NCBI GenBank assembly: GCA_025345505.1 | Contig: JANVCC010000106.1 | Location: 11,849,902 to 11,913,901 of the forward strand | Reading direction: 5' to 3' | DNA: 64,000 nucleotides | Source: Todiramphus chloris collaris | Taxonomy: Eukaryota; Chordata; Aves; Coraciiformes; Alcedinidae | Shown: positions 1-64,000 of the stretch, piece by piece | Layout: every line of letters begins with the position of its first letter | Numbering within the stretch: position 1 is the first letter of the stretch | Notes under the pieces: generated by a model | Databases searched by the model: none | Told to the model about the DNA's origin: nothing | What the model saw: the letters and a program-made list of their open reading frames with translations, nothing else | Translations under genes and position numbers: made by a program

Positions 1-93
1 TCCCATAGAGTTTGTGGCAGCATGATTATAGTGAATGATTCCTCAAGGATTGTATTAGACTTGCTTTATTTTGCCGGTATAGCTTTTTAATTA

Positions 94-297
94 GTGGGTG
101 GTTTTATTCTGGTTAGTTTGTGTGGAGTTTTTTTGTTTGTTTATTTGCTTGGTTTTGTTTGTTTGGTTGTTTTTTTGGTTGTTTGGGTTTCTGTTTGGTT
201 TTTTTTTTTTTGCTCTTTGTGTGTGTGTTTTTGTTTTGTTAGGTTTTGGTGTGTGTGTGTGTGTTTTGTGTGGTTTTGGTTTTTAATTTTGTTTTAA
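94..297. repeat. G/T-rich low-complexity tract
   Basis: About 200 bases made almost only of T and G on the + strand, with TTTG-type and (GT)n runs and a poly-T block near 199-210. Two overlapping frames stay open, but they encode only F, V, L, C, W and G in monotonous order, which is what a G/T tract gives in any frame. I read it as non-coding. Similar tracts recur at 6.75, 8.31, 33.18, 38.69 and 44.34 kb. Confidence 0.85.
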
Positions 298-1189
298 ATT
301 ATCAGCAAAAATTGATTTTAAAAAAGAATCACTGGTAATACTTTTGATAAGTCACTCACTACAGATAGTAAATTCCTTCATGCTGGCAGTAAACAATGTA
401 AGGAAATGGATTTTGTCACAGAGTGCAAGAGGTTTTAATCCATTCAGTCCCTGGATATTAAAGATTTATATATTGACTGATTTTAAGTTAATAACTGAAA
501 TCTATCTGGTATCTGGTTTTAAAATTAAGTTGATGGTGTTATTTTGATGGTCTCTTAGTACTGTGGGATTGCAAACCCACCCCTGGGTAAAATTCTGGGG
601 CTGTTCTAAGAAAGACCCAGAATTCCTCTTTCACAGGAATGAAAGAGCAGCAAAGACTGATGTAAATGAAATGCAGTGGATGATTTGTGCAGCTGTGCAG
701 GTCTGTCTGGGATGGTGTTAGCTTTCTTCATAGCAGTCCATACAGTGCTTTTTAGTAGCTTATGGCAACATTTGCTGGTGTTCCACATTAGATCTGAAAT
801 AAGGAACTTTCTCTAAGGGAAAAGCACTTTTTTTCACTCAGTTTTATAACATCCTGCAGCACATTGATCTAGCCCAAGAACAGCAGAAGTACACCTGAAA
901 TGTTTTGTAAAATGCATCATCATACAAAAGAAGAAACGTATCCAATTTTTAAATGGGCTTTGTGGCGTTGTAGTTAGTTTTGTTTTCTCTGCCTTGCTTG
1001 CTATCTACGTGTATGCCTTTTCCCTTATGTGGTTGCCTTCTGTTACGGAAGACTGCAGCAACATCCCAAAACATTGAGATGTTTGCTTTTTTGTGCCTTC
1101 TTTCTTCCAAATCCCAAAGAAAGAGGGTCAATGACTTTCCCCCTGCCAGAGCTACTTACAAGTACTCCTTTCAACATCTAAAAGTGATG
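298..1189. other. Unannotated AT-rich DNA
   Basis: No convincing gene, RNA or repeat is visible. Short open frames here show no recognisable domain, and none is bounded by good splice sites. Confidence 0.5.
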
Positions 1190-1394
1190 AGTGATCTCCT
1201 TCTCTGGAGATTTTCAAAACTCGCCTGGATGCGTTCCTGAGTGACCTGTGTTAGGGTAGATTAGGTTGTAGGGTAGATTAGTTTGTAGGGTAGCTTATAT
1301 GATCCTGCCCTGGCAGGGGGGTTGAACTCGAAAATCTCCAAGGTCCCTTTCAACCCCTAACACTCTGTGATTCTGTGATTCTGTGATTCTGTGA
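1190..1394 (+). mobile_element. CR1 LINE, 3' end fragment
   Basis: The piece starts in the last CR1 ORF2 codons (a 'ctctggagattttcaaaac' motif) and runs through the short 3' UTR ('ggcaggggggttgaactcga'). It ends in four copies of an octamer tail of the ATTCTGTG type at about 1362-1394. Tail and 3' UTR are standard for avian CR1. The copy is severely 5'-truncated, the usual outcome of CR1 reverse transcription. A 17-18 bp unit (gggtagattaggttgta-like) is repeated about 2.5 times inside the 3' UTR at 1253-1297. Confidence 0.9.
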
Positions 1395-2346
1395 ATATCC
1401 TTGTAACATCTTCCTCATATCTTTAATGGTACCAGATAGCTCTGGTGTTCTAGTCCTGACTAATAAGTATCATCTCAAGACTTCATCCAGTAGCCTGGGG
1501 GGAAAAAAACCAAAACAAAAGAAAACAAACAAAAACCAAGCTGTTTAGGTTGTCTGCCAATGACCCTTCCTCACTCTTAAATGAAAAGCCGAACAAGATT
1601 GTAAAAGCACTTTTTTTTCCCCTTACATGCTTTCATGTGTGAACCTCTCGCTGCTTTTTTTTAGGTCTTCCCCACAAAGCAGCAGCTTCCAGTGAAGCTG
1701 TGGGCACTCCCCTTCTGGCCTGATGAGGGGAGGGGAGCAGGAGAGATAAGCAAACACACCAAAGATATCCATTGCTTGGATTAAGTAGGTTTCACATGTT
1801 TGGATCTTAATAAAGTCAGAATTCAAGGAGTTTCTGAGCCTTTGCATGTGTTTCTTAATTATCTCTTTAAAGAAAGACATTATTGCTTCTGTTAATCTGG
1901 ATAAGTTTTACCCACTTTAAAGCATTTTGTCCTTGCAATATTTACGTGAAAAAAATGCTCTTAATGATTTATATGGGGAATGGTGTCACAGACATCCAGA
2001 ATTACATTATTATTTTGTTTTAGAAAGGCATTAAAAGTATCTAGTTGCTTAACTGTTTTATTGGGCGGTATACTAGAAAGTTCTGAAATTGTGATGAGGT
2101 ATCTTTCTGCAACATCAGAACTCTATCAATACATATGATCCTGTGAGACTTGCCAGAAGCCAGAGGTGAATAACTTAGATATTGGAAGGATCTAAAATCT
2201 CCTATGGTTTACTTCTAATGCAAATCTGAAGAATAAATAATTGTATTCTCATTTTGTTTCCTCATTTGTCCTATCTGGTTGGATGGATCATCCACTGGGT
2301 GACTGACACACAAGATAGGACTGCTTGTGATTATTCCACAGTGAAA
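1395..2346. other. Unannotated AT-rich DNA
   Basis: Nothing recognisable apart from an A/C-rich patch at about 1501-1540. No exon-like frame with splice signals was found. Confidence 0.5.
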
Positions 2347-3405
2347 TAGAATCATAGAATTGTCAGAGTTGAAGGGACCTTAAAGATCATCTAGTTCCAA
2401 CCCCCCTGCCAATGGCAGGGACAGCTCCCACTACAGCAGGTTGCTCAGAGCCTCATCCAGCCTGGTCTTAAAAACTTCCAAGGATGGGGCTTCCACCGCC
2501 TCTCTGGGCAACCTGCGTCAGTGTCTCACAACCCTCATGGTGAAGAAATATTTCCTAATGTCTAACCTGAGTCGACATATCTCTAGTTTTAATCCATTCC
2601 CTCTAGTCCTATCAGTGCCCAACAGACTATAAAGTCCCTCCTCAGCTTTCTTGTAGGCCCCCCTTCTCTTTTCCAGACTGAACAACCCCAACTGTTTCAA
2701 TCTGTCCCCATAGGAGAGGTGCTCCAGCCTCGTGGCCCTTCCCTGGATATGTTCCAGCACATCCATATCCTTCTTGTAATAGGAACTCCAGTACTGGACA
2801 CAGTACTCCAGGTGAGGTGTCACAAGACACCTCAACCTGCTGGCCATACTTCTCTTGCTGCAGCCCAGGATATGATTGGCCCTCTGGGCTGCCAGAGTAC
2901 ACTGATGGCTCATGTTGAGTTTCTCATCCACCAGTACTCCCAAGTCCTTTTCTTCAGGGCTGCTCTCCAGCCAGTCACTGCCCAGCCTATATTGGTGCTT
3001 GGGATTGCTCTGACCCAGATGGAGGACCTTGCATTTGGCCTTGTTGAACTTCATGAGGTTGGCATAGGCCCTCTCCAGCCTGTCAAGGTCCCTGTGGATG
3101 GCATCCCTTCCCTCCAGCATGTCAGCTGCCCCACATAGCTTGGTGTCATTGACAAACTTGCTGAGGGTGCACTCAATGCTACTGTCCACGTCTCTGATGA
3201 AGATGTTAAACAAGACTGGTCCGAGTACGGATCCTTGAGGGTCTCCACTTGTCACTGGTCTCCACTTGGACATGGACCCATTGACAACCACTCTTTGTGA
3301 GTGGCCAACAAGCCAGTTCTTTATCCACTGAATTGTCCATCCATCAAATCCATATTTCACCGGCTTGGAGACCAGAATGTCATGTGGAAAAAACCTGAAG
3401 AACAT
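2347..3405 (-). mobile_element. CR1 LINE, 5'-truncated, antisense
   Basis: Read on the - strand, this is the second half of CR1 ORF2 followed by the 3' UTR, ending in the octamer tail, which appears on the + strand as 'agaatcatagaat' at 2347-2361. The 5' end is truncated inside the reverse transcriptase palm. It is one of only two CR1 copies in the window on the - strand. Confidence 0.93.
2518..3405 (-). pseudogene. CR1 ORF2 C-terminal half (RT palm to C-terminus), dead
   Basis: A 295-codon open frame covers the reverse-transcriptase palm and the C-terminal region of a CR1 ORF2. Visible motifs in order are the [13 protein letters not shown] block, the [10 protein letters not shown] block, the RDLDRLE region, [12 protein letters not shown], and the C-terminal [11 protein letters not shown] and [18 protein letters not shown] stretches. 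The catalytic (F/Y)ADD motif reads FVND, so the first of the two aspartates is an asparagine and the alanine is also changed. The copy lacks the endonuclease and the RT fingers. The frame is open, but the N-terminal truncation and lost active site make it a pseudogene. The first codon is only the first methionine in the truncated frame. Confidence 0.88.
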
Positions 3406-6400
3406 TGTGAAGATATTTATTCAAATGTGCTTTGGATAATAAGATTTTTTTTTTAGATATAACTAAATGCTAGATTGTTGATAAGATTATTTTTTCTTCT
3501 AGTAGTATCTGGTAATTATATATCTAAAATCATAGTTACAGATGTATTGCTTTATATCATTTAGGCATTTTTAAATGTTGAAATGCAGTCTGAATGTCTT
3601 CCGTCTTGTTTTCTGGATTGAGTCCTTCAGAACTTCTTTTTCTGAATACAAGAATCAAATGCCCACTTACATAGGTAATAAAGATATGGAATTTAACTTT
3701 CTAATGATACAGTTAATAAAAGTGATTAAAATTAATCACTGCAAATGGTATAATCACATTTTAATGCAGGTTTTGGGGTGTGTACTGTGTGTACTGTGGC
3801 TAGTGGCTAAAATATTCTACTCTCTCTACCTGTATGTTACCTGTATGTGATGAACACATTCAGTGTTCTTACAATGTAAATCATGGGTGTATTTGAGTAG
3901 CCCAGTACTTTTAAAGTTTCTACATGGAATTATCTTATCTCTTTCACCATAGCTCAAGCGCTTAGGAAAGTTTAATATCAGAATTTTAATATTTATATGC
4001 TTGATAATACAATTCCTTACATGAGTAATAAAAATGTGTGTATTCATCCAATGTATCATATTTAATAAGCATTATCATGATCAAAATCTGCTAGTACCAA
4101 AAAGAGTCCTTGCCAGGTCTTTCTTAATATTATTGACTTTCTAAAACAGTTGGATGTTCTCTGGAATGACCATCTTCAGAGAAGGGCCTGTCAGATTGAC
4201 GAGCACAAACTGATGAACACAGGTGGCTACAAATTATTAAATATCAAGGCAGCAGGAAACCATGGAGAAAAACCCAAAATTCAACATGCGCCTGTATAGA
4301 GAGATGGCATTTTTCCTCTGTATAAACTAAACTTCCCACCTTTATTCAAATGGACTGGTTTTGCCCATTTCTTTGTCTGGAAATGGCAAACCAAGTTGTC
4401 TTTTCTGATCTTAGTCTCTGTCAGGCAAATAGAGGGGAAAAGAAGGAGAATATTGTGCTATGAACCTGCACACACTGAGCCTTACAGTCCATGTGAGAGA
4501 TACAGGGTACCATGCCACTCAAGTGTGATGGGGGAATTCGGCAGTTTGCTATGGAATGTCATCTTCCTAACTCTGCAGGAGTATATGAAAAGAAAATACA
4601 ATGTTAAACTGATAAAAAAAGTTCTTTAGAATTAATTCCTTCTTGTAGGGAATAATCCTGGCCTGATCAAAAGTGAGTTCTTACTTCTTTTCACAAGTTT
4701 GATATTGCTGAAGTGGCACAATGGACCTTCAAGAGCTGACCATTCACTTTCTTAATTACAGCCAGGTCCTACCCTACAAGGCTTTGATTCTCCAGACCTA
4801 CAGAGACCTTTGCAGAGAAAAATACCCTGGTTCCTCTCCTCCCTCTCTGAGATATCTTGCCCTCTCATCCATCATGACATCCCCTGTTGCTGCACATCTT
4901 GGAGGCGTGGGAAAAGTAATGCCCATGTGGATTTAACAGGAACTACAGAGAGGCATCTCTGGAGACAGAGAAAAGGATCCTGGCATCACTGTTAATGTAT
5001 ATTATGGTGTCACCTGTAGCAAGGGAACTTTTGTGGTAAACCAGTCTGCAAGAACTGTGAGAACATACGGATTAGGATGGGCTTTTGGGACTCTGCAGCT
5101 CTGCCCTTACATGGCAGTGGCCATACTGGCTGACTTGCAGTGCTTGGGAGATCTCTGCCTGCTGCCTTACTGAATCTCTAAGGGGAATGCACTTTGTCTT
5201 AGAGGCATTTTAAAGTAGATGGCAGAGGTTTTTTCGGAGAAGGTGATAGAGGATTAATAATTCCATGTGAGGAATGACTGAGAGGTGAGTTGGGTATGGA
5301 GTGGGGGTGAGGGTGCTCTGGTGTAGAGATGAGTAGATGGAGACAGTCAAATCCAGAGAATTGCACAAAAGAAAGAAGTGACATTAAAATTTGTTAACTG
5401 CTGCCATGAAGAATGATAAATTCTTATTTTATTAAGTTTCCATTAGTTATATGCACATATTTCAATATGTGCAAAAGTACAAATCTATCACTTCCCATGT
5501 AGTATAATCCATACAAATTGTATCAGATAAATGTAATGAACATGTAGGATATTGTAATTTTAATTTTCAGTCTAACATGACTTTCATCTGCTTTTAGTAG
5601 AGGCTAAAAAGAAACTGGGCAACTTTAAGAGGAGCTTGACCATTTTGTTTGTAACAGTAATTAGATTATATGAAATCTTTTAATTAGAGAACTAATAATA
5701 GACATTCAAATTAGTTGAAGTGCAGGCTGAAACAGAAATAGGCACTGGATGTCTGATGAGTCTGAGGCATCAGACATCTGGGTGTTTATATATAGACCTT
5801 TGGAAAATCTTTAAGAAGAAGAAAGTAGTAGCATCTGTCTAAAGACAGAACGATGTTCAACCTTGTTTTTTAAATCCCTGTAATATAACTTGTCCTTTTA
5901 ACTCTCCTATTATTTAGGTAGAAAACTTCCATAAATGGCTGATTATATCTTTAAAGGCTGTATTTGCATCTTATTTTCATCTTTGCACTGACAATGTCAC
6001 ACTAAAATTGTCAACACAATTATAAGTAGAATAGAAGAAAGTTCAAATCCTTGCCTTATAAAAAAAGCTGTAAAATATGAACTTCCATTTAGTTTATTTT
6101 ATTGTTTTATATGTATATATAATCCTGTTCAGATGTCTGAAAGGAATTGTAAATAAAAGTGACAATTTATTGCAATGGAATAAGGGATAGGTTAGATTAA
6201 AAAAATAAAACAGGAAGAAAACGTAAGATATGAAATGTCAAAGAGTATGCGATAATCACCAAAAAATAATTTGCAGTAGTGAATTATAAAATCAGAAACA
6301 AGGAAAATGGTTTGCACAGTTATTCTGTAAACTTTTCATCATAATATGTGTAAAATGAAAATTTTGACTATTATCTAAATTGATTTTGGTATGATTTATG

Positions 6401-6747
6401 TCATTCAAATCATGTAATACAGTTTTTGTGGGATATTATCTGAATACCAATGTAGATATTTCTTTAAAATATTTTTAACCTGGAGTTTTCAGAGTATCTG
6501 AGATTTTTTAATTGGTTATTTAAAAATATATATTATTTTAAATATTAGAAAAAGCAAATTTCAGAGCAATAGAGTAATTAAGACAATAAGTATGTACAGC
6601 TCAGTTTTCTTTCTTTGGGATAGATCCATTCTGGAGTCATGATACTATCTAATCATACAGACTGTGATATAGAGGCAAGTGATAGTTCCATTTGCTAATT
6701 TCTGAGTTTGGGGTATATATTGGCATATATTTTTTTCTGGGTGATTG
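3406..6747. other. Unannotated AT-rich DNA
   Basis: Long AT-rich stretch, presumably intron or intergenic. Short open frames (for example near 4.4-5.0 kb) carry no recognisable domain and no paired splice sites. Strongly A/T-rich between about 5.4 and 6.6 kb. Confidence 0.45.
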
Positions 6748-6845
6748 TGGTGTTTTGTTGTGATTTGGTTGGTTTGTTTGTTTGTTTGTTTATTTTGTGG
6801 TTTTGTGGTTTTCTTCTTTTTGTTTGTTTGTTTGTTTACTTTTGT
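6748..6845. repeat. (GTTT)n G/T-rich tract
   Basis: Two runs of TTTG units (about 6770-6795 and 6818-6840) are joined by a T/G-rich linker. Same kind of tract as at 94-297. The - strand copy of the tract gives a Lys/Asn/Gln/Thr-only open frame, which I reject as coding. Confidence 0.85.
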
Positions 6846-8307
6846 GGTCAAGCTTGATGAATCCCTCATGCAGATAAGAAGGAAATTTCCATTAAATATC
6901 CTGTGCACGTCCCCATACTCATGTAATCACCTCCTCACAATGATGCAGCACTGCTGAGAATGTACTTCATTTACCTCAATTTTCTGCTTAGGTTCATTTT
7001 CAGGTTTATGTTATTGCTTTAACTTTGAAAATATTTCTTCTAAACTTCAGAAATGCTCATTAAGTTCAAAGAGCCAAAGAGGCCTTAATATTTTGATTCA
7101 TTATGTAACACAAGCCACAGAATATCACATTTTTATTTTAAAATTAAACTTACGAGTTATTTCACCTATTGCATTATCTTTTAGAAAACTCTCATGGGGA
7201 CTTGTAAATATTGAATCTGAACTACAACATCCCAAGAGAAATTTTTCTAATGTTTTTTCTTGTTTTCACTAGTTTAAGAAACATGTTTTGTTTGTTTTCT
7301 GATTGTTTTGGTTTAGATTCTGGGTAGCAGACCTCCCTCTGCTGTTTTTCTGCTCACTGAGAGAGTTGTTTATCAGGAGCTTTATCCTTGTTTAATTTTT
7401 CAGTAGACATAACTTTCTTTCCTACAGACACAGCAAATTGAAGTCCTTCAATTTCTCACTGGAAAACATGCTTCCTAGACTCAATAATTTCTGTATATCT
7501 GTCTTGGGTTTTTAACATTTCCTTTGAAGGTTGGACACTGGAATTGCACAGCAGTGTTGAAGTAGCTACTTTCCTTTTGCCAGTGTCTGAAGTGATACCA
7601 CATCTCTGAGCCTACTTGATGTTTCCTGCTTATGCTGAAGGAATGAATTCAGGAGTGTGCAAGTCTCACCATCAGAATGAATATAATGTAGTGAAGATGG
7701 GACAGAATAGTAAACACTGAGATCCTTTTCAATTTGAAGTTTTCAAACATGATTTAGAAATAATTCCTCACTTTTAATTAATTTATTTATTTTAAAATGA
7801 TGATTTACTGGAAGCACCCTCCATATCAACACCTTTTCTTTTCCCAGCTATTCTCTTGGAAGACCAGGAAAACAGTATATTACAAAAGGCAGTGGCTTTC
7901 ACAGTGGATGACAGTTACACTCTGCTTAGTGTCCCCTCTGTCAGTGAATACCTGGTTCACAGATATAGCAGGGATAGGCACAGTGAGGAGGGGACCTCTT
8001 AACCTTGTGCAGGACCAGAAAGAGAAGGAGGAAAAGGAGGAAACAGGGAGATGGCATCACAGAGGGCTGAGTTTTCTGAAGGTGTAGTACGATAGACTTT
8101 ATGAATGAAACTATGAACACTGATGGGAGCTTGACCTGGATAACTGCATGTTGTCTGAAATCTTGCATAGTGTAGCTGATGCTTGATTTCTAAGAGTTTA
8201 AAGCAATATGTATCTTTTTTAGCCTCTGAGAGAAAGAATCCTACCTTTTGAATACAGAACAGAGATTATCATGGAGGGGTTGTCTCCCTCACATAATGAC
8301 CGTTACT
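6846..8307. other. Unannotated DNA
   Basis: No recognisable gene. The 96-codon open frame at 7797-8087 (+) has a Lys/Glu-rich run coming from a purine-rich patch at about 8020-8050, and no family resemblance. Confidence 0.45.
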
Positions 8308-8363
8308 CTTTTTGTTTGTTTGTTTGTTTTGGGTTTTTTGTTTGTTGGTTGGGGTTTTTTTTT
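8308..8363. repeat. (TTTG)n G/T-rich tract
   Basis: Four TTTG units followed by GGGTTTTTTG, GGTTGGGG and poly-T. It is a short member of the G/T tract series. Confidence 0.85.
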
Positions 8364-11300
8364 GTCCATTGGAAAAACACTTTCCACTTTTTGCTGTTCA
8401 TTTGGACTATTCTCAATTATTTTTCATGGTTTGTTTTGGCTTTTTTCTTTCTTCAGGACCACGTCAAAAGCACAAATGAAGTAACAGGCTGGAGGCTGAA
8501 CTTCAGTTTGTGTTGGCTTTTTCCTTTCCATTCTTTAGTAGTTACTAAAAGAATTTGCCTCAATATTCCCATGGTGCTCTTCAGTGTCCAGTTCTTTCAT
8601 TTTCACCATCAACCTTGCAATCTCTCTTCACATCTCTTTATCCCATGGGACTACGCACTTCACTAAACTCACTGCAAATTTCAAATGATTCATTCTCTTC
8701 TAAGTAGATTTTTTACTCACTGTCTCTTCAAATTGTCATCAGCATACTGCAAAGTTAAAGAAGTCTCTTTTTTTTCCCTGGTATGTTTATCCTCAGTTAA
8801 CTAGTCCATAGTCAATCTAATATTTCTCCTTTGGCTTCTGCACTTAAATTTTACCATGGCTGCTCAAGGGAAATATTTTTGTTGCTAGAGCAATAGAGTC
8901 CTGTTACCCCTCCCTGTCTCTCATACTATAGAGATTTAAACACATACTGGTAAGATGTTTCCTAGTTAGGACTGGGAAAGAGTATTTATATATAGATAGG
9001 TAAAGCTCTCAACATTGTAGAATCAATAAATTGATCATTGATCACTTCAGATGGAAATTAATGACTGCTCCGTAAGAAGACAATAGAGACTTATTCCACT
9101 CATTAAAAAGTCAATTCAACTTGTATGTTTCAATCACTGATATATAAAACAGAAAAATTAGGATGATATAAATTCATGTATGATGCCATTGTACTTGTAT
9201 GAAAGAGTATGTGGGAGGTAATATATTGGAGGGAAATGTGAATATGCGAATCAGAGATATATGACCAGAAAGAACAGGAGAATGTTGCTGGGTTTTTTTG
9301 TTTTTTAATTTGGAAGACTTGATAATAGGGGCGAAAGAAAGCATAAATCAGGATATTATTATAAGCAGAAACTACAGAAGCTGGTATTTTTAGTATTAGA
9401 CTCTTTATACATAAAAATTAGGAAAAAATACCTCTTGCTGTATAAAGGATGTAATCAGTGAATTCCTAACTCTCAACAGCCTCAGTTCCAGTGCTTTTGC
9501 TTTCTGGTGTTAAAGTACGTTTTGCTGGTCCTTCATTTCACTAGTTTGAGCAAAAGATCTGTGTTCATACAGACACTGAATACTTGTTTTCAGGTGAAAA
9601 AAAAAAGTTTCTTTTTCATGCAAACTCTAGGTAGTGTAATAGAGCCTCAGAGGTTTCAAATACTGTTACTTGATACACACAGCAGTGTTTCTGGGAACAT
9701 GTCAAAAGAAATGAAGTGTGAAACTACAACCTCTTGCCAGAAAGTTTTGAAATAAGGGTGTTTCCAGCAGTTTACATGGTTGTCTTATTCTCTGAAGTTT
9801 ACAGCTATATTGTCTGCGCTGCTGGACAAGCCATAGTAGTTATATGTCAGGAGATGCAGGAAGAAGGTGCAGATGAAATCTGTTAATGTACTCATTGACC
9901 AAATGCAACCTCATGATAGTGAGAGGAATGATTATATGAGTGAATGAAGAGATTTGAAGACATACCTGAACTGGAATAAACTTAATTTTTGCTAAAATTA
10001 GGAGATTGAGATGATAAAATACCAAAGACATATAAGCTGAAGAAAACCACTCAGTATTATTGTACCTTCCAAAGATTTCCAGCTGTCATTCTTAAGTGGC
10101 CTTTCGGAGATCTGGGTCATATTCTCCTGACAAGAGGTATCTCACTCTGTCTCCCCCCAGTTTATTAATTATACTAACCAAATATATTGCAGACACAGAA
10201 GTGCTTGAACATAATGTGTAGCATCAAAGAACTATGATTATCATGATCATTTAGCTTAAACCTGAAGAAAACTAAATGAGGCATTAGCTATACGCATTTC
10301 ATGAATGAGCTGGTAGAACAAGAAATGTTAGTCTCTATCTGGTCACTTTATGATTAATTAAACTATGTGGAAATTATCTTAAAGTTACAAAGAGGCACAG
10401 CTTGATGTGTTGTGTCCCAGGAATAAAAACCTGGGATTGATTCTACCTGGAATGAGGAGGAGAATAAAAGATAAAGATAAAAATAAAACCTCTGTGTGCT
10501 AGTTTGAAAATCTGCAGCTGGTTAATCTACAGTTCAAAGAGATTTCTATGCTTTTATACTAAAAAAATCACATGGTTAAATTGTTCTCATGTATTTAGCA
10601 GGTTTAGTTTTTCTCAGGAATTGGAATATGTAAAAGTAATGTGAATTTACTAATTATTTTTAATCTTTTCTATTTTCCTTTTACTGCATTGTAGTGATGT
10701 AATCTTATGGAGGGGTTCCTGTTTTCCCCTCTGCATCTATTCCACAAGAAAAGAAAAAGGAGAAGTCAGTAATTATGTCAAAGTCTTGTCTTTATCTGAG
10801 TGATGGATTTTTAGATGCCTGGCAGTAACATATTATCCTATCCATTCTGGCACAACATCTTGTCCTCTTCTAAGACATTGATTTATTTAAAGTAGTTGAA
10901 ATTAGTAATGTCTGCTTCCGTAAACTATGTTAAGGCCTGCAGATTTGCCAGCATCCACCAGTACCTCCATGGTGCTACTCAGCTAGAGGTGTTCTTCGCA
11001 GAATTTTCTAATGATAATTTTTTTCCTAGTGCCATTCAGAATTCTGTCATTCCTTCCCAGTAAATTAGAAGACATTACCTGAGGGATTAAGTAAATTGAT
11101 GGGATGAGGGGAGTGGAAATAGACCTCTTCATTTAAATGTTAACTTTAGCGTATATTGGACTTCTTAACTGACCTTATTATTGATGGCTGTAAGTAGTAG
11201 ATAAAGGCTTGTCACGTTTTGGGGGAGTTGCACTGAAGCTTTGTCTCTGAGTTCCACAGTAAAATTTCAATTTAAATTTATTGAGGCATATAGCTCTCTT

Positions 11301-13277
11301 GTTTCATTTACTCATAAATTTGTGTAAAGGACATACTATATAGTGACCCCAACTTTATAAAAATAAAAAAAAAAATCCCTGAAGGTCCCTGATGTAAACT
11401 GAAAGCTCTGATGTTTCTTGCTTTTGAATGTGATGCTTTGTTTTCCTTGTCCAAACACTTAACACTGAGTGTAGATTTCAAAATAATTTTCTAGTTAGTT
11501 GTGACTGGATTTTTTTTCAGATTTACTCTGCTGCCAAACTGGGGACGATTTTGGCTAGTAAACAAAGGACTCTCTTACTGTCTTTGACTGATTTTATTCA
11601 AATAAAGTTATTTGATTAAATTTGTGGGGAGTCAGAAAAGTCTATGTAGCATTATACTCCCCATTTTCTCATACTTTTCTAGCACTGAGTTTTTAATGAG
11701 GAGACACTATTTTCTTAATCCTGTAAATATTCCTCTTTGCTCTTGCTCTATAAAATATAGTGAAGAGAAAAAGAAAAGCTATTTTTACAGCTCATCATTA
11801 ATTTTCATATGGAGTGCTTCAGTGAAACCTGGGTAATTGCTCTTGTGGCTGGGCACATATGAAAGAAATCATAGACATGCTTGTCAAGCAAGTTTGCTGT
11901 GCCTTCACAAAGGCACATGTTCAGTCATGGGCACAAGCTGTTAAAATATCGGAGTTGTAGTTTGAAGAGGAGGGTTGTGCAGGAGGATTGGTTAAAAAGG
12001 TGGGAAGACTTTGCTTGTTTTCTGTTGCCATTTTAAGAAAGGGAGGCTTCACATCCAGAAATGTGGAAGTGTGTTCTATGTGCTTTTGAAGCGTTTATCT
12101 TGATTATTATCACAGGAATAAACCACAGTGTGTAGTAGCTATGTGAACACTTACTTATATATTGAGACATTTCATATGTGGGAGGAGAATTGGCATTGAC
12201 TTTCCTTACACAAAGCTAAATACACATTGTAGGACAAAGGCCTAAAACATTTCTTTTTTTTTCAGTCTGTTAAAATGTGTTACTTTGTTTGCAATGAGTG
12301 TAGAATCATTTGGCAGTAATCTCAGTAAAATGTACCACCTCGGTGTTATCAGTTATCTTTTCCGTAATCATTATTCACTGTGTTCTAAGAGCATGGAGTG
12401 AAGAGAGGGATGCCTGAGGAGGTTTTAGCTGTAAAGTATGAGCAGATTCATGTGTTTATTCTCTAGCATGTTGAGTTTGTGGTTTGTGTTGTTAGAAAAT
12501 AGAGTACTTGTATTTGCCATTATAGTAAAAGTAGTTGTCATAATGGAAATGAATAATTGGGTTTTTGCTTCTTGTTTGTTTGTTATTAGTATATTCCTAC
12601 AAGAGGGACAATTGATGGTCATTATATGTGACATGAACTTAGTTTTTGTTTTCAACTCCCTCCTGTTCCCACTAAGAGATTTTTTTATCTCAGTAGGGAT
12701 CCTTCTTATCTTGCTTTTACCAGAAGACACCGGAGAACAGAGTAGGCTGTAATTGATTTTTATATCCTTTTGCATTTTTGTGAAGAGTTTTATGGAGGCA
12801 GTATTGCAAAAACGGGCTTTAAAAAAAGTAGAAAATTAAAGAAGAATACATAATTTTTCTAGATTTCTGAATTCAGTGTCTATATGAAAATGCACTTAGT
12901 GAATCAAACAGCTAGCCAAGGAAATTAAACTTCTGACACCACCATCCTCCTTTCAGCCTTACAGACATCATTTAAGTAAAATAAAGATTGGACAGAAGAT
13001 TCTGAGCTAAAAATATGCACACCATTGTCTTTATCTTGGCAGGAGGTGACAAAATATTGGCCAAATAGTCCAGGATGGAGTTGCCAGGGCAAGTGAGCTC
13101 TGTGCAGCATAGTGTCATGTGTGGGCTCCCCACGAGCTGGTGACCGTATGGTGCATGTGATGTGGTGACACTGACCTTTACTGATAATTGCAGGCTGGTA
13201 CTGAGTCACTTAGAGAGCACTGTACTAATGGTGACTAGGCTCAAGACAAGATCTGGATTCAGTACCCCATGCCACCT
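8364..13277. other. Unannotated AT-rich DNA
   Basis: Nearly 5 kb without a supported gene or young repeat. Between about 12.95 and 13.27 kb, just outside the provirus, base composition is less AT-rich but I recognise nothing. Open frames such as 12438-12752 (+) and its antisense partner show no domain. Confidence 0.45.
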
Positions 13278-13752
13278 TGTAAGGTGTGGGTTTACCCTGG
13301 CTGGGCACCAGGTGCCCACCAAACCCTTCTATCACTCCCCCGCAACCTCCATCAGCACAGCATGCAGGGAGAGAATAAGATGAAAAAATAAAGAACCATG
13401 GCTTATAATAGATAAAGGTGTTATTCTCTACTTCCCGTCCACAGGTGATGTTGGGCTAAGTCCAGGAAGCAGGGCTCCAGAACATGTATCAGTTGCTCAG
13501 AGGACAAGCAAAAAACCCCCCCATCCTCCTCCTGCCCTCTCCCTTTATAGTTGAGCTGACGTCATATGGTATGGAATATCCAACTGGTCAAATCACGTTG
13601 GCTGTATCCCCTCCCCCATCTTGTCCCCCCATCCTCTGGTGCCGTGTGAGCACTGTCAATCATAACACGGCTGTGTTATCAACACCCTCCAGCTCCCAGT
13701 ACTGTAGCATGAAGGCTGTATGGGGAAAAGCAGCTCAGACAGACCCACTACA
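13278..13752 (-). repeat. 3' LTR of the ERVL-like provirus
   Basis: On the + strand it runs from a TGT-type edge near 13278-13285 to CCCACTACA at 13752, so the element-sense LTR begins TGTAGTGGG. It aligns along its whole length with the LTR at 24026-24500; by eye about 8 in 100 positions differ, most heavily in two short patches near 13507-13515 and 13590-13605. The ancestral promoter looks intact here: on the - strand a TATA box (CTATAAAG, 13550 to 13543) lies just downstream of a perfect palindromic TGACGTCA (13557-13564). The left edge is uncertain by about 7 bases because of a small local rearrangement ('tgtaaggtgtggg'). Confidence 0.88.
13543..13564 (-). promoter_or_regulatory. LTR core promoter: TATA box with adjacent CRE
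   Basis: The - strand reads TGACGTCA (a consensus cAMP-response element, 13564 to 13557), a 6-base spacer, then CTATAAAG (13550 to 13543). The equivalent site in the 5' LTR is TGACATCA (24303-24310), and in the solo LTRs it is decayed further (TGACACCA, TGGCATCA). The TATA box is kept in all four. CREB/ATF binding is a prediction from the motif only. Confidence 0.6.
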
Positions 13753-14161
13753 ATCTTCACTCCTTATTCCATACCATTTGCATCATGCTCAGGCCGCACA
13801 TAATACAACTCAACCATTGCATCATATTCAATTCTCATTACCAAAATCCCTTATTACAAACGAATCTCAATCTACATACTTAAACCATCTCTGTACCCAA
13901 CCAATACATTGACATCAACTACTATCCCCTGTCCTTTAACAGATAGTCCCTCATTCTATGAGCTTCCGTCACTTGATGACCTGGGTCTCATCTGTCAGGG
14001 AGAATGTTCTGGTCAGGAGAAGCAGTATGTCTGATTGTTGGGCACCAACACTGGCTAGATTTGGGTCGTCGCTGTACTCGTCTGGTCCTTTGTAAAATTC
14101 AGTGTTATTCCATCTCCTTCCTACAGCATCACTTCCTGCAACATACAACTCACATTCCAGA
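13753..14161 (-). other. Short tail between integrase and 3' LTR; no env
   Basis: About 400 bases lie between the end of the integrase frame and the 3' LTR. No envelope-like frame, signal peptide or transmembrane segment is present in either direction. The sequence just before the LTR (element sense) is only moderately purine-rich, so the polypurine tract is degraded or I mis-place it. Confidence 0.6.
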
Positions 14162-14944
14162 TTATCTTTCTGCCAAGGTCAAATCTCCTTGAGGTACACA
14201 CCGGGTCTCACCATCCTCCCTCATTACCCACCAGGTATATCCAGGTCCCTGAACAAAGACAATCCCACGAATGGGTTTGCCTTTTCCCAAGGTTCGAGCT
14301 ATCCACACTGTCTTCCCCAACCACCTCCCAGTGTGCACTACAGGGACCTTATCTCCTCCCACAACAGGCAGGGGTTTTGTTTGGGCAGGGCCAGGATGGC
14401 TAACAGGTCCTCTGGTGTTATCTAACCATGTAGCCTTTGCTAGATGGTTGTCCCATTCTTTAACTGTCTCACCCCCTAATGCTTTTAATGTGGTTTTTAA
14501 CAGCCCATTGTACCTTTCAATCTTCCCAGAGGCTTGTGCATGATAAGGGATGTGATGCACCCACTCAATGCCGTGCTCCGTGGCCCAGGCATCCATGAGA
14601 CTATTTTGGAAATGAGTTCCGCTGTCTGATTCAATTCTTTCTGGTGTACCGTGCCACCACAAAATCTGCTTCTCAAGGCCCAGGATGGTGTTCCGGGCAG
14701 TGGCATGGGGCACCGGGTACGTTTCCAGCCACCCAGTGGTTGCTTCCACCATTGTAAGTACGTGGCGCTTACCTTGGCAGGTTTGTGGGAGAGTGATGTA
14801 GTCAACCTGACAGGCCTCTCCATATTTATATTTTAGCCAACGTCCTCCATACCACTGGGGCTTTAATCTCTTGGCTTGTTTGATTGCAGCACATGTTTCA
14901 CATTTGTGGATAACCTCCATGATAGCCTCCATGGTCAGGTCCAC
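14162..14944 (-). pseudogene. pol: ERVL-like pol, integrase part
   Basis: A 260-codon open frame. It starts in the zinc-binding N-terminal domain (the CETC pair at residues 15 and 18) and runs through the catalytic core. The D,D-35-E triad is present: Asp48 in QVDYITL, Asp107 in ESDSGTHF, and Glu143 in GKIERYNG, with 35 residues between the last two. The C-terminal part has the Trp-rich, basic stretch expected of a retroviral integrase DNA-binding domain. It is separated by a single stop (near 14948) from the upstream frame that holds the His pair, and the two are in the same frame. The core alone looks undamaged, but no complete Gag-Pro-Pol frame leads into it. Confidence 0.88.
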
Positions 14945-14947
14945 CCC

Positions 14948-15363
14948 TCAATTTCGAGCCCATCTATAGGTCGCATCTCTTCCTTGATGACCCGAGGTGT
15001 CATGGGCCCATCGCACTATAAATAATTCACCCTTCCACTGCCAATCCAGATCCGCTTGAGCCACTTCCACCTTGGTAGCCTGGTCCCCCCACTGGTTGTT
15101 CTGATGTTCTTCAGTGGCCTGGCTTATGGGCACATGGGCATCCACATGGTGCACCTTCACCACCAGGTTCTCTACCCAAGCAGCAATGTCTTGCTACGGC
15201 CCAGTAGCCTAGATGGGTTTGCCTCTGTGATGCCACTTGCTCCGTTTCCATTGCTGCAACCACCCCCACAGGGCATTTGCCACCATCCAGGAGTCAGTAT
15301 AGAGGTAGAGCACTGGCCACTTTTCTCTCTCGGCAATACTAGGGCCAGTTGGATGGATGTCAT
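14948..15363 (-). pseudogene. pol: ERVL-like pol, RNase H end and integrase His-His region
   Basis: Two short overlapping frames continue the pol region. The frame at 14948-15163 holds a VDAHVP motif typical of the end of retroviral RNase H, and then the HDTSGHQG motif with the histidines of the integrase HHCC zinc site. The frame at 15172-15363 covers the middle of RNase H but falls in and out of register with the neighbours, so at least two small indels lie between 15160 and 15370. The single stop at 14948-14950 ends this part. Confidence 0.75.
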
Positions 15364-15932
15364 TTCTTCACACTAAGTGGATTCACCTTGTCCTCAGCAA
15401 ATCCAATGAATTGTTGTAGGTTACTCCACACAGCAGCCTTCCACTGTTGATGTTTTCCCACAATGCGACAAGACCCATCAGTGAACAGGGCGTATTGCTT
15501 TTCATCATCTGATAATGTGTTGTATGGTGGGGCCTCCTCAGCACGTTTCACCTCTACCTCTGGTGACATCCCAAAATCTTTGCCTTCTGGCCAGTTTGTG
15601 ATCACTTCCAGGATCCCTGGTCGACTGGGGTTCCCTATTCGAGCCCGTTGCGTTATCAATGCAATCCGCTTGCTCCGTGTGGCATCAGTTGCCTGGCGTG
15701 TAGATGAGACTCTCCCTTTGAACATCCATCCCAGCACTGGCAGTCGGGGTGCCAAGATGACCTGTGCTTCCATTCCCATCACTTCTGAGGCAGCTTGAAC
15801 TCCTTCATACGCCGACAGTATCTCCTTTTCCATTAGCATATAGTTGGCCTCTGTATCCTTGAGTCCAAAAACCCAGATGTCGTCCTCATGTCTCCCCGAG
15901 TGCCCTCTGCCAGAGGCTCTATGTAGGACCAT
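15360..15932 (-). pseudogene. pol: ERVL-like pol, RT connection and RNase H start
   Basis: A 190-codon open frame follows the RT frame after a frameshift near 15920-15932. It includes the RT connection region and the start of RNase H, with the catalytic-type Asp152 in LFTDGSCR followed by KHQQWKAAVW. Its order behind RT and ahead of integrase is the usual retroviral pol order. Confidence 0.8.
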
Positions 15933-17256
15933 TCTTCCCAGCTGCGCTGTAGAGTATGTTTTTGATAGTTAAACCTGTCCGGACTGGCCCAAGGGCTACA
16001 GCATGCACAATCTCCTGTTTAATTTGTTGAAAGGCCTGTTGCTGTTCAGGGCCCCATTGAAAGCCATTCTTCTTCCGGGTCACAGGGTAGAATGGGATCA
16101 CTATTAGACTGTGATCTGGAATATGCATTCTCCAGAAACCCACAGCACCCAGGAAAGTCTGTGTCTCCTTTTTGTTGGATGGTGGAGACATTGCTGTTAT
16201 CTTAATCATGTCCATTGGGATGTGTTGAAACCCATCCTGCCATTTTATTCTGAGGAACTGGATTTCCTGCACAGGCCACTTAACCTTGCTTCGCTTTATA
16301 GCAAAACCAACCTCCAGGAAGATTTGAATTATTTTCTCCCCTTTTTTGAAAACTTCTCCTGCTGTGTTGCCCCATACGATGTTGTCATCAATGTACTGGA
16401 GATGCTCCAGAGCCCCACCTTCCTCCAGTGCAGTATGGATCAGTCTGTGACGGATGGTGGGACTGTGTTTCCACCCCTCGGGCAATTGATTCCAGGTGCA
16501 CTGGGCACCCCTCCAGGTGAAGGCAAACTGTGGCCCGCACTCTGGTGCTATAGGAATAAAGAAAAATGTATTAGTGACGTACCACTTGGCTGCCTTGGAC
16601 TCCAGCTCATACTGAAGTTCTAGCATGTCTGGCACAGCAGCACTCAGCATAGGTGTAACTTCATTCAGACCACGATAGTCCACTGTCAATCTCCATTCTC
16701 CATTTGACTTTTGCACAGGCCATGTGGGGCTGTTGAAAGGTGAACGAGTTTTGTTTATCACCCGCTGGCTCTCCAGTTGATGAATCAATTCCTGGATAGG
16801 GATTGGGGAATCCCTTTTGGTACAATATTGATGCCAATGCACCATCATCATAGCCATTGGCACCAGCTGCTCTTCAACCTTCATCAGCCCCACTATAAAA
16901 GGGTTCTCTGAGAGACCTGGCAAGGTGGACAACTGTTCACTTCCCTCCACCTCCAAGGCAGCAACACCAAAAGCCCACCGGTATCCTTTTGGATCCTTGA
17001 AATAGACTCTCCTAAGATAGTCAACGCTGAGGATGCACGGGGCCTCTGGGCCAGTCACAATGGGGCGTTTATACCACTCCTTACCAGTCAGGCTCACTTC
17101 AGCCCCCAGTACCATCAGCTGCTGGGATCCCCCTGTCACCCTAGAAATGCTTATGGGCTCAACTTTTTTGAATGGCATTAAAATGCATTGTGCAACTGTA
17201 TCGACCAAGGCATTGTAGCTTTGTGGATCTGACATGCCAGGCCATCGGATCAACAC
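15919..17256 (-). pseudogene. pol: ERVL-like pol, protease and reverse transcriptase
   Basis: A 445-codon open frame. Near the N-terminus (residues 17-23) the sequence LVDTVAQ sits where a retroviral aspartic protease has D-T-G-A, so the flap-side glycine is replaced by valine and protease activity is doubtful. RT begins about residue 150, with WRLTVDYRGLN at 188-198 and the catalytic YIDD box at 288-291 intact. The motif A region reads WYVTNTFFFIPI, where the usual catalytic aspartate is not visible. A primer-grip/thumb region with FLGAVGFWRMHIPD follows. The long frame shows limited decay, but these two lesions suggest an inactive enzyme. The start is the first methionine in an open frame; the true protein would be part of a longer polyprotein. 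Confidence 0.88.
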
Positions 17257-17411
17257 AGTCCACTAGATCTGATTGTCCCTTTACTCCACCTGGCTAGAGG
17301 CAGGGCTTCTCTATTCCTGTTTCTGGTCAGAATATTCACAGTCTGACCCTTGCTGTGTCAAACCGGAAGCCCCTTGTCAGGCTCAGTGGAGGTGATTTTA
17401 GTCTTCACATA

Positions 17412-17623
17412 TCATTGATTGCCTTCTTGTGTTTTGACACTGACTACATTAATGGTCTTCTTGGATGGCCCCTTTTTAATGGTTTTCTTCCTTTTCAATT
17501 CCTGTACGCATGCTTCCAGCTTAAAGGTAGGTTCACTATCCCACTTCCTCAGGTCCTCCCCCTGGTCACGCAGAAAGAACCAGAGTGCACCAAGTGGCAT
17601 ACGCCTGGGGCTCCCTTTCCCTC
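17412..17623 (-). pseudogene. gag: ERVL-like gag, 3' part (downstream of the insertion)
   Basis: The last part of the provirus gag frame, with an ALWFFLRDQGEDLRKW stretch and a Lys-rich tail ending at 17412. It lies in a different frame from the protease/RT frame that follows about 155 bases later. The longer open frame running on to 17903 is only part gag: upstream of 17623 it reads into the inserted LTR. The gag frame here is in exact register with the gag frame at 22724 and above once the insertion and one 5-bp duplication are discounted. Confidence 0.75.
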
Positions 17624-18249
17624 TGTCTTTGTTTGAAAGACAGGTGTCTGCCAAGGAAGGCAGGAGCCCCCCTTGGAATGGAAATGCAATCCCCTCCCCT
17701 CCGAATGCTTGTAATTTTGAAATTAAGGGGCTTTCAGGCAAAGATATGAGGAATAGGTATAACCGTTCTTTACTGAATATATATATATAACAAGGCAAAC
17801 AAACAACAATAACTATGGTAGTAACAGCAAACAGCGCCAGGAACCCAGTCTCACCCTCACGGGTGGCTCCCGGTGAGCAGGGAGGGCGCGATGGTCTCCC
17901 CACCGCTCTGGAGCCAGCTCAGGCCTCACGTGGCAATGGCCGACGGAAAGAACCCACAGCGAGATAGTGGCACCGGCAACAGCAAGCTCCGCTGCCAAGT
18001 ACCGCGCTTTTTTTCCCTCCTTTTTCAAGGTTTTGAGGTGGACTGGAGTTCCCTGGCCCAGGGAAGGCCCAGGCAAGGGAGAGAGACCCTCTCGCGAGTG
18101 AATCCGAGAGGGCTACGTGGCTGGGGGCGTTCCCGGGCAGCCCGCGGCAGATTTAAACACGGCGAACCCTGTAGCAGTGCTCAGACCCACAGTGAGATAG
18201 CTAGCTTTCTCGCTTGTTGGCGTGTGGCTAGCAGGGCGTGGGGGGGAGG
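17624..18249 (-). repeat. Left arm of inserted LTR plus GC-rich segment of uncertain origin
   Basis: 17624-17900 is LTR-like on the - strand (see the enclosing element). From about 17870 to 18250 the DNA is markedly GC- and CpG-rich, unlike the rest of the window. It could be more of the LTR or the 5' UTR/promoter of the CR1 that follows. A 16-base motif, acccacagYgagatag, occurs twice, at 17952-17967 and 18185-18200, with one mismatch. A perfect 7-bp inverted repeat (TGTCTTT/AAAGACA) sits at the left tip, 17624-17642. Confidence 0.5.
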
Positions 18250-18346
18250 GGCACAAAAAGATAAAAGAAAAAAAAACAAACCAAAAACCACAATAAAGAA
18301 AAACCAATCAAAAAAACCCAAATAGAAACCCCAAAACCAAACAGCA

Positions 18347-19422
18347 ATGGTTGTGACTGGGGCTAAAGCTCCTGCAAAGAAGAACATGGTGACACAGACA
18401 GAGGCCCTTCAGAAGCACACTGGTGTCCAAGTCTCCAGATGCAGTGAGTGATGGAGTCTGGCACTGCTGGTGGAGGCTGATGGGGGTCACTCCTGTGCCC
18501 GGTGTGACCAGGTAGATGATCTGCTCAGCCTGGTGGCTGAGCTAAAGGAGGACGCTGAAAGGCTGAGAACAGTAAGGGAGTGTGAGAGGGAAATAGACTG
18601 GTGGAGTCAGGCCCTGCCATCCTTGAGGACAGAGCAGGTGGAGGCTCCTTTAGGAGAGGAACCTCTAGTCTCTTGCTGCCAGGTAAATGAAGAAAACTCA
18701 AGAAACAAGGGGGAATGGAAACAGGTCCCTGCTTGGCGAGGTAGGCAAACCCCATCTCAGCCTCCCTCCCCTTCCCCTTCTTGGTTGTCCCTGCAAAACC
18801 GGTATGGGGCTCTGGAATTAGAGGGACAAACAAATGATGATGGGGATGAAGGTCCATCAGAGGAGTCATCCAGGGCTAATCAGTCTCCCCCATGCATTGT
18901 TTCAAGTTCTAAAAAGAAGAAAAGGAGGGTAATTGTAATGGGTGACTCCCTTCTCAGAGGAACTGAGGGCCCCATATGCAGGCCAGATCCACACCACAGG
19001 GAGGTCTGCTGCCTCCCTGGGGCCAGGGTCAGAGATATTACAAGGAAACTTCCCAGTCTGGTAGGGCCATCAGATTACTATCCCTTATTGGTTATTCAGA
19101 TTGGTAATGATGCCGCAGCGGGAAGCCTCAAAACAATTAAAAAAGACTTCAGGGCCCTGGGGAGATCGCTTGAGGGCTCAGGAACCCAAGTGGTGTTCTC
19201 TGCCATTCCTTCAGTGGCAGGGAGTGATCCTGAAAGAGGCAGGAAGAGATTAATATGTGGCTGAGACGCTGGTGCCACCAACAGAATTTTGGGTTTTTTG
19301 AACATGGGGAGCTTTATGCTGCACGGGGTCTGCAGGGAACAAATGGAGTTCATCTGTCTCCAAGGGGGAAAAGAATTCTTGCATATGAGCTGGCTGGGCT
19401 CATTGAGAGGGCTTTAAACTAG
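18347..19422 (+). pseudogene. CR1 ORF1 (nucleic-acid-binding / esterase-like protein), two lesions
   Basis: Starts at the ATG at 18347 (MVVTGAKAPAKKN). The first lesion is a TGA at 18449-18451 at codon 35. The same frame then stays open from 18452 to about 19245. It shows a CARCDQVDDL segment that is the end of a Cys-rich, zinc-finger-like region, an acidic/coiled section, a Lys-rich patch (SSKKKKRR), then RVIVMGDSLLRGTEG, the GDSL-type nucleophile block of the SGNH esterase-like domain of CR1 ORF1. A frameshift near 19245-19255 ends the frame at 19264. The next frame continues the domain (INMWLRRWCHQQNFGFF) to the natural TAG at 19420-19422. Total about 358 codons, normal for CR1 ORF1. Role in CR1: RNA binding and, by homology, lipid-esterase-like activity. 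Confidence 0.85.
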
Positions 19423-19484
19423 GTCCGAAGGGGGAAGGGGATAAAACTGGACCTGCCAAAGTTGAGCAAAAGGGTGGCAGGTCA

Positions 19485-22203
19485 TTGTTGGGCAAGAAGT
19501 CACTAGCCCGGCTCAAGTGCATCTACACAAATGCACAAAGCATGGGCAACAAACGGGAGGAGCTGGAAGCCATTGTGAAGCGCGTCCGCTATGATGTAGT
19601 CGCCATTGCAGAAACATGGTGGGATGACTCTCATGAGTGGAGTTCTGCAATGGATGGCTATAAGCTCTGTAAGTGGAATAGGCAAGATAGAAAGGGCGGT
19701 GGTGTGGCTCTCTATGTTAAAGAGTGTTTTGAATGTATAGAAGTTAGTAAGTGTGATGGACCAGTTGAATGTTTATGGGTTAAGTTGAGGAAGGCCAACG
19801 AGGTAGATATCCTGCTGGGGGTCTGTTATAGACCACCCAACCAGGATGAAGAGGCTGATGAATTATTCTATGGACAACTGGCAGAAGCCACTAAATCGCA
19901 AGACCTTGTTCTTGTGGGAGATCTCAACTTGCCAGACATCTGCTGGAAATATAACACAGCAGACAGGAAACAGTCCAGGAGGTTCCTGGACTGTGTGGAA
20001 GATAACTTCCTGACTCAGCTGATAAGTGAGCCCACCAGGGGAGGTGCCTTGCTGGACTTGTTGCTCACAAACAGAGAGGGACTGGTGGGTAATGTGGTGG
20101 TCGGAGGCTGTCTTGGGCTTAGTGACCATGAAATGATAGAATTTTCAATTCTTGCCCAAGTAAGGAGGGGAAGCAGCAGGACTATTACCATGGACTTCCG
20201 AAGGTCAGACTTCAACCTGTTTAGGACACTGCTTGAGAAAGTCCCTTGGAGTACAGTCCTAGAGGGCAAGGGGGTCCAGGAAGGCTGGACTGTTTTTAAA
20301 CAGGAACTCTTAAAGGCCCAGGAGCAGGCTGTCCCCATGTGTCATAAGACGAACTGGCAGGGAAAACGACCGGCCTGGCTAAATGGGGAGCTTCTGGCAG
20401 AACTTAGGAGGAAGAGGAGAGTCTACCACCTTTGGAAGAAGGGACAGGCTACTGAAGAAGAGTACAGGGATTTAGTTAGGTTGTGTAGGAAGAATATTAG
20501 GGGGGCAAAAGCTCAACTAGAACTCAGCCTGGCCACCGCTGCAAGAGACAAGAAAAAGAGTTTTTACAAATATATTAATAACAAAAAAAGAACTAGGGAG
20601 AATCTCCATCCCTTACTGGATGCAAGGGGGAACATTGTTATCAAGGATGAGGAAAAGGCTGAGGTACTTAATGCCTTCTTTGCCTCAGTCCTTAATAGTC
20701 AGTCTGGTTATCCTCATGGCATTCAATCCCCTGAACTGGAAGATAGGGATGGAGACCAGAACAGTCCCCTCATAATCCAGGAAGTGGTAGTTAATGATCT
20801 TCTAAGCCAACTGGAAACTCACAAGTCTATGGGGCCAGATGGGATCCACCCGAGACTGCTGAGGGAATTGGCAGTGGAACTTACCAAGCCTCTCTCCATC
20901 ATTTATCAGCGATCCTGGTCAGCTGGGGAGGTCCCAGATGACTGGAGACTTGCCAATGTGACACCCATCTATAAGAAGGGCAGGAAGGATGATTCAGGGA
21001 ACTACAGGCCTGTCAGCCTGACCTCGGTCCCGGGAAAGATTATGGAACAGTTCATCTTGAGGGTGATCACACAGCAAGTGCAGGACAATGGGCGGATCAG
21101 GCCTGATCTTCTTCTATGATCAGGTGACCTGCCTAGTGGATGAGGGCAAGGTGGTGGATATTGTCTACCTGGACTTCAGGAAGGCATTTGACACTGTTTC
21201 CCACAGCATTCTGCTGGAGAAGCTGGCAGGTCATGGCATAGACAGGAGGACTCTTCGCTGGATTAGAAACTGGCTGGATGGCCGAGCCCAGAGGGTGGTG
21301 GTGAACGGAGTAAAATCCAGTTGACGACCAGTCACAAGCGGTGTCCCTCAGGGCTCAATTTTGGGACCCATCTTGTTTAATATATTCATCAATGACCTGG
21401 ATGAGGGAATTGAATGTACCCTCAGTAAATTTGCAAACGACACAAAATTAAGAGAAAGTGTCCATCTGCTTGAGGGTACGAAGGCTCTGCAGCGGGATCT
21501 GGACAGGCTGGAGAGATGGGCTGAGCTCAATTGTATGGAGTTTAACAAAGCCAAGTGCCAGGTCATGCACTTCGGTCACAACAACCCCCAGCAACGCTCC
21601 AGGCTTGGGGAGGAGTGGCTGGAGAGCTGCCTGGGGAAAAGGACCTGGGGGTGTTGGTCAATAGCCGGCTGAACATGAGCCAGCAGTGTGCCCAGGTGGC
21701 CAAGAGGGCCAATGGCATCCTGGCCTGGATCAGAAACGGTGTGACCAGTAGGAGTAGGGAGGTGATCGTACCCCTATACTCGGCACTTGTGAGACCACAT
21801 CTTGAGTACTGTGTCCAGTTTTGGTCACCACAGTACAGAAGGGACATCGAGGTGCTGGAGCAAGTGCAGAGACAGACAACAAAGCTGGTGAAAGGGCTGG
21901 AAAGCATTGCCCTATGAAGAGCGGCTGAGGGAACTGGGTTTGTTTAGTCTGGAAAAGAGGAGGCTGAGAGGAGACCTTATTGCCCTCTACAACTACCTAA
22001 AAGGAGGTTGTAGAGAAGCTGGTGTTGGTCTCTTCTCTCAAATTAGTAATGATAGGACAAGGGGGAATGGGCTCAAGTTGCACCAGGGGAGGTTTATATT
22101 AGATATTAGGAGGAAATTCTTCACTGAGAGAGTGGTTAGGCACTGGAACAGGCTGCCCGGGGAGGTGGTGGAGTCACCATCCCTGGAGGTGTTTAAAGAA
22201 TGA
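19485..22203 (+). pseudogene. CR1 ORF2 (AP endonuclease and reverse transcriptase), broken
   Basis: The first 544 codons are open (19485-21119). They hold a complete apurinic-type endonuclease with IYTNAQS, VAIAETWWDD, VGDLNLPD and LSDHEMIEF motifs, then the linker and RT fingers (NVTPIYKKG, NYRPVSLTSVPGKIM). No ATG opens the frame; the first in-frame start-like codon is TTG. Near 21103 about 40 bases are missing, shifting the frame. The palm continues at 21088-21324 (VYLDFRKAFDTVSH), then a TGA at 21322-21324 where CR1 usually has Trp, then [12 protein letters not shown] and SKFANDTKL. The catalytic ADD box reads AND, so RT would be dead even without frameshifts. Further shifts occur near 21630 and 21907. 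The C-terminal region ends near 22203. Confidence 0.9.
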
Positions 22204-22308
22204 TTAGATGTGGAGCTTGAGGATATGGTTAGATAAATGCTAGGACAAAGGTTGGACTTGATGACCCTGGAGGTCCTTTCCAGCCATAATGATTCTATGA
22301 TTCTATGA

Positions 22309-22723
22309 ACCCGCATCACAAACCCTCCTGGGCAGCCAATCCTGGTGTCCAGCAGGATCCCCGGGAGACAGCAGGGGCAGAAGGAGAAGCAGGAGACGCA
22401 GCAATGGCGACCTCTCTCCAAGCTGATCCTGGTGTCCAGCAGGATCCTCGGGAGGCAGCAGGGGTAGAAGGAGAGCAGGAGATGCAGTGGGGATGGGTTC
22501 TCTTCTCCAGGAGGGCAGCTTCTCCTCCCCTCCAATGCAGGGAGAAAAACAAGAGCCCTAGGGGCTCCACCCAACCCCCTTTATTCGTCTGGCTGGACCC
22601 CTCCCCCTATGGCCAGGTCCTTTTGTCTCTCTTAAGTACAGCAATTTACATCCTTGACAAACAAGTATGGAAAAATTCTTTAAGAGAAGAAGGAAAACAG
22701 AATAGCTCCCCAAAACCCCAATA
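22309..22723 (-). repeat. Right arm of inserted LTR, with AATAAA and an 87-bp tandem repeat
   Basis: Lies between the CR1 tail and the right copy of the CCCTC duplication. On the - strand it begins TATTGGGG and carries AATAAAGGGGG at 22585-22575, a plausible polyadenylation signal. At 22339-22500 an 87-base unit starting atcctggtgtccagcaggat is repeated about 1.8 times. GC content is high in the repeat half and low in the 22600-22700 half. The open frames across it (to 178 codons) are read-through of the tandem repeat and the CR1 antisense, not genes. Confidence 0.55.
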
Positions 22724-23877
22724 CCCTCTGACTGACTGATTCCTTGGGGCACTCCTGATATCTGAGGTGCTAGCCCTTAGGGACGTGGAAGTGCCAAGAC
22801 TCTTTTCAAAGTTCTGAAGCCAGGAAGAGACAGTTTCCACAGTTGAGTTATCCATGTGTGGATAGTGTATTGCTTCCAAGCTGGAAGAATATGATGCTGG
22901 TGCGTTCTTGATCACTTTCCTCCACATGGCCCTTGAACACTGAACATCCTCTGGATCTTTGGGATGGTCATCATTATCTGAATTTCCATAGATAACTTTC
23001 AGTACTGCTAGTTCCCTCACGTACTGGTCAGCAGTAGACCACTTTCCTGAGGAAGTGGATTTCATTACATCTTCCTTAAATGGATATCTTGCTTTAACAC
23101 TTGAGACATCTCCAGAGACTGCAAATTGCTGCCTCTTTTCCAATTCCTCTTTCAATGCCATGATTCCTAGGAAGGGAGCCCAGCTGTTGTGCTTCCTTAC
23201 CTTCCAGCTGTTGGGTATCAGCCCCAGTATCCCAGCATCGAAGCAACCAGGTAACAATCCGTTCACCTATCTGGCGGCTGTAATCTTTCCTCATGTTTTG
23301 AAGTTCTGATGAAGTCAAGGACCAGGTGATTTCTGCTTCCTGTTTCAGTTCTGTTACTCCCTCCTCCAACCTTTCTGTTGAGGGCCCATCTTGTTGGTCG
23401 AGTGTTTCCTCTTCTTCCTCATCCCTCACTAATCAAGGGTAGAGACCTGTTGGTCTCGTTGTCCACTGCTTCTTTTTTACTACTGGGGCAATACAGTCCC
23501 TATCTCAACCCGGGTGTCTTCAGATGTAGTTTGGGTCCCTGCCTCAACCACAGTCCTCTGAGAATACTCAACTGTGGCTCGATAGGCACAGGCCAGGCCC
23601 CAGTACAGCACTAAGAGCTGCTGTTTTTCATTGGGGTAGAAAAGGCACCCTTCTATTAGATGTTGTGTCAGTTTGCCAGGGTTGCTTGCCTGTTCGGGGG
23701 AAAGTCCCAGGCTACAGGATTTGATAACTGTCCTAGGAACCTGCCCAAATCCTGCCAGACCCCTTGCCACCGAGGGACAGGCCGTCTCAGGGCACATTTC
23801 ATTTCCCGAGTCCCTTCATCCTCGCCATATAGAAGCTTCCCCAGCACATTGAGGCTATCAGTATAGAAGTAAAGCAA
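22724..23877 (-). pseudogene. gag: ERVL-like gag, 5' part (upstream of the insertion)
   Basis: Several overlapping - strand frames from 23877 down to 22724 make up the first, larger part of the provirus gag: 23668-23877, 23480-23797, 23094-23429, and the frame from 23266 into the insertion. The frame changes show at least two or three indels. Recognisable as gag by position (between primer-binding site and pol), by acidic and Gln/Glu-rich stretches, and by a helical-looking Trp-rich segment (ERIVTWLLRCWDTGA). I see no CCHC zinc knuckle. The last frame runs into the insertion at codon boundary 22724, which helps prove the nest. Confidence 0.7.
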
Positions 23878-23999
23878 AATGACAATGTTTTGATAGACAT
23901 GTTAGTAAAACATAAGATGAGTAGTGCCAGCAAACTCTGTGGCCTGTACAGGAGCTTGCTACTAATATGTAAAGCAGGCAATAGAAAACTGCTGCTCAT

Positions 24000-24017
24000 G
24001 CCCCATGTTGGGTGCCA
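24000..24017 (-). other. Primer-binding site, tRNA-Lys(1,2) type
   Basis: The - strand reads TGGCACCCAACATGGGGC, starting 8 bases (aaaagaac on the + strand) inside the 5' LTR edge at 24026. It differs from the 18-base Lys(1,2) primer-binding site at two positions, and both are CpG sites changed to CpA/TpG, as expected from methylation decay. This fixes the - orientation of the provirus and the identity of the 5' LTR. Confidence 0.82.
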
Positions 24018-24025
24018 AAAAGAAC

Positions 24026-24500
24026 TGTGGTGGGTTCACCCTGGCTGGGCACCAGGTGCCCACCAAGCCCTTCTATCACTCCCCCGCAACCTCCGTCAGC
24101 ACAGCATGCAGGGAGAGAATAAGATGGAAAAAAATAAAGAACCATGGCTTATAATAGATAAAGATGTTATTCTCTACTTCCTGTCCACAGGCGATGTTGG
24201 GCCGAGTCCTGGAAGCAGGGCTCCAGAACATGTATCAGTTGCTCAGAGGACAAGCTTAATGACCCCCCATCTTCCTCCTGCCCTCTCCCTTTATATTTGA
24301 GCTGACATCATATGGTATGGGATATCCCACTGGTCAGGTCAGGTCAGCTGTATCCCCCCTCCCTGCATCTTGTCCCCCCATCCTCTGGTGCCGTGTGAGC
24401 ACTGTCAGTCATAACAGGGGTGTGTTATCAACACCCTCCAGCTCCCAGTGCTGCAGCATGAGGGGTGTATAGGGAAAATCAGCTCAGCCAGACCCACTAT
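24026..24500 (-). repeat. 5' LTR of the ERVL-like provirus
   Basis: On the + strand TGTGGTGGGTTCACC at 24026 runs to about CCCACTAT at 24500. The homologous 3' LTR ends CCCACTACA, so the last bases here are changed. TATA box on the - strand at about 24295-24289 (ATATAAAG); the adjacent CRE-like site is TGACATCA (24303-24310), one base off the palindrome. The block catatggtatgg followed by atatcc is shared with all related LTRs in the window. Confidence 0.88.
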
Positions 24501-27500
24501 GTACTGAATGCCCTGAAAAGTGAGCAGTGGAGTGAAGCTCTGGCATCTGCCAAAGTGACGTTTCTCAGTGTAGAAGATGGGAGATAGTGTAAAATTATCA
24601 GTAAGGACTTTGTTGTCCAAAATCTGAGACTGGTTGAGAAATAGAGAATTCCTGTGAAGAATTCATCCTTCAATGGAGCCAAGATGAGAGCTGGCAGCTC
24701 TAACAGCCTTTCTGCTACTTGTGTGCCAAGGGTATCTGACTTTTATTTGAACTACTTGAATGAAAAAAATTCTTCAATAGCAAGTTGAAATATTAATTGC
24801 TGAAATGTAGGTATGTAGGTATGACAGCAACTACCTCCTGTAATGTGTATTTATAGTGTACATTTTGTTATACTGTGCTAGTGTTTATAAAGTACATTGA
24901 AATCTGTAGCTGAAAGGTGTATGAATGCAAGAAATAGTTATTGTTACATATATAAAAGAACAAAATTTTTCTTCCAGTAGCCTTTCCTCAAGGGGAAATT
25001 TAATTTCTTTATCTGCAATAATTTTATTGTGTCTCTTGAGATTGGAATGTGAGGTATTTAAAGTTGTTTTAAATAAGAGGGAGACTCTCTCTGTAATCTA
25101 TTAAAACCAGACACATGTGCTTATACCTTATCTTTTCTGGACATTTAGCTATACACACATAGAGAATGAATCTCTTTCAAATTCTTAGGTGACTTCTGGT
25201 TTTCTCTCAATGAGAAGAAATACCTTTTGCCTCTCTATTTAAGATATTCCCTTCACACATTTGATTTGTTTCAGGATGTACTTATTTGCATTTGCTTTTC
25301 CCTAGTTTAGGGTTACCAGTCTTATTTATGAAGAAAGTACTTCACATGTCAAAGTTCAATAACCAAATTTATAATACAGTAATAGCTGCACAATAATAAT
25401 AGCTGCATTTGTGTTACATCAGACAAGTTGCAGTCCTAACATTCTAAATGTACACTATTAATTCAGCTATTCATGTAAAATGATATGGCTTCAGGAAGGT
25501 GCATCTCAGCCCTTCTAAAGAAGAAAAAAAATTCCTGATGCACTTATGGGTGGATGTTTAAAATTGCTTGTACTCAGCCATAGGAAACATTAAGCTCAGT
25601 AATTTAATACAATTATTAAAATTAATTTATGTGAAAGAAATGTTTTGGCTTAGGATATATGACAACAAAAACATAGTTTTTGTCAATATGTCTGGGTTTT
25701 GTCTCATAAAAAGATATAGCAATAACACTGTATAGTGTCTTTGAAAGTATTTTAACTTATTAACAGCAGCAGTGAGATGTGAAACTGTTACAGCTCATTT
25801 GAGTGGTTTACCACTGGGCAAATGTTTGGTAATTATTGCACTTGGAAGAATTAAATGGATAATTTGAATGGAAGTGATAGTTCTTCAGTGAATTCCCTTT
25901 TTACATCAGTTGTAGCATATGTCCACATGAACTTCCTGAGGTGGTTTCTCTTGTGTTTTGAATGTGAAGTGTTAAAATCCATGAGGAGAGACCTGTAGTT
26001 GACCTTTCATGCTAAATGTGATAGGGCTGTTGTAGTATTTAAAAGGCTTTTGTGCTTCTGGAACTCCTGGGAAGCTCTAGTTACCTTCAGACTGGATCAA
26101 CTGTTTCAGGTGTGAAGCATCAGTCATGCAGAGTAACTTTTAAATATTTTTAATGGTGATGGCTGCCATTTAGGATAAGTTGAATATGAAAACATCTGTT
26201 TGTGCATGCAACACATGTGGCTTTATGGTCCATCCTATCTCTTTCCTATTTGCTCAGGAGTGAAAATCTCCAATTCCTATGATTTGTCTCTATTCAAAGT
26301 CTTTCTATCTAGTCTCTCTGTATTTAAACTCCTGATAACAAGATTGATGCAAACTGTATAAATGTCCAATACAAAAATTCTGTAGCCATTATACAGACTT
26401 CAGCCTTTCATGTCATACAGAGTTCTGACTAGACCTTTGCATTTGGTTAATCCTGGTGCTTGTGTCAAAACATGTGGTAAGATTTTCAGATTCTACAGAG
26501 AGGTGGTCAAATGTCAGCCTGTGATCTTGATTTAAATGGCAAAGCAATGTTCTCTGTATTTTCAAAGATTACATTTCTGATAGCTTGTTTTATTCTTTCC
26601 AGAAATCTCTGTTTTCTTGGTTTTCTCTCATCTCTTTGGGAAAGAACTATGCAAACCTAGGTCTGAATGGCATTATGGTTGGTTGGTCAGGCAGTGCAGG
26701 GTCCTGGCACATTGCTTTGTGTTTGGTCGATGTCAGTAGAACTATCAAATAGAATTCAGTGGGATCCTGAAAATTCCCAAGTTAAAGTGTTGAAGGTGAA
26801 CTGATCTGGGTACTCATAGCTTAGATGGTCTTAAAGGAAAAACATGCTGTTCTATGCAGGAGAAACATATTGAGAGTTACAATACAGAAATACACCTGTG
26901 TAGTGCATAGAAATACATAGAAACCACACCTGTCTGAGGAATTCCCTGCCATTGTTAAAGGGAAGTATCACTCCACAATTGCTCCTGTTTTACATTCTGT
27001 TTATCAGAGACAGTTTATGGAGCTCAGCAGATGACCTTGTCTGGTCTCTGGTACAGCTGTTGTTAAAGAAGATGAATAGTTTAAAAAATCCAATTTAATT
27101 ACTGCATTTATTGTACTTGATCTTATATGTACTTGGTATAACAACTATTACCTAGTTACTATCTTCCTTCATTTAAAAAAAGAAAAAATAGAAAGAAAAA
27201 GGGATATAATTGCACTGGTGTTAGTTTGACCTCTGGTGTATGTAAAAGAATGCAAGACAGAGAAGATTTTTTTCGAAGAAAGTTTTTGAAAGTAAAACTT
27301 CATTAGGAATGAGATGTCTAAACCACAGACATTGTTTTGAAATTGTGAGTTCTAATATTTGTAGAAAAACTATCTGGATTATAGCAATTAGCACTGATTG
27401 TGGGAATATGGCAGGCAGAGACACGTGAGCAGATGTAGTAGGTGAAGAGAGATGTTCCATACTTCAAAAGAGATTGTAAAAACAGAGGAAAAAAATATAA

Positions 27501-29331
27501 AAGTAGGAAGTATATATTACTAATATAATTTCCCATTTGCACTGGGATAAAATAAGCATTTACCTTTTAATATTAATGTAGTCATATTTATGGTAACAGG
27601 CTTTGTTATTATACTTTCTGGTCTAATGACTCTATTTGAATAGTTAAAGTCATATTGTGAATATTTTAGATGGAAAATTTCAGTGCTTGCTCAGTCTTCA
27701 CTCTGTTGTTTGAAGAAAGAGAATTTCGTTATTTATTAACTTAAGAATAAGAGCTACTCCTGAAGTATGTCCGCTTTCAATTTTCTAAAATACTAGACTA
27801 TACTCAAGTCCTCTAAGTAGTCATTGTCTTTAGCAAGGACCCAAGGATGTCATTCAAAATCCTTGATTCAGAAAGCTTACAATGCAGCAGCAGTCTAATC
27901 ATCAGGAAGTGCATCACTGTTTCTTACACCAGTCTTATTATCACTTATTTCTTCTGTTAACAGTTTGCATTTGCAAAAATGAGGGACAGCAGCCATTGTA
28001 AAACAGAGTAAATGATACCCATGAAACTGAAGTGGTTTAGTGCTTTAGGAAACCAATTTCAGAGTGCTTATAGGTTATCTTCCAAATAAGTGGACCCTAG
28101 AATGTGTATTTTATTCTGTCTTAAGAAATGAAATAATGAATGGGAAGTATTCTGTCAAATTTACAGTCAAGAGAGACAAACCTACAATAAAGCAGGGTAT
28201 CTTTGTCTTAAAAGTAAGAAAGCTATTTTTGTCTTCTCTTGGAGCTTAAGTATAAGGAAAAATGCCTTTATAGAATTCCTAAAATGCTGGAAAAGGTGAC
28301 TGTATTTTTACAAGTGTATAAATGCTAAAATAATGAAACTATCCAAGTCTCCTAGAAACTTTTCTCACTACTTTAAATATATCATCAAAACAACACTTAA
28401 ATAAAATTAACACTGGAAAAAAAAGAAGTGTGAACTGTAGAGCCTACAATCATCAAATAAGAAAATAAAAGCTCAGGGTTTCCTGCCTGATCTCACTGTT
28501 TTTCACACTTATTTACTTTTCCCTCTTAGAAATGTACAAGTGAAAGGTTTGGCTTGGTGACAATGCTTCAGTCCTCCTAGAATATATTTGGTGATGGTTA
28601 AGAATGAAAAGAATTAAATTATTTCTTGGTGCTTGCTTGCCTTTAGCTCCAGCTTGGTACTTGTACTAGTTTGCTTCTAGCTGTTCTCTACACAAAGTAA
28701 AATGTTTCCTGGCATGTGTTGTCTCTATTTCTGTCATGTGGGGCTAGGAACTGGTGTTGAAAAAAACAATCTAATTCTCTCTACCTCCTGGAATTTCCTT
28801 CCTACAATGAGCCATCCTTAAAGGCCAGCTGTGCCCAACCATATAGCTGTTTCACAGAAAAATAATAGCTTAAAGCCACTTGTGTCAAGGCCAAAAATCA
28901 GGGCCTGTGAATTTATTAAAGTGTATTGCTATGGTAGACTCTGAAATTTTTTTTTATATGAACAAGATTATAGATAACATAACAAAAATTAATTACTTTG
29001 AAGATGACAGAAAGCTTTACATGTAGGTAGCTAACACCATATTTAGTATTTTTTATGTTTGTGTTCCAGTCAAACAGTGCAGTGACCAGCCTAATCTGCA
29101 GCAGGCATTTATATATTCCATTATTCCCTATAGTACAATAAAGCCCCTTATTTATGGCAAGCATTAATTTTGTAGTCACAGTGACAGAATTCATATCTTA
29201 GCAGTGCATCAAAGTCTTCCTTCCCTCCTTGTAATAGTTATCCCTGAAATTGTCTCATTCTTCTGTTGTCAGACTTGAAAATATGGTACATTTTTCAGAG
29301 TTATGAAGAAGGCTCTTGGCCTGTGGTGGTT
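24501..29331. other. Unannotated AT-rich DNA
   Basis: 4.8 kb without a recognised gene or repeat. Contains short A/T- and purine-rich patches only (for example 27175-27210). Presumably intronic or intergenic. Confidence 0.45.
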
Positions 29332-29918
29332 TGATTGTGGCTGGACACCAGGTGCCCACCAAGGTTCTCTTCACTCCCACCTCCTCCTCCTCTCACCTGG
29401 GCCAAGGGGGAAGAAAATAAGATGAAATTCATAGGTTAAGACAAAGGCAGTTTAATGGAAAGCAAAGCAAATCAAGGCTCTGCATGTGGAAGCAAAAGAA
29501 AACAAGATTTATTCTCTACTTCCCATCAGCAGGCGGTGCCCTTTTCTGGGAAGCAGGGCTCCAAACCTGTAGTGGTTGCTCTGGAGGACAAGCTGATGCC
29601 CTCCTCCCCCATCTCTCACCCCCTCCCCCCGCCTCCTTTGCCTAGCTTTTATAGTTCAACTGACACCATATGGTATGGAATATCCCTTTAGTCGGTTTGG
29701 GTCAGCTGTCCCAGGTGTATCCCCTCACAAGATCTTGTCCACCCCATCCTGCTGTGGGGGGAATGTTGGAAAACCAGCCTTGGTGCTGTGCGATCCCTGC
29801 CCAGTGGTAGTCACAACACGGGTGTGTTATCAGCACCTTTCTTGCTCTTAGTGAAAAGTACAGAACTGTGAGGGCTGTTACAGGGAACATTAACTCAAAC
29901 TCAGTCAGACCCAATATA
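29332..29918 (-). mobile_element. Solo LTR of the same ERVL-like family, diverged subtype
   Basis: On the + strand TGTGGTGGTTTG at 29332 runs to CCCAATATA at 29918. It is flanked by a perfect 5-bp duplication TGGCC (29327-29331 and 29919-29923). It shares the ggacaccaggtgcccaccaa block, the tctctacttcc block, the - strand TATA box (about 29654-29645), catatggtatggaatatcc and the gggtgtgttatcagcacc block with the provirus LTRs. At 587 bp it is longer than the others, with extra sequence at about 29400-29510, and it is clearly more diverged. No internal retroviral sequence follows, so it is a product of LTR-LTR recombination. Confidence 0.9.
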
Positions 29919-31931
29919 TGGCCACAGAGATTCTCTCTCCAGCCAGAGATAACAGAAGAGACATAAAGTTTATAAGTTTGCTTTTCTTATGAAGCACTAA
30001 TGAGTTAATTCAAATTCCAATTTGCTAATTTCACAAGATTATGGTTGATACTAGAGTATTGTAAACATATCCAATTATTATCTGGCTTTACTGTCACTTT
30101 TATGAGAAATGCTCACATAAGTGAATTTTCTATAGTGTCATTTTCCTTCTGGAGTGCAGGTGTTGTCTCATCTTCAAGAAACTGATGTTATCTAAAGAGA
30201 AATTTTCAAATACTGTCTCTGAAATCCTGCATTTGAAGCATGTGCAAATCAGGTGGGCAAATAGAATTAATTAAAATACTACAATGTGATTTTTGTGGTT
30301 GAATGTGGGCTACAACCTGAACAAAATAATTAATTGGAAAACTGAAGGCAGAGGTAACTAACTGTTCATGTGAATATTTCTGATTGATCTGCCATGGAAT
30401 AGAGCTCATTTTTTCTTTTGTGTAGCATGGATTTGTGATCTGCTAAATGGAGGGAAAAAAATGATGGCATCAGACTAATTTTTTTAGTGTGATATGACAG
30501 ATATAACACTGATCCTAATTCTTATGATTTATAAATGAATGCTTCTGCATCCTCTTTGTATATTTATGTACTGATACATTTTAAGAAACAATTACCCTCT
30601 TGGTAATGATTGCAATTAATTATTTATGAAAAAAGATTCCATTATATAGGCACCTAAAATTGGTAGTCACCTCTGAAAACACTACTCTTCACTTCCCACT
30701 TCCACCTCTGAATTCCCACCAAGCTTTCTCCTCCTCCCCAGTGTCATTTGGAACAGGCATGTCAGCATTCAGGTAGTTACAGTCTTTCTAATTGGCAACA
30801 CTGAATAAATTCACATTCAGTTATATGTGTGAAAAACTGACAGAAAGTGTTTGTATATTTGATCTTGGACTGTCTCTTCCATCTCATATTTTCTTATGTT
30901 CTTAGGCTGGAAAAAGTCTAAATACTTCCCTTTTTTTCAAACTGGGAAATAGCCTGTTTTCATTGTGGGAAAAATATGTAAGGGAATACAAAATATTCTT
31001 CCAAGTCCAAATAGTCTTACCATGTGCATCAAGTATTTTGCAGTGGTCTTCAGCAATATTTCTAACCAGTAGTTTAGCAGGTCAGATGAAAACATAAGGC
31101 AAAAATTCTAGAGTAGTATCAGCACAGTTAATCTTTTGTAAAGAGCTTTTCTTTGTGCAGTGATAAGTTCAGATACTTGCACAAAAAGACAAGTCATTAC
31201 TCAACTAGAAAAAAGGGAATTTTCTTACTGTTGTCAAGCATTGCAGTAATTCTGAAGGACTAAACATTATTGCAAAGTGAGCATATGTATAGTAATGAAT
31301 GCTAGTTTACTGAATTTAAATTAGCAAAATCCAAACTTAGCTTGACAACTTTAATAAAATACTTTAACCTGTAAACAATAGTTGTTTGTCACTGTCATTA
31401 TTTCAGCACACCTGCAATATTTAGTGGTTATACAAGTGCTAAAGTCTTCTGTCATTTTACAGAAATGCCTGCATAACAATAAACCCCTTCCTTTCCTCAG
31501 TGACTCAGGATTTTAGAGAGTAAGCAAGTCTAGCAGGTATTTGTCAGTGTGATAAAACTGCTATAGATTTACTTAGTCATAAGCAAAGCCAGCATTTTTC
31601 CTGACGGAGGGGTTAGCTGGAGTGATGATCATATCAACTAAACCTGAGTTAAAAACTCAGTAAAGAGTTGACTGTGGTGGACACATCCCTAGCTTAATTT
31701 CTGTTCCCTTCTGATGTTTCTCTGTAATTCATCTGTTTTCTTAAGCTTAATTTATCACATTAACAAGCATTCCCATATTTGGAGAGAAGTAATAGCGAAT
31801 TCAAGATAACTTTCAGTGCTTTTCTTTTGGATCTGATGTTTGCTAATTAACTTGTTGCCAATAATACCCTTGTACATGAGCTAAGTTCTTCAACTAGTTT
31901 ATCCTTGCAAGATGTTATTTGTATCATGTTT
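29919..31931. other. Unannotated AT-rich DNA
   Basis: Nothing recognised. Base composition and lack of long frames fit intron or intergenic DNA. Confidence 0.45.
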
Positions 31932-32014
31932 CATAGAATCATAGAATCATCAATGTGATCAATGAATTGATCTATCTCTAGTTTTAATCCATTCCCTCTA
32001 GTCCTATCACTGCA
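31932..32014 (-). mobile_element. CR1 LINE, tiny 3' fragment with internal deletion
   Basis: The + strand shows the reversed octamer tail (catagaatcatagaatc) followed, after about 20 bases, by tctctagttttaatccattccctctagtcctatcac. That stretch matches the C-terminal coding end of the CR1 copy at 2575-2612. The roughly 150 bases of 3' UTR and coding sequence normally in between are missing. Confidence 0.75.
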
Positions 32015-32370
32015 TACAATATCACTTCATACAATATTTTTTCAGGGGAGAAAAAATAAGTTAATATGTATATTGTATGACCATGCAACACCAAGATTGG
32101 TGGTGTAACAGCCCATTCAGATGGGGCAGCAAGGAAATTTGATGATAAAAAGTGTGACAAATGAATGTGAGAAAAGAGGGTTAAATAATTTCTTATTCAA
32201 GATGTTATACATGTTTCACATAAAATATGGGCTCCTGATGACATGGTACAGCTTTGATCAGGTCACGGTTAATTTTGAGAGTGACCTGGTTCAATACAAA
32301 CAATGACCTTTTTCTTGCTCTAAATTTCACTACAAAATAAAACCTCAGGCATTTATTACTTATTTGTCCC

Positions 32371-32492
32371 CATCTCAAAACCTGCCTGGACATGTTCCTG
32401 TGCAGCCTACTCTAGGTGAACCTTCTCTGGCAGAGGGGTTGAACTAGATGATCTCCAAATGTCCCTTCCAACCCCTATCATTCTGTGATTCA
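32371..32492 (+). mobile_element. CR1 LINE, 3' end fragment
   Basis: Begins near 'caaaacctgcctggacatgt' of the ORF2 end, continues through the short 3' UTR (ggcagaggggttgaactaga), and ends in cattctgtgattcag, a decayed octamer tail. It lies 360 bases from a CR1 fragment on the opposite strand. Confidence 0.88.
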
Positions 32493-33178
32493 GTAATCAC
32501 AGAAAAATGTTGATAGTCCTGATGACAGAGTGCAGTTTGAACAATCACATTTTCAGCATTAACATGTTAGTGTCCTAGTAAACGTGTTTAGGAAAATATA
32601 TTTTCTCAATCAACCTGAAGTGGAGGGACAGAGCTCAAAGGAACAGGTTTTGAAGGGGCTTGTTTGCATGGTTTCCCATAAATGCCTTTTTTTTTTACAC
32701 TATAATATATCCTATTAATTTGGAGCTTTGTGTAGTTTTTCATAGGTTTACAGGTTAATGGTAAACCTCTGGTTAAATAGAAAGGATATTGTAATTTTTT
32801 CTTTGAAAAAGCAGGCATGATGATATGTAAGACAGGTTATGGTAGAAGGAGAGAAATTTAGGGGATTTCTGCATTTGAATTGTGATACTGTTGGTTGGGA
32901 CTGCCTTTTGTTCGTGCAGCATTAAGCTTTGTGGCCTTGAGCTTCTGGGGAGGTTTGTGCAGCCACTCAAATACCTGACATGGCTCTTCCTAAGAGTCAT
33001 TCAGAGATCTCTGGGGAGAAGTAGTTGATGGACTTTCCCTGCTGGCATTAGCTATGAAAGAGATCTGTTGAAGATGGCTGTGTGAAATACTCTTCTGACA
33101 ACAGCCCAGGAAAACGTAAAAAGTCTTTTTCCACCTAATTAGTGATGCTTGCCTAATTGGCGAAGGTTGATGCAGTAG
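32493..33178. other. Probable intron sequence upstream of the exon
   Basis: No repeat or gene recognised. A poly-T run lies at about 32687-32697. Lies immediately upstream of the G/T tract and the exon at 33272. Confidence 0.5.
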
Positions 33179-33256
33179 TTTGTTTTGTTTTGTTTTTGTT
33201 TGTTTGGTTTTTTGTTTTTGTTTTTTTTTTGTTTTTGTTTTTGTTTTTTGTTTTTC
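33179..33256. repeat. G/T-rich tract merging into a 3' splice site
   Basis: TTTTG and TTTG units with long T runs, ending about 15 bases before the exon at 33272. It is the same class of tract as others in the window, but here it blends into the pyrimidine-rich tract of the splice acceptor (tttttccttcctgtgttacag). Confidence 0.8.
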
Positions 33257-33271
33257 CTTCCTGTGTTACAG

Positions 33272-33477
33272 ATATACGCGGACTGCAGGGATTTCTTGAT
33301 CAGGCCTCAAGACTGGGACTTGATGTATCATTACAAAAAGTGGACAGGAACATCAGCAGAGTCTTTGCCAACCTTTTCTCTACCATGAAAACAGAAGAAC
33401 TGAACCGCTATCGGGACACATTGCGAAGGGCTATCTTACTCCTAAGCCCAAGGGGAGCCCAAACTTTTATTAATGAG
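33272..33477 (+). CDS. Internal exon of an unidentified host gene
   Basis: A 206-bp segment bounded by a strong acceptor (pyrimidine-rich, ending cctgtgttacag) and a consensus donor (gag|gtcagt). Only one of three + frames is open right across it, giving 68 complete codons. It begins with two bases of a split codon and ends on a codon boundary, so the exon is phase 1 to phase 0. The peptide is soluble-looking and amphipathic, with no signal or membrane segment: it includes [20 protein letters not shown], then [14 protein letters not shown], then [18 protein letters not shown]. The Leu/Arg/Lys spacing suggests helices. Normal amino-acid variety and frame conservation set it apart from every other short frame in non-repeat DNA here. 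I do not recognise the protein and assign no function. Other exons of the gene must lie outside the window or be too short to see. Confidence 0.65.
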
Positions 33478-35394
33478 GTCAGTGCACAGTTGTTTTTATC
33501 ATCAATATTTCAGGAACATATATAGGGACTTAATGTGGTACATTGCCATGTTTTCTCAAGTGGTAGATTTTGACAGTGCTGGTTGCTAAATGTCAAATAA
33601 GATTGTCAGAATCTAGTGCCAGAGAATTGAAATATCAGGTACTCTGTGTTGTGGTTAATGCAAATGAGAGCACATGGGCCAGATCGGCACTTTCAGTGTA
33701 GCTCTATGGGGCAATTTAATTTTTTTTCTGATTGTATTTCCTACCAGTACTTTTAACCTGGATTTCAACCACCATTGACAAATGACCAGGAAATCTACTC
33801 AAGTCTATTAGAAATGAAATATAATGTGCCTGAGAGAGTCTCCAAATTAATACTGAAAGGGCATGTTATTGATATTTGAAAGATGAATCACACAGTTTCT
33901 TCTTATCAAGTATGAAGTAGGAATTATATGTTTTGTCTTTTTTTCTTAACGCTTTCTTGAAATTAACATGGATAATTAGGGCAGGGAGGTAGCTGTTGGG
34001 TAAACTTGTAATTAATATTGTGCTGTTGGCTAATTTTTGGCAGTAATTAGTTTTTTACAGCTTTTTGAATATTAAGTAATGAATTATTTTACAGTGCTTT
34101 GTATGTCAGAGTTGAGAATGAGAATTGGATCCTCGGTGTAAGTTTATATCTGTTCATTAGCTAAGAATTTGGCAATGAAGTAAGTTTTTACTGTGGTTTT
34201 TTTTTTTTTTTTTAGTTTTGATTAATTCATATTTTATAGCAGAGGAAAAATGTCTGAAAAACTTCAACTAGATCATATAACAGTCTATTGACTAATAACA
34301 TATCTTCAGAATAAAACAATTGTTGCCCACAAACCCTCCTGTGGAATGAAGAACAAAAATAAGAGACTTTCTTGAACCCTGATTTGAATGGGATTAACAA
34401 TTTTTTCTTAGCACAAGACATAGATGTCAGCCATTGGAAGCTGGTACAAGGTTTATTTTCTCTGTTTCAATATTGCAAGTGATACATTTTTACTGGTAAA
34501 AATATGGATCCAGATGTCAGCCTCACTTGTCAGTTCTTGGGTGGGCCAGAGAGATCTCATCTGCCATTGGATACACAGGGTTAGGAGACTCTAATATCTC
34601 ATATGTGAAATATTTTCTAAATCCTAGAACTACTCAATTTTAAGATTATTTCTTTAATTTTTTTTAAGCATCAATTTCACTTTACTGGCTTAACATCCTT
34701 AATACCTGGTTCTGTCATGTGTCAAACTTACTGAAGCAGAAATTACCAACATTTCATAAGTTTTCAAGGTTTATTATTCTGCTACAAAATTGCTTTGACT
34801 GTAAGAATAAATGGAGGGAGAGAGGAAAAAAAATATTTTCAATGGTATGGATAGAAATATGAAATCAGCCTTTATCCAAAAAACAGAAGGTAAATGCATT
34901 TATAACATGTTACCTAAACTAGGTTTTACAGTAAAAGGTCACTTTGGGATTAAAGCAAGCCTAATCTAAAGAAAGTGTGTCTCTCCTTAATCATTTTGAG
35001 AAAAATGTGCTCTTCTCTACATACAAAAATCCCTGATATACTTGGACTGGTGCCATTGTTCAGTTTATATGAAAACCCAGTCTTAATTGTAACAGGTAGG
35101 CATGCAACAGCAAAAATTATTTTTGTAGTTTGAAGATTATATGCTCTCCTAGCAAGGCAGTATATAGAAAGAAAAAGAAGAAAAGCAAATAATTTGGAAA
35201 TGGGAAGGAGATTTATTACTTTTAGATATTCTGTTAGGCTCTTTGGCCTGGACATAGCATCTGAGACTCAAAAGGCTCTCTCCTTACCAGAGATCTCACA
35301 TACCTCTTCCACCTACAAATGTATGCATTTCTTTGGATGCAGGTAGAGGTATATTTGTATGGATTGCTTTTATTATTAAGTGCTCTACACTACA
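33478..35394. other. Probable intron downstream of the exon
   Basis: Starts with the gtcagt donor. AT-rich, with a poly-T run at about 34196-34215. No second exon seen. Confidence 0.5.
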
Positions 35395-35785
35395 TAGTAA
35401 CATAATACATGGAAAATAGTTCAAAGAGAGGTGACAAAAATTATAAAAGGATAGGAGAGTATGACGTATGAAGACAGGTCTCAGGAATGTGCTGTATACA
35501 GCCTTCCTAAGGAAATATAACTGACAAATACTTGAGAAGAAACAGGAGAGTAGGAGGAATTATTTAAGGTGGTCTATTAGTGACCAACAGGAAATAATGA
35601 CCCAATGCTAAACAAGGAATGCTTTCTAACAGAGAGATCAGTTAGTCAGTGTGAGTGCTTGGCTTCTTCAGGGTGTTCAAAGAGTTCACTAGATCAAACA
35701 CTTCAGTAACTTAGTTTAGCAGTCTTTTCTGAATGAGTTTGAAGGATGTCCTAGGTGATCCAGGGCATCCTTCTGAAGACACATC
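35395..35785 (+). mobile_element. Ancient CR1/L3-like LINE relic
   Basis: Highly decayed similarity to the 3' part of a LINE ORF2: 'caaagagaggtgacaaaaatt' with 'gagagtatgacgtatgaaga' corresponds to the conserved region ahead of the SLEKRR motif in CR1-type elements. A cluster near 35610-35650 (aatgctttctaacagagag) matches the later 'fails to open in frame' C-terminal region. No octamer tail and no open frame. Much older than the other CR1 copies here. Boundaries are approximate. Confidence 0.5.
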
Positions 35786-38686
35786 AGGAAATATTTGTTG
35801 TCTGAATAAATTCAGACTTTGTACATTTTGTATACAATGTATTTGAAGAGGAGGAAGAGATCTAATAGTTTAGTTTTTCCCAAGTTTCCAGTTACAGATG
35901 TGCAGTAACTGTTAGCTGTGGGGAGTATGTATTTTTTTTTCCTTCTTTACAGAACACACGCAGATTCTTCGGCATATGTATTTTATTGAGATTTTTCTTT
36001 AAAAGTGTAGGTGATATAGGTTGCTTTATTGACTTCAATCATCCTACTTTCCAGTATTATGACCTTTATTTTTGAAAACCAGTAAAATGGAGGCTGTAAC
36101 ACAGCTGCATGTGGTTATTGATTTGAAAAGAGAAGGAATTTTTTGCTTTACAAAACCTTTAACTGTTACCTGTTTTTTTGTCAGCTTCACTGAAGTGCAA
36201 AATGTTTCTGTTGAGGTGCATCTTTGAAAATGGTATAATTACTTGTGAGTTTATCTTGTCTGTTAGCTAGTAAACTTATTGCAATAAGGTGCCTAGTATA
36301 TGTGCATATCACTGCAGCATACCAGTGGAATGCAGAACTCTTGGCACGCTTAGTATAGTAAACAAGTTCTAAAAAAAAAAAAAATTAAGAATGAAAGAGA
36401 GCAGATTAATTGCATTAAAAATTAATGCTGAAACTTTGTATCATTATAGATACAGCTTAAATTGGAATTGAGGTAATTCAGATAACCCTACTGCAAACTT
36501 GCAGAGTAATACTAAGCTTGTTAAACAGTTGTAATTTATCTCTGCCCTGTTTATGTAGTCACCTCTGTGGCCCTACTGGAAAGCAAAGACTATTCTCTTT
36601 CTCTTCTACCCTAGTTCATGTTAAATATGCTGATGGGTTCTTTAAAAGAATATAGATATTCTGCTTTTTGGTTTAGGATTTTGGGATCATTTCATGCTGA
36701 TTTCTGGCCTTTCTTCATTTCTGGTCATTGAGGATGCTGAGTACTTTACTCCCAGAGTGCTCTCAGGTGACACTTGTGAACAATGCTCCAGACTTCTCTC
36801 TTTCCTTTCTGCAGTTGCTGACATGCCATTACTTGACTGGAGCTGCAAGAATTATTCATGGCATCTTGAACAGTATGCACACACAAGCAATTGTATAAAA
36901 TGTTTTTTCACAGGAAGCAGAGACCTTTACTTTTCAGAATGCAACAGGAAAAATGTTTAATACTAATTTCCTGACACTTAGCATTTCACATTGGCATACA
37001 CCTCTTTTTAATTTATGTTGCAAATGTTCAGCAATTTAGTCTATATCTTTGTTTTATATATGGTATATAAACATCTTGAAATATTGGTGAAAAACTTTCG
37101 GAAAAAAATATTATGACTACTCTGGTTTTAGAAGGCAATTTCTTTGTTTAAAGAGCTGGTAGTGATTTGTGAGTGCTGGTAACAGAACTGTAGAAATAAT
37201 ACATTCTTCTTTCAATAGTTCAAGTTAAATTATTATTTTTTCTAAATCTTCTTCTGGTTTTCTGTTTCTTCCTCCAAGCTAAAATCTTGTCTGCTATTGT
37301 TGACATTTGCAATACACAAAGAGTCTTTGTGCTTAAAGAGAATAACAATTATAATTAAAACCCAAGCAAACCTCATTAAAATGCTAAAACCCAAGTGAAA
37401 ATAAAGCCTCCTATTTCAGGACAAATTGGCTTAGAACCAAGTTTTTTTCCACTGGGACAAAAAAAAACCCCAAAACACAAACCCTCCCACATTTTGTTTC
37501 ACTATGATTAGTCCAAACTATGGAATCACTGTAAGAATATGTTTTGAGCAATCATTTACATATATTACATTATATATTTACATAGATTTGTATGCACTAT
37601 GAAAAGTAAAAAACGTAAATAATAATGTCATGAATAAATGACTTTATGAACTTCTTACAGAGCTTCATATGAATGACATTTCTTTTACTACTGCAGGTAT
37701 GTTTAAGTGACAATCATTTTAGAAGTCTTAATTTGCTCCACTAGTAATGTTGCATTAGATTTTGAACCTAAATGTTGAATTAATGAGAAACATGAGGCTT
37801 GCATCCAATTTTGTACATTTCTAGCAATAACAGCGGTTTTATGAGGCTTTGTGGGTCAACTGAGGAAAAAAAATTTGTAAATTGAATACATTGGCAAGAG
37901 TTACACAAAGTCCTTATGAGTCCAGAAAATGCTTTAGTATCAGTCTTATTAAGTCCCTCAATGTCAGTAATAACATGTCTGGTCTGAAGGAACTATATTT
38001 TTCAGCTGGTATTTTGAATCTGATGACTTGGCGTGTATGCATAGGAGATCATTTATTTTTGTAGTTCATTAAATCTGTATGTACAGGGACTGGGTGGTCC
38101 TCTTGCTCCAAATGCTTAATATTCAGTGTTCTCTTGAGTCCTTGTTTAATTGCAGGTGTTCTGTTGTTAAAACATAACTCAATTTCTAAAAGTTTTGTTG
38201 CTGTCCATAAGTAAGCATGTCAAAAGGAAACTGTGCCACATATGTGACTGACAAAATTGTTAAAATATTTTATATTAACTTTTAATGGTTTCATGAGCAT
38301 CATTTTTTTTTTAATATATTTTGAATTCATTAGTTTTTTCTTTTTCTTTCTTAATTTTCTCATGTATTATATTTTTATCTTTCCTCAATATCACTGTTAA
38401 AAATGGAAGCTGAATAGTATTGTGCAAGGTAAGCCTGCTCACCTGAGAGGGCCCTGAAAAAGCTGACATGCCTGAACAGTGGAAGGCGGTGGGGTGCTGA
38501 GACTGACATTAATGTCCTAGAAGCAGAAGCTGGTGTTACCATAGTTCTGTGTTAGGGTTCATGGTTTTCTCTTTCTTCAGTAGCCCCACTTTAATACAAT
38601 CATTTCCAGAAATAGCTCTCTGATAGATTTGACCTCAAGATGGGGAGAATCAAGCTGTCAGGAGAGGTTGTGTTTAAGGGGTGCTT
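35786..38686. other. Unannotated AT-rich DNA
   Basis: No supported gene. Has a poly-A run at about 36371-36384 and an A/C-rich patch at 37459-37492. The 88-codon frame at 36694-36960 (+) lies in apparently unique DNA but lacks splice signals at its ends and any recognisable domain. Confidence 0.45.
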
Positions 38687-38887
38687 TTTGGTTTTGTGTG
38701 GGGTTGTTTTGGTTTTGTGTGGGGTTGTTTTGGTTTTGTGGTTGGGTTTATTTTTTTGTGTGTGTGTGTGTTTTGGTTTGATTTTGCTGGGTTTTTTTTT
38801 GTGTGGTTGCTTTGTTTGGGTCTTTTTGTTTGTTTGGATTGTGGTTTTGGGTTTGTTTTGTTTTTTTGTTTTTTTTTTTTTTTTTAA
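38687..38887. repeat. G/T-rich low-complexity tract with internal repeats
   Basis: About 200 bases of G and T only or nearly so. A unit close to ggttttgtgtggggttgttt repeats about 2.5 times at 38690-38745, then (GT)n at 38757-38771, then mixed T runs ending in poly-T (38867-38886). Frames through it encode only F, V, W, G, C and L. Confidence 0.85.
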
Positions 38888-40799
38888 GGAAAATGCCTTA
38901 CTAATGAATTAGAAACATAAAAATTTTGTATTAGGCCACATGCAGTTCACCTCCTTCAGTACTGTCTTTAATAGCACCCAGTAGTGGCTTTTGCAAGATC
39001 TGAGACAGGATAACTATTTAGTGTGCACTAAAAAAACAAAGATACCAGAATAAATCACACCTCTACCTCCTGAATGTTGTTTTTTCCATATTATTTTACT
39101 TCAGATTGACTGATTCCTGGAATACTGTGTAGTTTGAAGTTACAGATATATACATATATGTATTTTTAGGGTAGTGGAATGTTAAATTAAATACTCTGAC
39201 ATTTCTGTGGTCATTATAATACCTAAATATATGTAAAATGTTTCTCTAAAATACTCCAAAACTGTAGATCATTATGTTATTCCCAGCAAGGATAATTTTC
39301 TGCAATTTAGGTATAATTTACCAGAAAGTGAAGATTACTAATTAATTATAGATGATTAATTTTAAAATATGCTCCGGCATTTGCATTTAATCACTATACC
39401 AGAGTTTGCCTATTGTAAGCACTAGCAGAAACAGTACAGGTATATGAGAAAATGTGTTTGCACAGAAAAAATATTGGCCATACAGAAGTCCTTTATCACC
39501 TTCCAGTTTTATATTTTTTTCATATAAATTCAGTTAATTTTTCAGCTTACTATGCTAAGACAGGTTGACTTCTAAGATCACAAAATACATACTGCAATTA
39601 TTGTATTTTCAGTTTTTGAACCTTCAACACCAGTGTGTACGTGCCTGACTTTTTCCATGGACATATCTATAAGTGTCTCTAAGCAGAAGGATTGACTTGG
39701 AGTATAGGGCTCTGCACATTCAGTCAATTATCTCTCCCCTAAAATGCACTTCTAGACCGGGTGTTCTGGATTAAGAAAAGCACTGAGTGATTTCATTAGT
39801 TGCTTCAGAGGTTATTGAAGGTGGCTATTTATCCTTAGAAGGGGTGAGTAATAATCGCTAATAATAATTTGCACCTGCTTTGCATCTTTTTACAGGAGAT
39901 TTTTAATCACTTTTATTAGGTGAAATAAAATTATATTTACCCAAGATTTATTTTTAGATTCAAACTAATTTGGAAAATTATTTAAGCATTCATTATTTGC
40001 TTGCAGCATACTGTATAGTGCTATGAGATAAAAGCTTGAGCAAGATTTACCTTGGTTTGAGATTAATCTGAAGCAAGGTGTCCTAGGACTGATACTCTCT
40101 TAAAGATATTTCTATGTTGGGCAGGCAGTGCACAAGCATAGCTGTGAAGGTTAGCGTTTTTCATTCAGCACTGCCCTGTGTGTAGTAGACAAGACTGTAT
40201 GTTATGCCCATTTGTTCACAGTTCAAAGTGTAGGGCTCCTAAAATATCTAAAATAGAGGCTCTGGAAATCGAAGGGAAGAAATATTTGGGAACCTTGGTC
40301 ATCAAGCACAAGCAGTTAGATATGGTTAAATTAAGCTTATAACTTGAGACAGTGTGGTAACTGTGCAACAAGATTGTCTTTTCCTCAGGCAAAGAGTGTT
40401 CTGTGTCAAATAAATAGAGCAGTATATCATCAACATAAAGCATGGTGTGTCAGTTCCTTCACTTACATTTGTACCTTGGAGGATGGAAATATATTAAAAA
40501 TTCACAAGGATTTAAGAGGTTTTTTCAAAAGAGAATATAGTTCTATGCTAATAATTATTTTTCCTACTGCTACTGTTAGTACTGATGGTGCTTTTATAAC
40601 TAGTATGCTTATTATACTTGAGTTTCTTATTATGATTTGGGATGTTGTTTTACTAGGTGTTGTATAATTGTGTCCCCAGAGAACTTAGAGCATGCAAGAG
40701 ATGACAGATATAAGCATCTGGGGAGTAAAAGTGATTGATGATGACTGTTGTTCAATGTCAGAAATAGCATCTTCATACCAGGATATTAAAAATTAGTAT
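38888..40799. other. Unannotated AT-rich DNA
   Basis: No gene or recent repeat recognised. Short runs of TATA-type dinucleotides near 39147-39160. Confidence 0.45.
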
Positions 40800-40916
40800 T
40801 TAAAAAGCAAACAAACAAAACCCCACAAAACAAAAACAAACAAAACCCCAAAACACACACACACACAAACAGCCCAAAAAAAGCTCAAACCACAAACAAC
40901 AACAAAAAAACCCAAA
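40800..40916. repeat. A/C-rich low-complexity tract
   Basis: The complement-type version of the G/T tracts: CAAA and CAAAA units, CCCC islands, and an ACACACACACAC run at about 40852-40867, ending in AACAACAAAAAAACCC. It is the longest A/C-oriented member outside the CR1 leader. Confidence 0.85.
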
Positions 40917-41113
40917 CAGATATAAAGGATTTTAAGATATTTATGGAAATTTTGTTATACCTAGAGGTACATGAAGAAGGAGAAAGAAGGTTGACACTAA
41001 GGCCAGAATATTAAAAGTCTGTCACAGGGTAGAACAAGACTCATCAGCATGTGAATGGTAGTGGAATTTTCACTACTTTGCTTGCTGGATGAAGTTAGTG
41101 TAAAGAGAGGAGG

Positions 41114-41547
41114 TGTGGTGTGTTGACCCTGGCACGGAACCAGGTCCCCACCAAGACCTTCTATCACTCCCCCCCAACCCCCTTCAGCACGTGGTTTATG
41201 ATAGGTAAGATGTAATTCTCTACTTCCCGTCCACAGGCGATGTCAGGCCAAGTCCAGGAAGCAGGGCTCCAGGAACACGCAGCAGCCACTTGGAGGACAA
41301 AGCAGAATGCCCCACCATCCTCCTCCTGCCCTCTCCCTTTATAGTTGAGTTGGCATCATATGGTATGGAATATCCCACTGGTCAGCTCAGGTTGGCTGTA
41401 TCTTCTCCCCCATCTTGTCCCCCCAGCCTCTGGTGCCATGTAAGCACTGGCAGTGATAACACGGGTGTGTTATCAACACCCTCCAGCTCCCAGTGCTGCA
41501 GCGTGAGGGCTGGGTGGGGAAAAGCAGCTCAGTCAGACCCACTACAG
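41114..41547 (-). mobile_element. Solo LTR of the ERVL-like family
   Basis: On the + strand TGTGGTGTGTTGACC at 41114 runs to CAGACCCACTACA at 41547, flanked by a perfect 5-bp duplication GGAGG (41109-41113 and 41548-41552). Length 434 bp. Closely similar to both provirus LTRs along its full length, except for a gap near 41190-41205 where they carry extra A-rich sequence. The - strand TATA box is kept (about 41344-41337); the CRE position reads TGGCATCA. No internal sequence follows. Confidence 0.93.
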
Positions 41548-43774
41548 GAGGTTACAGAGTGAATGGTTGTGGAACTCTCCTTGGGAACTTGGAAGAGTAG
41601 TGCAGAAAGTATCTCCTAGAGAGGCTGTCCTGAAGGAGTGGCATGGGAAGAAGCCCAGGAGAGAAGTGCTGAGAAAAGAAGGTTTATCAAGAAGATGTGA
41701 TCAGCTGTGCTAAAAACATCTGGAAAGTCAAAGAAAAGAGAGTATCAATTTTAGAATTTGACTAAGAAAAAGTGAATGTCAGTAGGAAGAATTTCAGTGA
41801 AGTGCAAATGTAGAAACCAGAATGAAGAGAGGTTAGACAAGGATGAGAAGAGATGGTTCAAGGCAATCCATGTGAACCGTGTGTTAAAAGGTCTGCTGGT
41901 AGAAGAGAGAGGGAGAATGGGGTGACAAGTATAAAGGCATGAAAGGTATGAGAAAGGAGGTGTCTAAAGTACTCTCAGGCCTAAGGAAAGTGATACAAGG
42001 TAACAAGAAACTCCTTTAAAAGGTACATAAAGAGATCTTCTAATTTTTATAATGGCAATTGTGTGGAAGATATCTTCAAAGGTACTAGGGACCTGAAAAC
42101 ATTACACAAGGAGTGCAGTTGCACAGGGAGTGAAGAGACAGGCTGGCAGTGGCAGCTCTTTCTTGTGGGCTGAGGCTTACACAAGTGTTTTGGATGGCCA
42201 GTGTGTGCTCTCCAGAGAAACAAATTAGCAGTTGGCTCTGTTTGTCTTTGCAGCTCTTATCAGATATGGAGTTTGCTTGGTGTGCTGTTCTTCAGCCATT
42301 GGAAAGCTGTATATCATTAGGCAGTAGAGATTTAACTCCCTGTTTTTGTTGTTGGCTCATCGGTTGTTTTGATGAAACAAACAACAATGTGCATAATTCC
42401 TTCAGATTAGTCTTATTGAGAAGGAAGACATTTTTCCATGTAAAAACATGGATCATTTCCTTTGCAGTGTGAGTGCTAAGGGAATCAAAGAAGCTCTGAC
42501 AATGTCCTTCCTCTGTGTGGCAGGTCATAAACTCTGTGTCTTAAGCACAATTTCTGATAGAATTTTAGTTTTCAGTAATGTCTTTCTATTGGAAAAATCT
42601 TCATGCTGAAATCTTCGTAGAAGGAAATATAATCAGTTTTCGGTACATGGATTTGCTGCTTTTACCATTATTTTTGCTCACTAGTTGTTCAGTGTTATGT
42701 TAAGACACATTTTCACAACTTTTTTCAAGGTTCACTTTTCAACGTTGATCTCCTTCTGTTGAGGCAGGTACCTAATGATTTCCCTACAGCATATAAAATG
42801 TGGAGTTAAAGGATTATTAGACCCCTTTTTTCCAGCTGGAGCATGGAGGTACAGAGAAAATAGGCAATTTACTGAGTTCATCTGAAATGGGGACTGAACT
42901 TCTAAATATCAAACTAAGAACTTGCCCAAGAGTCATCCTTTCATTTGATACTGCCAGGTATGTCTTTGCTATCATTGACTCCTAGTTGTTTTATTTGATA
43001 GAAATTATAGTCCTGTCATTACAGTGATCCTTTTGTCAGACATGCAGCCTTTAACCCATACACACTGTGAAATATTAAAACTCTCTTCAAATTGTTCATG
43101 TTGGCTTTAATTGCAGATAAATAATGCAGCTTGCACATAGTCTTACAGACTTTTTAAAGAGCTTCTCAGGTAACTTTAAAAATCTGTAATTTATATATTG
43201 AATTGAGTCCTTTCATTGTAATGGTATTATAGTTCGCTATAGACCATGCTCTGTGAACGAGATCATTTTGGCACTGACCCATCTATTCGATTTGAAGCAA
43301 TCAGATTTAAAAGCCTTGCACTTTATTAATGTGTGTGCAAATAGCGACTGGATTCTAAGGACACTCTTAAGAGTACCTTGAGTGATTGGTCTTAATATAT
43401 AATTCATATCTTGCTTCCAAGCTTCCAAAGGAAAAAAATCTCGTGAAAAATATTTTTATATAATATTGACAAGGGAAAAAACCCCAAGCTTTAAAGTATG
43501 ACAATTACTTTGGGTGTTTAAAGAAAGCATATAGACTTGAAAATATTACAAGTTTTCCAATGTTTTCCCATAAAATCATCAGAATATAAAGAATAGTTTG
43601 ACATGTACATCAGCACATAAAAAAAACCCCAAAACAAGACCACAAACCATAACACCATAGTGTTCATTTTCATGTACTAGTATTCAAGCTGTTTTAACAA
43701 TCTATGGCAATTCTGAATGTATCTTGATTTAAAGTCAGAACAATCTACCAAATACAGCACCTCAGCCTGGATAT
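41548..43774. other. Unannotated DNA
   Basis: 41.6-42.1 kb is unusually purine-rich (gaga/gaagaa patches) but matches nothing I recognise. The 107-codon frame at 42149-42472 has no splice signals or domain. Confidence 0.45.
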
Positions 43775-43860
43775 GTGGTGGACTTGGTAGAGCAGTGTTA
43801 ATGGTTGGACTTGATGATCTTAAAGGTCTTTTCCAACCTAGATGATTCTATGATTCTATA
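43775..43860 (+). mobile_element. CR1 LINE, 3' UTR stub
   Basis: Only the CR1 3' UTR and tail remain: 'gttggacttgatgatcttaa' and 'ggtcttttccaacctagatg', then gattctatgattctata. Extremely 5'-truncated copy. Confidence 0.85.
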
Positions 43861-44334
43861 TAATGAATACTTAATAAATGTATGCAGTTCAAGTCAGACT
43901 CATCCCTGATAGCTTGCATAACCAAGAGGCACTTTAACAATGGAAATGCCACCATGTAAATAAGATGGTTACATCATCCATGCCGAATGAGCACTTGAAG
44001 TGTCTGATTTGGAGACTGTGTGGCATGCAGGAGTGCTAAAAAGATATCGAAGACACAAAACTGTGATTAAAAGAGGACCTTAGGGTCTTGGTGCAAAGCT
44101 CTTTTAAATCTTTGGGAGTGTATGTCTGGGATTCTCACTGCCTACTTCATTAAGAGGCTGAAGTGTGAAACAGTCTGTGAACACCACAACTGAGCTTCAG
44201 GTAGTTTTCATACATGTAGGATCCTGTGCGTCAGGGCACCTCCTCTGCCAACAGCCAGAACACTCTCCATCTTCCTTTGTCAAAAAAAATTGTGTAATGT
44301 ATTAATCTGTATAGAATAGAGCTTTGTGTTTAGT

Positions 44335-44404
44335 GTTTTTTGGGGGGTTGTTTGTTTGTTTTATGGGTTTTTCTGTGTGTTTTTTGTGGTTTTTATTTTT
44401 TAAA
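44335..44404. repeat. G/T-rich tract
   Basis: TTTTTTGGGGGGTTG followed by TTTG units, a TGTGTG run and T runs. A further member of the series also seen at 0.1, 6.75, 8.3, 33.2 and 38.7 kb. Confidence 0.8.
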
Positions 44405-44775
44405 ATTTCTCTAAGAATTTAATAAAATGGTTTTCAGAAGGGTTCACACAGCTTAAACCAAGAGAATGTCAGGTTACTGGTTCGGATACTCATAACTTCA
44501 GTTTATATTTACACCTTCAACTTTTTTTCTCTTTCTCACTATGTTTGAATATGTTTGAATACTTTTTTGAAATGTAAGTCTGGATTTCAATAGAGTACTA
44601 TTTTCTGGAGTTAGGGATTACAAGCCTTTAAAATATTAGGCATATAGTTTTTAGAAAGAAATGTCTGCCCAAGTAGTTTTTATTCTATGTATCTACATAA
44701 AAAATAATTAATAGCTAATTACTTACTAGAGAAATTATTAATAGTTCTATTTAATGCCAGATGTTTGAGTAAAAT

Positions 44776-44845
44776 ATATATATGTGTATGTAATATATAT
44801 AGTGTATAAAAATATGTATGTACTTTATATATGCACACACACACA
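44776..44845. repeat. (TA)n / (CA)n microsatellite patch
   Basis: Imperfect tatatatatgtgtatg repeats, a second TA run, then gcacacacacacac at about 44833-44845. Confidence 0.75.
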
Positions 44846-46759
44846 ACTTGCTTTTTATACTATATGTAGTTCAGTTACTTAAAGAGAAATTTATGTGTTC
44901 AGAAATGTGCAAGAACAGAAAGTAAATGTTTGTGTTCTGTGCAGCAGGAAAAGGAAAATAAAGATGCTGGAGCAGAAATTAACCAAAGAGTGAAAGTTCA
45001 TCAGAGTTATTTTGTTTCAGCTCATTGAGAATATCCACGTTTCTGATGTGCTCCACTGATATTTGCAAACAGTGTCAACATCTTTTATCATAAACTAGGT
45101 GGAGAACTGTATCTTTAAGAGCCTGTTGGACTTGGTTATTATTTCATGCAGGGGACTTAGAATACTGACAAAGTGGGATGGAGACAATGTAGAAAATCCA
45201 ATTCACTTGAGCTTGTTGGCACCACATTTTCTGTAATTGGTGAAGACACAAAGAGTAAAATGAAAAAAGGTCAAAGCCTGAATACAAGAGTGGGCAAGGA
45301 AAAGCTGCCCCAGTGCTAGCATCCTTGCAAAGCATAGAAGTCTCTTGAGGAATGTGAGTAATGCTACAGTATGAGTGATTGTGAGGCATTATTCCCAAAA
45401 CACTCCATAATTTAATGGTGACTTGTACAGAAGCTGTTATGTGTGATTTCTAAAGTAAATTTGTGGAATGTTGCAATCACAGATGAAAAGGAAAAAGAAA
45501 GCTAAATGAAATGTCTGAGTGGAAGTTTTTACATTAAAAAAACTGTAAATAACCTGAGGCTGAAGACTTGGGTTTGCCATTTTGAGGGTCGTCTTCCTGG
45601 TGTCCGCAAAAGAAAGGCCTAGCTGGCTACTTCTATTTAGTGGTAATAAGAATGGGAAAGGGAACTGAAAGATCAATAGTCTTTTCAATAGAAAAGTTGT
45701 GAGAATGTTTATATCAACCTGACTATACTGGACAGCCTGCATTGCTACTGGCAATTGCTAATGGCCTTATATGACAGGATTGTAACAGTCACACTGATGA
45801 TCCCAGAACATGGTGTACATAATCTTTATCTCTATTGTGGATTTTTTTTTTTTTTAATGAAACATAGGTTTTCCAGCCAGAGAATTTATGTCTTGTTCTC
45901 TTTATTTCAATCCCTTTTCAAATGCTTCCTTTGTGACAAATCTAATTCACTGCTTGTGACAACTAGATTAAGAGGTTGAGATCCTAAAAGTAAATAATAG
46001 TGGTGCTGATGTTAAAATGAGCTACATAGGCACTTAAGTGAGATATGTTCACACTGTCACAATTGCTAATCTAATATTAGAATGTAAGTATACATATAAA
46101 TCTTTACATGGAGGTAATGATCCAGTTAAAGAATTGCCATATCAAGGTGCTTTCCTTATGTATAAAGCTGAAATTAATCCTTTTCACTTTGAAGAAAAAT
46201 TGGAAAAACCCCACAATTATCTCCCTGAACTACTGTAGCTTTCATGTAGGCTGCTGTAATTAAAAGTAAATACTTAGGTCACATCTCTTCTACCACATCA
46301 CTGGAGCTATGAACACTGTCAGTGGCCTTGAGTAAACAGTTAAATCAAGATGCTAGTGGGCTGCTCTGCAGTATAATGGCACCTGCCAATTTCCCACTCA
46401 ACTCACTGATACTGACTTGCAAATGAATCTGCCTGTTTGTTTACTGGAATGGCCATTTCTTCATCAAAGTGTTCCAGCCAAGATGCAGCAACTTTACAAG
46501 GGCTCTGGATTTAAGTGGTTATCAGTATCACTTGCTTTTGGAAGGATCAGGAAAAATAGCAATGGAGACTTGTAAAAATAAAAAAAGACAACCTAATTGA
46601 CCAAAGAAACAAACAAAAAAATGTGAGTTAGAGAAGTACTTTGGAACTGATGTATTAAAAACAACTCAATAAAGAATAAGAATGTAGCAATGTTTCAACT
46701 GTGTTGTAATAAAGATAATGACAATCTTATCTTTATTGCAGGTTATCTTTATTACAGGT

Positions 46760-47302
46760 AGGTTCTCTCTACTCTGCACTAGTGAGACCGCATCTGGAGA
46801 ACTGTGTTCAGTTCTGGTCTCCCCAGTTCAAGAGGGACAGGGAAATACTAGACAAAGTCCAATAGAGAGCTGCAAAGATGATGAAGGGACTGGAAGATCT
46901 CTCATATGAGGAAAGGCTGAGAGAACTGGGTCTGTTTAGCCTGGAAAAGAGAAGACTGAGAGGAGATCTTAGGAATGTTTACAAATATCTGAAGGGTGGG
47001 TGTCAAGTAGAAGGGGCCAGTCTCTTTTCCATGGTGCCCTGTGATAGGATGAGAGGTAATGGTTGCAAGCAAAAACACAGCAAGTTCCACCTCAACACGA
47101 GGAAAAATTTCCTCACTGTGAGAGTGACAGAGCACTGGAACAGGCTGCCCAGAGAGGTTGTGGAGTCTCCTTCTCTAGAGACTTTCAAGACCCACCTGCA
47201 TCTGTTCCTTTGTGGCATGCCCTAGGTGTTCCTGTGTTGGCAGGGGGGTTGGACTCGATCTCCATAGGTCCCTTCCAACACCTACCATTCTATGATTCTA
47301 TG
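46760..47302 (+). mobile_element. CR1 LINE, 3' 0.54 kb
   Basis: Starts in the ORF2 C-terminal region (CTGCACTAGTGAGACC-type motif), runs through the 3' UTR (ttggcaggggggttggactc), and ends in attctatgattctatg at 47302. It is closest in subfamily to the outer CR1 at 57330-61295: both share 'gaagggtgggtgtcaagtag' and 'catgccctaggtgttcctgt'. Confidence 0.92.
46878..47225 (+). pseudogene. CR1 ORF2 C-terminal fragment
   Basis: A 115-codon open frame equal to the last part of CR1 ORF2: [20 protein letters not shown], then NGCKQKHSKFHLNTRKNFLT, then [20 protein letters not shown]. It ends at the normal stop just ahead of the 3' UTR. A stop at 46863-46865 separates it from the earlier codons. It has no catalytic domain. 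Confidence 0.85.
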
Positions 47303-49317
47303 AATGGTGTGTGGGAAATCTTAGCATGTATGCCATTGCTTTCACTAGTCTTCATTATTGTTAATATAAGCAGTCCTTAAACAGATGCTTATCTTCTAGA
47401 TCATGTAGGGAGATGGAGATTCTATTTGCAGTAGATGTAGTTATATGGATACTTCAGGCATAACTCCTTATCACAGAAAAATATGTGTATAAAATCCAGT
47501 AATGCTCATAAAACACCAGACAGCAAAGTAACGAGAACAAGCCAAGTGGATGGATTATTTAGATGACTGGGCTAGTCAGATGTTTGCTGGAAGAGGGTCA
47601 TGTCAGTGCCTTTGACTTTGAACTATCCATATAATGAGTGTTTGAGGATACTTTGGAAACCTTTTCTGTTAATCAAAAATTCTTCAGTTATCAAGAATGA
47701 CCAATTTCCATAGTGTGATTATATTAGGAGGAGGATTAATGATTCTGAAGCACCACCCCTCTCCTGAATCTACCCATTTGCTGTTGTGTACATTTTCTCT
47801 CAATCTTGTGCTATTTTCCTTTGGTCCTGTGCAAGGGAATAGAACCCGGCTTTTAAAAAGCTAGGCTTTTAAAACATTCTCTTTATGTGAAATGAGAAAA
47901 AGATATAATGGAATAGCAGAGTGCAGCATTTGTCTTGCCCTCATTCAAGTAGTGACATTTCCACTCATCAGCTGAATCTTCTAAAGAATGTCAAAACGTT
48001 TTTGAATAAAACCCCATGCAAACTCCCTCCAGCTCTTTATTGCTGTTGACAAGAGTACATGAAGTCCTCTTATGTGCAAGAGAACTATATCAAAATGGCT
48101 GGGTTTGTGCATTTCCTGCTGCTATGTACTGGCAGGATGGCTTCTAGAAAATTTAGCATCTATTCATCCAGAAATATGGCAGCAGAGGTAGCCAATGATT
48201 TGGTGCCAATCCCCTCATTTGAGCTTGACCTTGTTTTCCTCTTGGTGCCTCATACATACACTTCCTCTGTAAAACTCCACTGTTCCAATTCTAGAAATAC
48301 TTCTGGTGAGAATCCTGGGTTCAGCTGAGTTTGCATGAGAGCTCAGACACCGCTGCAATTTTGCTCTCAACCTTTTGAGATTATATATTGCTGGAGGAGA
48401 AATACATGATTTCTTATCCTCCCTGGTAGAAAGGCCCTAGAATGGATGATGTTCCAAGCCAGAATTATTTTTTTCTATTTCAAATACATGAAGTTTGTAG
48501 GTTATTTAAAATCTCTTGCACTTTCTTGACTACAAGCAGAGATTAGCTCCTGAGAAAGATTAAATGTTTCCACTTTGTAATGAGTCTCAAAATTGTTTTG
48601 TTGTGAATATATAAAACAGAGTAACAGGAAATACCCCTATTTCACAATAATTGTCTAACAGGTAAAAGCTGTTGCAGATTTTCTGTGAAAATCTGGACAA
48701 GCTTCAGTTGTTCTTTCTCTGATTTTTGAGTCGTCATAATGGCATAAACCAAAATTAATACATCTGTTGGAATTAAGAAATTTAAATAAGATATTTTACA
48801 CTTGAGACACAATGTAACTTAATTATTTGAGACAATGAGCAATATTAGATTCTCCCCCCTGCCCCATACTGTAACTATGCGATATACAATTAAATCCTGT
48901 CATACATTGTTATAGGGACAATCCTTCATTTGATTGTTATTGTTTCTTATTGAATAATCACAAACCTCAGATCCATTTTACAAAGAAACAGCTTTTACAT
49001 GACAATGCAGGTCAGCTGGATTACCACTGAGTACAATTTTTCCACTTTGTGATGTAATAATTCTTTGGCTTCATTTAGGAAGCTCTTATTAAATGTATAA
49101 ATACTTGCTTTCACTTGATTGCTTCAAATAATTTGCTTCGACAAGTGATTCACAGGTAGGACATGTTATTGACCAATAGAAGCACAAGGGTCCGACACAT
49201 TGACACTGTAGAAACAGCTTTATGAAATAAAATTGTAGTTGATAACATTGGGTTGCTCATAGCAGCTTTCTGTTAGAGACATGTTCTGGTATTTCCATCT
49301 TTCTTACTGCAGTAGTG

Positions 49318-49342
49318 GTATATGTGTGTATATATATATATT
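49318..49342. repeat. (TA)n microsatellite
   Basis: A short tatatgtgtgtatatatatatattt run. Confidence 0.7.
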
Positions 49343-51359
49343 TGAAATAATTATTTTTTCATTCTCTTGACTGAAAATTATTGCGTGGTGGTGGCTAGAC
49401 AATGGACAATCGCTTCTACTGCCTGTTTGCTGAATTGTCAACCATTTTTCCTGCCTCTCTGGAGGTCCTTGTGCCCTTTATTCATGCCTTAGGTTTCTAT
49501 GCTAGTGCTCAGACTACAGGTTCTCCCATTCAACGCCTCTACCTGTTTGCAGGAGTTCACAGACCAAGACCAAGTTCAATGTCTCCAGGTGCATAATGCA
49601 GCATAAGCAATATCCCTAATCCCAACAAAAGAGTTTTACAGTTAATTTTTTTAAAGGTGTGGTCTGATGGATGAGAGTGGTTATGGGTACCTGTTTAAAA
49701 ACAAACCTCAAACCAAACAGAAAACAACCTGCCTTCCCTCTTTTAAATAAGCAACATGAGACGTTTTCAGTCCTTGTGATAAAATTGATCCTTTCCTGTA
49801 GCATTGTGTCCTTGCTCAGCATCTCTGGAAGTGCATGCAGGTTCAGAGAATCAGGATGCAGCATAGCATGTCACCAGGCTTCTACTGTTAAGTGCCCCAA
49901 CTAGTCTAAGCAAGATGTAGAATGGCAGTGAATTTCTCAGTGTATCAATGGAAAGCAGAAATGGCCACTTTTCCACCTAGTCTTTGTTAGGCCTTTGAAG
50001 TGTTCTCCATAGGTCTCTATTCTGAGTGCATTGGTGTTATTCGATGGCAAAATATGAACTCTGTAGATTGGGATACAGGTGAGTGCTGTCTTTGACTATT
50101 CCTTCTCAAATTAGAAGAAAGTCTAGTCAAAGGGATCTATGGCATCTAGTATGGATCTAGTCTAAGGCATCTATGTAAAGAGCCTTCTGGCTGTGTATTT
50201 ATTGCATTTTTCTTCAACACAAGAGCAGCTTTTTTTCTGAGGAAGAAAGGAGCTGGTTTTCCTCTTATTCTTCTGACACATTTCCAAACAATTTGGGAGC
50301 AAATACTTGAAAAAATTTGACTGTGCATCAAAGATTAAATCAGACCTCATGGGATGGTTGCAAAAGAGAATTTATAGAGTAAAGATGATAATTCAGAAGG
50401 TGCTGCTGAGAGTATTAGTTAGTGCTCAAAGAATAAGTTGAAAGCAGCCTGAGAAGCATCAAGTAAGGCTGCAAGGTCACAGGATTTTGTTAGAATTAGG
50501 GGAAATGCCTTTTGGGATCAAGAAACACTGTCTGCAGATTCATAAAGCTAATATTCATGTTATATCTCTTCTCCACTGAGAATGCTAGCAGGCTTAAATG
50601 GGAGGCTAACTGCCTGAACAAAGATTAATTTCCCTTTTGAGACCTCAGGGCTCAATAAAAGTCCTAAAATGTTGAGACTGAAAAGTGAGTGATACTTGAT
50701 TTTTGTAGAAAATGGTAACACTAGCACAGATAAAAAGAATATTTGGTAGAATGTATTGATGTCCAAAACCAAGTATATATTGGAAGGGGACGATTAAACA
50801 AACATCTTGCATTTTCCTAGCCTCTGCTTGTCCCATATATTTGAATGTTGCTTGCGCTATTATTCTGCAATTTTTTTTATATATAGTTGTGGGGGTTTTT
50901 TAACCCAAAGCAATGAGAAGGCATACTCAGGATGAAAAGGAAAAGCTGGGAGCATGCAGGAACTTGTATTTGTTTTTTGGGAGTCTTTTGGCTTGCCTTA
51001 CAAGAATCTTGTTCTTACTTAATTTAAAGATTTATGAACAAATAACAAACTTTAAATGGAATTTAATGAGAGGATTTGAGTTAACTGTTAGTTCTGCCAG
51101 TAAATAGTAAATTCTTTTTAAGATCACCAATCAAAGTATGATATCAGCTATTAAAAATATTATGAATAGAAACCTAGCTTATTAGCATATATTACTAAAG
51201 CTGCAAATGAGTTTCCTCAAATTCATAAACAAGTTCTACATACAGGTGTATATAGAACTGAATATCTGGATTTGTATATTGCATATAATAAATGTAATGT
51301 ATATTGACTTCATTGAAGTTAAACAGTATATGTATATAGTATGAGTTTTTTTATTCATA

Positions 51360-51431
51360 GACTATAAATATACATATTATGTATATATAATAAATATATA
51401 TAATATATTTATATATATTATGTATATATAC
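51360..51431. repeat. AT-only, partly palindromic repeat
   Basis: About 70 bases of almost pure A/T with TATATA runs arranged around a centre near 51400. Inverted TATATATT/AATATATA units and flanking tatgtatatata copies at 51379-51388 and 51420-51429 could let the strand fold back on itself. Confidence 0.7.
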
Positions 51432-54400
51432 TTTGAACACATAATTACAACTGTACTCATAAATTAGTTCTTGGGCATGTAACTACCTCCTTTGTATCTA
51501 AATACTTCACTGTTCAGTTAGACAGTTTATCAGTGTCATTTGAAAGTTGTACAGCCATTTATACAATATTTAATGCAATTTAAAGAAAAGCCTCAATGTT
51601 TGTGTTTTGGGTAAAATGCCTACTGTCAGCAATAAGACACATTTATAGACATCTTCAATGTATGGTATCTTGCATATCAAACTGAAAAGGCACAAAGCCA
51701 CTTTAATATTTGCCAAAATCTGCAATTGCAAGGGATATAATGGGTGAGTGGAGTACTGGTTGAGAAATGTAATGGCTTTACTGCACAGTTTGCTTGGATG
51801 TATATATGGTTTTAAATGTCTGTGGTGGTTCTAGATTTCGTTGTCCTTTGTCTAAGGACCTCATTATTTGTTTTCATGATTTAATTTTCTTTCCATTATC
51901 CAACCTGGAGACTTCGCTATCTTCATTTTCTTAGGGTGCTTTGGTTTTTCTATGCAAGCATGTAGTTTTAAGAAAATCTTTTGCTTTAGAGTTTTGATAA
52001 ATGAATAAATGCAGTCAGTAAAGTGTTCTATCTGATAATGTATATGAGTTTTGTTAATGGCACATTTTTATTTTATTTTCCTCTGAAATTTGGATTTTCT
52101 CTGAAGTGATCTCAGTGTTTATCCTCAGTGCCCTGACTGTGCAGTTCTCAATAGTTCTTGCCTTGGAATAATACACTCACAGAGTGTAACAGAGACTTTC
52201 ATGTTTTGTTTGTCTGACTGGGTCTCAGAAATAGTTGGATGATCCTTATTTATAGGAGCAAAAATGGTTTTATCTCAAAATTAACATTTGCATAGCTAAG
52301 TAGACAATTGAAAAGTGTTAGAAGCTCTATTTAATGGTATGCCTCTCATAGAAAATTGATAATAAGCATTTAAGTAGATATTAATTTCTGTCTGGCTTAA
52401 GTCATACTTAGGACCAGATCATATTTTCTACTATTAGATGTCAAAAAAATGAGACAACGCAAAGTTATCATATCTGTATTAAGCCACCTACAGAATGTGT
52501 GCAGAGCGCTAGAAAAATTTGACAGATTTTATTTTACTTCTTTACTTTACTGTTTTATCATAGAGTGTTTTTTTCTTAATGAGAAAGTTGATACCTAGAT
52601 TATACTAAACTAATATCTGATTTAATCTTATGGCTTGTTATTTCAACTCCTTCAATGACTCATTAGTTGTCCTGCCTGCCTGCATTATCTTGGCTAGGTC
52701 TTGAGAGAAACAGATCAAGAAATACACAGTTGTTTATGGACACAGCTGTCTCACATACATGCAGTTTTAAACACTAGTTTCTGTCAGGCTTTTTATCACT
52801 GATTTGATTTGTAGCAGTGCTATCATTATTTCATATTCTTTCAACAACAAAGTGCAATTCAGATGCTTTATCTGTTTGTCAGTGAATGTCACAGGCTTTG
52901 CACTGATTTTACTGCTGCTTCTGAGAAATCAGGGAGCTAGACTGCTGACAAGTCAAGAGGACTGACTGGTTTACAATGTGCATCCCAATTGGAGCTGTCA
53001 GCTAGCAAAGGGTGTGTTTTGTAATGCAAAGACATGTGGTTATTGTGTAAGAGAAATCAGATTAAATGGGACCCAGTATTAATACAGCTGAAAGTGATAA
53101 GTCAGTTACTTCAGTCTGCATACCTTCTTCTGTTGAATCCTTTTTTAGTGCATTCCAGCACAAGCCTAGGTCATGTATCAGTTGGCAGATTGGTTAGAGC
53201 TGACTCCATGGCATGTAAAATCAACTTAGTTTGTCAATCAGAGCTAAATGCTATGGAAATAAAATTCAAGGATGGGGAAATTCAGACACAGGATGACACT
53301 GGGACCTTGTATAACAGAGCAACATCACAAAGACTGTCATCACAAAGACTACGCATCACACCTGTCATGTGTAGAAAAGAAATATTTATTACAAGGTTGT
53401 GTATGGATGCACTGCTAGTACTTATTCTGGAGTGACATATGTGGTTAAGGAAGGCTAATTTCCGTGATAAACCAAGTTTTTGCTGTGCTGATACCAGGAC
53501 TGCATGTTCTAAAAATATATGTCCAGAAAGGGACAAGTTCCAGTGCCACATTACTTTTTCAGGCTGATTCCAGGCTCAGGGGAGCATTGCCTCATCTCTT
53601 ACCCTTGGGTCACATAGCTTGGTTTTTGTTGCAAGTGACAGAGCTAAAAATTTACTTCAATTGCAACACAAGGTTGGATTCCCTTTGGCCTCCAGACCCT
53701 GAACATTTAAAGACTTGTGTTTCTGCCTTTATTAGGCTGTAGGAAATTCTGCTCCTTCAATCTCAGATGTGCGTCTTCACATCTGCATCAGCTCAAATCT
53801 GAGACAGTCTCCACACCTTTTGCTGTGTCAGACTGCAGTAGGTTCCTAGGGCTAAGTTTTCAATGTTAAGAAAAGGGGTCAAATTAGAGCCCATGAAGGT
53901 CCTCCTCTTAACACTTTCCTTCTCATGACTGTTCCCAGGCTTCCTTGCTGGTGGTCTTGGTTCCCTCAGAAAGCAAATTCCCAGCACCAATGGTGCAAGG
54001 ACAGTGTCCTTTCTGTAACAGTGAGCAAACAAGGTAATTACTTTTTAGCAGTGTGCTGCTTTTAGGCAAACACTGGCCAGACTGATGAAAATAAGTTAGT
54101 ATTGACCAAAACCACTTACCTCCTGAGGTGTTCAGTGCAGCAGGCTGCTTGTACATCTGAAATCACCCTTGCATTCCCTGAAGAGCATACAATTGATAGG
54201 ACCTAAGAAATAAAACATTATGATCTCAGCTATCCCTTCCTGATGGCCTCAGATCACCTGAGGTACCTACCTCATTAACAGTTTTAACAGAATTAACAGG
54301 TTCTGGCTCTGAAATCATTTCAGTGTAACAATGGCCTAGCCACACCACATATCAGAGATGCACATGAAGTCAAGCTCTGTTAATGCCTAGCTCTGTTAAT

Positions 54401-54639
54401 GCCCTGCACCACATGGGCTGAAGAAAATGGAACCCACATGCTAAAGGTGCTAATACTTTTTGAGAGATGATCCATAATGTTAGATTTTCAATCAGTTCAG
54501 AAATATTTATCATTGGTTTTCTTAGTTCTACATATATTTTATGCCAATTTTAGTGTTAGATACTTTTAAAGCTTGCTGAATTATTGATCTCAGTGATTTC
54601 TGTAAAAAAAAATTAGTTTAATTAATATTGTCTCTGTTT

Positions 54640-55074
54640 AAGACTCAGAGCAGCTCCACATGAAACACAGAGAAGGATTTCTCTCTATTAGCCCCATTCA
54701 CCTCTCCCTCCCAGAGATAAAAAAAAGGAATAAGGAAAAATGAAAATGCCTCAGATTAGACGTTAAGGCTGAAACAAATTTAATGAATAACAGGAGAAAA
54801 CCAGAAAAGGAATGTTAAGCGGAGAAGGATATAGAACTATATACAAAACCCGCTCTTGGATGGCAATGGATTGTGCAGTGCACAGCTGAGATGCACCCGC
54901 AACTCCCAGAGCTGTAGAAGGAAGAGACTCCCAGCACTTTCTGTCTCCTCATTATATGGATTGTGGCAGGGAAGGGGAGGAAATAACAGCTTCCGTCTGG
55001 CTCCTCAGGTTCTTAGGATCAGTCCCTAAGTTCACCTATCCCAATCAATTTGTTAAGCCTTAAACCACAACACA
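54640..55074 (-). repeat. Probable LTR relic, family unknown
   Basis: A 0.43-kb block of higher GC content set in AT-rich DNA. Read on the - strand it starts TGTGTTGTGGTTTAAGG at 55074, has a TATA-like CCATATAATG near 54961-54952, and about 170 bases further on an ATTAAATTTG that could be a polyadenylation signal. This order (TG start, promoter, poly-A site) is that of an LTR. I could not find the far end or a duplication, and no retroviral coding lies next to it. Confidence 0.4.
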
Positions 55075-55187
55075 TATGACAAAAATGTTCTTCTCTGTGC
55101 TATGAGGCAAAAAACCTAACAGCTCAAAGGCTGCTTTCTCTAGATTATTTGTGGCTCACTGTATTTTTATTACATCTTGTTATATTC

Positions 55188-55591
55188 CCTCCTATGAGTG
55201 GGAGGCTGAAGAATCTGAGGCTGTTTAGCCTTGAGAAAAGAAGGCTGAGGGGGAGACCTTATTGCCCTCTACAACTACCTGAAGAGAATTGTAGCAAGGC
55301 AGGAGTTGGTGTGTTCTCCCTGGTGACAAGTGACAGAACAAGAGGAAATGGCCTGAAGTTGAACCAGGGGAGGTTCAGGCTGGATATTAGGAAGCATTTT
55401 TTTACAGAAAGGGTTTTTAGGCATTGGAATGGCCTGCCCAGTGAGGTGGTGGAGTCACCATCCCTGGAAGTGTTTAAGAGGCAGTTAGATATGCTTAGGG
55501 ACATGGTTTAGTGGTTTTTGATAGGGCTAGGAGTAAGGTTGGACTTGAGGATCTTGAAGGTCTCTTCCAGCTGAAACTATTCTATGATTCT
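55188..55591 (+). mobile_element. CR1 LINE, 3' 0.4 kb
   Basis: ORF2 C-terminal region, 3' UTR and decayed tail (attctatgattctttt). Nearly the same sequence as the inner CR1 at about 59700-60091 (shared 'ctgaggctgtttagccttga' and 'gaagttgaaccaggggaggt'), so both belong to one subfamily. The open frame at 55149-55511 reads through from flanking DNA; its CR1 part shows the [30 protein letters not shown] and [19 protein letters not shown] blocks, with one extra G near 55250 that shifts the frame in the middle. Confidence 0.92.
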
Positions 55592-57329
55592 TTTAATCAT
55601 TTTGCAAAATACAATTTCATTATTTAATTTCTTCTTACTCATAGTTTTCCTTGGCTTTTGAGAAATGTTATCTGAGTTACAGTTCTTTTGCCTAATATAG
55701 AAGTGCCATGGCTTTCTACTAGTGTTGTCCTGCAAACTGACACCACTGATGAACTCTAGTAAAGCATCTTCTTTTTTAAATATACCAAGAAATTGAATAA
55801 AGGAAGCATAAAGTATGTATTCAGCTTATCTAATCGTAAGAGAATGAAGCGAAGTGGGCAACAGTACAAAAGAGTATCACTGGATGCAACTTATCAGATG
55901 GAAAGTGGTGTAGCACAGAAATTGCCTCAGATTAACTTTAAGTTGTCACCTGATTTCAGCTGGGAACAGAATGCATTAACCAACCAAAGACAAATTAAAA
56001 ATTTTATTAAATACTGTGACTCTTTTTTAAATAACTCTGTAAAGACTGATGGATTCATACAGGTGTACTATTTGTCTTTGGGGCTCTTATCAATGAATCA
56101 ATGTCCTTTATTTGACTGGCTGACGCATATTTAATTTGGTATAATATATGATACATGGAAAATGCCTTCCAGTTTAAAACATTAATGACTGATAGCTACC
56201 ATCATTCAAGTTCTGCCTGTAACAATTCATTTTTTTTCTCTACTCATCAGGTTTACTAATAATGATTAAAGATTTTCTTAGTTACATTGCTTTGACAGCG
56301 TTGATGATTAAAGACATGGACAGCTTGTAATATGGAACAGTTCACTTCTGTCCATCACTGATCTTCCTTTTCATATTTTCTGCCAGTTAGACCTATTCAG
56401 AAGTATAGAAGAGCAAGGTTATTCAGCACCTTTGAGTGAGTTATTGAGAAATAGACATCAGTTAATCTAACAAAATATATGTTTTAAAACTGGTAATCAA
56501 GGGAATGATATATCATGCCTATAAGAAGACTGGCATTACATTGGAAATTAGATATTTGCAATTAAGACAAATAATGAATTACATTATAATATCTGATATA
56601 ATGGTAATACATGAGTTTCAAATAATAAAAACTTACACTTCATTTGTAATTTAAAACTTTGTTGTGAATTTTCTATCTTGTTGCATGGAAATCTTGCCTT
56701 CTTCTATGGTTTTTCTGTGGGAAAGAGATGTTACTATTCCTTAAATATAGACTTGAAATTAAAATCAGTAAATAAGAAAAAAACCCCAAAACGTTTAACA
56801 TGGTACACACAACTGATCTGAAGTTCTGTTTCAGCACTGCATGCCCTTGGTAAGTGTTCCCTGGCTTAGATGATAGGCGTATGACTACACTGAGATGTTT
56901 TGGTTTCAGTTCCCAGCTCTGTCACTTGCTTGCTGCCTGGCCTTGGACCTTGGCAAGCCTTAGTTTCCACATTGTAAGAATGAGCTCAATGATACTGACC
57001 TCCTTCTTAAAATGTATTGAAAATCAAATATATTCTTATGAACAAGCATAAGCAATGGTTGGTCTTTCCATCTCTATTTAAAAGGAGACTATACCTATTA
57101 ATCCTCAGATGAGTTTTCTGGTCAGTTGCTGATACAGAAATGTGACAGAAGGTCTAACTTCAGTAAATTACTTCCTCTTGCTTCTGTTTCTTCTATTTCC
57201 ATCTGTCAAGTAGGGATCATCATATTCTTTTTTAAGTGTTGGGGTTTTTTTCAACCTATAGAAAAAAGAAGTGCTATATGAGAGATACAATTTACTTGTG
57301 CCATGTAACATTTATATAAGAGATACAAT
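55592..57329. other. Unannotated AT-rich DNA
   Basis: No supported gene. The 113-codon frame at 55793-56134 (+) begins at TTG, ends in AT-rich DNA, and has neither domain nor splice sites that I can support. Confidence 0.45.
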
Positions 57330-58835
57330 TTACTGGGACATGGTCTCATTGCAATTTCTGAGACATGGTGGGATAGCCCACTTGACTGGAATGTTGTCAT
57401 GGACAGCTATGCACTTTTCAGGAAAGAAGACCAGCAAGGAGATGTGGTGGATTCATTCTTTATGTGTGTGAGCAACTGGAATGCATTGAGCTCTACCCAG
57501 GGGGGGGATGAAGAACGTGTTGAAAGCTTGTGGGTAAGAATTAAGGGGCACAAAATATAGGTGAAATTGTTTTGGATGTCTACTATAGACCACCAAAGAT
57601 CGCATGCCCTGGTGCTCATGAGTGAATTCAATCACCCTGATTATTTGTTAGAAAGGCCACACAGCTCAGTCTAGAAGGCTCTTGCAATGTATTGATGATA
57701 ACTTCCTGATACAGGTGTTGGAAGAGCCAGTGAGGAGGAGAGTGCTGCTGAATGTTATATTAATGAACAAAGAAAGTCTAGTAGGGAATGTGAAGTTTGG
57801 GGATAGCCTTGGTGGTAGTGATCATGACATGGTAGAGTTTAGTATCATACAAAGAAGAAGCAGGGCAGTAAGTAAGATTGCAACCCTGGACTTCAGGAGG
57901 GCTAACTTTGCCCTCTTTGAAGACCCACTTGGAGGAATCCCTTAGGCTAAGACTCAATAAGGGGGCCCAAAAGAGATAGTTGATATTCAAACATCACACC
58001 CTCCAATCTTAAGGTAGGTGCATTCCTTTGAATAAAAAATGAAGTAGAGGAGGCAGGAGACCAGCATGGATGAGCAAAAAAAAACCCTCAAAGTGAAGAA
58101 AAACTCAAGTGCAAGAATGAAGATCACAGCATGTGGAAAAAGGGACTGGTCTCTTGGCAGAATTGTAGGAACGCTGTCAGGTTCTGTAGGGATGCAATAA
58201 CGAAGGCCAAGACCCTCTTGGAATTAACTCTATCCAAGGAAGTAAAAGAGAACAAGAAGGTCTTCTTCAAATACATCAGTGGTAACAGGAAGATAAGGGA
58301 AATTGTGGGCCCACTGCTGAATGAGGTGGGAGCCATGGTGACAGAGGATGCAGAGAAGGCAGAGTTCCTGAATGTCATCTTTGCTTCCATCTTCACTGCT
58401 AAGACCAGCCCTTAGGAATCCCAGATGCTGGAAGAAAGAGTGAAAGCCTGGAGGGAGAGAGTGTCTCCACTGGTTGGTGAGGATTTGGTTAGAAATCATT
58501 TGGGTAAACTGAACATGCACAAATCCATGGGCACTGATGGGCTGCACCTACGAGTGCTGAGGGAGCTGCCTGATGTTGTTGCACCAACACTCTCCATCAT
58601 TTTGAAAAGATCACGGAGAACAGATGAGGTGCCTGAGAACTGGAGGAAAGCCAATGTCACTCCAGTCTTCAAAAAGGGCAAGAAAGAAGATCCTGATAAT
58701 TACAGACCAGTCAGCCTCACCTCCATCCCTGGGAAGGTAATGAGGAAGCTCATTCTAGAGATTGTATCTCAGCACATGGAAGAAAAGAAGGTTATCAAGA
58801 GTATCTAGCATGAATTTACTAAAGGAAAGGCATGC
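57330..58835 (+). pseudogene. Outer CR1 ORF2, endonuclease to RT fingers
   Basis: Decayed coding in several frames. 57682-57945 carries the endonuclease C-terminus, with the GGSDHDMVEF motif (catalytic His region) intact. 58131-58415 is the basic linker (KVFFKYISGNRKI). 58425-58808 has LNMHKSMGTDGLH, NVTPVFKKGKKEDPDNYRP and SLTSIPGKVM, the RT finger blocks. A TAG at 58806-58808 replaces a sense codon (probably CAG), and the same frame then runs to KGKAC at 58835, where the inner CR1 begins. Confidence 0.82.
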
Positions 58836-59965
58836 AGCACATGCAGGACAAGAAGGGGATCAGGCCCAGTCAGCATGGGTTTATGAAGGGCAGGTCATGT
58901 TTAGCAAACCTGATCTCCTTCTATGACAGCGTGACCTGCTTGTTGGATGAAGGCAAGTCTGTGGATGTTGTCTATCTTGACTTTAGTAAGGCATTTGACA
59001 CCTTTTCCCACAGACTTCTATTAGAGAAATTGACTGCTCTTGGCTTGGATGGGCATACACTTTCCTGTGTGAAAAACAGGTTAGGTGGATGAGTCCAAAG
59101 AGTTGTGGTCAATGGAGCTAAATCCAGTTGGCTGCCAGTCACGACTGTGTCTCCCAGGGCTCAGTGCTGGGGCCACTCCTGTTTAACATCTTAATCGATG
59201 ATTTGCATAAGGGGATAGACTGCACCCTTGGTAAATTTGCAGATGACACCAAGCTAGGTGGAAGTGTTGATCTGCTTGATGGTAGAGAAGCTTTACAAAG
59301 GGATCTATATCCAAAGGCTGGATGACTGGGCCAAGGACAATTTCATGAATTTCAGTAAAGTCAAATGTCTGGTCCTGCACTTGGGCCACAAGAACCCCCA
59401 GAAGCACTACAGGCTTGGGGAGGAGTAACTGGAGAGCTGCCAGGCAGAGAAGGATGTGGGGATGTTACTTAACAGCCGCCTGAACATGATCCAGCAGTGT
59501 GCCCAGGTGGCCAAGAAGGCCACAGGAATAGTGTGGTCAGCAGGAGCAGGGAGGTGATCATTCCTCTGTATTCAACTTTGGTGAGAGTGCCCCTCGAATA
59601 CTGTGTCCAGTTTTGGGCCCCTCTCTACAAGAAGGACTTTGAGGTGCTGGAGAGGGTACAGAGGCAGGCTACAGAGCTAGTAAAGTGTTTGGAGCATGTC
59701 TCTTATGAGGAAAGGCTGAAGGATCTGAGGCTGTTTAGCCTTGAGAAAAGAAGGCTGAGGGGAGACCTTATTGCCCTCTACAACTATCTGAAGAGAACTG
59801 TAGTGAGGCAGGAGTTGGTGTGTTCTCCCTGGGGACAAGGGACAGAACACGAGGAAATGGCCTGAAGTTGAACCAAGGGAGGTTCAGGCTGGATATTAGG
59901 AAGCATTTTTTTACAGAAAGGGTTTTCAGGCATTGGAATGGCCTGCCCAGGGAGGTGGTGGAAGT
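58836..59965 (+). pseudogene. Inner CR1 ORF2, RT palm to C-terminus
   Basis: 58832-59092 has SVDVVYLDFSKAFDTFSH, including the first catalytic aspartate. A TGA at 59090-59092 stands where Trp is normal. 59128-59325 has [16 protein letters not shown] and [10 protein letters not shown]; the (F/Y)ADD catalytic pair is intact here, unlike in the other two RT-bearing CR1 copies of the main families at 2.5 and 21.4 kb. Frameshifts near 59325 and 59500 follow. 59497-59865 has [20 protein letters not shown] and [19 protein letters not shown]. Not functional as a whole. Confidence 0.8.
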
Positions 59966-60092
59966 GTTATAGAGGTGGTTAGATGTTGTACTTAGGGACA
60001 TGGTTTAGTGGTTTTTGCTAGGGCTAGGAATAAGGTTGTACTTGAGGATCTTGGAGGTCTCTTCCAGACAAAACTGTTCTATGATTCTATGT
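58836..60092 (+). mobile_element. CR1 LINE inserted in another CR1 (inner copy)
   Basis: A 1.26-kb 5'-truncated CR1 of a different subfamily. It begins in the region just ahead of the RT palm (QHMQDKKGIRPSQHGFMKGR), so that region is present twice, in diverged versions, on the two sides of 58836. It ends with its own 3' UTR (aggttgtacttgaggatctt) and tail gttctatgattctatg at 60091. The outer CR1 resumes one or two bases later. No target-site duplication is evident. Closest to the fragment at 55188-55591. Confidence 0.85.
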
Positions 60093-61230
60093 CTGAATAA
60101 TCTGATAGCTTTCTACAGTGATGTGACTGAATGGGTAGACGCAGAGAGAGCAGTAGCTGTTGTCTATCTTGACTTCAGAAAGGCTTTTGATACTGTCTCC
60201 CATAATATTCTTGTGGGTAAGCTCAGGGGTAGTGGGTTAGAAGAGAGGACAGTAAGATGTGTTGAGAACTGGATGAACAATAGAGCTCAGAGGGTTGTGA
60301 TCAGTGGTGCAGAATCCAGTTGGTTGTAAGTATCTGTAAGTAGTGCTGTTCCCCAGGGGTCATTTCTGGGTCCAGTCTTATTTAACATCTTCATCAATGA
60401 TCTGGATGAAGGGAGAGAGTGTACCCTCAGCAAGTATGCTGATGATATGAAACAGGGAGGAGTGGCTGATACACAGGAAGGCTGTGCTGCCATTCAGCAA
60501 GATCTGGACAGACTGGAGAGCTGCTCAAAGGCAAACTTACTGAAGTTCAACAAGGGCAAGTGTAGACTCCTACATCTGTTGAGGAACACCACCGGTACAA
60601 GTTAGGGGTAGACCTGCTGGAAAACAGCTCCACAGAGAAGGACCTTGGCATCCTGGTGGACAAGTTGTCCATGGAAAAGCAATATGCCCTTGCAGCCAGG
60701 AAGGCAAATGTGCACCTGGGGTGCACAGAAAAACAGTGTCCAACAGGTCAAGGAAGGTTCTCCTCCCCACTACTCTGCACTTGTGAGACTACATCTGGAA
60801 TACTGTATCCAGGTTTGGGCTCTCTGTTTAAAAGAGACAGGGATCTACCGGAGATAATCCAATGGAGAGCTACAAGGGTGATTAAGGGACTGGGACATCT
60901 CTTCTATGGAGAAAGGCTGAGAGAACTGGGGCTGTTTAGTCTCGAGAGAAGACTGAGTGGGGATCTTATTAATGTTTATAAATATCTGAAGGGTGGGTGT
61001 CAAGTAGAAGGGGCCAGTCTCTTTTCAGATCTGCCCCATGAGACATAATGGTCACAAGAGAAAACACAGGAAGTTCCACCTCAATGTGAGGAAAAACTTC
61101 TTTACTGTGAGGGTGACAGAGCACTGGAACAGGCTGCCCAGAGAGGTTTTGGAGTCTCCTCCTCTGGAGACTTTCAAGACCCATCTGGATGTGTCCCTGT
61201 GTGTCATGCCCTAGGTGTTCCTGTGTTGGC
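60093..61230 (+). pseudogene. Outer CR1 ORF2, RT palm to C-terminus
   Basis: Resumes with LNNLIAFYSDVTEWVDAERA, then VYLDFRKAFDTVSHN. A TAA at 60327-60329 ends the first frame. After it come [14 protein letters not shown] and [11 protein letters not shown], so the catalytic ADD is kept. Then several indels; 60656-61048 holds the C-terminal region ([17 protein letters not shown] and a YKYLKGGCQVEGASLFS block). The stretch HWNRLPREVLESPPLETFKT-like follows in another frame before the 3' UTR. Confidence 0.8.
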
Positions 61231-61295
61231 AGGAGGGGTTGGAATCAATGATCTCCAGAGTTCCCTTCCAAACACTAACATTCTATGATTCTATG

Positions 61296-63002
61296 TTTTA
61301 AATGGCCTAAATATACAAATATTTGTGAAGGTTTCATTAAGGGTTTATGCATTGTAAAGGAGTAGTTGGATAAAAATATTAGTTCTTAATATGTAAATGA
61401 ACTCTGTCATACACCATTTTCCTCCTATTTTTTTGCCACTTTGTAATGACAAGTTTCAAAATACTGCATTAGTTCTACTCCATCATTTATACTTCTGGTA
61501 CTGTAGTTTCAGAGTGAGAAGTGTAGTTTTCTGGTTAATGATTTCCATCCAATTTCATCTTTTAAAAATGTATCTTATTTTAGCAAATATGCTTCCTTGC
61601 AAAGGTTAATAAGTAAGAATAATTTCAGAATTATTTATAAGTAATAATGTGTCTAGTGCATTTGGATAGCATATTTCCTATTTTCTTACATATATTTGAA
61701 CTCTATCTTTGCATGTGATTGACGTATATGAAAAATACTTTTCTTAAAAGTATTAAATATATTCTTAAATGTAGTATTTTCATATTAAATATGCATAATG
61801 CACATATTGCACATTCATTAGGATATAATGTTATATGTATTTGTCCGTATATGTAATTACCAAATTATATAATTGTATAAAAATATGCTTAACAGAGCCC
61901 TAATAATGCAAACTTAAGATTCTGGTGATGGAAACAGATTAGCAAACACACCTCTGTTACTACTTTAGATATGCATTTGTGTAATTATTCTGCAATCTTT
62001 GTTCCTTCATTTTAAATAGACTGTGATGTAACAAAGTGAGCTCTTAAGTCATAGTACAAGCACATGGGTGAATTCTGTAAGTGAATGTATTTAGCAGACA
62101 AGAGTATCTTCTGACTGAGGATGGAGAAATATTGTTTGCCTTGAGTAGATCTTCAGGCATGAATTCAGAAATTCATTTTGGCCTCTACCTAGGAATTAAT
62201 CAGGTCTTACTAAATTGTGTAGCAGAATATATGATGATGTCTTAATTCTTTGTCATTTTTATCAGGTTCTTTGCTTGTGTGTGTGTGAGTTCTATCATGT
62301 AAAACTGAATCCAAATCAGTCTGTTTTCAGAGTATTCATCTTCTGAGTAGCTAAGTGCTAGGCTACTCCTTAACTGTTGACTTGCATACTTAGCTGCAGT
62401 TCTGACCCTGATTACATAATATGTCGTATGATATGCAGATATTTCATTTCAGTTGTTTCTTAAACCCATGGAATCAAGCCTGGCTTCATTCTTGCTCCTT
62501 GCAATATGACTGATGTAATATGTTTAGAAATGTTTTATCGCTGGTATTCTAGAACATACAAAAAAGTACAAGTAAAATATGAGCTGTATAGCTTATGTGG
62601 ATCTTTTTCCAGATTTTGTGCAAGGGTAAGAGTAGAAATTAATTAAAGTGCAATGACAAGTGTTTACTTCACATGAAATGAAGTAGCCCCCAACACTAAT
62701 TTTTTCTTGTTAGCACACAATTTGTTGCAGCACTGTACACTCAAACAAAAGAGTGCTGCTTTAGCCACAAATATAATCTTTACATAGAAGAGGCAAAATG
62801 GCTCAACAAGATGAGACAGAACAGCAAAATGGATCTGAAGTAACTGTAGTTAATAAAGAAGGTGTTTTGTGGACTAGAAAGGAAAGTTTAATTGCAATTG
62901 AGAAGAAAATCTGCAAATAGTGATAAAAATGGGGTAAAATAAACAACTGAGCACAAAAATCAATTTTCAGAAAAAAATAACAATAATAATTACTTAAATT
63001 CC
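61296..63002. other. Unannotated AT-rich DNA
   Basis: No gene or repeat recognised. Strongly AT-rich between about 61.6 and 61.95 kb. Confidence 0.45.
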
Positions 63003-63130
63003 CTGCTGGGTCAGTCCAACCTTCCCAGCATTCTGTCCCTGATGGTGGCAGGAAGAGATGTTAGTTAGAGACAATAGGGAAGCCTAGCTGCCCTCTGCTG
63101 CCCATCATCTCCCCAGCGTCCACATCTGTT
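63003..63130 (+). repeat. Possible ancient sauropsid interspersed repeat fragment
   Basis: The string ctgctgggtcagtccaacct followed by gcattctgtccctgatggtg and ggcaggaagagatgtt resembles the old, widely scattered 'ggtcagaccaa ... cctgtctctgacagtggcc' repeat seen in turtle, crocodile and bird DNA. The match is from memory of the pattern, and the copy is decayed. Edges uncertain. Confidence 0.35.
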
Positions 63131-64000
63131 GGATTGTGAATGTTAAAAAGAATAGGCAGGGATTTGGTGGGGTACTTTTATCCTGTTATTTATTAATTTG
63201 AACCCATTGGAAATGTTTACCTCCACAGGCTCTTGTATCAACTAATTCTAGTTCATGGCCCAAGATGTGAAGTTCCTGAGGGCAAGAAAGAGAATGTTAA
63301 AAACATATAGGTACATGATCTTATCTGTCTGATCCTTGTGACTTAACAACTCACAGAAGAACCTGTCAGGTTTTTTTTGGACACAAATGAAATCAAAATA
63401 CTAAAGGGAGTGTCAGTCTGCAGTGACAAAATTATTTGGGTTTTGGGAATAAGTGGATTTAGAAAATGAAGAATAAAGTCCCATCACAAATTCATGATGC
63501 AGAGTTAGAATGGATTTCAGCAAAAGTCTTCTGCCAAACATTGAATAAGGGCTTATTCTGCTGTAGAAATTCAATGAATATGCTTGTACTTTGGAATAAA
63601 CCTCACTACGTGCTTTGTGAAGACCAAGTGACATGCTTCTGTCTATGCTCAGCTACAGCTTTTAAAAGAATATGGCTAACTCCAGATGATGAAGGATAGA
63701 GAGACTGATGGATAAAAGAAGGATTTGGCTTTTGGGATTCTGCTACCTGTAGGAAGAATTTGAAATGACAGCTCTTTTTGATTAATGAAGCTGCAAATAA
63801 TCATCCTCATCTAAGACAATTGCCAAAACTCTTTGAGAAAATAGTGTCCCACCTGATCATTGATTATGTGATCAATCTCAAAATAACTATTTTATTGATT
63901 TATAGGAAGAAAGTAGATTGCCCAGTATTAGTCTTAGATTTCACTCTTTAACTGTTGGTTAAAAAGGCAGTTCATAAGAAGTTCACAGCCTGCACCTCCT
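63131..64000. other. Unannotated DNA at window end
   Basis: No supported gene. Short frames at 63413-63699 on both strands overlap each other and show no domain. Confidence 0.45.

Follow-up and report, generated by a model that had tools for sequence, protein, structure and literature searches.

The long interruption in an endogenous retrovirus within the 64,000-nucleotide stretch of DNA analysed here (the window) is best explained by a chain of ordinary insertions, in which an ERVL-type provirus was entered by a second ERVL-type provirus, now a solo LTR, and the latter was entered in turn by a CR1 element. We put the probability of this reading at roughly 0.95. It draws on the boundaries of the three layers in the window and on searches of the same genome (1.17 Gb, 889 contigs), in which each layer was seen elsewhere without the next one; the order provirus, LTR element, CR1 proposed in a first-pass annotation of this DNA is thereby borne out. 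The features that make up the nest are the following.

13282..13752, minus strand: 3' LTR of the host provirus (ends placed to within a few bases)
14165..14947, minus strand: integrase region of the host provirus (Pfam rve, E 6.5e-14)
15922..17262, minus strand: reverse transcriptase region of the host provirus (Pfam RVT_1, E 1.6e-11)
17412..17623, minus strand: downstream part of the host gag reading frame, starting at the break and including the stop codon
17619..17623: target-site duplication CCCTC, left copy
17624..17950, minus strand: second part of the solo LTR, ending in ACA
17951..22309, plus strand: nearly full-length CR1 (edges placed to within a few bases)
18452..19264, plus strand: CR1 ORF1, an open frame of 270 aa (from the open-frame listing)
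19407..21119, plus strand: endonuclease part of CR1 ORF2, open to the stop at 21117 (Pfam Exo_endo_phos, E 6.9e-16)
21325..22203, plus strand: reverse transcriptase part of CR1 ORF2, broken, in several frames (Pfam RVT_1, E 1.3e-11 at 21325-21669)
22292..22307, plus strand: CR1 3' octamer tail, two ATTCTATG units
22310..22723, minus strand: first part of the solo LTR (its terminal TG reads TA)
22724..22728: target-site duplication CCCTC, right copy
22724..23266, minus strand: upstream part of the host gag reading frame, ending at the break
24026..24501, minus strand: 5' LTR of the host provirus (ends placed to within a few bases)

The host provirus and the break in its gag

The outermost layer is bounded by two LTRs that align at 24030-24499 and 13286-13750 with 91.5% identity (BLAST alignment). 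Reverse transcriptase and integrase regions both lie between them, as an ERVL-type provirus requires, and the leader carries, after the 5' LTR on the minus strand, a primer-binding-site-like stretch, TTGGCACCCAACATGGGGC, which we take to be of the tRNA-Lys type. A foamy-virus-like integrase is expected in class III (ERVL-type) elements, and the best virus-named matches of the host integrase are to foamy virus (PFV) integrases, the strongest of these with E 6.4e-15; the eight best matches of solved structure are all labelled integrase or PFV integrase, with lentiviral ones at about 1e-6 to 1e-5. No clear repeat that might be the target duplication of the provirus itself was recognisable in its outer flanks, and the flank at 24502-25000 has itself as its sole match in the genome. 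Elsewhere in the window, a solo LTR of the host family lies at 41,110-41,550 (about 79% identity, with GGAGG on both sides), and a more diverged LTR-like stretch at 29,321-29,750 is about 68-74% identical to host-family LTRs.

The gag reading frame of this provirus is interrupted from 17624 to 22723, and the interruption is flanked by CCCTC on both sides, just as the first-pass annotation had reported; the match extends to seven bases, CCCTCTG. When the two gag pieces were searched separately in 24 other loci fetched from the same genome, they were found to overlap by one codon in 22 and to be adjacent in one (L016), the second part not being found in the remaining locus (L014). The uninterrupted state of the host gag is therefore present in other copies. 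The one-codon overlap is accounted for by the 5-bp duplication, both copies of which encode the same glycine codon in the window. Host-type LTR sequence was found beside gag in 21 of the 24 loci, though not in L017, L025 and L028.

It had also been claimed that the two gag parts are in register across the break. The minus-strand codon phase is indeed equal at 22729 and 17624, but this agreement holds only near the break. Within the frame at 22724-23266, gag residues up to about 54 and those from about 55 onward fall in two different frames in 13 of the 24 relatives, which indicates that the host gag frame is shifted near 23,100 relative to those copies; a single alignment spans both parts in ten others, and L021 is ambiguous. 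The local register is no proof that gag was intact when the second element inserted.

The family to which the host belongs appears to be abundant. For the gag piece at 22724-23266 at least 151 genomic matches were listed, one of them the piece itself, after 150 of the 1524 first-look candidates had been scored. Most of these 151 are 79-85% identical to the window piece, and many share the same score and have long open frames. These properties of the listed matches suggest a large, apparently young subfamily with recent activity in this lineage. Against a large protein collection gag gave a single match, with 61% identity over 67% of the query; neither gag piece had a Pfam match, and the one compared with NCBIfam had none there. 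In one of the relatives, L022 (at 1974-2036), the gag copy breaks off and is followed by the first ~60 bases of the LTR family that forms the second layer of our nest. That break lies about 80 bases further along gag than the break in the window, and L022 is apparently an independent insertion of this LTR family into gag.

A single LTR split by a CR1

The sequence on either side of the CR1 had been described as LTR-like arms, with the left arm ending at 17900. Both arms are LTR sequence, and the left one extends further, to about 17950. They do not represent two LTRs, but the halves of one solo LTR divided by the CR1, since the left arm (to 17950) is joined directly to the right arm (from 22310) in 24 of the 27 other copies examined in the genome. 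The three exceptions are L002, with 9 extra bases, L004, with 148 extra bases, and L049, which has no right arm. An origin of the arms from two different LTRs was also considered and dropped, since other copies join them.

A search with the initial 227 bases of the left arm gave at least 39 copies besides the window, at 93-96% identity (40 of 1170 candidates scored). Both ends could be placed in 26 copies, which measure 613-745 bases. Their ends are of the TG..CA type: all 26 have TGT at one end, and 17 have ACA at the opposite end, where the window copy and L008 show ATA instead. Exact 5-bp duplications flank eight of the 26, and in four more (including L004, with its odd right end) four of the five duplication bases are equal. 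The lengths form two groups, about 613-658 and 710-745 bases. Inside the window LTR a repeat of about 60 bases recurs at a spacing of 87 (from 22334 and from 22421, within 22,334-22,487), and it seems to be missing from the shorter copies.

These properties of the LTR family bear on the proposal that the arms are unrelated repeats and that the inserted piece arose by rearrangement or an assembly join. Although there is no clear repeat of one arm in the other, which would fit such an origin, the arms are the two halves of one element in the continuous copies, and CCCTC has the same length as the duplications of the LTR family, which argues against a rearrangement of unrelated repeats. We therefore consider this proposal hardly credible.

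The second layer belongs, as its relatives show, to an ERVL-type family related to the host provirus but distinct from it. The LTRs of L005 and L007 are followed, on the minus strand, by a stretch resembling a primer-binding site, which places the window LTR on that strand too, like the host. The integrase beside the LTR in L006 is 67.5% identical to the host integrase, and a short piece in L008 is 72% identical. The gag sequence found beside the LTR matches host gag only in part, with identities of 33% and 37% for the pieces in L005 and 36% for that in L007, and in L002-L004 no integrase or gag match to the host provirus was found beside the LTR. A single LTR with no interior sequence is present at our locus, and we therefore take it to be a solo LTR.

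Between the two LTR parts lies a plus-strand CR1 with its own octamer tail, as the first-pass annotation had it. The element carries endonuclease, reverse transcriptase and two terminal ATTCTATG units. Its ORF1 gave no match in Pfam at E 0.1 and none in NCBIfam. ORF2 is broken by the stop at 21117 and a TGA at 21322, and the open frame changes within 21546-21672 and again within 21892-21917. Most CR1 copies are 5'-truncated; the nested one, unlike them, is nearly full length. With its first 501 bases as query, at least 43 other rows in the genome matched (40 of 155 candidates scored, some rows being second pieces of one copy), and in 34 of them the match begins with the first or second base of the query. 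CTCAG stands just upstream of the corresponding start position in 17 of the 24 copies fetched, so the window CR1 lacks at least about 5 bases of the family 5' end. Where the CR1 inserted, L008 has GAAAG beside CCCGC and other LTR copies are similar, whereas the window has AACCC at both edges of the CR1; this AACCC may be a chance microhomology. The window holds further CR1 copies, about 65-75% identical to the nested one, at 2,346-3,420, 46,769-47,303, 55,186-55,597 and 58,507-61,295, the last of which is apparently two CR1s in tandem (58,507-60,091 and 60,158-61,295).

Order and age of the insertions

According to the preferred reading, the history of the locus began with the minus-strand integration of the first ERVL-type provirus. 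A related but distinct ERVL-type provirus, of a kind that makes 5-bp target duplications, then entered its gag, likewise on the minus strand, and at some time recombination between the two LTRs of the second provirus would have removed its interior to leave the solo LTR. Finally, a nearly full-length CR1 inserted into this LTR on the plus strand. Target-primed reverse transcription is the established insertion route for CR1-like elements, and we suspect that it was also used here, with no clear target duplication resulting.

The sequence keeps no record of whether the solo LTR formed before or after the CR1 arrived. The CR1 might have inserted into one LTR of a still complete second provirus, whose interior was only later removed by LTR-LTR recombination. 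The recombinant would in that case have had to retain the CR1-bearing part, and a CR1 that entered a solo LTR already in place makes for a simpler history, so we regard the later loss of the interior as the less likely course, if one to be taken seriously.

A more radical departure would be that the LTR already bore the CR1 when it integrated and that the second and third layers moved together. The LTR copies that are uninterrupted at the CR1 site speak against such joint movement, and the three remaining copies have only their 9 or 148 extra bases or want the right arm. No supporting copy was found among the 27 (40 scored, from 1170 first-look candidates). Coming from the other side, the LTR left arm does not occur within the fetched flank of any of the 24 other CR1 5' ends. 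Among the 75 loci examined from outside the window, 27 match the LTR left arm and 24 match the first 501 bases of the CR1, but none matches both. Of the 79 loci examined in all, the exact 18-base LTR-CR1 junction occurs in L001 and L055 alone, both of which come from the window itself. Joint movement is therefore very improbable, and separate insertion of the CR1 into the LTR remains our reading. One of the LTR copies, L002, carries a different CR1 piece, 70% alike, some 660 bases from the LTR.

Estimates of divergence are similar for all three layers. The host LTR pair differs by a K2P distance of 0.083 over 460 sites, corresponding to a K/2 of 0.042 (5-95% 0.030-0.053). For the inserted LTR, the terminal branches of the two arms are 0.042 and 0.043 (bootstrap medians 0.035 and 0.044; 5-95% ranges 0.017-0.060 and 0.024-0.061), and the CR1 branch is 0.037 (bootstrap median 0.033; 5-95% 0.026-0.041). 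The LTR trees were built from 21 of the 27 copies, with L049 excluded for its absent right arm and L002, L004, L034, L038 and L051 for odd ends or extra sequence; the CR1 tree used 20 of the 24 copies, L058, L059, L065 and L079 having too short a match. The LTR and CR1 trees behind the point estimates were computed with the gamma option and the bootstrap trees without it.

The point divergences fit the nesting order from host to CR1, and their 5-95% intervals overlap. Dating by divergence as a means of ordering the layers was accordingly set aside as too coarse; the order of insertion follows from the nesting alone, and the divergences lend it no independent support. A neutral rate of about 2e-9 per site per year would put all three layers near 20 million years, which is a rough figure. 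The near-equal divergences of 0.037-0.043 substitutions per site might be taken to mean that two ERVL-type lineages and the CR1 subfamily were active together in this bird lineage during a single short period, and that members of one ERVL family entered the gag of the other on more than one occasion (in the window and in L022), an idea that we find doubtful. The first-pass annotation had suggested that the locus could calibrate when the three families were active. A single locus with overlapping divergence estimates cannot do so alone.

The locus and known avian repeats

An exon-like open frame at about 33,244-33,480 on the plus strand matches glutamate receptor delta-1 (GRID1) with an E value of 4.2e-34. 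From this match we infer that the nested locus is intronic in GRID1 or borders one of its introns, and that the provirus is antisense to it. The abundance of CR1s and the size of the genome are in keeping with a bird, as the first-pass annotation took it to be. The nest at GRID1 offers a usable presence/absence marker for related birds and, as a clean, well-bounded nested insertion of unambiguous order, one usable entry in a transposition-in-transposition (TinT) table. It is real and well explained, and it is of an ordinary kind that reveals no new type of element or mechanism.

Nested transposons are common in birds and already in use as a dating tool. The available portion of one study describes the TinT method applied to 1,978 nested CR1s in chicken (PMC2169234), and that of the duck genome paper describes nested young repeats and names a TinT analysis in its list of supplementary figures (PMC7787181). 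As far as these portions go, the nests in both papers are like ours in that younger elements lie in older ones and give a relative order of activity, and they differ from ours in that the hosts here are LTR elements.

The individual layers can likewise be set beside known kinds of element. In the accessible part of a paper that deals with avian LTR elements (PMC6523648), target duplications are given as 5 bp for ERV3/ERVL, 4 for ERV1 and 6 for ERV2, and ATTCTRTG is given as the mark of the CR1 3' end. The family of the inserted LTR resembles avian ERVL-type (ERV3, class III) elements, of which many are solo LTRs, in its 5-bp duplications, TG..CA-type ends and solo copies; the host provirus resembles them in its foamy-virus-like integrase, and the tail of the nested CR1 carries the octamer mark. 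In the excerpt of PMC2169234, CR1s are reported to show no target duplication; the nested copy has no clear one, but does have AACCC at both edges. Full-length CR1 copies are found across birds according to the corresponding excerpt of PMC8665684, and the nested copy is like the CR1 LINE described there in its ORF1, its ORF2 with endonuclease and reverse transcriptase, its octamer tail and, if the AACCC at its edges is chance microhomology, its lack of a clear target duplication. By the terms used in that excerpt it would count as 'full-length' but, with its broken ORF2, not as 'intact'.
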